The notes beneath the pieces are model-generated. The model had not been told where the DNA came from and did no database searches. It worked only from the letters and a program-made list of their open reading frames with translations. Below, piece after piece: positions 1 to 64,000 of a stretch of 64,000 nt of DNA (positions within the stretch are counted from its first letter, which is position 1; every line of letters begins with the position of its first letter). This stretch comes from Gracilariopsis chorda. Its lineage: Eukaryota; Rhodophyta; Florideophyceae; Gracilariales; Gracilariaceae. A program made the position numbers and the translations under genes. The stretch spans positions 32,337 to 96,336 of the forward strand of contig NBIV01000269.1 of assembly GCA_003194525.1 (NCBI GenBank), written 5' to 3'.

Positions 1-628
1 TAGAGGTATGTTTCCACGTAAGTGGGGGTGTGTGAGCGGATGCGCACACGAGAGCCGCGGATAGCAGGAGGTGCTACCCTAAAAAGGGGGGAAAGGAAGG
101 GTGAAGAGGAGGAAGAGAGGACGAAGTGAGTCGCGAGAGCGACGAACAGATACGGCAATGCCGGTGGACAGGACTCCGTATACAGGGCGAAACACCAATA
201 TGATTGGAACAACTATACTCTCAAGGATGGGCTTCTTTAGATGTGCAAGGGTGTTAGATGTCCCGTGGTTTATGGCGTTTCCCTCCAAGGAGGAGTAGAG
301 CACGCGCGCAAGCGGCAACAACTAGAGCCAATTCCCCAGGTTGGGGTCCCTTGTTGGGGAAGGTTTACTGGTGCGACGGCAATGCGCCGTCGCACTAAGT
401 ACTAGCTTCCCAGAAATGGGTGTAAAAATAATAAATAATATTAACTAAAATACTCCACATTTCGTGGCAACATCCACTACTGTGGCCAACCGCAAATTGA
501 CCCATAACCGTGTCCCACATGTCCATATCCACCATAGTGGGGCGTAGTTCATATACACACTACACAACCGATAATATCGGGAAAGCGTTCAAGTACCAAG
601 AATCCCTCCCTGAGGGCGTTGCACTACA
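1..628 (-). repeat. 3' LTR of the chromovirus
   Basis: Direct repeat of 9,097-9,724, with equal length and no net indel. In element orientation it begins TGTAGTGCAACG next to the polypurine tract. Its far end is probably about 12 bases outside the window. It contains many hairpins, the longest with a 10-bp stem and 5-base loop at 371-395. Confidence 0.93.
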
Positions 629-629
629 T

Positions 630-641
630 ATCCCCCCCCTA
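630..641 (-). other. Polypurine tract of the chromovirus
   Basis: On the minus strand a run of eight G flanked by A lies directly before the first base of the 3' LTR. That is the position of the plus-strand primer in LTR retrotransposons. It is absent at the outer edge of the other LTR, which fixes the LTR boundary at 628. Confidence 0.7.
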
Positions 642-884
642 AGACGGGAAAACGACCGCGGACGCGGAGGGTTCCCAGACGAAAATGGGTGATCAAAGCG
701 CGTACGCCGTCTCCGGTTCTTCTTTCCTGGCATATCCGGCTATTGTAGTATAGTGTTGTGGGGAGCTAGCTGCTCCCTTGAATAAACTTTCCCGTTTTGA
801 ACGGTGATTCTCGTTTGAGTTCCCCGTCTTAGACGGACCTTGCCTTGTTATCCTTTCCTATCGCCCTCTGTTCGCGCGGCAACG

Positions 885-2753
885 TTACCCAACTTGGGCA
901 TTTACCAGCGTGGCTGGAGCTGCAGTTCCCGTTTGACGGTGGTATCGCACGACCTGCGACCGTGGGAGGTGTTCGATTGGCTCCCACGTATTCCCACTGG
1001 GGTCATACCCGTACCAGCGGACGCGGTATTGTAGAATACCATCCTGGTCCCAGGTGTGTCCGACAAGTCGGTCTACTACGAACTCTCGTTCGTAGACCTC
1101 CCGGCCGTGCCGGGTGGTGGTTTTACTTCCTTGCAGGGGCTCCCCGCGGTGCGGTATAATGTCCCTTAGCAGGGTGTTCGGTGATAACTCCGGCGTTGCC
1201 GTGCGCTGTGATAGCGGCCGCTGCTCATGCGGGAAGATATCCCTCAAGAGGGTGTGTGGTGCCACGGTTCTCACCGGCAAGTCATTCCCCATTGGGGCAG
1301 GTTCATTTCCGCTTTCGCGGTATTGCGGGCGAACCGCCAGTCGGCGGGGGACTTGGGCTCGGCCTTCGCGGTTGAGCTCACGAACCGCGAGTTTGCGGGA
1401 AGATGACCGCTCCTGCGGAATCGGCATTTCCACAATCCCCTGGGGGGTCCCGTGCGACACGTTGATTGGGTGGCAAATCGCCTCCCTGCCAGGCGCACGA
1501 GCGCTCTGCACCATACGTTCCGGCGATGCCGTGGTGTCCCCGGCTACTGACGGGTTGCCTCGGGCTAACTCCGGTACACCGGTATTTTGGTCAAAAATCG
1601 CCTTTGGGGGGTGCCGGGCAGGTGCCGATGACACCCTTTTCAGGGACTTGGCCGCTAAGTGCGGTGCACCGTCTCCACGCGGAGGAGCAGCGTCCGGTAT
1701 GACCGGTTTCGAGCGTGCGATGGCGTGCGCTTTTTCCGAGTTCCTCGGTTCTTCCCCGCAGCGTTGCGGGAGGTGGCGCAAATTATTCCCCGGAACGGGG
1801 GCTTCAATTCCGTCGACGACGGGAGGCGTTTCCGGCGCTTGCGGGCCAGGGCCTGAAGCTTCGGCTGCGGCTTGGCTGCCTTTTTCCCCAGGTTGGGTGT
1901 GGGGATTTCCCAGCGGCGCTGGTGTATGTGGGCGCCTCTTCTCCGCAAGGCGCGGGTCTGATCGACCTGATTGAACCGCTTCCGCAGGGACTTCCGCCAA
2001 CGGCGGCTTCGAGGCATCGCCCTGCTCAGGGGATTGGGGGCAATCGTCACCATACTCCCTTATCGGGGATCCTTCCCTGACAGGGGGGTGCGGTAGTTGC
2101 GCTTCAACTTCCCGTGTAGCACGGTATATTTTCCGCGTTTGTGGCGATGCCTCCGGGGATGAATCGGGCGATTGCATTTCCGCTGCTGCGGTATTGGAGG
2201 GAGGCTTCTCTTTTTCCCGTGAAAAACGGTGTATTTGCCGCTTTTGTGGGGCCTGCGCGTCTGGTTTCTGTTGCACAGCACTGCCCGGGAACGGGGGATT
2301 AGTGTCGCGTGACATACTCCGTGCTCCACGGTCAGTGTTCCGTATGTTACGGTGTGCTTCCCGTTGCGACGGCGATATCGTTCCTCGAAAACGAGTGTTC
2401 TCCTCCCCCTCCTTAGACGGAGCGGCGGGATAAGGGATAACATTCCCCGCTTGGCGGGTATAAATGCGCGCCAATGGGGCGGGCGTGGTAGGGGCGGGCG
2501 CTGAGAGGCCCGAACTACCCGGCTGAGCTGGTGAATCCGACAGGGTCGGTAGGTCTGAGAGTCCCCGACTGGGGTGTGGTAGTACCGTAGGCCTAGTACT
2601 CCCGGATGATTCCGGTGTTGCAGAGTCCGTAGAAACGGGGTTGCCTGGATCCAGGACTAACTCTGACGAGGGAGGAGGGGCAAGGACAACACGATCACGG
2701 GAAATCCGTTCGTGCGTGTCGCCCATCTCTACCACGACAGTGTCGGTGTTCAC
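885..2753 (-). CDS. Pol C-terminal part: long Pro/Arg/Ser-rich linker plus chromodomain
   Basis: 622 codons read in the same frame as the integrase above it, after one in-frame TAG near 2,760. Most is low-complexity, rich in Pro, Arg, Ser and Glu, with loosely repeated pieces (RKIYR and TLLRDI each occur twice). The last 70 residues form a chromodomain: YEREFVVDRL, then QYRVRWYGY and NTWEPIEHL, the aromatic and W-E signature. Chromodomains of chromoviruses direct integration to marked chromatin. A linker of over 500 residues between integrase and chromodomain is much longer than usual. It could be a separate protein or a readthrough tail. Chromodomain is certain; linker function is unknown. 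Confidence 0.85.
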   Translation of the reverse strand: MNTDTVVVEMGDTHERISRDRVVLAPPPSSELVLDPGNPVSTDSATPESSGSTRPTVLPHPSRGLSDLPTLSDSPAQPGSSGLSAPAPTTPAPLARIYTRQAGNVIPYPAAPSKEGEENTRFRGTISPSQREAHRNIRNTDRGARSMSRDTNPPFPGSAVQQKPDAQAPQKRQIHRFSREKEKPPSNTAAAEMQSPDSSPEASPQTRKIYRATREVEAQLPHPPVREGSPIREYGDDCPQSPEQGDASKPPLAEVPAEAVQSGRSDPRLAEKRRPHTPAPLGNPHTQPGEKGSQAAAEASGPGPQAPETPPVVDGIEAPVPGNNLRHLPQRCGEEPRNSEKAHAIARSKPVIPDAAPPRGDGAPHLAAKSLKRVSSAPARHPPKAIFDQNTGVPELARGNPSVAGDTTASPERMVQSARAPGREAICHPINVSHGTPQGIVEMPIPQERSSSRKLAVRELNREGRAQVPRRLAVRPQYRESGNEPAPMGNDLPVRTVAPHTLLRDIFPHEQRPLSQRTATPELSPNTLLRDIIPHRGEPLQGSKTTTRHGREVYEREFVVDRLVGHTWDQDGILQYRVRWYGYDPSGNTWEPIEHLPRSQVVRYHRQTGTAAPATLVNAQVG

Positions 2754-2762
2754 AGAGATGAC

Positions 2763-3503
2763 CTAGAATGGTCCATCCGCCACAGGCGAGAGTTTATGGC
2801 GCTTCTCCCGTTCCGGGTTGTAGTACTCCTTCCTGATGAAGATGTATTTATTCGCCCGAATCGGGGACGGTTTTCTTCGCAAGCGAGCATCAAAATCCCG
2901 CTTGTAAGCGGCTTGGGCCCGTGCCATAGACTTCCGCGCAGCGGGGACCAGCTTGGTAAGCCATTGATTCCATTGCTGCCGGTAGATACCCACAGATGGG
3001 AAATTGTCCAAGGTAGCTTGGGGTTCCAGCGCGACAGGCGGGGGTGTTCTAGATAGAACCAAATCGAATGGCGAAACTCCGGTAGTCCGGTGTACCTGCG
3101 TGTTGTACGCGTAGGTTACCGCATCAGCGTAGAGATCCCAATTCGTTGGGTGGTCAGCGACGTAGGAACGTAACGCCGCGAGTAACGTCCAGTTAAACCG
3201 TTCAACTTGCCCATTACACTGGGGGTGGTAGGTAGTCGTGAACAAGTTCTTGACATCCAGGATGCGACAAACATCCTGGAAGAACTTGCTCACGAACTGC
3301 TTCTGGTTGTCGGAGAGCACCTCCACAGGGGGACCGTGGACAATAATCCACTGCGTCACCAGAGCCTGGGCCACCGTGAGAGCGGTTATCCTCCGAAGAG
3401 GGACAGTCCGTACCAGCTTAGAAAAGCGGTCGGTAATGACAAGTAGAAACTTGTTTCCACGTTTCGTGGTGAGTAGTGGTCCGAGAATATCGATCGCGAT
3501 AAA
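2763..3503 (-). CDS. Integrase catalytic core (rve) of the chromovirus
   Basis: Continues the pol frame after the in-frame TAG at 3,504-3,506. The DDE triad is visible: Asp in FIAIDILGPL (codon 3,489-3,491), Asp in VLSDNQKQF, and Glu in HPQCNGQVERFN. Spacing fits a Ty3-type retroviral integrase. The C-terminal part (AAYKRDFDARLRR, then RANKYIFIRKEYY) matches the usual post-core region. It ends at another in-frame TAG, after which the frame runs on into the chromodomain tail. Family membership is certain; activity is doubtful because of the stops. Confidence 0.9.
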   Translation of the reverse strand, partial: FIAIDILGPLLTTKRGNKFLLVITDRFSKLVRTVPLRRITALTVAQALVTQWIIVHGPPVEVLSDNQKQFVSKFFQDVCRILDVKNLFTTTYHPQCNGQVERFNWTLLAALRSYVADHPTNWDLYADAVTYAYNTQVHRTTGVSPFDLVLSRTPPPVALEPQATLDNFPSVGIYRQQWNQWLTKLVPAARKSMARAQAAYKRDFDARLRRKPSPIRANKYIFIRKEYYNPEREKRHKLSPVADGPF

Positions 3504-6500
3504 CTAGAGCGGCGCCCTGGCGGGGAATAGTTTCATCTTCTTCGCATTTTTGCGGAGCTTGACGCGATTCTTCGCGCATTCGCTACAAAACCGCACGGTT
3601 GCGTAGCAATCCACCGCCATGGCAGGCCAATAGAAATCCCTTCGCAGGGTTAGGTAGAGTTTCCTCCCACCTGGGTGACCTCCAATGGGGGCGTAGTGTG
3701 ATAGATGTAACACCCGCGATTGCAGGGAATGAGATACCACAATCTGTGGGCGGGCTTCGACCTTCCTTACGAGGTAGCCTTTGTCGTTTACCCCGAAAGG
3801 GAGATCTTCACCACCGTTGATACGGGCACGAATCCTCGTACAGAATGGGTCGCCGAATTGTTCTCGGATCATTTCTTCCGGTGATACCGGTACAAAGTTT
3901 CCCGGTAACGGGTTCTCAGATTCATCTCGCGATGCGAGTAGTTCGTCAAAGTCAGCATCCTCGTCCCAGTTTTCTGGCCCAGCCTCGACGGCACATTCCG
4001 GATTATCCGCTTCTATGGCCATGAAACATGGGACTTTATCATCCTCCGTTGGGAGTGCTTCCCCACTTGTGGGTAACCGCGACAAGGCGTCGGCTTGGGT
4101 GTTCTGTGCGCCCTTTTTATAAATGACTTGAAAGTCATATTCGGCGAGGCGGAGTCTCCAGCGCATGAGGCGTCCCGACGGGTCGGAGATATTCATCAAC
4201 CACCTCAATGAGGAATGATCCGTGTACACGGTGAAGTGAACTCCCATAAGGTAGGGGCGCAGAGTGGTCATCGCCCATACGATGGCGAGGCACTGTTTCT
4301 CCGATACGGAGTAGTTCCGCTCATGAACATTGAGCGAGCGCGACCAATAACCAATTGGATGTCGTTCCCCCTCGGGGGTGGTTTGAAAAAGAGCACACCC
4401 GACTTGGTAGTCGCTCGAGTCCGTATCTACGGAGTATGGCAACCGAAGTTTTGGGAGATGTAGAATTGGTGCTGATGTGACAGCCTCCTTCAAGGAGTTA
4501 GAGGCTTCCGATTGCTCGGGCGTAAATGTTCCTAGTTTTGGGGAGTTCCCCTTTCGCAACAACGCGTTCAGGGGCGCTGCAGTATCCGAAAAGTTCGGGA
4601 TAAACCGTCGATAGACGTTGAACAGCCCCAGAAAGGAGCGCAGTTCCGTTTGAGTACGGGGTTCTTTCGCCTCAACGAGGGATTTGACTCGAGCTTTCTC
4701 GATCGCTAACCGTCCAGGACGGATAATGTGACCCAGATACTTCACAGTATCCGTGAAACACTCGCATTTCCTCAATTTGAGGGTAATTCCCGCATCGCGG
4801 AGTACGGTCAGCACGTCTCGGATGTGAGTGAGATGGTCGTTCAACGAGTTGGAGAAGATGATAATATCATCAAGGTAGACCGGACAACTCCGCCACTTAA
4901 AGTGGTTGCGTAGAATATTTACTGCACGCTGAAAGGTGGCGGGGGCGTTGGTTAACCCAAATGGCATCCGCTTGAAGCGGTACGTTCCTGCGTGGCAGGT
5001 GAATGCGGTTTTGTCGCGTTCCTCCTGTCTGACAGGTACTTGCCAATTTCCCCAATTGGCGTCAAGGGCCGTGAACACGGTGGCGTCTCCAAGGGAGTCA
5101 ATGCACTCGTCCATACGAGGGATAGGGTACGTGTCCCTAACGGTCACGGCATTGAGCCGGCGGTAGTCGACACAGAACCTCCAGGTTCCGTCGGCCTTTA
5201 AAGCCAGTACAACTGGGGATACCCATGGTGATTGAGCGGGCTCAATCACACCTGCGCGGAGCATCTTGTCCACTTGGGACTGCTCCTCTTCCCGAGCTTT
5301 CGGACCTGCCCTGTAAGGGGGTTGTGCAACCGGTCGCGCACCGGGGATTAAATCGATCCGGTGTTCCGTTGCATTAATCTCGCCAAGCGAGCCATCCCAT
5401 ATTGTGGTGAATTCCCGTAACATAGTACGGAGTTTGTCGCGGTGCGACTCTGGCACGTGGCTGAAGTTCAGCGCTTCAAGTGCTTTTTCCGGATCAATCC
5501 GGTCGTTGCTCGATGGAGCATTGTCCTGTGGAACAGGTGTGGTTCGCAATTCCAATTCCGAGTTACTCGGTATGTTCGACGCTGAAGTAGCGGTTTCCTC
5601 CCCCTCCTTAGACTTGACGTCTTCGGACGGCGAGGCGAACTCCTCAGAAGAGGTGGTAACTCCGAGTACATCGGCGGCTGTCATCGTTGTTGGCAGCATT
5701 CCCATAGGATGGGGGGTTACACTCCCAATTACTTGGTGTTTGACCAGATACTGGGGGTGTTTGCCAAGGTTGGCAACCAATATCCGGAAAGGGACATCCC
5801 GGGAAATGGAGACAATTCCATTAGCCAGCGCCAGCTGGGATTTCTCGTACAACGAGGCGAGGGGTTGTATAACCCGAAGACCGTGTTGACGGGAATTTAC
5901 CTGCACCCAGACTTGGGACTCAGCCGGTATAGAAACCGAGGCAGCGACGCAAAGCTTGGTGGACTCGCGGGACGCGGGCGGTGGTTCCTGCGCAGCAGGG
6001 AGCGGAACTTGTTTCCGAGAGGACCGCTTTAGCGGGCGGCGAACAATCGGAACCGACGATCCGTCGTCAAGTTCTACACGCCTGAGGCGGGGCCTGATTG
6101 CGTCGACAAATCTGTCGCAGTAATCACATCCCAGTATGACTGGTGCTGCCAATGAACGGCAAAAGATGAAGTCCAACTTTACCACAGAGGTACCAAGTCT
6201 CACGACGAGGTCCACTGTGCCCACCGTTTGTAACGGATTGTTGTTCTCATCCGAAATGTCGGGGACCGCGTCAGAGCGGATACGCGACCGCACAAGCGGG
6301 GGTAACAATGATTCCACAACGAAGTTGGGGCCTGCACCTGTATCCAGGACGGTGAGAAACCTCACCATAAACTGGGGGTCAAGGCCAAGGTCGGCATAGA
6401 CCTTATAGTTGCGCTTGGCCAAGACCAGGACTCTACCGGGAATCCGGGGATTTTTACTCCGTATCCACGGGCGACGCAACACACCGAGGTGCGCAGAGTC

Positions 6501-6599
6501 CGCGTCAGCGGTGTCTTTCCTCGAGAGGATTTTCACCGGGGAGCGAGGCGAGGACGCCTCGGGCGCCAACAGCCTCGTTCTTGAGGACGCCTCTCCCAA
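3504..6599 (-). CDS. Pol: protease, reverse transcriptase, RNase H, integrase zinc domain
   Basis: About 1,031 codons open. The aspartic protease site VLDTGAGPNF lies near residue 86. The RT has FTALDANWGNW and the catalytic YLDD near residue 574 (about 4,867-4,878). RNase H shows VDTDSSDYQVG and YTDHSSLRWL. The H-H-C-C integrase zinc domain is at the end (HYAPIGGHPGG, then FCSECAKN). The frame is -1 relative to gag and stays open upstream across the gag stop at 6,617, where the minus strand reads GGAAAAC before TAA. A -1 ribosomal frameshift is therefore plausible. The first codon of the open stretch is not ATG, which fits expression as a gag-pol fusion. Confidence 0.93.
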   Translation of the reverse strand: MGEASSRTRLLAPEASSPRSPVKILSRKDTADADSAHLGVLRRPWIRSKNPRIPGRVLVLAKRNYKVYADLGLDPQFMVRFLTVLDTGAGPNFVVESLLPPLVRSRIRSDAVPDISDENNNPLQTVGTVDLVVRLGTSVVKLDFIFCRSLAAPVILGCDYCDRFVDAIRPRLRRVELDDGSSVPIVRRPLKRSSRKQVPLPAAQEPPPASRESTKLCVAASVSIPAESQVWVQVNSRQHGLRVIQPLASLYEKSQLALANGIVSISRDVPFRILVANLGKHPQYLVKHQVIGSVTPHPMGMLPTTMTAADVLGVTTSSEEFASPSEDVKSKEGEETATSASNIPSNSELELRTTPVPQDNAPSSNDRIDPEKALEALNFSHVPESHRDKLRTMLREFTTIWDGSLGEINATEHRIDLIPGARPVAQPPYRAGPKAREEEQSQVDKMLRAGVIEPAQSPWVSPVVLALKADGTWRFCVDYRRLNAVTVRDTYPIPRMDECIDSLGDATVFTALDANWGNWQVPVRQEERDKTAFTCHAGTYRFKRMPFGLTNAPATFQRAVNILRNHFKWRSCPVYLDDIIIFSNSLNDHLTHIRDVLTVLRDAGITLKLRKCECFTDTVKYLGHIIRPGRLAIEKARVKSLVEAKEPRTQTELRSFLGLFNVYRRFIPNFSDTAAPLNALLRKGNSPKLGTFTPEQSEASNSLKEAVTSAPILHLPKLRLPYSVDTDSSDYQVGCALFQTTPEGERHPIGYWSRSLNVHERNYSVSEKQCLAIVWAMTTLRPYLMGVHFTVYTDHSSLRWLMNISDPSGRLMRWRLRLAEYDFQVIYKKGAQNTQADALSRLPTSGEALPTEDDKVPCFMAIEADNPECAVEAGPENWDEDADFDELLASRDESENPLPGNFVPVSPEEMIREQFGDPFCTRIRARINGGEDLPFGVNDKGYLVRKVEARPQIVVSHSLQSRVLHLSHYAPIGGHPGGRKLYLTLRRDFYWPAMAVDCYATVRFCSECAKNRVKLRKNAKKMKLFPARAPL

Positions 6600-6616
6600 A
6601 GGGGAGACTCCCTCAG

Positions 6617-8791
6617 TTAGTTTTCCGCCGTCGGCGGTGGGTTGGTTTCCTCGACAACGAGTGCTTCATCCCGTTGACGGGGGTTTCTATCCGCAAAAGC
6701 GGGGGTTGCAACGGATGGTTGCGTGATCTCCCGAATCGGGGTGTATGAAGCTTGCCGCGCACGCGTGGTCTGTGGTAGGGCGTGGGAAAAGTCCGTTTTA
6801 GCACGGAGGTAGGAAGCCGTCGGGACGGAACGTTTCTCCTCTGGAGTGAGGGCCTCATAATTTGCCACCACCTTGGCCATATTCTTCAGTGAACAAATAC
6901 ACTGAGGAGAGGTATGGCCATGGGCATAGCACAGGTGGCAAATGAGAGCCAGCACCGCGACACGCGGATTATTATTCCGAGTATCGGAGAAGCGAACCGC
7001 AGGGCGGGTGTCAGTTTATCCAGGCCGTTGATAACGGGATTGACCGTTTGAAAACGGGAGTCGTTGGGGTTGAACCCGACTGTTACCACCGTATAGAACG
7101 GGATCTTCTGTTCCCGTATCATGGGTCATCTCCGTCGTTGACGGCAACTCACTGGTGGGTATCGACACACCATCCCCCTGCGCTAAATGCACGGTATCAA
7201 ATCCCTGTCCAGGGTTCCCATCCGCAGTGAGCGGGAGTGAGGAAGCTTCACTTTCCAGCATCAACGCCTTGGCGGGTTTAGACCGATTGTTCGGAGTTCT
7301 TGCACGAAGTGCATCCCCTTCCGCTCGAGCGTGTTGGACCAGCTCGAGGTAGGTGAGCCTCCGCTTATCCTCCCGATAACGGGTAACTAAACTCCGGATT
7401 GCCGGGTCAAGACCATCGATGAACATGGTGCAGCGCTCCCCAGCGGGGTATACATTACCACATCTGTGGAAAGCCTTGTTAAGGCGCACCGAGTAATCGG
7501 TCTCGGTCTCTCCAGCACGCTGGCGTGTATCTTGCAAAGCGAGGATAGCCTGCTGAATAGCGGTGTTGGTGGCGTAGGAGCGCAGAAGATACTGCACAGC
7601 CTCCGGCCAGCAAGTAACTCCTCCCTCGGAGGCGCGAGAAGATCCTCTGACAGAGGTGTATTGGTCCTCCGCCACTCCCCGTAAGAAATACGGTAAAGCC
7701 AAATAGGCTTGTCCCTCATTCATACCGAGGATATCGGCCTCCGCTACAAAGCGGGATAGGAAATCCAGTACTAGGACTGGGTCCTCTCCAGTAAAATACT
7801 GGTTGCGGAGCGAGAGCTGCATTCGCTTAATGCATTCTCGCACCTTTCCCGTACCACGGGGCGTACGTCCAAGTGAGGAATCTTCGAGCCGGTAGTACCT
7901 GTATGATAAAAGCTTCCGGTAATCCGGGTTTGTCGGTTTCAATTCCCGGAGACCGGGGTGTCTTCTCCCCTTCTGGCGGGTTCGGACCACACCTTCAGTG
8001 GCCGATGACCGCTTCGAGCGGGAGGAGTAGCCTCGCTTCTCGTCCTCCGAGTCGGAGTCCGAGGAGCTCGAGCTAACCGAATGGTTTCGGGATGAGTCCG
8101 ACGATGTCGAAGAATCGGAGTCCGAATATTTTCGGTGGTGTTTCCGTCGGTGACGGCGTTTCTTCTTCCCAGCAAGCTGGTCGTTGTGCGATGCCTCGTT
8201 TACCGGATCACCCGGGGATGGTTTGTCCATGAGGACGAACTGCTCCAGCGTCTCCAGGCGGGCACCAATCCGATCAAATCGGGCTTCAACTCCTTCGATG
8301 AAGGTGGCGGGTTGTCCCAAACTCTCCAACACGGAGTTGACGTCAGACCGTAAAATACGGAGTTCCTCGGCGACCTCCTTTACGGGGGTTGCCAAGACCA
8401 CCTCTTAGAGGGATTTTAGTTCCCTTACAAGGGTGTCATGGGCGGTCCACAGAGCGTGGACCTGGGATTCCAGGGAAGTCCCCTGGGGGTTGTTATCGCC
8501 CGTTCCACGGGGGCTTGAAGCCGCGACAGCGGGAGCAGGCCGGGGTGCCTGGGGCACTGCGGCAACAGCCGGAGTCGATGCTGCATTCCCCTGCGGGTGT
8601 GATAACGAGGGAAAAAGGAGGTTCCGGGGTTCCCAGTCGGGGGTATCATTCCGCGATGAAGCGGCGCCAGCACGGCTGGAACTTGTTCGTATAGGAATAC
8701 GGGGTACGAACCGAACTTCGGAAGTGTCCGCGTTGTCGCGGGAGCGACTACGCGTAACCACTGGCTCCGCATCGGAGGGATTTCTCGACAT
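6617..8791 (-). pseudogene. Gag polyprotein with CCHC zinc knuckle, two in-frame TAA stops
   Basis: Begins at ATG 8,789-8,791 (MSRNPSDAEP). It runs in one frame to 6,617, about 725 codons, with in-frame TAA at about 8,405 and 7,016. The N-terminus is Ser/Pro/Ala-rich. The middle has a Lys/Arg/Ser-rich tract, then a retrotransposon gag core (about 7,400-7,800; YFTGEDPVLVLDFLSRF, FIDGLDPAIRSLV). The C-terminal knuckle CHLCYAHGHTSPQC has CX2CX4HX4C spacing. The first TAA lies exactly in the 3-base loop of a hairpin, CCTC-TTA-GAGG. Gag packages element RNA. Only substitutions break it, so decay is slight, or stops are read through. Confidence 0.85.
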
Positions 8792-9084
8792 GAGAAAATA
8801 CCGTTACGACGGGAAACGATCACGGAACTTCCGGTAAATAAAAACAAACCTCGTAAGAGGGAAAACAAAAACCGATTCTAGGTCGGGAGACCACTTTGTG
8901 GTGCAACGCCCCAAAGGGGAGAAACACCGAAAGACGTTCGGGATCTTTCCTCCTTGGAGGTGAACCCAGTTGGGTAGAGCCCTCTAAGGGGTGTCACGAC
9001 GAAGCCAGTGAGTAAGACCAGGAACACCTGTCGTGACTTGCACAGGAAGGTGAAGGCGAAGAATCGGTATCCGCGTGAGCGGAG
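8792..9084 (-). other. Untranslated leader between 5' LTR and gag
   Basis: About 290 bases without a convincing coding frame. It holds many hairpins: CCAC-TTT-GTGG and CCCC-AAA-GGGG near 8,890-8,925, CCTCC-TT-GGAGG near 8,950, AACCCAGTTGGGT near 8,965. A leader in this position normally carries packaging and dimerisation signals. I could not assign a tRNA primer-binding site: the bases next to the LTR do not start with TGG. Confidence 0.6.
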
Positions 9085-9724
9085 TGTGATCCTCAGTAGA
9101 GGTATGTGTCCACGTTATTGGGGGTGTGTGGACGGATGTGCAGACGAGAGCCGCGGATAGCGGGAGGTGCTACCCTAAAAAGGGGTAAAAGGAAGGGCGA
9201 AGAGGAGGAAGGGAGGACAAAGTGAGTCGCGAGAGCGACGAACAGATACGGCAATGCCGGTGGACAAGACTCCGTATACAGGGCGAAACACCAATATGAT
9301 TGGAACAACTATACTCTCAAGGATGGGCTTCTTTAGATATGCAAGGGTGTTAGATGTCCCGTGGTTTATGGCGTTTCCCTCCAAGGAGGAGTAGAGCACG
9401 CGCGCAAGCGGCAACAACTAGAGCCAATTCCTCAGGTTGGGGTCCCTTGTTGGGGAAGGTTTACTGGTGCGACGGCAGTGCGCCGTCGCACTAAGTACTA
9501 GCTTCCCAGAAATGGGTGTGAAAATAATAAATAATATTAACTAAAATACTCCACATTTCGTGGCAACATCCGCTACTGTGGCCAACCGCCAATTGACCCA
9601 AAACCGTGTTCCACGTGTCCATATCCACCATAGTGGGGCGTAGTTCATATACACACTACACAACCGATAGTATCGGGAAAACGATCAAATACCAGGAATC
9701 CATCCTTGAGGGCGTTGCAGTACA
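9085..9724 (-). repeat. 5' LTR of the chromovirus
   Basis: Partner of 1-628. In plus orientation it starts TGTGATCC at 9,085 and ends TACA at 9,724. The right flank from 9,725 is coding sequence of another gypsy element, which fixes the edge. Several differences from the left LTR fall in hairpin loops (AAT to AGT within CCGAT-loop-ATCGG), leaving stems intact. Confidence 0.9.
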
Positions 9725-10256
9725 AACCGCAACGCGCTTTGTGCCCTGACTAGGAATCATCTGGCCAAAGCGGCTGCCCGCCAGAAGTAATATGCATATC
9801 AGCGCCGCAGAGATGTCTCGTTCCAGACAGGCGATCTGGTTCTCCTTGAAGCCGACTCACTCTCGCTTGCGCGTCAGTGCCACTTTGCCAAAAAAGTGGC
9901 AGCCTCGATATATTGGACCTTTCCGGATTGTGGATGTTCTGGGCCCGGTGACATACCGTATTGAGCTCCCCCCCGCCATGAAACGAGCCCACGACGTCAT
10001 TCATGTTTCAAAGTTGAAAGCGTATCACGTTGGGAATCACGACACTCTTGATATTGTGATCAACAACGACGGTGAAGTGGAACAAGAAGTAGCAGATGTG
10101 CTGGAAAAGCGCATGTTTCACAGACGTGTTTTTTACCTCGTGCGATTCACCAACAACACTCCCGATGACGCGGTTTGGCTCCCGGGAACTTCACTGAAGA
10201 ACTGTAAAGACGCAGTTCGAAAGTTCAACTGGAAAGGAAAGCCAATGGGACATTGA
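9725..10256 (+). pseudogene. Older Ty3/gypsy relic: integrase C-terminus and chromodomain
   Basis: The frame starts right at the LTR edge (NRNALCALTRNHLAKAAARQK), meets a TAA, and continues with QRRRDVSFQTGDLVLLEADS, the typical post-integrase GPY/F module. After a frameshift in an A6 run near 9,890 it goes on as KKWQPRYIGPFRIV, VTYRIELP and HDVIHVSKLKAY. It ends in a degenerate chromodomain (VLEKRMFHRRVFYLVRF, then DDAVWLPGTSL). The host element was plus strand and the chromovirus landed in its pol gene. Its upstream part lies outside the window. Confidence 0.88.
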
Positions 10257-11170
10257 CTCATCCAAGGACGGGGTGAGTGTAATAATACGTTGCAGTACAC
10301 TACAGACTCCTCTCCTGTTACGTTAGAGTTTGTGATCGTTATCTATCTACTTACAACGATAGGATAGAAGATATAGAACGTTACCTTTATGTAGAGAAGC
10401 TAGCACTACATAAAGGCTTGAACAGCTGATTCTGGCAGAGCTCGGCCAGACACCAGCCACAAGCACATTCTACACCTTCGTATTTGCTTTTGTGTTACAG
10501 TAACGACGAAGCAGGCAATGTCTAAGCGCATGGGAATACAGTGACCTCTAGGCAGGAGGTTTGCGTTATAACAAGGAGATCAGCGAGTATTGATATGTAG
10601 CTGTCCGCAAGGGTAAAGAGATCGTAGGTTGGAGATAGAGGGGCACGGAGAGTTTAGTTGCAAGTGAAACTAAAGAAAAAGATAGGGTTTGTTCTATGCT
10701 GATGCGGTACTAATTTCGAGTAGTGAGAAGGCAAGCGCATATAGGCATCTGTTCATTGTGAAGGTAAGGTTGGGGTGTTCGAACAAAGGTAGGAGGAATT
10801 AGTTCGTTTTCGATGGTTCCACAAAGGACTAGCTGTGCTGTTACAGTGTCCCAGTGTTGGATCAGACGCCTGTGCAGTCTTGAGAAGCGTTGTACGGCAA
10901 TGCTACTAAAAAATCGGATAAGATTTCTTTGGGCTTACAGCAACCAATGACGGCTCTTGGAGATGAAGAAAATTAGGGGCCCCTCGTGGTAATGTTAAAC
11001 CCTCCCAATATGATAGAGAGGCAAGTGACTATACTTTCCCGTACTAGTTTCGAAACGCCTACCAAAGATACTTGTTTAGCGTAACAGCATACATGAAGAC
11101 TATTAATTCTGAGTTATTCGTCAGTGAGCACTGCAGTTTTGCGCAAGACAATGCTGCAGAACTTTCCAAA
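10257..11170 (+). other. Likely 3' end of the older gypsy element, then unassigned sequence
   Basis: Right after the stop codon a purine-rich stretch (AAGGACGGGGTGAGTG) leads to TGTAATAATACG, a plausible start of its 3' LTR. No second LTR is in the window to prove this. From about 10,450 to 11,170 I see no gene. An imperfect palindrome lies at about 10,385-10,414 (CTTTATGTAG facing CTACATAAAG). Confidence 0.35.
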
Positions 11171-11179
11171 AAGGAAAAC

Positions 11180-11524
11180 TTAGCCAGCAAAGGATGTAAT
11201 CAGGTCCAAGGCATGTCCCTCCTTTACCTGGTCTACCGCCTCCTCCGTAGCCGTCCTCCAGAGCGTTGAACGACCACTTCTCTTCTTTCGTTCATTTCGA
11301 CGGAGTGCACCATCAACCACCTTCTTTGCCGCACGGCCAGCAACAATCGAAGTTTTCGCCTCACCGAGAGTTATGGCACCCGCAGCAAAAGCGGATTTGA
11401 ATGTTGCCATTGACGCAAACGCAGAGACACCACCGTCAAGCGGTGCCAGGAGGAGACAGGCGCTTGTTGTCGCCGCACCTACCAACCAACCCCAAAAACG
11501 TGATGATCTTCTACCGCGTGCCAT
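11180..11524 (-). CDS. Small hypothetical protein with one N-terminal hydrophobic segment
   Basis: Start chosen at ATG 11,522-11,524, in a good eukaryotic context (AGCAACATGG). This gives 114 residues beginning MARGRRSSRFWGWLVG. Residues about 10-30 are hydrophobic and could be a membrane anchor or signal peptide, followed by an Ala/Gly-rich stretch and a basic tail rich in Arg and Lys. I recognise no family. A TATA box lies about 300 bases upstream on the same strand. Supporting points are length, start context and composition only. Confidence 0.4.
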   Translation of the reverse strand: MARGRRSSRFWGWLVGAATTSACLLLAPLDGGVSAFASMATFKSAFAAGAITLGEAKTSIVAGRAAKKVVDGALRRNERKKRSGRSTLWRTATEEAVDQVKEGHALDLITSFAG

Positions 11525-11820
11525 GTTGCTATAAAGTCGAGCAGATGGCTCTGAATGAGACTGGGGTGTATAATCGGTTTCAATGTCCGGAACAAAGGGT
11601 CCTGAATAGGTTTTCGATGCGACGCGCAGATGAAATTGCAAGGGTTTTCCGGCCTGAAGCGGATTGGGTTGACGATTGAAAAAGTGAGAGTGATAACGAG
11701 AAGCGCAGAGAAACGGCTTAGGTTGTGCGAGCGGTAAGAAGAATACAAAGAGAACGGGTGGGGACTTTTTCCTGTTGTGGTGGGATTGCAGACGGGAAAA
11801 CGGGGAGTTGCTCTGAGGGC

Positions 11821-11826
11821 TTTATA
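11821..11826 (-). promoter_or_regulatory. Possible TATA box for the small gene below
   Basis: Minus strand reads CCTATAAAGCC. Transcription from about 11,795 would give a 5' leader of about 270 bases before the ATG at 11,524. There are upstream ATGs in between, which weakens the link. Confidence 0.25.
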
Positions 11827-11877
11827 GGAGAGAGAGAAGACGATTGGAAAGGCGAATACCAAGGAATACAAGATAAT

Positions 11878-12339
11878 ATGAGCCGTTACATCTACAGTGT
11901 TTCAATGATGTCACGAGTTTTTCTACCTGTGGACAAACTTCGTGGGGTTGTGCCCTTCTTTTCAATGTACCTTATCACAGGATACTTGTTTGTTGAACAG
12001 GGGAAAGATTGTTTGTCTCAAAGATATGCGCTGATTGAAACGGGAACAGATGAATATCTGAAACGTCTCCCACCGTTGTGCGGCAATTGCTGCACGCAAT
12101 TGGGAATACACGTGACGCCTGTTTTCTGCAGCGGTGTGCGTCAAAGATACAAGGAGCGTCTTGTAGCGTATGATACGGATGCACGTAAACAACAACGCTG
12201 CCATCAACAATGCTGTGGATTCATTGCTACTGTGAAGGCACGGAAGCGCAAAATTGTGCCAACGACAACGTCACGTGCAACTGAAATCGCTGAGCTCATA
12301 ATAATGCTAAAACTCGCTGAAATTGACGCAGCAAATTGA
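11878..12339 (+). CDS. Possible hypothetical protein, Cys-rich middle
   Basis: About 153 codons from the ATG at 11,878 (MSRYIYSVSMMSRVF) to the TGA at 12,337-12,339. It contains CGNCC and HQQCC, which could bind metal, but spacing fits no family I know. The frame is open further upstream without an ATG. It could be a chance open frame. Confidence 0.2.
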   Translation: MSRYIYSVSMMSRVFLPVDKLRGVVPFFSMYLITGYLFVEQGKDCLSQRYALIETGTDEYLKRLPPLCGNCCTQLGIHVTPVFCSGVRQRYKERLVAYDTDARKQQRCHQQCCGFIATVKARKRKIVPTTTSRATEIAELIIMLKLAEIDAAN

Positions 12340-15300
12340 GTGCGTCGGAACCCACGCACGAGTTGGCAAGCGCTTGCAGCATTTGCTCATTTTTGGACTT
12401 TTCTCCAGTTTCAATTTCGGCGATCATTGCCACGTATGCGCACAGGCCGAATGACAACTGTGCTTGGGAGTGTGTTGAGCATGGGATGCTTCATAGCCTC
12501 AGCATGCGCACATCTCACAAGAAAAGCGCCTGGAGCACCCAACACTTGCTTAGCACGTTTCCCCGCTGCGCCTTGGTGCCCCCAGCAATAACCATCTTTG
12601 CACGTTATCACAAAACTTATCGCGCTCCTTATGTACAGCAAACACTTTTTTATTCATATTGCCACGCCGTTTATTAAACGTTTTATGAATCATCGCATCT
12701 CTAGCCAGTTGCAATATGAACGTTGAATGCACACGATAACATCCATATTAACTCCGATCCGTCCCGCATATGAAGCATCTTGTCTTTCTCCAACTTGAGC
12801 TTCGAAATAATGCTCTTCTCGGAACTTGTTGCCTTTATGCTGCTTGGCATTCGTTGCGTGGCTCCCGTCCTCGCTGCATGTTCTCCCTTCGGTACTGCCT
12901 CTATGAATGAGAAAACATCTGCAAACTGCCTTAAACCACCGCAGTCTGCTTCAACACCCGATGCAGAAAAGTAGATCAGGGCACGTGCAGGCGACGGGAA
13001 ACGGCTTTCCAACAACTCAGAGGACGAGATTCGTACAGAACGGGAAGAACACATCAGTCGAAAAATACATTGTTTTCATGACTGCTGAACATATGGGAAT
13101 AAGAACCTGTGCAACACCTGCAAGACGGTGCTGATGTTCTACGGAATGCTGCGGATAACGAGATTGAAGGTATGAAGAATCGACTTCAAGATTGAATCGC
13201 TGATGGAAACGCTGAAGGCGAGCATGAACAAGAAGATGAGCACGCAGAGAAGGGAAATACTTACGAAGAAGAGCGTGAGTATGACGAAGACTTCTAACAT
13301 ACGATGCCACTGCTTTCAAAGCGATCATGGTTGCTTACAAATTTGACAGATGTGTCTCATCAGGAAACGCAGACCTGCGCTCTATTCTGTTTCAGAGAAA
13401 GTAGGGCGGCTTTCAAATTACTACAAAACCATTTAGAAGAATTCCATTTCTCACATAAACTAGGATATGTCAAAGATAAGCATTATCAAATTTATGAGTT
13501 CACCACAGCTCTTCGCCACGTATAATTCAAGTGCAGTGTACGGGATCAAAGATTGTCAACATCCATGCCGTATTGAGGGGTTTCCTTATGCAGCGAGTGG
13601 CTTACCACGTAAACCATACTCTAAACTTCCCGATAGATAATCAAGTGTCGGTAAGCCAATGTATAACACACTACATCTTACAGCAACAGATTTAGCGCAC
13701 CCATCGGACTAGTATGATTATGTCAATTCAAATGTCCAGTTATGCTGTCGTAAAGTCTACAACATTGAAAGTGGTAGTCTGAGCAAAGTATGGTACGCTG
13801 TTGGTCCATTGCGGTTCAAGATCGCCACGCGCAACGCCGTTGAGCAACAGACCACGGAGATTGGGCACCACAGGAAGTGCCGTTTCTGCGGATGCCCCTA
13901 GATCTGTAGAACAGAGTGTTGTTTTCTTTATTAATTATTGTTCGCTCTTTGGTGCGCTCGGTTCGTGGGTGCCAGATAGTTCAAATATGGATTCAAAGCT
14001 ATGGTTGCAATGTGCTCCACAGCACGTTCTTGGATGTCAATGCTCCTCTTTCGGGAAACCATTGCTGATCATGATCGCTCTGTTGTAGGGTGTATCAACA
14101 CTGCCCCAACGGGCAAGTCCTGCTGAGCATCGGCCAAAAAATGGAACCAGCAGTTATTTTCTCGTACTGGTTATCTGACTGAAGAACATTTGAATGCATT
14201 GCATATCGTGCAGCCTTCTCTCCAGCGCATCCAACAAATTCTTACGTCCACGTTGCATCTTTCTCGTATTGCATGTAGTCGAATGTACAGCCTCCTACAC
14301 CTTCTCCCCGCTGGGGGCGGTTTCTTAGTACTGAACGCTGCGACGTTTTCTCGTCGCATACCGTCCGAAATTGTAAACCTTGCGGCATGTTTATGTCGCC
14401 CAAGCACTGCAGCTTCGGCAAAGACAGGTTATCCGGCATGTGTTCTGAATTTGACCCTACGGGATGGGTTTCCCGCCGCACGCAGTCTGAGATTGTTGGT
14501 TCACGCGCCGCCACACGTTTTTGTGTGTGCACCGTTCTGACGAACCCGTCTGACCCGAAAAGTTCTCTGTGCAAATTGGCCGCCTGCACCATGCATTGCT
14601 GGCTTGAACTTGCGTTTGCTTCCGGCTACTGATCTCGCGCACCTCGCACGACAATAGAGTAAAACTGCCGTACCGGTCCTCGGACATCATTGTCAGGGAG
14701 GCAACGGGCTTGGCAGGGGCTTTGTTCCCGCTCCCTTTCTTTTTGCACGCTAGCGCGACTCGGTATCCGCGAGCCTTATCCTTCCGCTGCGCCTGCTGTC
14801 GCGACCTTGCTACGCATACCTTACTTATGTCTACTAGGATAGACGTAAGAGCCAATCAAACTTTCACCAAAAATCTACAATTTGCTGTTTCAGGAAGAAA
14901 TGTTTTGACAAAAGTACACAAGTGTCTAAACATTTCAATAGGTTGCAATCCTCCCTTCTGCCGATCTCGGCAGAGTATAACTACTTGGCAGTCTAACAAC
15001 CAATGTTTATGCTGCACACAGTACTTTACCCAATCACATGACAAGTTCTTGTTCATATCAGCACACATAAGGCACTGCTCACTGTAATGCACGATTCTTC
15101 AATATGTTGGCGACGCAACCAACACGTATTACGTGTTTCATGCGCGCTGAGCGGCAGCTAGCTAGGGTTTGTGCCCATTCATTTGCCTTGCCCCTGCGAA
15201 GCGACCGCAAACGCGCCACCGAAAAGTGTATGCCCAAAGCTGCAAATTATCCGGCGTCTCTTATGATTTGCGCCGTACATAAGACGCCGACAGCAAACGT

Positions 15301-15379
15301 CTAGACCTGCTTCAATTGTGGTAACGTTTCAAGCCGAGTGCCTGCGTTCTTAGCGCAGCAGAGCCTTGTCTGTTCGGCA
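12340..15379. other. About 3 kb with no supported gene
   Basis: Open frames on both strands are 60-140 codons, overlap each other in several frames and show no domain or start context I trust. Base composition changes around 13.3-13.7 kb (AT-richer). Probably intergenic sequence or decayed repeats. Confidence 0.4.
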
Positions 15380-16849
15380 GACATCCTTGTCTATTCTGCA
15401 GAAATCAAACCTCTTCGACCACAAAACATCAGTGCTGCCAAGGTTTGCAACCTCTCCTTCACAGGTGGCCAGCACTGTTCGGGAGCCGTCTTCCGCGCCG
15501 ATAGTCACATGTACACCGCAAAAGTCCAAAAGGCCTTCGGACCAACAGAAAAAGGAATCGTCTTCGGCGAACGGCCACGAGGCACAATACGTCTACACAC
15601 ATTTGCCGCTTCTTGCGTCCCACAGTCTCCACACTCCACCGAGTTCATACTGTACGACGCAATTCGCGAACAGTGTTCATTCACTCCCACTAGAACAACG
15701 ATACCGGTGTGCTGAAGAGGTCACCAACCAGTCGCCCACTGTGCGCATCCCACTTGCGCACTGTCTGGTCCCATGCACCTGAAACAATTCGAGTTCCGTC
15801 GTAGCTAATTGTCACACATCACACCTAATCACTGTGTCCGGGAAGAGGCTGCAACACCGACTTCCTACTGTGCGCGTCCCACACGCGCACCGTCTTGTCT
15901 TGGGACCCTGAGACGATTCGACTGCCGTCGAGACTCAGTGCGGCGCATAACACTCTATCCGTGTGTCTCTCGGGGGGCTGATCCACATCGCCCACACTCC
16001 TGGCATTCGATAGTCGTACAGTGCTGTCGTCAGATCCAGAAGCGATTCGGCTGCCGTCGGCGCTCAATGCAACACTCCGCACAGCCCTTTTGTGACCGTC
16101 GAGAAGCTTTCCATCATTCTCCACACTCCGCGCATCCCAAACCATCACTTTTCCGTTCCTTGAACACGCAACAATGTTCTACCGTCGTCGCTTATCGTGA
16201 TGCATTGTACGTTTTCAATGCGTCTACGAAGGAGTGATCCTGTCTTCTCTCTTCTCTGTGTGACACACACTCTCATTTCACCATTATATAACCGGTAGAC
16301 GATGCGACCGTCGTCGGCGCTCAGTGCGACGCATTTCACGGTATCAGTGGTCTTAAGAGGCGGTGCCGCTGCTCTTCCACTGCGCCCGTCCCAGATGCGC
16401 ACAGTTCCGTCCCATGAGCCTGAAACAACGCGACTGCGGACCAATCCCGCTGCGATGCATGTCACCGCACCTTTGTGACCGCGAAAAGGACGCCCCACCG
16501 CCTTTCCTGACAACGCGTCATACAATCTTATTATGTTATGCTTGCAAGTCGACGCGAGAAGGGTCCCATTCGCGTTAAATGCACGGAACGTTTCCATGTC
16601 CTCACCTAGACCGATTCCAAAGCATCGCCGTAACCCTGTAGACCTTCCAAAATCCAGTTTAGGTATGCGTAATCTCGTGTTTCGTTTGGGGTTCGAACGG
16701 CTTCTCATCTCCCCCGTGTCTCTGCTCCAGACATACACCTCCCCATTCCTATGAGCAGTTACTACGCTGTTTTGACTACTCACAAACGCTGCACATTGCA
16801 CTTCTGGCACATTATCACGTAGGTCTAAAATAAGTGTTATGATGAACAT
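15380..16849 (-). pseudogene. NLR part 4: WD40 repeats, frame-broken
   Basis: At least five or six WD40 units in two or three frames: AHRNGEVYVWSRDTG, SRVVSGSWDGTVRIWDGRSG, SADGSRIASGSDDSTVRL, DGSRIVSGSQDKTVRVWD and DGTRIVSGAWDQTVRKWD. The distal units below about 15,820 are decayed (stops and frame changes) and fade out near 15,380. WD40 propellers are the ligand-sensing part of APAF1-type proteins. The repeats are similar to one another at DNA level, which helps unequal exchange. Confidence 0.82.
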
Positions 16850-17267
16850 TCATGAATGTGGCGATCCCCCCTGGAAGGCGCAAATGCGCCCATAAGGCGC
16901 AATGCACCATCCTTGCTGTTAGATGAAAAAAGTGCATGCAGCAGTTTTTCATCTACCATAAGCGATAGGCAGTTTCCTTAGGACTATAGAGTTTGCAGTG
17001 CAATCATCTCAGAGGTTTGCGAATAGGAAAAAACTTGAGTATGAGTGGAGAGGAACTGCCAAAACGGATCAGGCCGAACAGGATAATTTCATCCTGTTCG
17101 CGTAGTTTAGAGCACAAAATCTGACTATGAAAGCGGGATCGTAGGAACTAAGAAGTAGAAGTAAATGTGCTAGTTAACTCCTCTACGACCTTTTCACTGA
17201 GTATCCGCTTTGCCTCTCGTGCTAACCACTGTCGACCTATTTCTAAGAATACTTTCAACGGCGAAGT
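16850..17267. other. Non-coding gap within the NLR relic
   Basis: About 420 bases split the first degenerate WD40 blade from the rest. It contains GGCGCAAATGCGCC and a pair of related motifs (TTTTTCATCTACC against TAGATGAAAAAAG, about 16,920-16,960). It may be a small insertion or a former intron; I cannot tell. Confidence 0.35.
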
Positions 17268-18176
17268 TCACCGACTTAATGATCCTGTGGCCGCAATATA
17301 CCGTGTTACACCCATGCTACTGTTGGTGAGACATACGAAGCACAGGCCTTGCTCTTCAAATCGTAAACAGCAGACTACGCCATTGCTACGGATCACTTCT
17401 GGAGCAGAGTTTGAAGCTTGCCGTAAAAACCCTACCGATGCCTTGACCCATGGCCATGGTGCAACACGCTCTATCTTCAAGACAAACTCCCTCGTTCTCT
17501 TCTTTTGCGCGGCATGCAATAACAACCACCCGTATAGTTGAAACCAAACCTCGCATGGATTCTCGTTTACGTACGTGCAGCTCATCCTTGCCGCTTTTCT
17601 AATGATATCCAGGTGCTCCACATGATCCGAGGGAGACGAAGTGCTGTTACACAGAACTGACTCTCCTTCTTCAACGTCTTGTTCGAAGCTGCAGACCCCT
17701 CCCTTTACCAAACGAGTCGCGATCCACTGCGGCTGCGCCAATAGCCACAGCAGTTCATCATTTTGTCCTGCATTCCGAAGCATCCTGCAAAGATTGTTGT
17801 GAAGGTACCCATCATCCTCACAGCTCCACCAAGCGGGCGGGATGTCCTCTGACTCAGATACGGTCGTCGCTGTAACTTCTAGAATCCGGCCGTAGTTATG
17901 AACCAGTGTTTTGAAGAAGCCTTGTGTTTCGTGTTCTTGCGAGGCCTGGTGTTTTGCAATGTCCAGAGCCAGATCGCGCAGCTGAATAGAAACAAACCCA
18001 TTTTCCTCTCTTGTCTGCACAAGTGAAACTGTATCAAATTCTTGTACCACAGACTCAGCTTCTTCAAGGAAATCAAAGCTCCACAGCTTCTGCAGCATTT
18101 GAAGTGGGACATGCTGTTGTTTTCGAAGATCAAGAAGAGCTCGAAACAGTTTCTGATAATTTCTACGCTCGCACGT
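17268..18176 (-). pseudogene. NLR part 3: winged-helix and NB-ARC/WD40 linker
   Basis: Open through KLFRALLDLRKQQHVPLQ, MLQKLWSFDF and LRDLALDIAKHQ. This is followed by PPAWWSCEDDGYLHNNLCRML, LLAQPQWIATRLVKGG and NPCEVWFQLYGWLLL. The AWW, DGYL, LCRML and EVWFQLYGRL-type motifs are typical of the region just before WD40 repeats in this family. A degenerate first blade (EVIRSNGVVCCLRF) follows before the frame closes. 'Linker' is a positional term; its biochemical role is not known to me. Confidence 0.75.
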
Positions 18177-18568
18177 TGTTGGTCAGAACGGGGAATCCAA
18201 CAGTATGTCGTGGTAACGCAATGGCGATGGCGCGGGCAAAAGAGCAGGCACAAGGACCTTGGAAGTCCCTCCAAGGATGCCTCCGACCCTTCGTCTTCCA
18301 CGAGGGATCGAGCTTTATATACTGCGTACAATAGCATCGGTCTCTGTACTACTACATGTAGTACAAGCCTTCTTGCTGCTTCCGCGATTTCAAAGGGCTA
18401 GCCTAGTACTACAAGCCAGCTCGGCTACGTCCAGTTCAAGCTCTACCCCCTTGAAGCCTCTCACGGCTAACCCGGTCTCTCACTGCAAAACATCACAGTT
18501 GCGTCCACTTCAAGCTCTTCCAGCTTGAAGCCTACCGCGGCGCCCTCAGCTAAGCATATGTTTCTATT
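18177..18568 (+). mobile_element. LTR-like insertion inside the NLR gene
   Basis: A block of about 390 bases separates two parts of the NLR that should be adjacent. On the plus strand it starts TGTTGG and carries an inverted repeat CCTTGGA/TCCAAGG (about 18,257-18,277), then a TATA-like TTTATATA at about 18,311-18,318. The same order (CACAAGGACCTTGGA, TCCAAGGATGCC, CCGA, then TTTATA) recurs at 40.9 kb in another interrupted gene. It therefore looks like a solo LTR of one family. I could not define a target-site duplication. Confidence 0.55.
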
Positions 18569-19198
18569 CTATGTCAGGCATACGAAGCCGAGTGTGCAGA
18601 CATCAACACACTGCGCTCCTGCAACATCAAGCGAGACGTCCACAATTCTATTCAGTCCCCCATACGCCTCCGCAGAAATTTCACAGAACGGCGAATTGGC
18701 TGTTTTCGAGATTGTATCGTCATAAAAATCGCACCATGCGTCTTGCCTCCGTCCCTCACTCTTCCGCCAAGACCTCTTGAACACGACTCCTCCTGCAATG
18801 CCAAAAACCGGTAACCCTTGACATTCTTCCAGAATAGCTTCAACTGCGCCCTTGTTCTTGCCTTCAAGCTCCATTCGATCATCAAAACCACCGTGCCTCA
18901 TCAACATCCTCTGCGCTAGCTCCCCATGTACCTCCTTGTCTTCGAATGTGATTACCTTGTGCGCTCGGTCCAGAAAATGTTTGTCTCTGGTGGTGTACAC
19001 CAGGCGGCTTCTATGGTTCACCATTGAACCAAGGATACTGACAACGTCAGAGTCGATTCCGTCTACTTTCCAGATGTTATCCACCAGAAACAAGCATGCC
19101 TGAGAACAAAACCAATCAGATGCTTTTTCTGTCGCTTCTTGCAGTGTATTGCTTGTGCTTATCTTTTCTGCAAGTTTTGGGCCCCCAGTTCGTCCCAC
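18569..19198 (-). pseudogene. NLR part 2: NB-ARC core
   Basis: Contains the kinase-2/Walker B line CLFLVDNIWKVDG, the sensor motif SRLVYTTRDKHFL, and the GLPL equivalent CQGLPVFGIAGGVVF. A short ARC region follows (DVSLDVAGAQCVDV). Spacing is normal for NB-ARC. The frame stops at the edge of the LTR-like insertion. Nothing suggests a recent origin apart from that insertion. Confidence 0.8.
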
Positions 19199-19211
19199 AA
19201 TTTTTGCTAGA

Positions 19212-19896
19212 CCCTGTATATGTTTGTCAAAGTCGCATCATTTCCGAGCTGGATGTAAAAAGTTCCACCCGGAAAGCTGTCCTTGATTCTCTTGGCGTCT
19301 CCAAGTCCCCGCAGCGCACACGTTTTTCCCACCCCACCCTTTCCAGATGCACGGACTGCTACTACACGACTTTCTCTCTGGTAGAGGATGGCAGCGCGCA
19401 GCTTTGCTTCACATGTGTGACTATTTTCCTAGTCTAATAAGAGGCGTGGTGGATTCACTGGCACGAAACTGCGCGAAATGTATCTCTCTTGATCGGAAAT
19501 TGATGATTGCAGTCCTGGTGGAAATACGCTGCCCAAAAACTCAAAACAGCTGTTCACGTCCTTTTCACACAAATCCAAGATGTCTTTCATTCTTCTCACG
19601 CGGTTAGTAACATTGGCGCTGTCGATACGCTTCTCCCATGCGACAAGTCTTTCCAGATCTTCCGTCAAGGTTTCTTCAAATTCTCGCAGCCTGGTCTTGA
19701 CTACGTTGTCATGTGCGGCACGAGGCCTTGGGCTTGACAACAATTGTTTAGCGTATGCGAGTCGACGCTTCAGTCGGAGAAGTTGCTGTTTGTTGTCATT
19801 TGTGAGATCCTTTCGTTGGTAGAACTTGTTGACTGTGGTTTCAAGCTTTTCGGACAATGTGAAAATCGAGGAAAACAAGTTAAGCGCCGAATCCAT
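19212..19896 (-). pseudogene. NLR part 1: N-terminal helical bundle and Walker A
   Basis: Residues 1-155 (MDSALNLFSSIFTLSEKL onward) are strongly helical with regular Leu/Lys spacing and a long middle helix (QQLLRLKRRLAYAKQLL). They resemble the four-helix N-terminal domains of MLKL/RPW8 type, though this is only a shape match. After an in-frame TAG the same frame continues through RESRVVAVRASGKGGVGKTC, the P-loop at about 19,321-19,344, then FPGGTFYIQLGND, to a second TAG near 19,212. The next NB-ARC block is in another frame. Confidence 0.75.
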
Positions 19897-20078
19897 AATG
19901 ATTTCTCAAAAAGAATGAGGTTATTGGTTCACGAGAACTGCCGTCTGTTGGAAGCAGTGGGCAGTGGGCAGTGGGCATGGCGTACTACTTCGATATGGCG
20001 GCCCAAATAGAGGGGTCGTTGATAAGATTGATCACGAGAGCGTGGAAGGTACGTGACAAATAGAAGCAGACTGTAGGA

Positions 20079-20440
20079 GCTCACTACAAGTATCGCTGGA
20101 CAAGCTCGCATCAGTCGTTTCAAAGGTTATGGGCCCTCATCGCTGCCGCTGTGGTACGCAGTTCGATTCTCACCAGTCGCCATAGCCTCTGCTCCGCACT
20201 TTCCGTCGCACAAAGTCACACTGATCACCGGGGAGTATTGCACATCTACACTACAATCACACCTACACATCTACATATCTACACAACACGTCGTCAAAAC
20301 GGTACATACGCTTTGCTTCGGCTCCACCGAGTTTGACCGGGGAATGTGGGAGCTCACTATAAGCTGATTCCTTCATTCAAACTCAGATCCGCCTACGATC
20401 GTGGATGCTCACTACAAGTATCGCTGGACAAGCTCGCATC
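20079..20440 (+). mobile_element. Copia-type relic: two LTR tails around a short internal segment
   Basis: A 34-bp direct repeat (20,079-20,112 and 20,407-20,440, starting GCTCACTACAAG) flanks about 290 bases with a primer-binding site but no coding sequence. That is the layout of a small non-autonomous LTR element. Outer LTR limits are unclear; 20,441-20,700 holds further LTR-like inverted repeats. Confidence 0.5.
20125..20136 (+). other. Copia-type primer-binding site, half-tRNA-iMet
   Basis: Reads GGTTATGGGCCC, the complement of the anticodon arm of initiator tRNA-Met (CCCATAACC). Drosophila copia uses this same internal site, with a cleaved tRNA-iMet half as primer. It lies a few bases after the probable LTR end, as expected. 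Confidence 0.65.
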
Positions 20441-21499
20441 GGTGTCTGGCCGGACACTTTTGTAGCCCAGTCGTTTCACACAGACAAGGGAGAGGGAGTA
20501 GATGGAGACCGGAAGGAATTTGAAATGTAACAGTATCTTATTGTAATACAAACGTTGAGGTCCAATGCTAAGAAGCGATCACCCGAGTCTGGCTGAGCTC
20601 TTTGCCAGATCAAGAGGTGTCGTAGTTTAAGTAGCTTGTAAACTACAATACTAATGTAACGTAAAGCTCTAGTACGAACTTCTTCGTACTTAAAGCTAGC
20701 GGTTATGGTCTACTTCGACCGTTAGCGCAACTTTGGACATAAAAAATAGTAACTTCAACGTTTTGTTACACATATGGAACCACTTCGCGAGCGAGTTGTG
20801 TAATCCTATGGCTGCAAAGTTCGACAGCCGTTGTTCATTGCAATCAACTGCAAGGATAAGATACCCGCTCCCATATTCAGTCATCACGAGGTAATTCCCA
20901 ACTTGGTTCTGAGCCCGTTTGTCAAGCGAGTAGCCGGGCCCTTCTCCAGGCTTTCCACACAATCAACATAAAAAAAATGGGCGTAAATGCACCAACTGCA
21001 CTACGAGCGGATTCCAGTGTGACTGGTTTCAGACTCATCTGAGAAATGCGTGACTGTTCGAACCGGAATAACCGCGACGGTATATGGAACAACCTCCCAC
21101 TGCCCTTCTTCTTGGAGCGTCAAAAGTCCCGTTCCATGATTGTTATTGCTTTCGCCAGAAACCAGAAACCGAATACGTCAAATAGATTAAGATCTCTGAG
21201 CCAAATAACGGTGCGGTTCCCAATTTTAACCCCTTCTTCTTTAGAAACAAAACGGAAGAGTGACCGATGCATTTGACACGTGAAAGGTGTTTCAATCGAA
21301 ACATAGAACGCGGTCTGAGCCAGAAACCCTGAGAGCGGGTTTCAAAGACAATCAAAGGAAAACGATTATGTGACCCGTTTCGTTTTCCGTTCCCATGTGC
21401 TCTTGTTTTCTCGGAATCTCCCATAGAGTACATTTCAGAGTTGAGATTTTGGTACACAGACATTATGCATGCTGCACACCAAGTGTTCATTTTCGCATA
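20441..21499. other. No gene seen; probable LTR debris
   Basis: Contains short inverted repeats (GTAGTTTAAG and CTTGTAAACTAC near 20,617-20,646; TACGAA/TTCGTA near 20,672-20,690) but no convincing frame. Confidence 0.35.
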
Positions 21500-23420
21500 C
21501 TATGCTATCATCGATTGCGCACTGTTCGAACAACCCCATAGTCCTCTGACAGATGTGCGAGCCATTCTTTGGCACGACAGAACGTGTCTCCCCGTCACCG
21601 ACAAACCGACTCTTTCGATCTCCTCTGCACATCTCGGTTCGTGCAGTGCGGGAGATTGGTTGCAAGTATCTCTGCGATTAAGCAACTGCTCGCGGTAAAG
21701 GCATCTGCCATGAAATGACTCCCCATCGAAAGAAGTAAAACACTCCAGATTGCCAGCACACGGATTGTCAGCTGTATTCTTTTCATAAAGGCTGCCTATT
21801 CCTCTCTTCGGAAGACACAATCGTGAACCTTTGTCAATACTATTTCGCGAACATTGCAAATCTTGCTCACATGTCTGCAGAACAGGCGACCGCGAATACA
21901 ATAAATAGTCAGCGTCTATGAAAAACTTCAATGATTGCGAATGACAAGAGAAAGAGCTGTGAAACTTACCAGTCGAAACTGTGCCGCTTCAAAACACAAT
22001 TGCCACAAGCCCATTCGTTTTTCTGGAAGTACGCAGGACTCTTGCATCAACGGTTTGTCAGAATAAGTAGTGCATTCTGTTCCGGGCGGACAGGCCATTG
22101 AAGAGCAGTCTTCATGTATGGATGCCAACTCAATCGGCACGGTAGAGGGTGCTCAACCTGTTGACACGTTCTATTTACACAGAAGGAACCTTCCGCACAT
22201 GTGGAGCGGAACGGATCAGAACACGAGGCTCCAACAGGCAGGATTCTCATGCATGTGCACAGAGGATAAGAGTAGCGCTGGTTGAAGGGCACTTTGACTC
22301 CTGGCGGCTCCATACAGACAGAGCGCGGGGGACAGATTGAAAACTCTTTCTCATAGCACGGGTTTCCAAGCGGCAGCATCTGTCGACGAATTCTGCACGC
22401 ATAGCTACCCACAAGCTGCTTGGTTGGGGTCAATATGCGACGAAACTCGCGAGGGTTCCCGCTTGAGTCAGGCGGACAGGTGCTTAGCGGGGAACCGGGA
22501 GCGCAAAAGTGACTTCATCAAGCGCGGCTGCACGTTGCACGTACTTGAACTGGCGGCCAACTCGCCCGCAAATGAGCCCTCTGCGAGCATCACAAGTGTC
22601 GCTGGCGGGATTGCATGGGGCGCCCAGAAGGCGAATGAGATGTGTCTCCGGCACGCATATTCCGGTACGCCCTTTGGGTCGATTGCACAGGATGCTAGTG
22701 GTACGCGGTACGCTTCTACCATAGTCCGCTGTCTGGCATTGCGCCTGTTCGGTACATGTCTGAGCGGGCTGTTGAAGACGCTGGCACACGCCCGGCTGCA
22801 AACCGAAGCCGTCGCGCGTTGTAACGCAGAAGCCTTCACACTCGGAGTGGGTCTGCTTCGGGCACGGGCCGCCATGAGGCTGCTTCCAAGTGCATCGACC
22901 AACGCCGGAAGAGTTGAATCGGCAGAAGAAAGCTGGTTGGCATTGGCGGTGCGCCTCGCAACGGTCTCCCTCAAAGCCGAAAGGGGAAAGGGCGGCAAGT
23001 GGGTTCAAACTCGCACACGAGATCGTCGCGGCAGGAGACTGTGCCCGCCTCCGCGCAGACGAAACCTTGGTCGATCTTCCGTTCGCAGTGCGGGACGGCG
23101 CTGCGAAATTCGAAGTTGCAGAAGGTTCCGTTCGCACATTCGTGGCCTTGACGGCTAGAGCACTCGGAGCGCTCCGGCAGACGCGGCTTGCAGGTAGGAG
23201 CTTCTCGGCCTCACTCGTCTACCAAAGAGAAGAAGTGGGATTGGAAGAGCGGGTCGGACGGGGCGCAGTACTGGTCCGGCGGACACTCGAAATCGGAGAG
23301 GCAGGACTGCGGGGAGGTGATGAGGTGCGTGGGCGGAATGAGGCGAGCGCTGTGAGCGGCGATGGCGGTACAGAGCTGGAACACGAGGGCGAGGAGGACG
23401 GGTACGGTTGTCTGCGACAT
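21500..23420 (-). CDS. Secreted Cys-rich protein with Dickkopf-like repeats, frame-broken
   Basis: Start at ATG 23,418-23,420 with a clear signal peptide (MSQTTVPVLLALVFQLCTA). It is followed by many short Cys modules: CLSDFECPPDQYC, CSSRQGHECANGTFC, CEAHRQCQPAFFC, CPKQTHSECEGFC, CFTSFDGESFHGRC. The CxxDxxCxxxxFC pattern matches the Dickkopf N-terminal Cys-rich fold; function in algae is unknown. A GT-AG intron lies at 21,875-21,969. Frame changes near 23,210, 22,990, 22,500 and 22,145 are not explained by obvious introns, so the gene is either decaying or carries assembly indels. Last exon ends with QSMIA and a stop near 21,500. Confidence 0.7.
21875..21969 (-). other. Spliceosomal intron of the Cys-rich gene
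   Basis: Donor CTG|GTAAGT (GTAAGT is the complement of 21,964-21,969) and acceptor TTCTGCAG|ACATGT. The intron is 95 bases and phase 0. Removal joins AAQFRL to TCEQDLQC, keeping the Cys spacing of the module. Confidence 0.7.
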
Positions 23421-23697
23421 TGGCGCGGTCCACCGGGGAATTTGGCGGTCACGTGGGGCGAAGGACCGCGTGGTGGCAGTTCGCGGGCGTATTCCTGGTG
23501 CTTCTCACCCTCTTCCCTGGCGTTTTTCCTCTCAGATACGTCCATTTCTGACATGCATGTGGCGAATACATGCATGTGGCGAACTGCCACTACGTAACCA
23601 CAGGTCAAAGCCCCCCATTATTGCGCTTCGTACGCGATTTGTCACAAACCCTTTTTACCGGAATTTCAAAAAGCCGTTCCAATTTCCCCTGCTGGAG

Positions 23698-23712
23698 AAG
23701 GGTTAGCAGTCA
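23698..23712 (+). repeat. Left terminal inverted repeat of the transposon
   Basis: Perfect inverse of 25,913-25,927. Outer flanks differ, so the repeat ends here. Confidence 0.85.
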
Positions 23713-23864
23713 GAAAGGGTCAATTTGAGACAAAAACTGTGCCTCAAATAGCTTGGAATTTGACTGTGAAATCGCATGGTTAATGGGAGACGATGCTGCT
23801 GCACGCAGCAAATGGGTTTATTTGAGACGATGCTGCCAGGCGGCCACCATTTCCCCCGCCACAG

Positions 23865-25738
23865 CTAGCGCGGCAACCGCAGACGATTTGATCCTCTAAC
23901 TTCTTGTTCTCCCTTTCCGCGAATACCGTCGTGCTTATCACGCTTCGCTATTGCACTGCGCCGTCGTAGAAGCGCACGAATCGAGACAATGTCGTCCGCC
24001 GGGCTCTGGAAAAGGGAAGGCAGGGGCGCTTTGACCCGCAAACGGGCAAGAACTCTTTGAGTGCGTTTCTCGATCTTTTGGTTCGGATCTTCATTTTCCT
24101 TTCCGCTGAAAAGGTCTTCCGCCCTCACGTTCGGAGACCACTTATTCTTTGTCAACCACATGGCTGGCGTTTGATCCACTTTTGACACATTAAATTTGAT
24201 GAAACGAACTGGTGCGCGTAGCGGCGCCGATTCCCACAACACTCTGTTCGATGTACGGTTTCTTTGCAAGATGTTCTCTACGGATGTTACAGAAATTGTT
24301 GGGTCTTCGGTTTCGGCGAGAACTCTCCTCAACTCACTACAGATCGCCTTGTCTGTACAGCGCAATCGATCAGATCTTCTCACCTTCTGGCTTCTGCTTT
24401 CCGTTGACATTGTTGTCCCTTCAAGCCGTCGCTGCACTTTATCTCGCAACTTATCCACAAACGCGTTACTCAATGGCCATAAACAGACGTCTACAAAACT
24501 TTTGTTGACGATCTCCCTGGTAATTGCCCGATAACCGGCCATGGCGAGCTTCATTTTGAAACTCATGTTTGCATGCGAAAACTCTCCTGTCAACAAAAGC
24601 TGGTCACGAATTTCTCTGCTTTCTTGTTTGAAGTGTTTGTTAATGTGAGAATCACATGGCTGTAGGAAGTGGGATGTATTAGCGGGAAGTTGAATTGCGT
24701 GTATATTGAACTTCATGCATTCTTCTACCCATTCGGTTCCTTTTCGTGAACTGTGGCCATCTAGAAGAACAAGAACGGACTTCGAATCTGGAACGAATTG
24801 GCGTAGAAACTCCGCAAAGTGTTTCACCAAATGTTTCAATGTGTTTGCATCCATTGAACCTTTCGGTGTACATCTTATCGTTGTTCCTTTCGGAACCCAG
24901 TTATTGTAACCAAATCACTCGTACTTAGCCGGAAGCAATCGCAGCACTTTCTGTTCCATCGCATTCATCCACTTTGGCATGCCCTTCTTCCCGGCGACTA
25001 TGAGGAATGGAGGTGCTACTTTTCCAGAAACCCAAGCCACAATTACTGCAGTAACGTGCTTCCCATTGTCTTTGAGATCGTGTCGGCGTCCGGGGTGGTG
25101 CGTTTTTGACGATGAGAATACTTTAACCTTCTTTCCATGCTGCGCACTAACTGCCGTCTCGTCCAAATTCCATATTCTCTGTGGGTCCTCGAACAGGTCT
25201 GGTTCTTCTTTCTGCAACTCAGAAAGCGCTAAACTCAGAGTCTGAACATGCTCCACACTTTCCCCTTCAAAGTGTTTGTGGCACATATCCTCAGCAGAAC
25301 GAAATGTCAACTCTCGATTCCTTGCTCGGAAGGACCGCAATGCATCTTCCGAAGGAATGCCTCGTTTATATCCTACGCGTCCATCAGAAGCAACTGCTCC
25401 CATTAGTGTTCTCATGTTGTTGACATCCAGCGCAAATCCGCGGCTTGCTGCAAACAACGTGCGTTCCACAATCGCGTCTTCTTCGGATTTGGTGAGCGTC
25501 TTTGGTCGTCCGGGAAAGTGTACTACTGGATTAAGGAGTCTGTTGAGTTTTGCTGTGTGTTTGTTCTTTAATGCTGCATACAAGAGGTATGCAATGGAAC
25601 GAGAAAGACTACATGCTGATGCTACCGCACGCGCTTTTTTGCCTTGTATGAGCAGCTCTACTGCTCGTTCGCGTTTCGCTTTTTCTGTCAGTCTGCGTTG
25701 TGTTCAGTTTTTGAGTCGGGCTGTCTGGCGTCTCATGG
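23865..25738 (-). pseudogene. DDE transposase, pogo/CENP-B type, two in-frame TGA
   Basis: From ATG 25,736-25,738 (MRRQTARLKN) one frame runs to 23,865, about 620 codons, with TGA near 25,706 and 24,915. The N-terminus has an HTH (RERAVELLIQGKKARAVASA), then GRPKTLTKSEEDAI. The catalytic acids are in WNLDETAVSAQHG, VLVLLDGHSSR and LPANTSHFLQPCD, a DDD arrangement typical of Tigger/pogo. The C-terminal tail is basic. Transposase cuts at the TIRs and pastes at TA sites. Both stops are single TGA substitutions and the frame is otherwise intact over 1.87 kb. Confidence 0.88.
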
Positions 25739-25912
25739 ACAGAGGCATGGTGGTTGTCGAACTTGGAATGTACGAGGGTCAGGAGGGTGGTCAGGCTCTG
25801 GCAAAGGCTTGCTGAGGTTGGAAGCGAGGCGAGTGGAATTTGCGAGATTCGAGATTCCATGTCTCAGAGCCATGCCGTCTCAAATTAAACCATTTCCCAA
25901 ATTAAGCCGGTG

Positions 25913-25927
25913 TGACTGCTAACCCTT
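25913..25927 (-). repeat. Right terminal inverted repeat of the transposon
   Basis: Perfect inverse of 23,698-23,712. Followed outside by TAGTTCTCC. Confidence 0.85.
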
Positions 25928-26670
25928 TAGTTCTCCCTGCGACATCCCTGCAGAGGACCCATCCAAATCTCTCTGCTGCTGCTATTTTCGTTGCGTTCAT
26001 TGGCTGCTAAAGTGCAAGCCGCCTTCCATACACAGTGCAGACCTCCTCCGTGAGCCGCTGAGTCTTCAGGCGGACAAATATAACCCATTTACCGCTCTAT
26101 TTTATCTATCAAAACATTTTACTTGTAGTGAAAATAATTAGGTTAAAAAGCTTCACAAACTCTCATTACAGCTACTGGCAACAATTCTCTAGCTGAAAAA
26201 GCAATTGCTGTAGAGATAAAGAAAAGAATTAGGCAGTGTGAAAAGGCGTCGCTGCGGAGGAGTGAAAGAAACGGTCACGGAGTCCAGAGAGAGCATGTGG
26301 CGACGCGCACACAAGTGGTCCCTTTGAGGAGCTCATCCGCCATAAAGACACCCAGGAGCACCACCTTGACCAGCGCCATCCCTGGACACCTGTTCTGTCT
26401 CCACATCTCATGGACCCAGAAGACGCTCGGATCACCGCCAGACTCTCAAGATTTTTCCAACGACAAACCAGATCTAACAAAAATTCTTATCTTCAGGATC
26501 TCATGCATAACTGCCTTATTCTACACGAATAATCATTCTTTACTAGCCTATCAATCGCCACCATTTTTACCGGCTCTACCGCATATACAATAGACTCGCT
26601 CTCTGAGCTTTCTCAGCTCACTCTCTCGATCACCAACATCTGATTCTGGACAGACAATTCTGTTATCAAC
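25928..26670. other. No supported gene
   Basis: Short open frames on both strands only. May contain the 5' part of the Copia remnant that follows, but I see no LTR or primer site. Confidence 0.3.
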
Positions 26671-28850
26671 GCTGCCTTGGAAAATGCTAAATCTGTTCTC
26701 AAATCTGACATCGCAGCCCGAATGGACCCCGCTTATGCTGCCTTTCATATTAAAAAAATCAGGAAGGTGAAACTCTTGACTATGCAAATCCTCCCGAACA
26801 ATATCATCGAACAAACTCCCACTAACATTCTCACAAAATCTTTGTTTCAGATTATAGGTGTTTTGTCTCACCGTTTCCGCCGAAATAACATAAAAAATCA
26901 CGGTGCATTAAAAGCTGCGGCTCGAGGCATTATTGTCATCTCCGACAGGAAAATCAAAGTATTTGTTACCCAACATCTCTCTCTTCCCACGAAGATGTTC
27001 AACAATGAATTCCCAAATATCTCCGATGAGCGCACAAAGGTCACATATCTCATCAACGGAGTACAGTCCAATCACAATTTTTACCAACTTGCCATTATCA
27101 TGGCCGGTTCCCCATGATCAACTATACGTGAGTTTACGAACCGCCTTCAACAAGCCATTTTGGTCCAGCAAACCGTATTTGCTTCATCAAGCTCTATAAC
27201 ATACAGATTTATGACCCCTTCACCTCCACAGACGATGAAAACTCTCCCACGTTCATGGCGCAGTCGCCACAGACCGCACCTCAACGACCCGCGCCCTCAC
27301 GGCTACACTGGCAAATGGTGTCGTTTTTACGGCTGTCTGACGCGCAATGATAAGGAATACACGTTACAAAGGACCAGAGTCGAATCTTAAGCTAATTTTG
27401 CTCAACAAATTCCGTCTGATCCGCACTTACTTGACAAAAGTTTACTTCGTATGAGCAATTTAGAACATAACATGGAATCGGATATTCCGCTTTCAAACGA
27501 TGGTAATTTCATCCTTGATTCGGGCGCTCAGCCCACTCATTTTGCGTATTCTGACCCATGCATGACATCAATTTTTTGCTCCACTTACCCTCAATCTGCC
27601 ACTGATCACATTTCCCCCATTTACACAGAGGCCCATCGCCATTGTGGTATAACCCAACACGGTCATTGACCAAATGGGTAGTTCGTGTGGACCTCTGCTG
27701 TAGGGAGCCCCGGGGGAGTTCGACTTAGAAGGGGAAAGGAGGGCTACCGGTGGGGTCTGTGGCCAAACCAACCACTCGAGGTGCAAGATTGTCTGCTAGT
27801 TCTACGTAACAGCGTGGTAGTCGCTAGGTATCGTGATTGGCGGACTACTAATACCTGATAAGATCTTGGATAACCAAAAAGGTTGACTGTAAACAACAGT
27901 TGGTTTCACAATCATCCAAGAGGTGCGTACCGTTTACTTTGAAGGGGGTGGAGGCTGACACTCACCTTGAGGGAGGGCGAGCTCGACTACCCCTGGACAT
28001 GGCACGCTACGTGTGCCACGTCTCAGATACACGCTAATGGTGCACTTCAGTACTGTCGTTAACAGTTAGAACTATTTCTAAGAATTAAAGATAAATATTA
28101 CATACCACCCTGGTCCAATCACCCACGTGGCACACCAAACTGGTATTTTGCACATCACTTTGGTACAAAAACCCACTATGCGACAACCATCCAGAAAACC
28201 ACTGAGGCCATCCACATCCCACACGCTGTTCACACGCCAAACATCCGCCGAAATCTATGATCTATTGCATCAAATGCATCTCGGTATGGAGTTCTCGCCT
28301 TCGCACCGACTCGAGCAGCCATTTTTCGTCCTCGCCATCCTCTTGATAAACATGAAATTATAGTTACTGCCTCTCCTGTCATAAATCAATATGTACTTGA
28401 AACCCTCGCATTCGCTTTCGGTGGTCGCGCCTACTCCCGTGTCTCACGTGTACCCCAACCATCTCAGAACAACAAGGTTCTACACCACCCATCACATCCT
28501 CGAATTCCATACATTCCAGCTCTTCACTTCTCCTCCCAGCGCATGCATGAAACATGGATCACTTTGCACACATCTGAAGGAGCACGCTATCCCTCGTCAT
28601 CCAGCGAGCACGACTTCATGGTCTGGCACCTTAAATTTGGACATATTCATCCCCGAACCCTAGAAATTATGGCTCGCAACAATTTCCTTCCCACTGTACC
28701 AGCTTCCCTACGCCACAACCCACCTCAGCTGCACTGTCGTGGCTGCCGGGAGGCCAAACCCACACCCTTATGCTGCGCACAACTGCATCGGGTAAATATA
28801 AGCCTTGCAGCCATTTTTTAATTGCTGCATGCGACTATGCCCGGTGGGTG
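26671..28850 (+). mobile_element. Copia-type retrotransposon remnant
   Basis: Broken gag-like frames from about 26,680 lead to KWCRFYGC, a protease-type FILDSGAQPTHF near 27,510, and TPNIRRNLLSI near 28,230. A GAG-pre-integrase domain follows at about 28,543-28,790 (HDFMVWHLKFGHIHPRTLE, then LHCRGCREAKPTP). This order is gag, knuckle, protease, pre-integrase of Ty1/copia. The integrase and RT are missing; Helitron A begins soon after. Several frameshifts and a 440-base insert (27,664-28,105) show it is old. Confidence 0.72.
27664..28105. other. Unassigned insert within the Copia remnant
   Basis: The Copia frame is interrupted after HCGITQHGH and resumes near 28,130. The insert is more G-rich than its surroundings (AGCCCCGGGGGAG, GAAGGGGGTGGAGG) and has no coding frame. 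A solo LTR or SINE-like element would fit, but I found no terminal repeats or target duplication. Confidence 0.4.
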
Positions 28851-28982
28851 CAACGCAACAAACTGCAACCAGTTTTTCACTTTCAACTTTGGGTTTCATT
28901 GGGAAGTAATCTGGAACTCTGTCAAATGTTTTACCGGTTTAAAAACATAGAATTGTTTTTTTCTTTTCTTTGGTAAATTGAC

Positions 28983-30179
28983 ATGACGAGAGGAGGGCGA
29001 CGTCTGAACTCTGGTGGCCTCCGATCTACCTCGGGAGGTGCCGGAGACAATTCTGGAGATGCCAGGTTGAACGCAGCCGGTTCAAGGCAAAACGCTGGTG
29101 GTCGTCGCGTCGGCAGTGGTGGAGCACGGGCAGGAGCTGGAAGACCCCAAAGAGCACCAGCTCCTCCAGCTCCAGATGAGTTGGAAGTAAATGAGAGCGG
29201 AGCACACGTTCAAGGACCTATTTTTCCAGCGGTTGAAGAAGAAGAAATTACTCCTGCACCTACTTCGGTTGCAGCAGCAGTTAGCACAAGCGCCGCTGGA
29301 GCCAGTGGGTCTGTTGCCACAAATCTACCAACTTCGCGCCCAATTCCTGGATTTCTGGAGTTTATGAGAGGCCTTACAAGTCACATTCCACCGCCTACGA
29401 TACCTCCCCCTCTCCCACCAATGCCTGCAGAACAGATGCCTGTTGCGATGGAAGTGGAAGAGGATGAGGTCATCTCTGCTCCTTCACAGCCACCGCTGTC
29501 ACCACCGCCGCCACAGCAGCCTGCCCTGCCACAAGCTCAACAAGAGGAAGAACAGATGGCAGTCCCAATGGAAGTGGAAGAGGATGAGATCACCCCGGCT
29601 CCCTCACACCCGCCGCCGCAGCCTGTGTTGCCACAAGCTGAACAGGAAGAACAACAGATGCCCATTCCGATGGAGGTGGAAGCGGATGAGATCACACCGG
29701 CTTCCTCACACCAGCTGCAGCATCAACCACAGCAACAGCTTGATACGACGGTCATGTACTGTGCTGGGCGTCCTGATCGAGAAATCTATCGCGTGTACTA
29801 TGCGTGGGATTCCGTGGCAGCTCAGTCGAGGAATGATCCGGCCATCCGTGCAAGCATGCCGGAGTTTGAGACGCATCCCACTGCAGGTCAAAGGCGATGC
29901 GGAAGATGCGGCGAACACTCACACACGCTCTCCTCCTGCCCGTACGCGGACTGGACATTGAAAAATCATAGCTGCAAGTATTGCGGTTGTGTTTTGCTTG
30001 GCACAGAGATCACTGGAGTGTGCTGTAGAATGAAAATAATGCCAGGATGGGGAGTTACGTTCCGCCGAAGGCATAGCAGTGAGTTGGTTCGCAGTCTTTA
30101 TAGCCTGAGAGCCTTCTACAGCCATTTCCTCAACTTTAATACGCTCTTGGTGACGACGCAAGCGTTCATGGACATGTAG
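28983..30179 (+). CDS. Helitron A N-terminal region with zinc-finger cysteines
   Basis: 398 codons from ATG 28,983. Residues 1-70 are Gly/Arg/Ser-rich (possible RNA/DNA binding). Residues about 90-260 contain three copies of a Pro/Glu-rich repeat built on MEVEEDE and PSHPPPQ. The end has CGRCGEHSHTLSSCPY and CKYCGCVLLGTEITGVCC, two Cys/His clusters typical of Helitron N-termini. It ends at an in-frame TAG, after which the same frame continues (YVTGGNPSFLGLEGN). Confidence 0.75.
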   Translation: MTRGGRRLNSGGLRSTSGGAGDNSGDARLNAAGSRQNAGGRRVGSGGARAGAGRPQRAPAPPAPDELEVNESGAHVQGPIFPAVEEEEITPAPTSVAAAVSTSAAGASGSVATNLPTSRPIPGFLEFMRGLTSHIPPPTIPPPLPPMPAEQMPVAMEVEEDEVISAPSQPPLSPPPPQQPALPQAQQEEEQMAVPMEVEEDEITPAPSHPPPQPVLPQAEQEEQQMPIPMEVEADEITPASSHQLQHQPQQQLDTTVMYCAGRPDREIYRVYYAWDSVAAQSRNDPAIRASMPEFETHPTAGQRRCGRCGEHSHTLSSCPYADWTLKNHSCKYCGCVLLGTEITGVCCRMKIMPGWGVTFRRRHSSELVRSLYSLRAFYSHFLNFNTLLVTTQAFMDM

Positions 30180-30182
30180 TAT

Positions 30183-31138
30183 GTGACAGGGGGCAATCCC
30201 TCCTTTCTCGGACTTGAGGGCAACTCAGCTCTCCCTCTGCCCACGCAGAACCAGAACAACACGCGCTACAGCTTTCTTTGGGGTACCGTTCCGCTTTCCT
30301 TGGATCAATCTCACTATGCGCTTGCCAATTTGCGTGCGTTCATTCAAGACATTAACCTACGATACATCGTGCCAAAATTGTACGATGTGATCCAGCCCAA
30401 GCCAGACGTGATGCGCGAGCGGTATCTATCCATGCTTAGCACGCAACAACAACAACAAGAATGCAGAGACCGCCACCGATATCAGCATGCAGGCAGCAGA
30501 AGAGGGAGTAGTCGTACGTGGTTACGAAGGAACCCGAAGTGCCACAGTCAGTGCTCCTTATGCGGGTGCTGGCCCTCTCCCTGAAGATGTTCCTGGCGGC
30601 GGGCAAACCATGATGAGAACGCTCGTCGTGGATCTGACTGGCCTGTACCGAGTCGAGTCTCAAGTACCGCGCTTGGTAGAAGGAACCGTTACCGAAGAGA
30701 ACGCTGCAGTGACTAATGCTGCTGCTGCTGGAGCAGGGGCAACAGTGAATGCCCCAAGCAATGCGCAAGTGCGGTACCGACTTCTAAAACCGGCATCCAA
30801 ACTTGCAGAGAGGGGCACTTTCCCTCTTCTCTACCGGTACGGTGATCAGCACGAACCGTTTGACATCGGCCTGTTTCTGGATGCAAGGAACTCCACACAG
30901 CAAAGCTCAGGTCTCAGCGTCAACGACTGGAAGCTCTGAAAGCTAACCTGGGCTCAGAACCCGGAGCGACGTTTGTACTCAGACAACATCGTCCTCAACA
31001 GTGGATCGTTGATGCATATGTGGATGCTCCGAAGGCACACAAACGTTGAGGACATGCGACTAAGTTTCCTGGAGAGAGAACAACAGGCATGTACTGTACA
31101 ATAGCAAGAGCTCCAGCAAGCATAACAGCAAACAGCTC
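30183..31138 (+). pseudogene. Helitron A, region between zinc fingers and Rep
   Basis: Continues the N-terminal frame (NTRYSFLWGTVPLSLDQS, FIQDINLRYIVPKLYDVI) to a CAA microsatellite near 30,450-30,465, where the frame shifts. It resumes as GAGPLPEDVPGGGQ and VVDLTGLYRVESQVPRL to a stop near 30,937. The partner copy at 56.4-57.2 kb and Helitron B near 50.4 kb carry the same blocks, so these are conserved Helitron sequence. Confidence 0.65.
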
Positions 31139-31140
31139 AT

Positions 31141-32790
31141 TTGTCACCATCACAATTCGCACAAATGGGACGCATATTTCTGCCCGATGACTCGGTCAAC
31201 TCAGCAGCGTACTGGAAGAACAAGGGCATGGTTTTACAAGGGATCGTAGCGCAGAGAGGACCGCCTTCTCTTTTCATTACAATCACCATCACCATGAACA
31301 TCTGGAGAGAGGACATCCAGCGCCTTGGTATGGATACCAGCAATCGGAGCGCATTTACGGCACAGATTAACCGCCATCGACCGTTTAACCGACCTGATCT
31401 GATTGCAAGGGTGTACAAACAGTACGCAAACGACTTCATGAAGGACTTGGAGAAGAAATTGGAGCACATCTTTGGATTGAAGTGCTTGCGGCTTGCATCA
31501 AAGCTCGAGTTTCAAGAGCGCAATGTGCCTCATCACTACATGCTCGTGTGGCTCGAAGAAGGCGTGATTGAAGACGTTGATGTGATCGACAAGCTCATTC
31601 GTGCAGAACTTCCTCTTCCCGGTGAAGACGACGCGTTGCGTGCCCTTATTTGTTCCATGCACAGGCACCACCACTCCCTCTATTGCCGGAATCGAGCTGG
31701 GCGTTGCAAGTTTGGATACGACCGCAACATGATTGTGCCGGAGACGTACATTGAAGATGGCACGAATCGCGTGGTCTACCGGAGAACAAGGCAACATGAC
31801 CTCAAGATTGTGCTGTACAACCCAACTCTGACCAAGAAGTACCGCTCTCATATCAACTTTGAACGCAGGGAAGGAGGGGGCGCAATGGCTTATCTGATGA
31901 AATATGCGTTTAAGCACCCCAAAGCTCAGGAGGTGGTGCTCAATGTGACTGGTGCTAATGAGACAGGCACACACAACCAGCAGCAACAAGAGCCGCAGGT
32001 GCAGAACGACATTCGTGCATACATGCGAGCGCGTGTGGTGGGCGCCGTCAATGCAGCTTGGAGAATTTTCGAGTTTCGACATGTTCACATCGTACCAAAA
32101 CTAGAGCGACTGGCCATTCACTTGGAAGGAGAGCGCACATTTCTGCTGAGAGGTCCATACCAGCTTCTTTCTGCATCGCAGCCGTCTACACTGGAGAGAT
32201 ACTTTGCAAGGCCCGAAGCATACGCGAACCTCGACCACCTTTCGTACTTTGAAAAAGTTCGATTGTATCGCACGCTTCAAGCCCAAGTGCTTAACCAGTA
32301 CGACGGAGACAGCACTCAGGTGCCCACAGACGAATACCATCCGCCCATGTACGTGGTACAGCGCACGGAAGACGAGCAGTGCGTCGCAAGGATCAGAGGT
32401 GTTCCATCGTCCGACATTAAGCTCTTTGCTCTGCGCTTGCTGCTCATGATTCACGGCTCGAGCTCTTATGAAGACGCAAGGACTTTCAACGGACAGCAGT
32501 ATGGACCGTATCGTGAAACTGCGATTGTAAGCGGACTGCTCGCGGACGGATCCGAGTTTGATATTGCATTCAAAGAAGCAGTGCAGATCTACAGCACGCC
32601 CTCCGAGCTACGACGTCTGGTTGGCACACTATACCAACAAGGCGCAGACCCAGAGAAAATCGCTGTCGACAACTGGGAGGCGCTATGTAGCGACATACAT
32701 ACAGGAGATGAGCAGCAACGAAAGCCAGAAATGTATCGACGTGTGGTGGAGATACTCAGACCGGCACGGAGGATGACTGCTTCGCGATGA
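31141..32790 (+). CDS. Helitron A Rep (HUH-type) domain, uninterrupted
   Basis: 549 codons. Shows SLFITITITMN, RPDLIARVYKQYANDFMKDL, the EFQERNVPHHYMLVWLEEG motif, then LYNPTLTKKYRSHINFE and MAYLMKYAFKH with the paired Tyr positions. FEFRHVHIVPKLERLAIHL follows. Rep nicks one strand at the element's ends to start rolling-circle transposition. The usual PHAHIL becomes PHHYML here, so the second HUH histidine is shifted or lost (see findings). The frame is intact, unlike the rest of the element, and almost identical to 54,552-56,201. Confidence 0.87.
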   Translation: MSPSQFAQMGRIFLPDDSVNSAAYWKNKGMVLQGIVAQRGPPSLFITITITMNIWREDIQRLGMDTSNRSAFTAQINRHRPFNRPDLIARVYKQYANDFMKDLEKKLEHIFGLKCLRLASKLEFQERNVPHHYMLVWLEEGVIEDVDVIDKLIRAELPLPGEDDALRALICSMHRHHHSLYCRNRAGRCKFGYDRNMIVPETYIEDGTNRVVYRRTRQHDLKIVLYNPTLTKKYRSHINFERREGGGAMAYLMKYAFKHPKAQEVVLNVTGANETGTHNQQQQEPQVQNDIRAYMRARVVGAVNAAWRIFEFRHVHIVPKLERLAIHLEGERTFLLRGPYQLLSASQPSTLERYFARPEAYANLDHLSYFEKVRLYRTLQAQVLNQYDGDSTQVPTDEYHPPMYVVQRTEDEQCVARIRGVPSSDIKLFALRLLLMIHGSSSYEDARTFNGQQYGPYRETAIVSGLLADGSEFDIAFKEAVQIYSTPSELRRLVGTLYQQGADPEKIAVDNWEALCSDIHTGDEQQRKPEMYRRVVEILRPARRMTASR

Positions 32791-34381
32791 CAACTTCTTC
32801 TTCCAACACCTACAGCAGGATCATACAGCATTGACTGAGGCGAATCGAGCTACAACAACTCGAGACGCGCGAGTGTTGCGAAATTCGTGAACTTTGCAGT
32901 CAAGGTACGCCACCCTAAAACCTCGCCGAAGACAAGTCATTGACACCGTCATTGACGCATTGCAAGAACTACAGGCCCTGCAAGAGCGAACAAGCACTCC
33001 TGAAAACGTGTTCTTTGTGCAAGGATCCGCAGGAACCTGAAAGACATACGTGCTAAACCTCCTTCGTGATATCGCTGAGTCGGATGTAATGCTCGCCGAA
33101 ATGACTGCTACAACTGGCATTGCAGCATCGTTATACGAAGGTGGCCGCACTCTAAACAGCCTGCTAGGATTTGGTGTAGCTGATAGGGACAGCACAAGCA
33201 GCACAACAGCCACTTTGTCAAAGTACGGTCCCTGATCTCAACGTGCAGAACAGCTACGCGAAATACAACTGCTTATCTTGGATGAGGCGTCCATGCTTTC
33301 AAGAAAGCTTTTTGAACTCATGAATGCATTGCTCAAAGATATTTGCTGAAGTGGAATGGAAAACCCGCCTATGTTTCGGGGCTTGACCATCGTTCTATCC
33401 GGCGACTACTCCCAGCTGCTTCCATTGGTGCAGCAAATGTACATGGGGGCCGAAACAAATGGAAATTTGTAACTACTGTGCACAAAACGTCTCAACGAAT
33501 TGACGTTGTAGAGTGATCTGTGGACGTTGTGCTCTGTTCAAGTGCTGTATCTCACCGAACAAGTACGCCAAGCCCATGATCCGGCATTTGCGTAGTTGTT
33601 ACGTTCCATTGCACGCAACACAATATCCAACAATGCTCTACTACCACCCAGATTCACCGGTGGCATGCAAACCGCTTACCACTTCCTGTCAAAGTGGCTC
33701 AAAACACGACGACAGGAGAATGTGCATCTCAGCAAAGTGCTCATTGCGTCCAAAAACCAGTTGGTCGACGAACGAAATGCAGTGCTGGATCTGTTGCCTT
33801 GTGAACGCTTCACTCTTCCGTCAGCTGCGACGGTACAGCCTAAAGTTGGACAGACGTCAGAGCCCAACGTCACCAGTACTTTTGGTCCCGACTTTGCATA
33901 TCAGTATGCCTGTAGTGGAGTAGCACCTCATAACATGGACTTGAAGATTGCTGAGCCAGTTATGGTCATTTGGAACGTGCTGCATTCTGCAATAGTCAGT
34001 AAAAAGCTGTTCGTAGTCCTTTTTTGATCAGTGTACGATGCACGTGCTTCGATTCAACAAGACCGGACCGCTGCTGTAAAGAAAACTCCTGCATCGTATA
34101 TACTTCTAGTTTTCTTATGCAGACATTCGCATGATTCGACATCAGCTCCTTATTCGTCTCTCGTTTGCAGTTTCTGTTCACAAAGAATAAAAAAAACCTT
34201 GGATGGCTTGGTTGTGTATGTGCAATCCAACGTCTTCTGTGACGTTCAGTTGTGTGCCGCATTGTCACGCTTGCGACGGTACGACCATGTGCTGCTCGTT
34301 TATAACCCGCAGCTTACATCCACAAAATTGCACAAACTTCATCTCATGTCGGTGACTATCGCCAAAGCAGTGCTGCTTTAA
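32791..34381 (+). pseudogene. Helitron A PIF1-like helicase, broken
   Basis: Pieces in several frames: FFVQGSAGT-stop-KTYVLNLL (Walker A with its last Gly codon now TGA at 33,038-33,040), then MTATTGIAASLYEGGRTLNS. LLILDEASMLSRKLFELM is Walker B/DEAS. GLTIVLSGDYSQLLPLV, YLTEQVRQAHDP and a C-terminal GLVVYVQSN/FSVHK-type relic follow. PIF1 helicase unwinds the donor strand during Helitron transposition. At least four stops and several frameshifts. Confidence 0.8.
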
Positions 34382-34537
34382 GCCATTCAGTTTTGCATCC
34401 CTCTAAAACTGTAATCATATTATTTGCGTTCTTCGTTCGTTGACTTGAAATACTAGCTTTTCATCTTTTGCTTTCTTCACCATTTCTTTTATTCCATGGC
34501 TTTTATCACTCTTCCACCGTAACACACAGCTTTCCCC

Positions 34538-34552
34538 GTGGCCGAAGGCCAC
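34538..34552 (+). other. Helitron A-left 3'-terminal hairpin
   Basis: Perfect GTGGCC-GAA-GGCCAC hairpin about 155 bases after the helicase stop, followed by TTTCTTTTGTCTCAAC. Similarity with the right copy ends just after this point, so it marks the 3' terminus. The expected CTRR end is not clean. Confidence 0.6.
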
Positions 34553-34570
34553 TTTCTTTTGTCTCAACAC

Positions 34571-36950
34571 CTTTTACCCATAATGATTGGCTCATGTATG
34601 AGGTAAATTTCGTTGCAGGTCATTTTCAGTGCATGCAAGTTCCACGCCTTCCCGCTAATTAAAATCTTTAGCAGCAGCAGCAGCAACAGCGGTAGCAGCA
34701 AATCTCAGAGCTCATTGGCTGCTGCTTCATGCTCAATGCTGCAGCTGCTAGGTGGTTGGCACTGCAACAGTACCAGCCACATCGCTGCAAAGTGGTAGCA
34801 CCGCTGTCATTTTGGCAGTGTTAGCCAATTACAACTTACTGTAATCTACACACACAACTGCAGTGCCAGCCGATCACCAACGCGCGGGGGCTAAACTGCA
34901 ATTCTATTCCATATTTACTCTTGGTGCCGCAGCCCTCATTGGTTTGCAGGTTTTTGCGAGCCATAGCGAGCATAAACGGCCTGCAGATCCCCCAAATGAT
35001 CTCTATTCAGCTGGGCGCAGCGCCGCCCGCGGCCGAAGGCCGCTTCTAATTGTACGGCATTGTAATGATATACCAAATCCTCCAAATCCTGACACGTTAC
35101 CTCACTGTGAGTTGTTTCTGACACAACTTAATCTGCCTGTCGATACAGGCATGACTTGTGGAAGCAAAGATATGCCCAACAGGGCCATCTTTATGGCTCC
35201 AGGACCGAGAGAACATGTCAAATTGCATATATAGTCCCTCTTTTTGTAGCTGTAAAGCAGTATATGATGATGTAAGCTTTTTTATTTGACTTTGTATTTG
35301 ACGTATAAATATGATATCCAGTATAGTATAGCTTTGAAAAATGTAGAACTTTAGAGTTGGACTTCGAGGTTCTGCTCCTGTAACTGGGTGTGCTGCATCA
35401 GGCTGGGGAGAGGAGGAAGGATGCAAGGAGAGTTGAGTCGAGCTGCTGAAAAAGCCACTCGACTCGCGTTTTTATAGAAGTCTAACATGCTTCGAAAGGC
35501 CTAAAACCAACTTTCTCTAGAGCTAGCTGTAGCGTCTATTGTATGAACATAAAAGGGTTATCGCCCAGCCCCAGTGGCCTTCTTTCACTATTCCTTCTAT
35601 TGGTACTGCTTTTGGCCCGCGCACTTGCGTGGCGGAGAGGCAAGGCTGTTACACTTTTTCTCTTTGATAGATGAGTTACGCCAGTGGATATTCCTGGGCA
35701 CTGTGGCTTCTCTCATGCCTGAATTTGTATCTGGCTTGGAGTCTCGCGATTTTTAAATGTTGTTCTCGACATGATCTTCTCCGTTATTGGAAGAAAACAT
35801 AGTTCTCGAATGCTATGGAGTAAATGCCTGCGTCTCGACATGAAGAGAAGAGGCTATAGCTCTATGAGCATCTCTACTGGACTGGAACCAAATTACCTGC
35901 TAGTGCTCAGAAATATATATAGTTTTTATTGTCGTTTCAGACCAATATTTCCAGTTTTGCCTCACTAGTACTCATCGTTCTGGACAGGGACCAGAATATA
36001 GACATAAACACACGTCTTTGGGACTACACAACACACTTAGATTTCTGGCCGTGTTGATTTGTCGGAACGACTTTAGAGTTACATACACTTTAAAGATTCT
36101 ATCCGCTATAATGATTTCTAATCAGCCCAAAACAAACTACTTCGCTGCTACCGGTCGCAAGATACAACGCTGCTTCCAGTTGCAAGCCAGCCCTGAATCA
36201 GTCAATGCTGCATCCGGTCGCAAGATACAGTGCGATTGCATGATCGCGATAAAGATGGACCAGGATCCAGTCGTATTACGGCGTCCAGTATCCAACGCGA
36301 TGCAAGACTTGGGGCCGGTTAACAACCTTTTGAACCAATTCACAGCCAAAGATTTCGACCTGAAACGATAAGAAAGAGAAGAAAGCCTTCTACATTTAGT
36401 TGTTGCCAGTACCAACAATAGTGTAGCGCTGAGTTTAGCCCTCTACACGCCACCGAGGGTGTATGGTTCGTTGGGCACAGTGCTTTCCATTTGCAACACT
36501 CGAGAAAGTGTTTGGTCCCTCAGTTTGATATCGCTTCCTTCCACGGAGTGCACAGATGCGGCGCAAGGAGTAGTGTGTCTGTGTGCAAGTGTGCAAGGCT
36601 CGATGCCTCTGAGTTTACAGAGGAGGCGGGCGAGTGGCTGTCTAGAAAGCAGCCACGGTGTTTCCCTATCTGGAAACAACCTGCTGTGACCTGCTACGTA
36701 CGAGGTGATGAATGCCCACTGCGACCCACGCATTGGGTTGCACAGCCTAAACTGGGTGGTTGGCAGGGCCCGAAATGGAAATTAGTGAATAGCATCCACT
36801 ACACACGGGTTGGTAACTCTTTCTTACCAATGCTTTCTCACCTTACTTACTCTGAAACATTTTGAACCTTCGATGAACGTATACCGTATTCAATTGCGTT
36901 CTAAAGAAATCTCACGATGCAGAGACCGAGGCTCTGGGCATGGTTCATTC
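34571..36950. other. Mostly unassigned; one more Helitron-type 3' end at 35,029-35,049
   Basis: No gene supported. A CAG/GCAG-rich stretch lies at about 34,672-34,760. A GGTCGCAAGATACA motif is repeated at about 36,151 and 36,217. Confidence 0.35.
35029..35049 (+). other. Helitron-type 3' end: hairpin plus CTAA
   Basis: GCGGCC-GAA-GGCCGC hairpin followed after TT by CTAA and then T. That is the canonical hairpin, CTRR and T layout. The preceding GCGCAGCGCCGCCC matches the end of Helitron A-right. It probably marks a small non-autonomous Helitron whose 5' end I cannot place. Confidence 0.55.
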
Positions 36951-36952
36951 TT

Positions 36953-38340
36953 CTACTCACAAACTGAGAGATTTCTGACAGAACCACCCAGTACAAACTC
37001 TAAGAATAATTTCTCTCCACAAGGATGCATGGCAACAAAGTGGTTTGATCCCTTCACCACTGCAACATTCCTCTTCAACACAGGGTCAAGGTCAGTAACA
37101 CCTTCCATCGGGGTTGCAGAATCTAAATCACCGACAAGTACTAAAGCTGAAATTTCTCTTTGCAGCCCCCTTTCCAGAGGAAGTCCCTCCCTCCTCAGCT
37201 GTGTTGGTGGTATGGAAGTACAGAGCTTTGCCGTAGATTCAAATGCTTCAGTGAGGTAGAATGGAGAATACCCATTCAGACCAACTTTGTGTAGGACATC
37301 AAAAATAAGGCTAGCTATTCTTTCGAAGAATCCTGCGTTGGGGTCCCATGGAATAAGTCGACAATGGTATTACACGTGGTTGATACCGCCATTGCGATTG
37401 ACCAGTTGCGGAGAGGTACTAACCTTGGGTCAAATTCTTCTGCCAACGCTTGCAGGCCAGTGTAGTTTCTATCATCAGCGGCGGAAGCAATCGCTTCGGG
37501 AAAGGAATCAGGTGTGAACCGGTACACGTGGTATAGTAGTCTTGGATCGATCTTCAGATCCTCTCTCAGAGCTCTGTTCCATCGCAAACGCCAAAGAACT
37601 GACTTCAATTGGTTACTGAACGATTCCATGGAAAATTTCGGATTCTCTCTGTGCTTTTCAGCATATATTCGAGCATATGCTTCATGATTCCGGACCTGAT
37701 ACAAATCTTTGTCCCGCATTGGTACTGGAGAATCTAACAACATCGAACCGATGCTGTTAGGATAGAGCAATCCATAGACTTGCGAGATGAGTCCACCGTA
37801 TGAATAGCCAAATAAGTCCCACTTTTTGAAACCAAGGGCAATTCGAAGCAATTCCAGATCATTTACGATTGCTGTGGCTGAATAGTGAAAAACTTCATCG
37901 CCAATCTCCGAAAGACAGCGCCGGATGTCAAATAGATCTATATCGAGGTGTAATGAGAGCGGCTTCTGTTGAAGTGAACAATTTAGTCGAGAGCCATTCC
38001 CAGTTCCCCGTGGATCGAATAAGATTACTGGACGCTGCAGCTCGTTTACAAGCTGAAATGAAGTGATTCCCGCCGGATGGTGTGTCAAGAGAGCGCCACC
38101 AGGACCTCCAGGGATGATTACAAGTGCCCTTTTGAACTCTAATGGAATGGTAGGGGTGGTTATGGCGTAAAACCTAGAGATAGTGACATTTGTAGAAGGA
38201 TTGGCATGATCGAGAGGCACTGTGAGCTTCCCACAGGTCGAGTTGGAAAGATGTGGTGGACAGGCGATGATCTCTATTGAGGCGTGTGTCAGAGATGTGA
38301 ATACAAGTAGTGACAAGATGAGTAAACAGTATTGCAACAT
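36953..38340 (-). CDS. Secreted alpha/beta hydrolase, S33 (prolyl/tripeptidyl aminopeptidase-like)
   Basis: ATG 38,338-38,340 opens a signal peptide (MLQYCLLILSLLVFTSLTHA). An in-frame upstream ATG at 38,404 is less likely. Motifs in order: oxyanion PGGPGG, ILFDPRGTGNGS, nucleophile elbow GYSYGG, then after a frameshift near 37,345 the acid LVGDLDSATP and the histidine in KGSNHFVAMHPCG. All three catalytic residues are present, about 462 residues in all. The frame breaks once, by a single base, so either the gene has one recent lesion or the assembly lost a base. Such enzymes cleave N-terminal residues from peptides outside the cell; substrate unknown. No relatives nearby. Confidence 0.85.
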
Positions 38341-38449
38341 TGTGAAGTCCAATAGGAAATGTAATGGCTTTGAATAGAACAGTCTGAGACTCTGAAGCGG
38401 ATGCACCGTAGTTGAATACTGAATACTGAAGTGGAGAAGTTTGAGTCTA

Positions 38450-40165
38450 TTTATATGGTGGGGAAAGATGAGTTCAGGACTGACCCCTGTCTAGCTCGTA
38501 CTGTTGCTATCGGAGGAGACGCTAGGGTGAGTGTGCCTATGCTGAAGTTGATTACTTGTCTTACAAGAGAAGATATAACCTGATAACCTGGAAAGAGATG
38601 CTACTTCTCCAATCTGAACCCTACATCTAAGAGCTCAAAGGTCTTTCCAAAACCCTGCAACCGCTATTCCAATGTTCTCCCCATTATTGCTTTTCTTTGC
38701 AAGATGAAGCAAAATATCAGTAGCCAGTGTACCGGTGTTCAGACTCATGGTCCTGATCTGCAAATAGTCTCTACCTGGCATCTCAAGTAGAACGACCGCA
38801 GAGGAACTGGCGTTTATCTGCAGAACTAATTCAAAGAAGTTGCCTTTTCTTAGTGTTGTCTCCCGTCGCTATTGCCACAATGAAAGAATGCAACGCACAC
38901 AAAACTTGCACGGTTGTCAACTGAATGGTCAGAACTATTCGAATGAATTTCTCTGAAGCTTCTCAAACGGATTAGAAAGTGACAACGAACAAGACTTAAT
39001 GCACTGTCCTAAACCTTTACTTCTTCTCAGCATCGCTGGAGCATTTCAAGAATGCAACACTCGCCATGAATTTAAGCTTTCTACATATGGACTTTTTGGA
39101 ACTGCACCGGGAAAAGAATGCAAAATAATTCATGTTTACAAATCGAAAATTTAAAAACAAATCTGGTAGAAAGATTCCAAAGTGTCTCTTCCGTGGGGTC
39201 GCTCAAAGCGCAACCCCAAAATCGTGGACAATGGACAAGATAGATTTTTGTCCATGTGTAGAAAGGGCCTAAAAATCTGGATGAAAACACCAAACCTATG
39301 AGAAGCTATGTAATCGGTATATGGTACAGCGAAGTGCTTGACTGTAAGTGAATTGTGTCTCTTGACAAGAGAATTGTGTCTCTTGACAAGAGAATTGTGT
39401 CTTGGACACAGCAGTCTTTTTGGCGCTTGTATGAACTCACATTGAAGCACGCTGTACCCTTTTCCTTTGTTACCAAGGATACTCACCCTCCAGCATCTCA
39501 TTGGAAGAAATGAAGAAATGACAACTACCTAAACCACCCCCTAAAACCTTAAATGTACCATAGAAACCTGAAATCTCCTCAACCAAATGCGTTTTCACAT
39601 CAAATCTTTCCACCATCCAGTTCTTAACCCTTGCAGTCAGTCACAGAACATCTATTCTCTTTTCTGGCTACAATAGCTAACTTTTCTAATGCGCCCCATG
39701 GGAAACGCGACACTGAACTTCGCACTTGGGCACGAGCAACCGCTGCCCACGAGCATATGTTTATACGTCGTCTGCAGTAACAGTGCTGAATGACTACTTG
39801 CTCGTTCCTTCTTTTGATTGCGAAAGAAGAAATTGTCGGCAAAGAGCCCCTCTCCACAGGCATTTGCTTACATGCTTTTCTGGTTCAGTAATCCCTCTAC
39901 ACCATTACTTTGTGGCAGCAAACCCCAACGGAAGAGTTGTAAATAAAGCATTTGCAGATACACAAAATTTGCCCGGGCATGGTGCCCAGCCTTTGTTGTA
40001 CCGAGAACTGAGCATCTGATGATTCAGAATGGTAACCATTTACCTAAGGTTTTCTAAGCTTGTACTAATTGCGTGAAATCTAGACGAAAAACTGGTGTAG
40101 TTTCCGGAAAAGCAGTCAAATGGAAAGAAATGGTGATTGGAAGCAAATAGAAAACATTTCTTTAC
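38450..40165. other. Unassigned sequence with a 21-bp tandem repeat
   Basis: No supported gene. A 21-bp unit starting GAATTGTGTCTC is repeated at 39,350-39,370 and 39,371-39,391, with a partial third copy. Confidence 0.4.
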
Positions 40166-40169
40166 CCGC

Positions 40170-41990
40170 AATTAGAACTATTTTCGTGGAGTTATTAACA
40201 GCATCACTCTAAAGAGTCTGCTAATGCTGAGAAGTAGGTGCGACCTTTAATTCGTGCGACGGATTCTGTAGTACCTGCTTTTTATGCTTGAGACACTCGA
40301 ATCCAGTACCGCTACATCTTCAATTTAACGTAGTAGCATTTCGATTTGCCGCCGCCCGTAGCCATCGGCAGTAATTGCTATGATTTGCTTGCCAACTCGC
40401 CGTTGTTAGTATCTTTCTTGATGCTCACTTACTATTGCTGCGTTGTTGACCAAGATGAATAGAGCAGTAGTGACAATTTTTTTGCCTCTCGAACTACTGG
40501 AGTCACATTCAAGATCAATTCGAGAACCAGGGACAATCAGTGGAACAAGCCGCTTGCGACGGCGCGGTGCAATGAAAGCACACAGGATGAAGAGGGACGC
40601 ATGGAATTCGGAAAAATTAACTCTCCCGCGTGTTACAATCAACTATTACTCGATTTGTACGAGATGCTTGTCGATGAAGAACTACGAGAGCTCAAGAGGC
40701 AGAACGAGCTGCTATGGAGTCCTATTATTTTGTAAGAAAAAGAATAGGAATCACAAGTGAGAAGTGGGGAGTGATGATCAGAGCTGTAGTGATAGCACAC
40801 AGCCACACTTGTCACAGTTGCGGTCGCAGTCGCAATTGCAGTCGTAGTTGCAGTCGGGGTCAGCCGCTTGCTCGCTGAGAAAGAAAGCCAAAGGACGGGC
40901 ACAAGGACCTTGGAGAGGGTGTCCAAGGATGCCCCCGATCTCTGCTGTTCTCGCAGAGATAGGTTGGCTTTATACTGCCCTATCCAGGCACGTTCTATCT
41001 ATTTCTACATAGCTTGCAGGTCAAGCTCCAAACGTTACATTGCTCGGTTTAGCTTCAACATTTGAAGCTGTTGAGCTCGCTACAAGTTGCTGAGCTCACT
41101 TCAAACTGTTCTTGCTCGGTGGCGGGAAACGTTTGTTCCATTCGAGATTACTTCAAGCTATCCCATCTTGATTACGTAGGAACGTTAACCTTGCTCGTTT
41201 GCACGTACGTGCTGTAGCCATGCATCTGAGCCAGATTTGCCATCAAAAGAGAGCATGCTATTCAGAAGATGAAACACATATAGAATGAATTGGCAAGAAG
41301 TCTAAGGATGTGCAACGACTTTGGCAAACTGTTGACGAAACGGAAGCCACACGTATCGCTGATCGTGAAACTTTGCAGTATCTTGTGGATAGGTGTCACG
41401 ATTTATGCGTCATACTGGATGAGAGTAGCTCGTTGCTAAGGGCCAAAGAGAAAGAGATAAATGCGAAAGATGCGTGTGTGGCTCATCTGGAAATTGATCT
41501 TGAGAATGCGAGAGCAGAAAATGCTTGGTTGCAGCAACGTAGCACTGACCTAATGGAGAATTTGGAAGTAGTGCAGAGAGAAAACATAGCGCTCGGGTAT
41601 GAGAGAGATAGATTGAAGGAGGATGTAAGATAGTGAAGGCTGGAGTAGACTGGTACTGAACATGTTTACCAGAACCAGGATCGACACATTGTAGATGACT
41701 GGAACCAACGAGAGCTTCATCTAAAAGTATGCTCTCTACTTATACTAACTGAGTGGTCGTCTCCTTGAGTTGTCAAGTGGACGTAGCACTGAACAAGTGT
41801 TACTCTATTACAGAGGACTTAGATGGTTTACAAACGTTCATTTCCCTTTGGAAGGAACTAATCCTGTCGTATGTGGATCGGGAAGCTGGTATGCGTCTGG
41901 GTTTTGAAATTCACGTAGAGAATCAAATGCGCATTGTAGACACAACTCGCTAAGAGGTGGACATCAAGAGAAAATTAAATTCAAGGCTTC
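40170..41990 (+). pseudogene. Dead paralogue of the coiled-coil gene at 44,682, split by an LTR-like insertion
   Basis: Aligns with 44,320-45,470 through the upstream region and the coding part: AVVT near 40,470, VDEELRELKRQNELLWS near 40,660-40,720, HAIQKM near 41,264. RENIALGYERDRLKEDV follows near 41,580 and SYVDREAGMRLGFEIHVENQMRI to about 41,940. Lesions: the first ATG became TTG, the TATA box became TATGAT (40,379-40,384), frameshifts and stops occur, and a foreign block lies at 40,735-41,215. The original function is unknown, as for its intact sister. Confidence 0.82.
40735..41215 (+). mobile_element. LTR-like insertion inside the dead coiled-coil gene
   Basis: Interrupts the paralogue after ELLWSPII. 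Shares with 18,177-18,568 the inverted repeat CCTTGGA/TCCAAGG (about 40,906-40,927) and a TTTATA box at about 40,965. It also holds CTCGCTACAAGTTGCTGAGCTC, reminiscent of the Copia LTR tail at 20,079. This is a second copy of one LTR family. Confidence 0.55.
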
Positions 41991-44320
41991 AATAGCGAGA
42001 GATGGGTCTTGCATCGTAGATGTCGCGTGGCCGTGCCGCAATTGTTCATGCCCATTGGCCTGCACGGCGAGAACTGGCGGCCTCCATCACAAATTCTAAA
42101 GTACGCCATTCTTCCTTAAGTTACGAAGGTACCCCTGCCGTCTCTCGACTTCACCGCCACCTTAGACCCCTCCCCAGCAACGGCCGCGCAATTCGGTCGC
42201 TGCATACCGCGTTTCGCAACTGTCGACACACCGTCGTTACCTTCTACATCTTTCTCGCCTCATCGGCCCTCCTTCTCCCCTTCTCCTCGCTCACTTATGC
42301 GTCGGCCCACCCTAGCCTCTTGTATCGCTTCTTAACGTCCGTGGTGGCCAAAGATTTTGCGAAAACCGTACTCGTGTGCTAATTTGTCGCCTTCACAGCC
42401 TTCAAGCCTTGCTACAGTGCAGATTGCCTTTACCATTCAACCAAGAGCACCGTATTGACCAAGTGTTCGTCCAATGTCTTGGCACATCGCATTAGACCCG
42501 GCGGCTCAGTTTTAGAGCAGTCACTCCCATAGCTGCACGCTTTTCACTGTTCAGTTGTGCGTTGCCATTTGGCGCATCACGCGCGAGATGAAAAACGTCA
42601 ACGCCGCACAGCTCATAGCCGCGGTGCTGTCGTATTTTGACTCCATTGCCAGTTTTTTCTCCGTATGGGTGCGTGCTTTGCTTTCGGTCGCACGGCTCAA
42701 AATAGCACCCCTGATAACGAAATCTCTCAATGCGCTCCTCAAGTAACCGGTACAATAGTTTCAAACACAGAGTGCTCCTTTTGTTTGGCTCAGTTTTCGG
42801 TGTATTCGTTGCATCGCGTTTTGCTTGCACCTTGCCTGTTTTGCTCTCGTGTGGGCGTTTGCATCACTGCTGAGTTTGTCTGCACACTCTCTTCTACCGC
42901 CCTTCCATTTTACGACCTCTTTTGTAGCCGCGGTGGCACTGTCGCTTTCGCATTTACACTTGCATTACAACCAATAACACATGCTGCTACTCGTGTTTCA
43001 CGTCAAGAGGTTTTTGTACCATGAAAACCATGCCTAACTGGCGATGGCACCGTGTCATGAATGATGCGTGTGCTATCCAGACACAACGCTGCATGCCCAC
43101 CCTTGCAAATCGCTTCAAGCAGAGCACAATCATTGTACAACCCATGAGCACCAATACAACTATGATACTTAAATTTTAATCAATGAAAATGCTTCCCAGT
43201 CTCACTGCCAGCTGGTTTCGTCGTCACCAAGTCATGGCCTGCAAATCGTTCTTCAGACTACTTATACATGACACGACGTAAAGGGCTAGTTGAGAAGTGT
43301 ACGGGTTCACGCATTACCTGTAACCGCGACTAGATCCGCTCTCACAGAAGTAAACACTAATCCAGTCCTCTGTAGGACCGTAGATGTACAGATCAGTATA
43401 CTCCGATTCACGTAGAATGTGATATAACGCCGATGTTAGTTTAACATGACGTGGTTCCTTTTCACTTTAGTGAAACAGCAACTCGATGCCGTCTCCCGCA
43501 TAAGAATACAACTACAGAATGTAGTTTAGTTGCAGTTAGATGGTGTGATGTTTGTTGATCGATCGAGCAGTTGGCAGTCGAGACATATGTTTCTCTTATA
43601 TATTATTTTAAGCAGCCCATCATTGTACACATGTTAAAAATATATTTTCGAGAAAACGAAGAAGTGGATTTATTTGAGCAATTTTAGGCTGTGAAGTGCT
43701 GAAAGAAGCTTTGGACGAAGAGAAACCGGCAAAGCCGATCTTGGTCAGACATTCTGTTGAGTGATGATCAATCTGTTGGTATCAGATCTCGTGTTTCTTT
43801 CAGCACTTCAAATTCCCACACACCCTTCCCTGAGAACAGTATCATTCTTCTGGAATGTACTGCGAGATCGCAGTTCTTCTGATATCTTGGTGCCAGACTT
43901 GCTGATTCTGCGCCCACCTTTCCCTTGCTCGGCTACAACCTAGAAGCGAACAATAAAAACTAATCTTTGGTGTACGTTATTCCTCCACTTAATTGATTAC
44001 GTGTTGGTACCATGAAACAGTAACAGTGACATGTATGAGGTTACAAGGCATGTAGTCTCAAAGCAGCGTACGCCCCGTCATTCCCTCATTTGTCAGCCTC
44101 TCCACAAACCACAAAAAAATTGTCCGCCGCATATGCGTAAAAGACATGTCTCATTCTTAAGTGCCGGAATACTCCAGAGAAGTAGACGGAAATTTGGTAG
44201 AGGGATGGAGAAAGCCTCGGGCCATACGCAACAGCGTGCTTGCTGTCGTGAAGAATTCGTAAAGATGAAACCATTTGCAATGAATCGGTGATTCCAAATC
44301 AAATTAGACGCAGTTGGTTA
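41991..44320. other. No supported gene
   Basis: The best frame is 42,020-42,382 (ATG, 120 codons, MSRGRAAIVHAHW, one hydrophobic segment), which I would not call a gene without transcript support. AT-rich sequence fills 43.5-44.3 kb. Confidence 0.35.
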
Positions 44321-44616
44321 CGCGCAATTAGAACTAATTTCATGGAGTGACCCGTTACTAACAACTACACTCTACAGGGTATTCGAATGATGGATTCTAA
44401 AATTTACACACATTAGTCAAGATCAAATCACGTTTCAGAGAACCAAGCTTTTATGATTCCCCTGAAAAGAAAGTAGGTGCAACCTTTAATTAGTAAGATG
44501 GATTCTACTGTACCCTCATTGTATAATTGAGACACTCGAATCACGTACTACTACATCTTCAATTCAACGTCGTAGCAATTCGAAATGATTATCGCTCCAG
44601 CCTTCACGGCTCTTGC

Positions 44617-44622
44617 TATAAA
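44617..44622 (+). promoter_or_regulatory. TATA box of the coiled-coil gene
   Basis: TATAAA lies 60 bases before the ATG at 44,682. The dead paralogue has TATGAT at the same place, while flanking bases are conserved (TTGCTAT, GCTTGC). Confidence 0.55.
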
Positions 44623-44681
44623 GCTTGCAAAGTTGCCGGTGGTACTTTCCTTCTTGAACCTCACCCACTATTGCTGAGTTG

Positions 44682-45461
44682 ATGACCAAGATGATTGGAG
44701 CAGTAGTGACAAGATTCTTTTTTGATCTGGCCCGTTATGAAGAAACCACGCTGGATTGTACGGGAAACACGAAACCCGGGAATCTTGGCCGTGCTGTGAG
44801 TTACAATCGAGGTTTGGTCGATTTGCGCGCCATAATTGTCGATGAAGAAGTGCGAAAGCTGAAGTCACAGAACGAGCTGCTCTGGAGTTCTATCAGTTTG
44901 CAAAACAAAGAACTGGATGCGCAACTGAGACTCAGGGGACACGCCATTCAAGAGATGAGACACATGGAGCATGACTTGGCAGAAAAGTCGAAGCATGTGG
45001 AACGACTTGGGAAAATTATTGACGAAACGGAAGCAAAACGTATGGCTGATCACGAAATGTTGCAGTATCTAGAGGAAAGATGTCATGATTTTTGCGACAA
45101 ATTGGATGAAAGCAGCTCAATGCTACGAGCGAAAGTGGAAGAGTTGACTGCGAGAGATGCATACGTGTCACATTTGGAAATTCGTCTGGAGAATGCAAGA
45201 GCGGAAAATGCTTTGTGGCAGCAACGTAGCACTGAGCTAGTAGGGTACTTGGAAGAACTGCAGAGAGAGAATATGGCGCTCAAGTATGAGAGGGAGGGGT
45301 TGAAGGACGATGTGGATGGTTTGCAAACGTTCATTACCCTATGGAAGAAAATCATCACGTCGTATGTGGATCAGGAGGCTGGTATGCGTCTTGGTTTTGA
45401 GATTCACGTCGAGAATCAAATGCGCATTGCTGAAACTTGTGGTGGAGGGTTGGACATCTAG
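44682..45461 (+). CDS. Coiled-coil protein, unknown function, intact copy
   Basis: 259 residues from ATG 44,682 (MTKMIGAVVTRFFF) to TAG 45,459-45,461. Residues about 50-220 are a nearly continuous coiled coil with heptad Leu/Ile: VRKLKSQNELLWSSI, MRHMEHDLAEKSKHVERL, LEIRLENARAENALWQQR, LEELQRENMALKYER. The C-terminus (ITSYVDQEAGMRLGF, EIHVENQMRI) is the part best kept in the dead paralogue. No known family. It may be a structural or tethering protein, but that is a guess. A duplication including the promoter produced the broken copy 4 kb upstream. Confidence 0.6.
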   Translation: MTKMIGAVVTRFFFDLARYEETTLDCTGNTKPGNLGRAVSYNRGLVDLRAIIVDEEVRKLKSQNELLWSSISLQNKELDAQLRLRGHAIQEMRHMEHDLAEKSKHVERLGKIIDETEAKRMADHEMLQYLEERCHDFCDKLDESSSMLRAKVEELTARDAYVSHLEIRLENARAENALWQQRSTELVGYLEELQRENMALKYEREGLKDDVDGLQTFITLWKKIITSYVDQEAGMRLGFEIHVENQMRIAETCGGGLDI

Positions 45462-45469
45462 AGAAAGTA

Positions 45470-47330
45470 TTCTGATAATGTTAAAAGTGTGATTCGTCTG
45501 GGTTCACTTGTTGTGAGGGAAAGCTATTTGCGAAGCTGTTATTGATGATGTTATTCAATATCGCTGGTAGCTATACCGACGATGTGAAGGTACCAGCGAC
45601 ATTTGATTCAATTAAAGGGCTTCTGTTAGAATGGTCCATTCACTGATGGTACAAAGCAATCACTGACTCATAGCGCAGTACCTGTACATAGAGAGAGTGC
45701 CCAGAGTCAATCAGCGTTCAAGAAGCGTGTGGTAGGCTGAAAGCCATTTGGTGCACTCAATGATGTCACTCGACTTGAAAGAAAGTACCGCCGTACCATA
45801 TCATTACGTCACTGTCGCCGGCTGCTGAGATCAATAATCAATAGAGGTTCAAGCAACGAGTAAAAGAATTTTTATTTAATTCTGGAGGACGGCAGCGGCG
45901 ATTTTTCAAGCTCAGTGAGCGATTTCGATCGATCGCATCGCTCCGGTCAGATCAAACATCGTCCTCAAAGTCCTTGTAGTTGGTTTCAAGTTTTCTCTCA
46001 TGACCTCCTTATCGTTTCGATGTCTCATCGAAGCAGCGAAACCCATGCTGTTGCCTTTGAATCGGATCCGGCAGCACCCTGCTTATCTTTTAATGCAGCT
46101 ATCGGTCTTACCAAAACTCCATCAACAACTCCCCAGGTAAATCCAACGTCTTTGGAGACAAACAAAACACTACTCTCACTTTCAAAATGTTTCAAAATCA
46201 ATGCAACACTTTTTCTCACCCGTCTCGTAGACCCCGATCAGTTTTCTTCGAAAACCCGCTCATATCAGAAACAATCCATCCTTCTACAACGTAAAAGTAT
46301 ATCGTGGGGCTCAGAAATTTTTTTCCGCTCAAACTGCAATCTACAAAAACAAGCTATCGCTATCGACTATGTCATTGCTGGTTCCATTCAGCAGTGATTT
46401 CTTGGCAAATGAAAGGCCAGGAAGAAGATGGGAGATGAGCAATTCTGTTCATTATGTTTCTAACCCTCAAATCGGAATTAAAATTTCCCTGTCATTGCAT
46501 TGGTGGATGGAAGCATGGCAAGCTGACAAATTGTGCAATCTTGCTTACAAAACAAAGAGCGTTTGCATTTGCTTGGCACTTATTGCAGAAAGGTGACGCT
46601 GAAGCCGCTGCAGTTCTGCTACTGTCTTATGGACCCCTTCTCAGATCAAGACGAAGCATTTAAACATCAAGCAAGCAGTTTGCACTTCCTGGAGATTTTA
46701 GATTCTCAGGGTACGGCGCTGCTACGGCTGGTGTCAACATCATTCACGCAAGAACGTCGCATCGGACCATGTGGATGCAATTTGTTTCAATAACCGATCG
46801 CACCATTTTCGTCTTTGTTGTAAGGTATATATAAGCAAACACAAAACAAAACCTGTAAGAGAGTACTAGGTGGAGACTCTCCTTTCCAATACAAAATCAT
46901 TTTACACAGTATGAATTGGCTTCCCTTCCTACAAATATCGGAAGAGCGTCTGTTCTTAAGTACAAGTATGTAGAGTTCATGTTTGGTTCAAATATGAACT
47001 CTTGTATTTGAATGAACGGACGTGAGATTTGATAAACAGTTGCGTTCTTACATGTTCTCTTGCATTCACCCCTTTTCTGAAGTCGACCTCCTCGGTGACC
47101 TATGAAATTTCTTAATCAACTCCGGATAGTTATTTCGTTGAGACTTTTGGCATCCATATTGCTTCTTCAGAAGGATATCCTTAGAATTAAATTAAGTAAA
47201 CTAGTTTTTCCCGACGTTTGTCCAAAGTGTGAGTGACCTCCTGTTCTACAGTTCCTTCAGTTTCGATAATATTTGAAAGTGAGGACGTGTGTTTTCTCTC
47301 AAACCGTACAAATTTCTTAAGCTTTGACCA
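45470..47330. other. Unresolved region with possible broken coding sequence at 46.4-46.8 kb
   Basis: At 46,440-46,795 (plus) three frames in turn give protein-like stretches: PQIGIKISLSLHWWMEAWQA, NKERLHLLGTYCRK and LQFCYCLMDPFSDQDEAF, LHFLEILDSQGTALLRLV. This suggests a frame-broken unknown gene. The rest shows nothing clear. Confidence 0.3.
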
Positions 47331-47340
47331 GGAAAAGTGG

Positions 47341-47379
47341 CTTTCGGCCGCAGGCGGCGCTTTGCGGCGCGGCCGAAAG
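47341..47379 (-). other. Helitron B 3'-terminal hairpin
   Basis: Perfect 11-bp inverted repeat: CTTTCGGCCGC (47,341-47,351) and GCGGCCGAAAG (47,369-47,379). On the minus strand it is followed by CCACTTTTCCTGG then T, so CTGG fits the CTRR terminus. Confidence 0.6.
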
Positions 47380-47435
47380 TTTGCATACGATATCCGCACA
47401 AGGTTTGGTTTACGCATAAAGTAAACTATGTCAAA

Positions 47436-48521
47436 TTAATGAAGCCCCTCTACAAAGTCTACAGCTTCTTGTAGAACTGGCTTTTTGATGTTTACCGGCA
47501 TTCGATGGAAATCTTGCGCATTTTGTGGCGTCTTGTCTTCATTATAAAGCAGTAAAACATCATAAGATGTTATAAAATGTGTAAGCCCAACATAGAGCTG
47601 ACCTGGCGAAAAAGTTTGTTCGAAAGTCAATTATCATTTTTTTCAGCGTTTGTTTTTGCCCTTTATGCACAGTTGCTCCAAAATGCCAATCTGATGGGAA
47701 GCTATCGAAGTTTGATTTTCACATCTGCAAACTCAAAGCGAAAGTCAATATGGTGCAGTGTGAACGTTTGTTGAATTTACCCATGTTCATCAATGCCCGA
47801 AAATCAAATCACTCTGCGAGAAATGCTGGTAATGGTAAATATCTCTCCATTCATCAAGAGCGGATGAAATACATGTCGAATCACCATAACAGGAAACCCC
47901 AATTTCAGTTTCAAATGATGGGGCGGGATTCCAGTTGAAGCGTAATTACACGTCAGTTCAGGTCCAATGATAGTATCTTTTTGGACGTTTCACTGGTTGG
48001 CCCTGGATTGGGAATGATCGTTGTTGCAAACTCCAATTCATACATTCTTCCTGGGAAACACTCCAATGCGTTCTGGTTATATTCCTCCACTAATTGATTT
48101 GGTGGCGCAACAGCCAATCGGTTGAGCTTGACATCCTCTTTCTTCCATGTTTTACACCATTCACACAGCGTGCATCTGACTTAGACATGAGTGGAAGCTT
48201 CGCAGATTCTGGAAACGCCCCACGACTAAGACTGAGCAAACCATTCGCAAAAACCGGATCATCTTGTTGACGAACTTGTTCTGTAAGGCGAAAAACTTTG
48301 ACTCTTCTGTCCCAAAGCTCGCAAGAGTACCATGGAAGCTCCCGTAGGAGATTAATTGGAATAAGACGAGTTGTCTCATTCCCTTCGGATACTGTTCTCG
48401 TTCTTGGAACCACAATAAGCAGTTGCGTATACTCGCCTGCCATAACTACGACCATGCCTCCGAAGCCTTTCGTAGAGTTTCTTAAGTCCTTCAGTACGGT
48501 TTTCACAATCCCGAAGAGCAT
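47436..48521 (-). pseudogene. Helitron B helicase fragments
   Basis: 48,090-48,521 gives GFGGMVVVMAGEYTQLLIVVP and FRLTEQVRQQDDPVFANG, matching helicase motifs of Helitron A. 47,436-47,630 gives FSPGQLYVGLTHF and DVLLLYNEDKTPQN, the C-terminal helicase block. The Walker A region is not recognisable. Confidence 0.7.
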
Positions 48522-49339
48522 TTAAGCTCATCAGGAGTAGAATGGTATCTTACTGCCTCATCAAAAGCCATTTTCTAATCGTCACCATTGATATATAATC
48601 CACGGGTTACTGCCACTTCTCCATAAGTTGAGTAAGATTCGCTCGCAACACGTTTCGGATCGTCAAAGGAGCTGAATGCAGAGTTCATGAGCAATATGCT
48701 AAGAGCGAAGAGTACGGTATTTGGGGAAGAAGCAAATATAATTCGAGTCACAGTTCGATCATTTTCAGATCATTGCACGACGTACATTCGTGTACTTCCT
48801 CCATCCCGAGTAGAGTCAGACTCTGGTACCTAGCGGGGTAGCTTACCGTATACACGTACAGTCTCTTAGTACGTCATGTAGTCCAATTCCATGTACCGGG
48901 AGGGTCTTTCGAAATATCTTTCGAGCAGGAAGGACTTCAGACGTCTAGGCAGTCTTACGTTTCGAATCAAAACATATCGCTATCCACGGAGATGTATATC
49001 AAGTGGCTGTACAGTTGGATGGATGCGAGCATGCCTGAACTCAAAGAGGTTCCATGCTGATTCAACCGCCCCTACCACTTTCCCTCTCATGCACGCCCTG
49101 ATCTCATGTTGAAGCATGTCGCTCTGTGCACTTGATTGGCTTTCCGTTCGACTTCATACAACCAAATCCCGTTTCTTGTCACTCTTGAAAGCATACTTCA
49201 TCAGGTATGCTACAACGCTGCCACCTTGGGTTCTTTCAACATTGATGTGGGCCTTTTACTTCATTGTGAAATCTGGATTGTAAGCAACCACTTTCAAATC
49301 TTCTGTCCTTCTTCATTGGTAGGTCACTCGATTTTTGTA

Positions 49340-49869
49340 CTAATTTATCGTTGTTTCAGCCACAGTTTCTTGTGGTTCATACCCAAACTTGCACCTCCCG
49401 TCAGAGGTACGATCACGAAAATATGGAGAATGTCTGTGCATATTGAGTTTCTTCACCAATTCCCGGAGTTCCTGGTCTTCAGGTGAGTCACCCCGAGGCA
49501 TTTCTGCTTTGATCAAAGTGTGAATGATCTCAGGATCTTCAATTACGCCCCCTCCAACCAAAGAAGAATGAGATGATGTGGAGTATTTCTCTCATGGAAC
49601 TCAAGTTTGGCGGAAATCCCAATGCATTTCAAGCCAAAGAGCTGTTCTGAAGTATTCTGTAGATTCTTCATGATTGAATTTGCGTACTGGTTGTACACTC
49701 TTGCAATAAGATCTGGCCTATCAAAAGGACGGCTTCTGTCTCCCTGTGGAGAAAATGGTCCGGTTTTTTCGTTGTCCGTACTAAGCCTTTTCATCTCTTC
49801 CAGCCATGCGTTCATTGTTACTGTGACGAAAAGCGTCGGGGAGCCCAATCTAGCGACCATTGCTTGCAC
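49340..49869 (-). pseudogene. Helitron B Rep domain
   Basis: Two overlapping frames: SPTLFVTVTMNAWLEEMKRL, RPDLIARVYNQYANSIMKNL and EFHERNTPHHLILLWLEG, then IIHTLIKAEMPRGD, MHRHSPYFRDR and GRCKFGYEPQETV. Equivalent to 31,260-31,760 of Helitron A. The HUH motif again reads PHH rather than PHxH. Confidence 0.78.
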
Positions 49870-50349
49870 ATCCAGTCATTTTTGTCTCCAGTACGCCGGA
49901 GAGGTTTTGTGATTACCTGGAAGGAATCGTTTACCGGGAGGGCCAAGTTCATCTGTTCTGATATGGGTTCCAGCCCGCAGCTCCAGTTCTTCAACCATTC
50001 TCATCTGTTCTGTTTCCAAGCACCGAAGTCTCAAATCTTCAATTTTTGTGCCAGTACGAAGCAACCATTGCTAAAGAAGACTACCAGAGTTCAGCAGCAC
50101 ATTATCGGTGTACAGTATTCGCTTAGAGTGTTCTGCCCATGTTAGGCTCCTTTCGTCTCGGTTGTTCGCATCCCTTCATGAAATATACTTTGCTGTATCA
50201 TACGGGGCATGAATCTCACCATAAAGGTAGAGCAGTGGAAAACCCCCTTCCTCAGCGTCCATTGAATCAGGCTTCAAACGCTTGTACTTGAGAATTCGAC
50301 GTCGAAGGTTTCCGGTTGACACGTGATGGGATTCTATTCCCCTTACCAG

Positions 50350-51275
50350 CTAAGCAACTGGGGCTTCCGACCTGAACAGTCCATTTGGCTCTACGACGAA
50401 AGCTCTCATTACAAAAGGTCTGCCTCGGCTGTCTTCTGGTAACGGTTCTGCATCGGAGGTCACCTCGATTCGGGCTCCCTGGTGACCTTGATAATTCCGG
50501 ACAACTATTCCTTCCTGAACAGCGTCTGCCGAGATGTCCACAGTAGACTCGTCCGCGTTTGGTCTCCTCCCAACAATTTCGTCTGGTCTGAACAAAATTC
50601 TTTATCTCTGTCAGACGATATCTGGTCTTGGTTGTAAGAGATCGTATATCTTTGCAACCAAGTATCAAATATTCGGGTTAGGCACAATTATTCTCGTGAA
50701 CGAAGAAGAATAATCTCGTGAATTAAGACTGGGAGGACCTTCCCACCACAAATAAGTGTAGCGCACGTCCTGGCCTGGAACAGAATGAGACTCATTGCCT
50801 TGAAGTCGAAGAAACGACGGACCTCCACTACAAACGTACTTCGTATCCACGACTGTGACAACAGTTGTAAATAACACATTTAAGTGTGTGAATAGCGTTG
50901 CAAAAGAACGTAAGCGGTATATTTCTTCAAGTTGCGAATTGATATGCACTCGCCTGAAAGAAACTCCAAGCGATCTGGAGCTGTTATATCCACCGCATGT
51001 TCCTTCGGTCTCTGCACCAATCAAAACTGCGCCACAATACTTGCACATACGAATACGAAGCACTCAACCTGATCTTTGAGAGGGCATCGAGGTGCTCGAT
51101 GCCCTTTTGCACCGCTCGTCCCACAAAACGCTGTAAGTGTGCCAGAGATTGGTTGGTACTCCGGATATGAAAAGCTCGGACGTGCGAGGCCTTGAAGAAT
51201 ATTTTCTGCCCTTGCATCCCAGACATATTTTGCTCCATAGTGAATGCCTTGAAGAGGTCTCCTAGCGAACAGCAT
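50350..51275 (-). pseudogene. Helitron B N-terminal region
   Basis: Fragments equivalent to Helitron A: YVWDARAENILQGL, KGHRAPRCPLKDQVEC, MCKYCGAVLIGAETEGTC, GVSFRRVHINSQLEEIY, RYTYLWWEGPPSLNSRD, EPLPEDSRGRPFVMRAF, VEPNGLFRSE. Split over several frames. Confidence 0.7.
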
Positions 51276-51839
51276 AACCTTCCTATCCTGTTCCTGTTCA
51301 ATTACGGAAGAATAAGAGGAGTTGAATTAAATCTCTTCAGGGTTATGAGGTTCCATAACATTTTGGGGAAGCTCGATTCTAGTTCCCAGGTCCACCTGAG
51401 CAAGCTCATCGGTTATGTCTCGATGATTCACGGGCTGTATATTTTCTCTTGGACAACGGCCTGCTCCCGACCATAGTCCACAACGTAGTGATGGCGGTCG
51501 ATGGGATGAAGAACTCATGTCGGACTGCGGGAACCGGAGAGAGATTGAGAGATTTAGTGATCACCTTTCGATGGACCATGTACCGTCTCTGCCCCCTAAG
51601 TATAGAAATGGTGTTGCACAATAGTTTCCCGCATGATCTATACGTATAAATCCTGCCTTCATTGTTTCAATATTTTCCTGACACCAGCAGTACATTGATA
51701 GTTTACATACGTAGTATTTTGCTAAGTACATATGCATTGAATTCTTATTCAATCTTGGTTTCAAACGTCAATACGTATCTCTACGTTTGCAGTTTCAGAC
51801 TTCAAGACATATCTCTACGTTTGTAGAACTGTGTGGCCT

Positions 51840-52111
51840 ACGTATGCACTACATAGATTAAAACTATTTTTGTTAGAATGGTATACGTTTGCGGTACTGC
51901 AGAGCCTACGTATGCACTACGTAAACTTTAACCATTTTTGTTAGAAGGGTATACGTATGCAGTACTGCGTAGCCTACGTATGCGCTACATAGATTACAAC
52001 TAATTTTGTTAGAAGGGTATAAGTTTGCCGTACTGTGCAACCTACGTATGCACTACGTAAACTATAACTATTTTCGTTAGAAGGGTATACGCAGGTTGTA
52101 TTGTACGTTAT
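51840..52111 (+). repeat. 68-bp tandem repeat, four copies
   Basis: Units start ACGTATGC at 51,840, 51,908, 51,976 and 52,044, an exact period of 68. Each has CTACGT/ACATAG-like half-palindromes followed by TTTTTGTTAGAA and GGTATACGT. The copies alternate CTACATAGAT and CTACGTAAAC, suggesting a higher-order 136-bp unit. Confidence 0.85.
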
Positions 52112-52782
52112 TTATTTTGTTGTTTGAATAGGATACGTTTCTATTTCACCTATTTTCTAATGTGCTGACGATTGTGTACTTAAGCTAGAATGTACCATAA
52201 AGTTGCAGAAGAGTTTTCTCCAAGCAGCCACCTACAACTTCTTTCACTCTACTTCTTCGTTTCAACTATCGTCTAACGCCATGACCGATATATCCAAAAC
52301 AAAGGTTCGCTACCTACAAATACGCCATTAGCGCAACCGTAAGGATGCTATTCTATCACGATTGGGCACAATATTTGAAAGATTGTGCATAAAACAGGCT
52401 GCATGGAAGCATATTGATGTGCACCGTGGCAATGTCAATTGGTTTTTTTGGAAGAAATTTTGTGCTCCGTTGTCCCGAAGATCGACACCGTGTACAGGGA
52501 ACTGGAAGAATACAACCTGATTGGAGGCAGCAAAGAATTGCCTGTTCGTTGGCCGTCAGAGATATCCACTTGTTAGACGAGTTCGACGTGGCTGATAGAA
52601 GTTGAGGCTGTCGAGAGTGACAGATCTCACACGTGCTCGACTGATTCGCGCCAGTACGGCAAATCCTTTGATTACCAATGGCTAGTCGTTTGGAGGGAAG
52701 TAAATGTGCATTTATTGATGTAATCTAAGGGGTCAACTTGCTCGTTGTCAGAGCAAACCTTAGGTAGGTTAGACAAGAGGAA
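52112..52782. other. No clear gene
   Basis: A weak plus-strand frame at 52,281-52,610 contains WKHIDVHRGNVNWFFWKKFC with stops. It might be a transposase fragment, but I cannot name it. Confidence 0.25.
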
Positions 52783-52818
52783 GCGGTCTTCGGCCGCGGG
52801 TGGCGCTGCGCGGCGCAG
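52783..52818 (-). other. Helitron A-right 3'-terminal hairpins
   Basis: GCGGTC-TTC-GGCCGC (one mismatch) at 52,783-52,797 and CTGCG-CGG-CGCAG at 52,806-52,818. In element sense the following bases read TTCCTCTTGTCTAAC, as in the left copy. Confidence 0.5.
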
Positions 52819-52921
52819 TAGAGGAGTCATGAACAGCGGTGAGAAGAAAAAATGGGTGGAGAAAGCAAAAGCAGAAAAGCAAGTAGTTTAATTCATTGAA
52901 TGAAGAACGCAAGAAATATGA

Positions 52922-54510
52922 TTACGATTGTGGAGGGATGCAGAACTGAATGGCTTCAGGCAGCAATGGGTTGGCGATGGCCACAAGCTTGGGATGAATT
53001 TTGTGCGCATTTGTGGATGTAAGCTGTGGGTCATACAGTAGCAGCACATGGTCGTTCCTTCGAATGCGCGACAATGCCACATACAACTGACCGGCGGAGA
53101 AGCAGTTGGATCGGTCATCCACAACCAAACCCTCCAAGGGTTTTCCCTGTCCTTTGTGAACGGTAGCTGCAAACGCAAGACGAATGGGGAACTGCATTCG
53201 AATCATGCGAATATCTGCGAAAGAAAACTAGAAGTCGATACGATGCAGGAGCTGCCGTTCCAGCACCTGTCCGTTCTCGTCGAATCGAGGCACCTGCATC
53301 GTAAATTGATCGACACGTACGACTACGAATAGCTTTCCGTTGACCACAGCGGGATACAGCACGTTCCGAATGACCATAACTGGCACACCGATCTTCAAGT
53401 CCAAGTTATGAGGCGGTACTCCAGTAGGCGCATACTGATATGCAAATTCGAGGACGATAGTACTGGCGAAGTCAGACTGTGGGTTCTGTCCACGATCAGG
53501 TTGCACGGTTGTCGCTGACGGAATAGTGAAGCGCTCACCAGGAAACAGATGTAGCGCTGCCGCATTATGTTCGTCGACCAACTGGTTTGTGGAGGCAATG
53601 AGCACTTTGCTGAGATCCACATCCTCCTTGCGTCGTGTTGTGATCCACTTCCACAGAAATTGGTAGACGGTTTGCATGCCACCGGTAGATCTGGGTGGTA
53701 GTAGAGCATTGTTGGATATTGTGTTGCGCGCAATGGAACGTAACAACGACGCAAATGCCGGATCATGGGCTTGGCGTACTTGTTCGGTGAGATACAGCAC
53801 TTGAACCGAGCACAACGTCCACAGATCACTCTACAACGTCAATTCGTTGAGACGTTTTGTGCACAGTAGTCTCTAATTTCCACTTGTTTCGGCCCCCATG
53901 TACATATGTGGCACCACTGGAAGCAGCTGGGAGTAGTCGCCGGATAGAACGATGGTCAAGCCCCCAAACATAGGCGGGTTTTCCATTCCACTGCAGCAAA
54001 TATCTTTGAGCAATGCATTCATGAGTTCAAAAAGCTTTCGTGAAAGCATGGACGCCTCATCCAAGATGGGCAGTTGTATTTCGCGTAGCAGTTCTGCACG
54101 TTGAGATCAGGGACCGTACTTTGACAAAGTAGCTGTTGTACTGCTTGTGCTGTCCCTATCAGCTACACCAAGTTCTAGCAGGCTATTTAGAGTGCGGCCA
54201 CCTTCATACAACGATGCTGCAATGCCAGTTGTAGCAGTCATTTCGGCGAGCATTACATCCGCCTCAGCGATATCACGAAGGAGGTTTAGCACGTATGTCT
54301 TTCAGGTTCCTGCGGATCCTTGCACAAAGAACACGTTTCCAGGAGTGCTTGTTCGCTCTTGCAGGGCCTGTAGTTCTTGCAATGCGTCAATGACGGTGTC
54401 AATGACTTGTCTTCGGCGAGGTTTTAGGGTGGCGTACCTTGACTGCAAAGTTCACGAATTTCGCAACACTCGCGCGTCTCGAGTTGTTGTAGCTCGACTC
54501 GCCTCAGTCA
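52922..54510 (-). pseudogene. Helitron A-right helicase, broken
   Basis: Walker A again reads GSAGT-stop-KT, with the same TGA (54,302-54,304) as the left copy. MTATTGIAASLYEGGRTLNS, MDEASMLSRKLFELM, GLTIVLSGDYSQLLPVVP and VLYLTEQVRQAHDPAFASLL follow. The C-terminal block FSAGQLYVALSRIRRNDHVL is better kept than on the left. Several frames. Confidence 0.8.
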
Positions 54511-54551
54511 ATGCTGTATGATCCTGCTGTAGGTGTTGGAAGAAGAAGTTT

Positions 54552-56201
54552 TCATCGCGAAGCAGTCATCCTCCGTGCCGGTCTGAGTATCTCCATCACA
54601 CGTCGATACATTTCTGGCTTTCGTTGCTGCTCATCTCCTGTATGTATGTCGCTACATAGCGCCTCCCAGTTGTCGACAGCGATTTTCTCTGGGTCTGCGC
54701 CTTGTTGGTATAGTGTGCCAACCAGACGTCGTAGCTCGGAGGGCGTGCTGTAGATCTGCACTGCTTCTTTAAATGCAATATCAAACTCGGATCCGTCCGC
54801 GAGCAGTCCGCTTACAATCGCAGTTTCACGATACGTTCCATACTGCTGTCCGTTGAAAGTCCTTGCGTCTTCATAAGAGCTCGAGCCGTGAATCATGAGC
54901 AGCAAGCGCAGAGCAAAGAGCTTAATGTCGGACGATGGAACACCTCTGATCCTTGCGACGCACTGCTCGTCTTCCGTGCGCTGTACCACGTACATGGGCG
55001 GATGGTATTCGTCTGTGGGCACCTGAGTGCTGTCTCCGTCGTACTGGTTAAGCACTTGGGCTTGAAGCGTGCGATACAATCGAACTTTTTCAAAGTACGA
55101 AAGGTGGTCGAGGTTCGCGTATGCTTCGGGCCTTGCAAATTATCTCTCCAGTGTAGACGGCTGCGATGAAGAAAGAAGCTGGTATGGACCTCTCAGCAGA
55201 AATGTGCGCTCTCCTTCCAAGTGAATGGCCAGTCGCTCTAGTTTTGGTACGATGTGAACATGTCGAAACTCGAAAATTCTCCAAGCTGCATTGACGGCGC
55301 CCACCACACGCGCTCGCATGTATGCACGAATGTCGTTCTGCACCTGCGGCTCTTGTTGCTGCTGGTTGTGTGTGCCTGTCTCATTAGCACCAGTCACATT
55401 GAGCACCACCTCCTGAGCTTTGGGGTGCTTAAACGCATATTTCATCAGATAAGCCATTGCGCCCCCTCCTTCCCTGCGTTCAAAGTTGATATGAGAGCGG
55501 TACTTCTTGGTCAGAGTTGGGTTGTACAGCACAATCTTGAGGTCATGTTGCCTTGTTCTCCGGTAGACCACGCGATTCGTGCCATCTTCAATGTACGTCT
55601 CCGGCACAATCATGTTGCGGTCGTATCCAAACTTGCAACGCCCAGCTCGATTCCGGCAATAGAGGGAGTGGTGGTGCCTGTGCATGGAACAAATAAGGGC
55701 ACGCAACGCGTCGTCTTCACCGGGAAGAGGAAGTTCTGCACGAATGAGCTTGTCGATCACATCAACGTCTTCAATCACGCCTTCTTCGAGCCACACGAGC
55801 ATGTAGTGATGAGGCACATTGCGCTCTTGAAACTCGAGCTTTGATGCAAGCCGCAAGCACTTCAATCCAAAGATGTGCTCCAATTTCTTCTCCAAGTCCT
55901 TCATGAAGTCGTTTGCGTACTGTTTGTACACCCTTGCAATCAGATCAGGTCGGTTAAACGGTCGATGGCGGTTAATCTGTGCCGTAAATGCGCTCCGATT
56001 GCTGGTATCCATACCAAGGCGCTGGATGTCCTCTCTCCAGATGTTCATGGTGATGGTGATTGTAATGAAAAGAGAAGGCGGTCCTCTCTGCGCTACGATC
56101 CCTTGTAAAACCATGCCCTTGTTCTTCCAGTACGCTGCTGAGTTGACGGAGTCATCGGGCAGAAATATACGTCCCATTTGTGCGAATTGTGATGGTGACA
56201 A
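54552..56201 (-). pseudogene. Helitron A-right Rep domain, one in-frame TAA
   Basis: Nearly identical to 31,141-32,790 at protein and DNA level. A TAC to TAA change at 55,140-55,142 splits it into 353 and about 200 codons. Only a handful of other differences are visible (Ala to Ser in LLSASQ, Pro to Thr in QYGPYR, Val to Met in YRRVVEI). Confidence 0.87.
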
Positions 56202-56402
56202 ATGAGCTGTTTGCTGTTATGCTTGCTGGAGCTCTTGCTCTTGTACAATACATGCCTGTTGTTCTCTCTCCAGGAAACGTAGTCGCATGTCCTCAACGGT
56301 TTTGTGCCTGCGGAGCATCCACATCTGCATTAACGGTCCACTGTTGAGGAGGATGTTGTCTGAGCACAAACGTTGCTTCGCGTTCTGAGCGCAGGTTAGC
56401 TT

Positions 56403-57972
56403 TCAGAGCTTCCAGTCGTTGACGCTGAGACCTGAGCTTTGCTGTGTGGAGTTCCTTGCATCCAGAAACAGGCCGATGTCAAACGGTTCGTGCTGATTCC
56501 CGTACGGGTAGAGAAGAGGGAAATTGCTCTTCTCTACAAGATTGGATGCCGGTTTTAGAAGTCGGTACCGAACTTGCGCATTGTTTTCGGCATTCGCAGT
56601 CGCCCTTGCTCCAGCAGCAGCAGCACTCGTCACTGCAGCGTGCTCTTCGTTTACGGTTCTTTCTACCAAGCGCGTTACCTGAGACTCCACTCGGTACAGG
56701 CCAGTCGGATCAACCAGGAGCGTTCTCATCATGGTTGGCCCCCCCACCTGAAACATCTTCAGGGAGAGGGCCAGCACCTGCATGAGGAGTACTGACTGTA
56801 GCACTTTGGGTTCCTTCGTATCCACGTACGACTTCTCCTTGTTCTGCTGCTTGCAAGCTGATATCCACGGCAGTCTCTGCATTTTGTTGTTGTTGTTGCT
56901 GTTGCGTGCTAAGCAAGGATCGGTAACGTTCGCGCACCACGTTTGGCTTCGGCTGGATCACATCATACAACTTGGGTACGATGTCTCTTACGTGGATGTC
57001 CTGAATGAACAGACGCAAATTGGCAGGCGCATAGTGAGAGGGATCTAAGGAAGGCGGACCGGTACCCCAGAGAAAGCCGTAGCGCGTGTTATTCTGGTTT
57101 TGGGTGGGCAGAGCGAGAGCTGCGGTGCCCTCAAGTCTGGGAAAGGAGAGACCGCCTCCCGTCACATACGCACATACGACATGTCCATGAACGCTTGCGT
57201 CGTCGCGAAGAGCGTATTAAAGTTGAGTAAATGGCTGTGACAGGCTCTCAGGCTATAAAGACTTCGAACCAACTCACTGCTATGCCTTCTGCGGAACATG
57301 ACGCCCCACCCTGACATTCTTTTCATTGCACAGCACACTCCATTGGTCTCTTTGCCAAGCCAAACGCATCGGCAGTACTTGCAGCTATGAATTCTCAATG
57401 TCCATTCCGGGTACAGGCAGGTGGAGAGCGTGTGTGCGTGCTCTCCGCATCTTCCGCATCGCCTTTGACCCGCAGTGGAAAGGGTCTCAAACTCTGGAAT
57501 GCTTGCCCGGATGGATGGATCATTCCAATCTTCATCAGCCGCGGTATCCCATGCATAGTACACGCGATACAGTCCTCGATCCGGACGTCCAGCACACTGC
57601 ATAATCGTCGTATCAAGCTGTTGCTGTGGCGGATGCTGTGGCTGGTGTGAGGGAGCCGGTGTGATCTCACCCTCTCCTACTTCCATCGGAATGGGCACCC
57701 GTTGTTCTTCCTGTTCAGCTTGTGGCAGCGCAGACTGCGGCAGCGGGTGTGAGGGAGTTTTAGGGGTTTTCTCATCCTCTTCCAGCTCCATCGAACTGGG
57801 CACCTGATGTTCTTCCTGTTCAGCTTGTGACAGCGCAGGCTGCGGAGGTGGGTGTGAGGGAGCTGGGGTGATCTCATCCTCTTCCACTTCCATTGGGACT
57901 GGCATTTGTTCTTTCTGTTGTTCAGCTTGTGGCAGAGCAGGCTGCTGTGGCGGCGGTGGTGACAGCGGTGGC
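56403..57972 (-). pseudogene. Helitron A-right N-terminal region, truncated
   Basis: 57,162-57,905 holds three MEVEEDE-type repeats and the Cys clusters CGRCGEHAHTLSTC and CKYCRCVWLGKETNGVCC. A second frame to 56,710 holds RYGFLWGTGPPSLDPSHY and VVRGYEGTQSATV. 56,403-56,760 holds RTLLVDPTGLYRVESQV. Coding similarity goes on to 57,972 and then stops at the telomeric repeat. Confidence 0.75.
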
Positions 57973-58318
57973 TTTAGGGGTTTTTAGGGGGTTTTTAGGG
58001 GATTTTAGGGGTTTTTTAGGGGTTTTTAGGGGTTATTAGGGGTTTTTAGGGGTTATTAGGGGTTTTTGGGTTTTTTAGGGGTTTTAGGGGTTTTTAGGGG
58101 TTTTTTAGGGGTTTTTAGGGGATTTAGGGGTTTTTTAGGGGTTTTTAGGGGATTTAGGGGTTTTTAGGGGTTTTTTAGGGGTTTTTTAGGGGTTTTTAGG
58201 GGTTTAGGGGTTATAGGGGTTTTTAGGGGTTTTTAGGGGATTTAGGGGTTTTTAGGGGTTTTTAGGGGATTTTAGGGGTTTTTAGGGGATTTTAGGGGAT
58301 TTTAGGGGTTTTTAGGTT
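57973..58318 (+). repeat. Telomere-type repeat array, about 35 units of TTTTTAGGGG
   Basis: Units parse as T(3-6)AGGGG. TTTTTAGGGG is commonest; variants are TTTAGGGG, TTTTTTAGGGG, ATTTAGGGG, ATTTTAGGGG, TTATTAGGGG and one TTTTTGGG. The G-rich strand reads 5' to 3' rightwards, so the chromosome end it capped lay to the right. T-number variation is typical of imprecise telomerase copying; A-for-T changes look like a variant template or slow decay. The left edge cuts a Helitron gene; the right edge meets a Penelope-like element. Confidence 0.85.
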
Positions 58319-58329
58319 GAAATGTTGCG

Positions 58330-58432
58330 GTGGGGATGTGCGGCGTCGCTTCGCGGTGAGGGAAAAGGAGGGAGGGGGGAGGAGGGAAAGGGAAGGGGGC
58401 GGGGAAGGGGAAAGGGAAGGGAGAGAGACGGC
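58330..58432 (+). other. G-rich tract next to the telomeric array
   Basis: About 100 bases that are almost pure purine, with many runs of three to six G (GGGAGGGGGG, GGGGGCGGGGAAGGGG). The G strand is the one continuous with the telomeric G strand. Quadruplex formation is likely. Copy 2 has the same tract with one G fewer. Confidence 0.7.
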
Positions 58433-58455
58433 TTAAGGCTTAGACAGTTGACTTG

Positions 58456-58491
58456 GGCAGAGCGCTTTCGTCTTTATGACTCATCAGTGCC
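58456..58491 (-). ncRNA. Type I hammerhead ribozyme, Penelope copy 1
   Basis: Minus strand, 5' to 3': stem I strand GGCA, core CUGAUGA, stem II GUC-AUAAA-GAC, core GAAA, very short palindromic stem III AGCGCU, cleavage base C at 58,460, then UGCC pairing with GGCA. All invariant core bases are present. Self-cleavage is expected between 58,460 and 58,459. Minimal type I hammerheads with tiny stem III are known from Penelope-like elements and may act as dimers. The outer part of stem I is not resolved by eye. Confidence 0.85.
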
Positions 58492-58547
58492 TCGGTTGGT
58501 GGTGAGGAGAGATGAGGGGAGAAGGGATTCCGCTAGGCGGGTAGCCC

Positions 58548-58554
58548 TTATATA
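58548..58554 (-). promoter_or_regulatory. TATA box in the Penelope terminal region, copy 1
   Basis: Minus strand reads TATATAAGGG, about 60 bases upstream of the ribozyme. Copy 1's own box would drive transcripts leftwards into the telomeric array; the equivalent box of copy 2 would drive copy 1. Confidence 0.5.
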
Positions 58555-58639
58555 GACCTATTCTACTCACTGCTCTACGTATTACAGCTATGACACCTAG
58601 GCCTTGCAGACCTTAAAGGACCTGCAGGACCCGCAGGAC

Positions 58640-60337
58640 TCAAAGGTCTTGCTGTATGTCATTGCTGGTGCCTTCCTTCGTTTGTTCCTTGCTCGATATG
58701 ATCGCCTTGGCCACCGTTTTGCCTCTTGAATGAATTAGCGTGTGGGGCCACTGTTCCTTGATGGCTGGCCAGATGTACTTCAATGTAGCATACTGGTACA
58801 GCCTTTTCCAAGCTTTCCTTGCGCCTGGATGGAATTGGCATGTCACAAATGGGCCTGGGTTGAACGGTTCCTTTTTCCTATCATTTTGAAGATAGGATTC
58901 CCGATCCTTATAGCTAACATACTTGATAGCTTCCTTTAGGTATTTCCTCGTGTACCCTCGTTGAGATAGCTTTCCAAAGAGAAAGGCTACCTTCCTTTTC
59001 CATACGTCTTCAGAGTTTGTGTTGCGGAGATAGCGAATCATTTCTCCTTTCACAATACCAATAAAGACGTGTTCCGGATGGTCTGATTTGCCATGGAGAT
59101 AAAGGAATTTTGAGATTGGTTTTGTATAAACCATCAAGTCAAGACGATTTTCCTTATAAAACCTTTTTCCTTTGTAGATTTCCAAATCAAGGTATACCGC
59201 TCTTCCAGGGCTTACTACATATGTGAGTGATAGGTTTGTTGAAGCGTTCAGGTATCCCAAAATTTTTTGGGGGTCACCTATGCTCCTTAGAATCATAAAC
59301 CCATCGTCAATATAGCGCCTCTGAAAGATGATATCCTTGGCAAATCTTCTGAAGATCGGTTGGAACTTGAAATACAGGTACAGATTGGCAAAAGCCGGAG
59401 CTACTGCTGTTCCTGTTGCTGTACCAGTTTCCTGCTTGTACGTCTTCCCGTCCACTGTTATGAAGTTGTTCTTCATAATGAAGCGTAGGACTTGAGCCCA
59501 GAAGAAGTTCTGGGTTTGGAAGATATGAGGCAAGCATTCCACCAGTGTTCTGCATGCATCATCGATGTCAATGTTAGGGTAACATCTTTCGACATCATAA
59601 GTAACGAAGATGCAGTCTTTGGGCAGATACAGCTGTTCCAATTGCCGCACGGCCTGTTTGCTGTTGACAGTGATAACTCTGATACTCTGTACAACCTCAT
59701 TCAGGACGGAGCTTAGCCTTTGAGATAAACCACTCAATATGAATGAACATTGAGCGGTTATAGGCCTGCTTCCAAGTGTGGACTTGTGGATCTTCGGAAG
59801 GATATAGAAGGGGTTGGGGCTTTGGCGTTCCTTAGCCTCATCCAAAATCAGTTCCCTTTCCTGTTGAGGTAGCTTACCTATTCTGGTAAGCCTCACAAGG
59901 TTACTGAAGATCTGCTCATAAGGAAATGAGTTCACTTCAGAGAATACACCCTTGCTTAACTCCCCCTCTACGAGGTTGGAGTATACCTCTTTGTGCATAA
60001 GCACCAGGCCTAGGTTCTTGTCTGATTCCTTCACAATCCAATTCTTCTTCCGGATGTATTCGAACCCTTTCTTTAAGATGCTAGAAAGGGCTCCGGGCTT
60101 CCTAGTTGAGTTCACCGATTCAACAGCTTCCCTCAGGTCCCTCAGAACCATTTCGGAGGTAGACTTAGGTAGCCCTTGTCCCGTCTTCTCGAGTTTCCCA
60201 GGAAGCTTGGAGATAGCTTCGTTGAGGCAGTCCTTGAGTGAAGTCCTTATGGCAAATCCACCACCAACAGAGAGAACTCTTCGTACACAGTACGGTACTT
60301 CTTCAATCGGGATGCCAATAGGAGTGTTGAACTTCAC
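58640..60337 (-). CDS. Penelope-type reverse transcriptase, copy 1
   Basis: 565 codons are listed from a GTG; the frame stays open upstream at least to about 60,445, overlapping the end of ORF1 in the -1 frame, so it may be made by frameshifting or has a different start. RT blocks: YILPKIHKSTLGSRPIT, YDVERCYPNID (Asp near residue 248), GTATGTAVAPAFANLYLYF, RYIDDGFMI (catalytic YIDD near residue 342; 59,303-59,314), then a Penelope-type thumb and FHPGARKAWKRL. The usual Penelope MGSPLSP is replaced by TGTAVAP. No endonuclease domain; the protein ends TSNDIQQDL. Relatives are telomere-associated EN-minus Penelope elements, themselves related to telomerase RT. Confidence 0.9.
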   Translation of the reverse strand: MKFNTPIGIPIEEVPYCVRRVLSVGGGFAIRTSLKDCLNEAISKLPGKLEKTGQGLPKSTSEMVLRDLREAVESVNSTRKPGALSSILKKGFEYIRKKNWIVKESDKNLGLVLMHKEVYSNLVEGELSKGVFSEVNSFPYEQIFSNLVRLTRIGKLPQQERELILDEAKERQSPNPFYILPKIHKSTLGSRPITAQCSFILSGLSQRLSSVLNEVVQSIRVITVNSKQAVRQLEQLYLPKDCIFVTYDVERCYPNIDIDDACRTLVECLPHIFQTQNFFWAQVLRFIMKNNFITVDGKTYKQETGTATGTAVAPAFANLYLYFKFQPIFRRFAKDIIFQRRYIDDGFMILRSIGDPQKILGYLNASTNLSLTYVVSPGRAVYLDLEIYKGKRFYKENRLDLMVYTKPISKFLYLHGKSDHPEHVFIGIVKGEMIRYLRNTNSEDVWKRKVAFLFGKLSQRGYTRKYLKEAIKYVSYKDRESYLQNDRKKEPFNPGPFVTCQFHPGARKAWKRLYQYATLKYIWPAIKEQWPHTLIHSRGKTVAKAIISSKEQTKEGTSNDIQQDL

Positions 60338-60381
60338 TTCGTTGGACTGGGAAGAGCGGGGCTTCCGTGGTCTAGTACGGT

Positions 60382-61227
60382 TTAGTTTGCTTTGGCGCCC
60401 CGTTCTGGAGCGCCTTGCCCGTTTTTCGACTTGTTCTTCTTGGACGGTCCGGCCTTGGATTTACCCTTACCCGGTTTAGGGGCTTTAGGGGTTTTAGGGG
60501 CTTTAGCTCCTTCCCTTGAGGGTTTTTTATTCCCTTTAGGGGTATCCTTGGCCTTCCCAGAGCGGAGAGCAGCTATCTCCTTCTTCATTGAATGGACCTC
60601 CTTGCGCAGCCGATCGACTCCTTCAGGAGCCTCCACTTCATCGGCCTCGGCAGCAGCATTCTTCAGGAGGTCCGCTGCTTTCTTCTCTCTGGTGACAAAG
60701 TCCTTGAAGACTGAAGCGACATCGTTATCCCTTTTCTGCTCCTGGAGTTGGTTTAGAAAGTTGGTCATATAGCGTTGGACCAGGGAGGGGATACCCGAGG
60801 GTTGGAGATCGTCAAGGAGTCCTGCGGCATAAGTGAGTGCCTCGTGGACTTTTTCCTTGGTGTCTTTGACGATCTGATCCTTCTCGGCCTGAAGCTGATT
60901 CACTTCTTTGTTTCGGAGTACGATGGCGACATCGAGTACATCCTTTGTGAATTTTTCAGCCAGGGAGTCAAACTTCTCACGGAATTCATTCGCCATGGTC
61001 GCTGGGATTTGTGGCATTCGCGGCGCCACAAACCCTTTCGGCAGCGTTCCATTTCGTCGATGTTCAGAGTGCTGATTCAGAACGACGCGGCGAGAGGCAA
61101 TCTTCTTCTCAATATCTTCTATCCGTTTGCCGAGGGGTGCAGTGACGGTGTGAAGGTGCTCCTCAATCGAGCTGTAAATCCCGTCGTTCGAAGCGGCGTT
61201 GGAAGCCGAACGGGTGCCGGGAGCCAT
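60382..61227 (-). CDS. Penelope ORF1: coiled-coil, Lys/Pro-rich tail, copy 1
   Basis: 281 residues from ATG 61,225-61,227, in a strong context (ACCATGG). The frame is open slightly further upstream without ATG. Residues about 20-60 and 190-225 are helical coiled coil (EEHLHTVTAPLGKRIEDIEKK; DRLRKEVHSMKKEIAALR). The tail is rich in Lys/Pro/Ala/Gly (KAPKTPKAPKPGKGKSK), resembling a nucleic-acid-binding histone-H1-like tail. It ends PERGAKAN. In Athena-type elements ORF1 proteins are coiled-coil and thought to chaperone RNA. The tail is encoded by telomere-like DNA (next entry). Confidence 0.75.
   Translation of the reverse strand: MAPGTRSASNAASNDGIYSSIEEHLHTVTAPLGKRIEDIEKKIASRRVVLNQHSEHRRNGTLPKGFVAPRMPQIPATMANEFREKFDSLAEKFTKDVLDVAIVLRNKEVNQLQAEKDQIVKDTKEKVHEALTYAAGLLDDLQPSGIPSLVQRYMTNFLNQLQEQKRDNDVASVFKDFVTREKKAADLLKNAAAEADEVEAPEGVDRLRKEVHSMKKEIAALRSGKAKDTPKGNKKPSREGAKAPKTPKAPKPGKGKSKAGPSKKNKSKNGQGAPERGAKAN
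60475..60506 (+). repeat. Telomere-like tract inside Penelope ORF1, copy 1
   Basis: Plus strand reads TTTAGGGG, C, TTTAGGGG, TTTTAGGGG, C, TTTAG. In the element RNA this is CCCCUAAA-type sequence, complementary to the telomeric G strand. It encodes the KAPKTPKAPK part of ORF1. Copy 2 has it at 63,452-63,483. Confidence 0.8.
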
Positions 61228-61283
61228 GGTAAAGGGTGGCGGATGGCTGAGAAGAGACTGGCGACGGCAACTGTCCCGCAAAA

Positions 61284-61296
61284 GGGGTTTTTAGGT
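61284..61296 (+). repeat. Single telomeric unit between the two Penelope copies
   Basis: GGGGTTTTTAGG lies between the 5' end of copy 1 (CCCGCAAAA) and the 3' end of copy 2 (TTGAAATGTTGC). The array before copy 1 ends with the same AGGGGTTTTTAGG. So each copy was joined to telomeric sequence, or carries this unit at its RNA 3' end. Confidence 0.85.
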
Positions 61297-61433
61297 TGAA
61301 ATGTTGCGGTGGGGATGTGCGGCGTCGCTTCGCGGTGAGGGAAAAGGAGGGAGGGGGAGGAGGGAAAGGGAAGGGGGCGGGGAAGGGGAAAGGGAAGGGA
61401 GAGAGACGGCTTAAGGCTTAGACAGTTGACTTG

Positions 61434-61469
61434 GGCAGAGCGCTTTCGTCTTTATGACTCATCAGTGCC
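61434..61469 (-). ncRNA. Type I hammerhead ribozyme, Penelope copy 2
   Basis: Identical to 58,456-58,491, same core CUGAUGA, GAAA and stem III AGCGCU. Cleavage expected between 61,438 and 61,437. Being upstream of copy 1, it would trim the 5' end of a copy-1 transcript. Confidence 0.85.
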
Positions 61470-61525
61470 TCGGTTGGTGGTGAGGAGAGATGAGGGGAGA
61501 AGGGATTCCGCTAGGCGGGTAGCCC

Positions 61526-61532
61526 TTATATA
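61526..61532 (-). promoter_or_regulatory. TATA box upstream of Penelope copy 1
   Basis: TATATAA on the minus strand about 300 bases before the ORF1 ATG of copy 1 and about 60 bases before the ribozyme. A start about 30 bases downstream, near 61,500, would place the ribozyme at the RNA 5' end. Confidence 0.55.
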
Positions 61533-61617
61533 GACCTATTCTACTCACTGCTCTACGTATTACAGCTATGACACCTAGGCCTTGCAGACCTTAAAGGACC
61601 TGCAGGACCCGCAGGAC

Positions 61618-63315
61618 TCAAAGGTCTTGCTGTATGTCATTGCTGGTGCCTTCCTTCGTTTGTTCCTTGCTCGATATGATCGCCTTGGCCACCGTTTTGC
61701 CTCTTGAATGAATTAGCGTGTGGGGCCACTGTTCCTTGATGGCTGGCCAGATGTACTTCAATGTAGCATACTGGTACAGCCTTTTCCAAGCTTTCCTTGC
61801 GCCTGGATGGAATTGGCATGTCACAAATGGGCCTGGGTTGAACGGTTCCTTTTTCCTATCATTTTGAAGATAGGATTCCCGATCCTTATAGCTAACATAC
61901 TTGATAGCTTCCTTTAGGTATTTCCTCGTGTACCCTCGTTGAGATAGCTTTCCAAAGAGAAAGGCTACCTTCCTTTTCCATACGTCTTCAGAGTTTGTGT
62001 TGCGGAGATAGCGAATCATTTCTCCTTTCACAATACCAATAAAGACGTGTTCCGGATGGTCTGATTTGCCATGGAGATAAAGGAATTTTGAGATTGGTTT
62101 TGTATAAACCATCAAGTCAAGACGATTTTCCTTATAAAACCTTTTTCCTTTGTAGATTTCCAAATCAAGGTATACCGCTCTTCCAGGGCTTACTACATAT
62201 GTGAGTGATAGGTTTGTTGAAGCGTTCAGGTATCCCAAAATTTTTTGGGGGTCACCTATGCTCCTTAGAATCATAAACCCATCGTCAATATAGCGCCTCT
62301 GAAAGATGATATCCTTGGCAAATCTTCTGAAGATCGGTTGGAACTTGAAATACAGGTACAGATTGGCAAAAGCCGGAGCTACTGCTGTTCCTGTTGCTGT
62401 ACCAGTTTCCTGCTTGTACGTCTTCCCGTCCACTGTTATGAAGTTGTTCTTCATAATGAAGCGTAGGACTTGAGCCCAGAAGAAGTTCTGGGTTTGGAAG
62501 ATATGAGGCAAGCATTCCACCAGTGTTCTGCATGCATCATCGATGTCAATGTTAGGGTAACATCTTTCGACATCATAAGTAACGAAGATGCAGTCTTTGG
62601 GCAGATACAGCTGTTCCAATTGCCGCACGGCCTGTTTGCTGTTGACAGTGATAACTCTGATACTCTGTACAACCTCATTCAGGACGGAGCTTAGCCTTTG
62701 AGATAAACCACTCAATATGAATGAACATTGAGCGGTTATAGGCCTGCTTCCAAGTGTGGACTTGTGGATCTTCGGAAGGATATAGAAGGGGTTGGGGCTT
62801 TGGCGTTCCTTAGCCTCATCCAAAATCAGTTCCCTTTCCTGTTGAGGTAGCTTACCTATTCTGGTAAGCCTCACAAGGTTACTGAAGATCTGCTCATAAG
62901 GAAATGAGTTCACTTCAGAGAATACACCCTTGCTTAACTCCCCCTCTACGAGGTTGGAGTATACCTCTTTGTGCATAAGCACCAGGCCTAGGTTCTTGTC
63001 TGATTCCTTCACAATCCAATTCTTCTTCCGGATGTATTCGAACCCTTTCTTTAAGATGCTAGAAAGGGCTCCGGGCTTCCTAGTTGAGTTCACCGATTCA
63101 ACAGCTTCCCTCAGGTCCCTCAGAACCATTTCGGAGGTAGACTTAGGTAGCCCTTGTCCCGTCTTCTCGAGTTTCCCAGGAAGCTTGGAGATAGCTTCGT
63201 TGAGGCAGTCCTTGAGTGAAGTCCTTATGGCAAATCCACCACCAACAGAGAGAACTCTTCGTACACAGTACGGTACTTCTTCAATCGGGATGCAATAGGA
63301 GTGTTGAACTTCACT
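61618..63315 (-). CDS. Penelope-type reverse transcriptase, copy 2, N-terminal frameshift
   Basis: Open as 503 codons from MVLRDLREAVESV to 61,618, protein identical to copy 1 as far as I can read, including YIDD. A one-base deletion near 63,292 shifts the frame of the first 60 or so residues. The catalytic domain is untouched. Could be real or an assembly error. Confidence 0.85.
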   Translation of the reverse strand, partial: SEVQHSYCIPIEEVPYCVRRVLSVGGGFAIRTSLKDCLNEAISKLPGKLEKTGQGLPKSTSEMVLRDLREAVESVNSTRKPGALSSILKKGFEYIRKKNWIVKESDKNLGLVLMHKEVYSNLVEGELSKGVFSEVNSFPYEQIFSNLVRLTRIGKLPQQERELILDEAKERQSPNPFYILPKIHKSTLGSRPITAQCSFILSGLSQRLSSVLNEVVQSIRVITVNSKQAVRQLEQLYLPKDCIFVTYDVERCYPNIDIDDACRTLVECLPHIFQTQNFFWAQVLRFIMKNNFITVDGKTYKQETGTATGTAVAPAFANLYLYFKFQPIFRRFAKDIIFQRRYIDDGFMILRSIGDPQKILGYLNASTNLSLTYVVSPGRAVYLDLEIYKGKRFYKENRLDLMVYTKPISKFLYLHGKSDHPEHVFIGIVKGEMIRYLRNTNSEDVWKRKVAFLFGKLSQRGYTRKYLKEAIKYVSYKDRESYLQNDRKKEPFNPGPFVTCQFHPGARKAWKRLYQYATLKYIWPAIKEQWPHTLIHSRGKTVAKAIISSKEQTKEGTSNDIQQDL

Positions 63316-63358
63316 TCGTTGGACTGGGAAGAGCGGGGCTTCCGTGGTCTAGTACGGT

Positions 63359-64000
63359 TTAGTTTGCTTTGGCGCCCCGTTCTGGAGCGCCTTGCCCGTT
63401 TTTCGACTTGTTCTTCTTGGACGGTCCGGCCTTGGATTTACCCTTACCCGGTTTAGGGGCTTTAGGGGTTTTAGGGGCTTTAGCTCCTTCCCTTGATGGT
63501 TTTTTATTCCCTTTAGGGGTATCCTTGGCCTTCCCAGAGCGGAGAGCAGCTATCTCCTTCTTCATTGAATGGACCTCCTTGCGCAGCCGATCGACTCCTT
63601 CAGGAGCCTCCACTTCATCGGCCTCGGCAGCAGCATTCTTCAGGAGGTCCGCTGCTTTCTTTCTCTCTGGTGAAAAAGTCCTTGAAGACTGAAGCGACAT
63701 CGTTATCCCTTTTCTGCTCCTGGAGTTGGTTTAGAAAGTTGGTCATATAGCGTTGGACCAGGGAGGGGATACCCGAGGGTTGGAGATCGTCAAGGAGTCC
63801 TGCGGCATAAGTGAGTGCCTCGTGGACTTTTTCCTTGGTGTCTTTGACGATCTGATCCTTCTCGGCCTGAAGCTGATTCACTTCTTTTGTTTCGGAGTAC
63901 GATGGCGACATCGAGTACATCCTTTGTGAATTTTTCAGCCAGGGAGTCAAACTTCTTCACGGAATTCATTCGCCATGGTCGCTGGGATTTGTGGCATTCG
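63359..64000 (-). pseudogene. Penelope ORF1, copy 2, frameshifted and cut by the window end
   Basis: The tail from KKAADLLKNAAAEADEV to PERGAKAN is in frame to about 63,660. An extra T there moves upstream coding (KEVNQLQAEKDQIVKDTKEK) to another frame, and further indels follow near 63,888 and 63,955. Otherwise as copy 1. Confidence 0.7.

What the first reader, a model, noticed from the sequence alone, without database searches (positions are those of the whole stretch)
1..9724. Chromovirus saturated with short perfect hairpins in coding and non-coding parts
Across the whole element there is a perfect inverted repeat every 20-35 bases, stem 4-7, loop 2-5. Hand count in 5,041-5,560 (pol coding): 15 with stem of at least 5, 13 of them with loop 2-5, against about 2 expected at random for equal base use (4 loop sizes x 4^-5 per base). 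Examples: 5,042-5,060 GCCAATT/AATTGGC; 5,069-5,080 CCGTG/CACGG; 5,175-5,188 GAACCT/AGGTTC; 5,231-5,246 ATTGAG/CTCAAT; 5,489-5,502 CCGGAT/ATCCGG. One overlaps the catalytic YLDD codons (4,857-4,871). LTRs, leader, gag and linker show the same. A quick read of 31,141-31,410 gave only one. The protein is still a normal gypsy pol, so hairpins arise largely by codon choice. Possible causes: selection for a highly structured genomic RNA, or repeated correction of imperfect palindromes by template switching of the element's own RT. I know of no description of such an architecture.
Basis: partly seen in the sequence, partly recalled or inferred. Interest (0 to 1): 0.92.

Follow-up and report, generated by a model that had tools for sequence, protein, structure and literature searches.

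The report
Retrotransposon tiled with short hairpins
A jumping gene in a red seaweed carries a small foldable hairpin about every 20 to 40 letters along its whole length, in genes and non-genes alike; related elements suggest that evolution keeps these hairpins, so they probably do a job such as packing the element's RNA.

Summary
Confirmed, and stronger than reported. The element (1-9724, Ty3 chromovirus, minus strand) has 197 perfect hairpins with stem >=5 and loop 1-5, against 42 in dinucleotide shuffles; loop 6 and beyond is near chance. Codon-preserving shuffles do not explain it (pol 65 vs 16.1, maximum 29 of 300). A unit, 5'-CC-N7-10-GG-3' with two further pairs inside, occurs 198 times here (20.4/kb) and 29 times in the remaining 54 kb (0.53/kb). 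It is a 4-5 bp stem with a 3-4 nt loop; an outer sixth pair is avoided.

Three Ty3 families of this genome show the excess; Copia, LINE, Helitron and DDE samples do not. A 48%-identical relative from another assembly has dense hairpins without CC/GG ends. Between families more hairpins stay in place than codon-level nulls allow, some with paired changes. The host is probably a Gracilariaceae red alga.

Selection for a single-strand hairpin array is well supported, though several cruder tests were negative. Gag binding as dispersed packaging sites is my best guess, not shown. Open-ended palindrome correction by RT fits poorly. Which strand folds is open.

The parts
1..628 (-). 3' LTR (in element sense; its last few bases lie outside the window), carries hairpins
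   Evidence: 95.06% identical over 628 bases to 9097-9724; 8 hairpins stem>=5 loop 2-5
629..640 (-). purine run next to the 3' LTR (likely polypurine tract)
   Evidence: read by eye
885..2753 (-). C-terminal ORF with chromodomain and a long linker, dense in hairpins
   Evidence: PF00385 9.8e-11; 35 hairpins vs 11.8 in codon shuffles
2763..3374 (-). integrase core piece; lowest hairpin density of the four ORFs
   Evidence: rve 9.6e-05, 23 bits, below the Pfam cut-off; 7 vs 3.2, null maximum 10
3504..6599 (-). pol ORF: RT, RNase H, integrase zinc-binding domain; 65 hairpins
   Evidence: PF00078, PF17917, PF17919, PF17921; 65 vs 16.1 sd 4.0
6899..6940 (-). CX2CX4HX4C zinc knuckle of Gag (lies outside the gag ORF listed for this copy)
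   Evidence: read by eye; the same pattern stands in the majority line of an 18-sequence Gag alignment
7016..8401 (-). gag ORF; 33 hairpins
   Evidence: 33 vs 8.7; relatives include Agarophyton chilense proteins and proteins with Retrotrans_gag; capsid-like fold in a relative, weak matches
9097..9724 (-). 5' LTR (element sense), starts TGTA at 9724
4968..4980 (-). hairpin CCGCT-tca-AGCGG; families B and C have a hairpin at the homologous place with paired changes
4299..4311 (-). hairpin CTCCG-tat-CGGAG; the fourth pair is C-G in A, T-A in B, G-C in C
5701..5713 (-). hairpin CCCAT-cct-ATGGG; B has CCGCA-ccc-TGCGG at the homologous place
4857..4871 (-). hairpin GATGAT-att-ATCATC overlapping the catalytic YLDD codons
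5228..5249 (-). longest pol hairpin, 10 bp, loop 2
1..9724 (-). whole element: 264 non-overlapping hairpins covering 35% (stem >=5, or stem 4 beginning CC or CT), chosen by score

Best explanation
The element's nucleic acid is an array of about 250 small hairpins, mostly 12-13 nt long (4-5 bp stem closed at its base by 5'-CC..GG-3', loop 3-4 nt), with 6-12 nt between neighbours favoured. Supported here: the array, its geometry, its presence in one Ty3 clade of this genome, and its maintenance by selection on pairing. Inferred: it acts as a single-stranded fold, most likely the genomic RNA, and each hairpin is a low-affinity docking site, recognised at its base, for the element's own Gag/nucleocapsid, so that many sites together select and condense the RNA into the virus-like particle.
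For: Element-bounded: 20.4 units/kb inside, 0.53 outside; last unit starts at 9664 and the next beyond 12.5 kb. Only CC..GG of 16 inverted dinucleotide pairs is strongly enriched, 2.1-2.5x at gaps 8-9 in A1, A2 and B. Inner pairs 3-5 (span 13) or 3-4 (span 12) are in excess while the next one is at 23-24% (22-33% in A1 units), as a folded single strand needs a loop of about 3. The outer sixth pair is avoided in A1, A2 and B (0.16/0.15/0.09 vs 0.24/0.25/0.27). Orientation: the outer pair of stems >=5 is C-G in 65/70/66% and G-C in 15/12/12% of A1/A2/B hairpins, against 29/27/20% and 22/24/39% in long-loop controls, a bias that stability alone does not require. Selection: shared hairpins between subfamilies A1 and A2 65/64/61 vs null 56.4/54.6/50.9, 0 of 200 in each of three pairs; exact-place sharing A2-B 9 vs 3.1, A2-C 7 vs 2.0, A1-B 10 vs 3.0 (0 of 300 each), A1-C 7 vs 2.4 (1 of 300), B-C 5 vs 1.9 (13 of 300); with paired changes B-C 4 vs 0.6 (0 of 300), A2-B 4 vs 1.2 (9), A2-C 3 vs 0.8 (13). 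Neighbour gaps of 6-12 nt favoured and 0-2 avoided in A1 and A2. Ratio 4.8-4.9 in A, 2.5 in B, 2.8 in C; 0.7-1.0 in 7 Copia loci, 1.3 LINE, 0.4-0.8 Helitron, 0.8 DDE. The Gag alignment shows a CCHC knuckle; in yeast Ty3 the zinc finger is critical for RNA packaging (PMC4974528, passages).
Against: No binding or probing data. G-U is not tolerated more than A-C in the sense strand: one-mismatch units GU/AC 12/30, 20/30, 11/23, 14/23 in A1, A2, B, C; pooled over A2, B, C, L080 374/489 against 2245/2387 in controls, p 0.006. A strand-skewed mutation pattern (private T>C 41 vs A>G 15 in A1; 14 vs 11 in A2) can produce this, so the test does not identify the strand, but it gives no support for RNA. 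Sense and antisense z-scores are alike (-1.09, -1.03). Mean pair probability of the hairpins is 0.51. Averaged over every hairpin, pairs aligned between families are no better kept than long-loop controls (unchanged 0.42-0.50 vs 0.43-0.46), and the share of two-sided changes that stay paired (0.38-0.50) exceeds the control (0.14-0.50) in four of six comparisons only. With hairpins taken from either subfamily, stem sites change as often as other sites (0.069 vs 0.058). A1-C hairpins with paired changes are not significant (3 vs 1.1, 36 of 300). One LTR piece shows more change in stems (7/68) than spacer (11/276) with A2 as reference, not with A1 (1/50 vs 18/290), and in a linker piece long-loop control stems are as conserved as hairpin stems (3/104 vs 7/228). 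C has a weaker, shifted pattern, B and C lack the 6-12 nt spacing, L080 lacks CC/GG ends. In yeast Ty3 nt 429-4979 are dispensable in cis.
Confidence: 0.5

Rival explanations
1. General shielding: the RNA is kept locally folded so that small-RNA silencing, nucleases or long double strands are avoided (a form of genome-scale ordered RNA structure).
For: Folding z-scores below shuffles (-1.09); hairpins along the whole element; in A the neighbour spacing leaves few long open stretches; stems are bounded in A and B, which would avoid long duplexes.
Against: Shielding alone does not ask for CC..GG rather than GG..CC ends.
Confidence: 0.2
2. Another reader than Gag, or another molecule: a host RNA-binding factor (export, translation, granules), or hairpins in the minus-strand cDNA used during reverse transcription.
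For: The wobble test does not favour the sense RNA; perfect stems and the CC..GG ends read alike on both strands.
Against: Seven tested Copia loci of the same genome lack the excess, so a general host factor would have to act on one clade only; the mutation skew can explain the wobble result.
Confidence: 0.22
3. Mutation, not function: the element's RT repeatedly corrects imperfect palindromes by template switching.
For: Stems are Watson-Crick with little wobble; within the genome samples it is limited to one RT clade.
Against: Stems stop at 4-5 bp with fixed ends and an avoided next pair, where copying would be open-ended. Paired changes between subfamilies are few: two-sided changes 6 of 406, 9 of 342 and 6 of 375 pairs, of which 4, 6 and 2 Watson-Crick, and 6 WC-to-WC of 582 pairs in the union, while efficient correction would by my own estimate give about 30 of 406, fewer where the protein constrains. 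Correction would not by itself lower the stem change rate, yet it is below the scatter null (0.024/0.025/0.032 vs 0.034/0.036/0.041).
Confidence: 0.06
4. Chance, base composition or codon usage.
For: The element is more GC-rich (0.54-0.58 per 2 kb) than most of the window.
Against: Dinucleotide shuffles, and codon shuffles in gag, pol and the C-terminal ORF, do not reach it; Copia, LINE, Helitron and DDE samples give ratios of 0.4-1.3.
Confidence: 0.01

Closest known systems
Dispersed RNA packaging signals (PS-mediated assembly, e.g. MS2, picornaviruses, HBV; PMC6281560, passages seen)
   Same: Multiple stem-loops spread through a genome, sharing a recognition feature.
   Different: Here the shared feature is the base of the stem (in MS2 it is the apical loop and a bulged A), density is about 26/kb over 9.7 kb, geometry is nearly uniform, the carrier is an LTR retrotransposon, and protein binding is untested.
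Genome-scale ordered RNA structure (GORS; recalled, only a search listing seen)
   Same: Folding energy lower than shuffles along the genome.
   Different: Local, bounded hairpins with a preferred end sequence and orientation; modest energy gain.
Satellite tobacco mosaic virus linear hairpin array (recalled, from no call)
   Same: A genome pictured as a row of local stem-loops.
   Different: About tenfold shorter genome, not a retroelement, no such common short unit that I recall.
Yeast Ty3 packaging (PMC4974528, passages seen)
   Same: Same superfamily; Gag with one CCHC knuckle.
   Different: In Ty3 nt 429-4979 are dispensable in cis, so packaging sites need not be spread through the coding region.
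Quasi-palindrome correction by template switching (recalled)
   Same: Yields perfect short inverted repeats.
   Different: No fixed ends or length limit expected; predicts frequent paired changes.

Membership tests
Ty3/gypsy chromovirus (Metaviridae) | RT, RNase H, integrase zinc-binding and core domains in this order | tested here: met
   PF00078, PF17919/PF17917, PF17921 in pol; rve in the next ORF at 9.6e-05, below its cut-off
Ty3/gypsy chromovirus (Metaviridae) | chromodomain downstream of integrase | tested here: met
   PF00385 9.8e-11
Ty3/gypsy chromovirus (Metaviridae) | LTRs and polypurine tract | tested here: met
   LTRs 95.06% identical over 628 bases; purine run by eye
Ty3/gypsy chromovirus (Metaviridae) | Gag with capsid fold and CCHC knuckle | tested here: met
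   CCHC pattern in the majority line of 18 sequences; model of relative P0124 (mean pLDDT 60) weakly matches Arc, MLV, HIV and Ty3 capsids, best E 1.8e-03
Dispersed packaging signals | many stem-loops spread over the genome with a shared feature | tested here: met
Dispersed packaging signals | kept by selection on pairing | tested here: met
   met; not by the cruder tests
Dispersed packaging signals | bound by the capsid/nucleocapsid protein and needed for assembly | not testable with these tools
   needs binding and particle data
GORS | folding energy below shuffles along the genome | tested here: met
   mean z -1.09 over 41 windows of 120 nt; two Copia loci -0.03 and 0.38
GORS | diffuse structure without a common short unit (feature recalled) | tested here: not met
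   CC..GG unit
Template-switch palindrome correction | open-ended stem length | tested here: not met
   sixth pair avoided in A and B; in C it is favoured (0.42 vs 0.26)
Template-switch palindrome correction | many paired changes and no slowing of stems | tested here: not met

The most novel reading that the evidence does not exclude
A clade of red-algal Ty3 retrotransposons has written a second, clade-wide code over its whole length: a bounded hairpin unit read by the element's own Gag, with each family keeping its own end and flank preferences (A, B and C differ at -1 and +1, though base composition next to CC and GG differs between families too), so that RNA and Gag have co-diverged and a genome is told from all other RNA by its texture instead of by one packaging site.
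Probability: 0.3. Interest if true: 0.95.

Novelty: new variant of a known kind. Interest (0 to 1): 0.86.

Why it matters
In the textbook view (recalled) retroelements tell their own RNA from the cell's mainly by a leader signal. Here is a natural element in which hairpins are spread over 9.7 kb, in families at about 67-69% protein identity and densely also in a 48%-identical relative from another assembly. It makes the idea of multi-site packaging in Gag-based particles directly testable, and shows that a genome can carry a dense structural code on top of working enzymes. It also gives a simple sequence signature (CC-N7-10-GG with inner pairs, 20/kb against 0.5/kb) by which families of this type can be sought.

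Tried and rejected
Simple stem-versus-spacer divergence: it looked strong (fixed 0.035 vs 0.082; private/fixed table p 8e-5 for L015 and L016, p 0.46 for L013) but is inflated, because hairpins were defined in one copy and divergence differs by region. With hairpins defined in either subfamily, stems (0.069) are not lower than the rest (0.058), only lower than long-loop controls chosen the same way (0.123, p 0.0016). I therefore rely on the scatter null and the codon null. Third-position results (6/208 vs 72/768 and 5/205 vs 75/778) share the one-copy bias. The outer-pair count (C-G 212, G-C 23) is biased by my selection rule and is replaced.

Wobble test for the folding strand: no G-U excess; the A-C tilt can come from a T>C over A>G mutation skew, so no strand was inferred. 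dsDNA dyad binding: set aside because zero-loop palindromes are not enriched (7 vs 10.4) and pairs inside the loop are near chance. Periodicity beyond neighbours: none evident in 5-nt bins up to 150 nt. Relatives in viral contigs: two scans, none. Rfam at gathering scores: no match. L079 (Moorena assembly): ratio 1.73 by dinucleotide shuffle but z only 1.7 by codon shuffle, and nine long hairpins of one kind make up part of it, so I do not count it. L083 is raised at all loop lengths (1.47; loops 8-14 48 vs 23.0), hence not the same thing. L081, L082 and L084-L086 show 0.79-1.23. Further Ty3 families of this genome could not be sampled.
Full report
What was checked. The window lies in a 91.3 Mb assembly in 1081 contigs. 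A protein of the window (37315-38406) is 66% identical to one of Gracilaria domingensis and 59% to one of Agarophyton chilense, with unnamed hits at 99, 85 and 71%, and among the listed named hits of pol and Gag the best are from Agarophyton chilense. Bases 1-9724 hold a Ty3 chromovirus on the minus strand with LTRs 95.06% identical over 628 bases. It lies against the end of another Ty3 element (SH3_Tf2-1 and a weak chromodomain match at 9792-10256).

Against dinucleotide shuffles, stems of 5 or more are 3.7-6.9 times expected for loops 1-4, 3.1 times for loop 5 and 1.2 times for loop 6. Against shuffles that keep protein and codon counts, pol has 65 vs 16.1, gag 33 vs 8.7 and the C-terminal ORF 35 vs 11.8; the integrase piece (7 vs 3.2) is within its null. 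Eleven other ORFs of the window give 1.9-7.7 per kb, in the range of their own shuffles; the highest are the two LINE-like ORFs (13 vs 9.0, 11 vs 7.5).

Anatomy of the unit. CC..GG is the one inverted dinucleotide pair, of 16, with a strong excess at short range (about 2.1-2.5 times at gaps 8-9) in A1, A2 and B; in C it is broader and weaker (up to 1.8); in three Copia loci there is none. For span 13 inner pairs three to five are made in 49-53% of all CC..GG cases and the sixth in 23%; for span 12 pairs three and four in 56-60% and the fifth in 24%. So the unit is mainly 5 bp + 3 nt or 4 bp + 4 nt, and many 'loop 1' and 'loop 2' hairpins are these units whose loop ends happen to match. The pair outside CC/GG is rarer than its bases predict in A1, A2 and B, but commoner in C. 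In A the base after the unit is A in 45-46% (34-37% after other GG). In A1 and A2 gaps of 6-12 nt between neighbours are favoured and 0-2 avoided; B and C show only the avoidance of 0-2 clearly (the choice of non-overlapping hairpins by score may add a little to that). Within the window the units stop with the element: 198 inside, 29 in the other 54,276 bases.

Who has it. The 30 fetched copies of family A (two subfamilies, about 91% alike) have 19.8-23.1 hairpins per kb; 7 loci of family B 10.9-11.8 and 23 of family C 11.0-14.8, against 2.9-5.0 in base shuffles. Twelve representatives were compared by BLAST; the other B and C loci were assigned by their profile. These are those fetched of 104 scored family-A places and 150 scored RT places, themselves capped lists. 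A, B and C are about 67-69% identical to each other in the longest pol stretches. Seven of the twelve fetched Copia loci were tested: ratios 0.7-1.0; a LINE 1.3, Helitrons 0.4-0.8, a DDE element 0.8, the Tf2-like neighbour 1.2, two host stretches 1.1 and 1.7. Outside the genome, eight Ty3 relatives turned up in prokaryote assemblies, presumably as contamination. Of these L080 (48% identity in its best segment) is dense (52 vs 18.1, maximum 28 in 20 shuffles; gag z 4.6, pol z 6.7), span 13 being commonest but without CC/GG ends. L079 is unclear and the six more distant ones do not show the short-loop pattern.

Selection. The fairer tests let hairpins be defined in both copies. When the real differences between A1 and A2 pol pieces are scattered at random over comparable sites, the null keeps 56.4, 54.6 and 50.9 shared hairpins in three copy pairs; the real counts are 65, 64 and 61, not reached in 200 trials each; the difference rate at stems is 0.024/0.025/0.032 against 0.034/0.036/0.041 (9, 16 and 23 of 200 as low). 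Between families at 34-36% nucleotide difference, hairpins at exactly the same centre number 9 (A2-B), 7 (A2-C), 5 (B-C), 10 (A1-B) and 7 (A1-C) against 3.1, 2.0, 1.9, 3.0 and 2.4 when codons are permuted among sites with the same codon and amino acid (0, 0, 13, 0 and 1 of 300); those with changes on both sides number 4, 3, 4, 4 and 3 against 1.2, 0.8, 0.6, 1.0 and 1.1 (9, 13, 0, 7 and 36 of 300). The comparisons share sequences and are not independent. One hairpin (window 4299-4311) has C-G, T-A and G-C at the same pair in A, B and C. Most hairpins are thus not shared between families: density is kept more than position.

Results against. The cruder stem-spacer comparisons are biased, and the version with hairpins from either subfamily shows no slowing against other sites. 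Averaged over every hairpin, pairs aligned between families are no better kept than long-loop controls. One LTR piece shows the reverse with one choice of reference, and in a linker piece controls are as conserved as hairpin stems. G-U pairs are not favoured. The overall folding gain is modest and alike for the two strands. So the folding strand is not identified, and the RNA reading is inference from the life cycle.

Mechanism. Bounded geometry and preferred ends in one orientation are what a protein that grips the base of a small hairpin would leave behind, and in the samples here the element clade, not the host, decides who has them. The element's Gag with its CCHC knuckle is the natural candidate. 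The idea is close to dispersed packaging signals; the review seen in passages says similar mechanisms may occur with Gag-like proteins (PMC6281560). It differs from yeast Ty3, where most of the internal RNA is dispensable in cis (PMC4974528). Shielding from silencing and a reader other than Gag remain open.

Novelty. Ten full-text searches of the held library listed nothing that describes this; I saw listings with abstract starts only, except passages of the two papers named. Subscription literature was not searchable. Because rows of stem-loops with a shared feature are a known idea in RNA viruses, I file it as a new variant, not as categorically new.

Noticed in passing
L001-L030 (A family, pol piece): Private substitutions in subfamily A1 are strand-skewed in element sense: T>C 41 vs A>G 15 (p 0.0007), while G>A 51 and C>T 44 are balanced; A2 shows 14 vs 11.
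   Followed up: partly
L073:1876-3645: About 1.8 kb of the A2 copy on C620 has no match in the window copy (window near 712 in the alignment) although hairpin density stays high through L073: the 3' part differs in length between subfamilies, or this copy holds an insert.
   Followed up: no
L079:6293-7951: Nine alike 8-bp, 3-nt-loop hairpins (GGCGCC-type cores with tac, tgc or ttc loops) in the 3' part of another Ty3 contig filed under a Moorena assembly.
   Followed up: no
9725-10256: End of a second Ty3 element (SH3_Tf2-1, weak chromodomain) directly beside the LTR: the hairpin element appears to be inserted in it; this neighbour has no clear excess of short hairpins (ratio 1.2 over 676 bases).
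   Followed up: partly
31141-32790 and 55140-56201: Two Helitron_like_N ORFs; also LINE-like RT ORFs at 58640-60337 and 61618-63129 and a DDE_1 ORF at 23865-24854.
   Followed up: no
G000 family-A places: Many copies have long open frames at the pol match (1885 codons in several, up to 1924), so Gag and Pol may be one ORF in this family; in the window copy they are split.
   Followed up: no
L079-L086: Eukaryote-type Ty3 contigs sit in prokaryote genome assemblies (Moorena, Robiginitomaculum, Gottesmanbacteria, Rhodospirillales and others), likely contamination.
   Followed up: no
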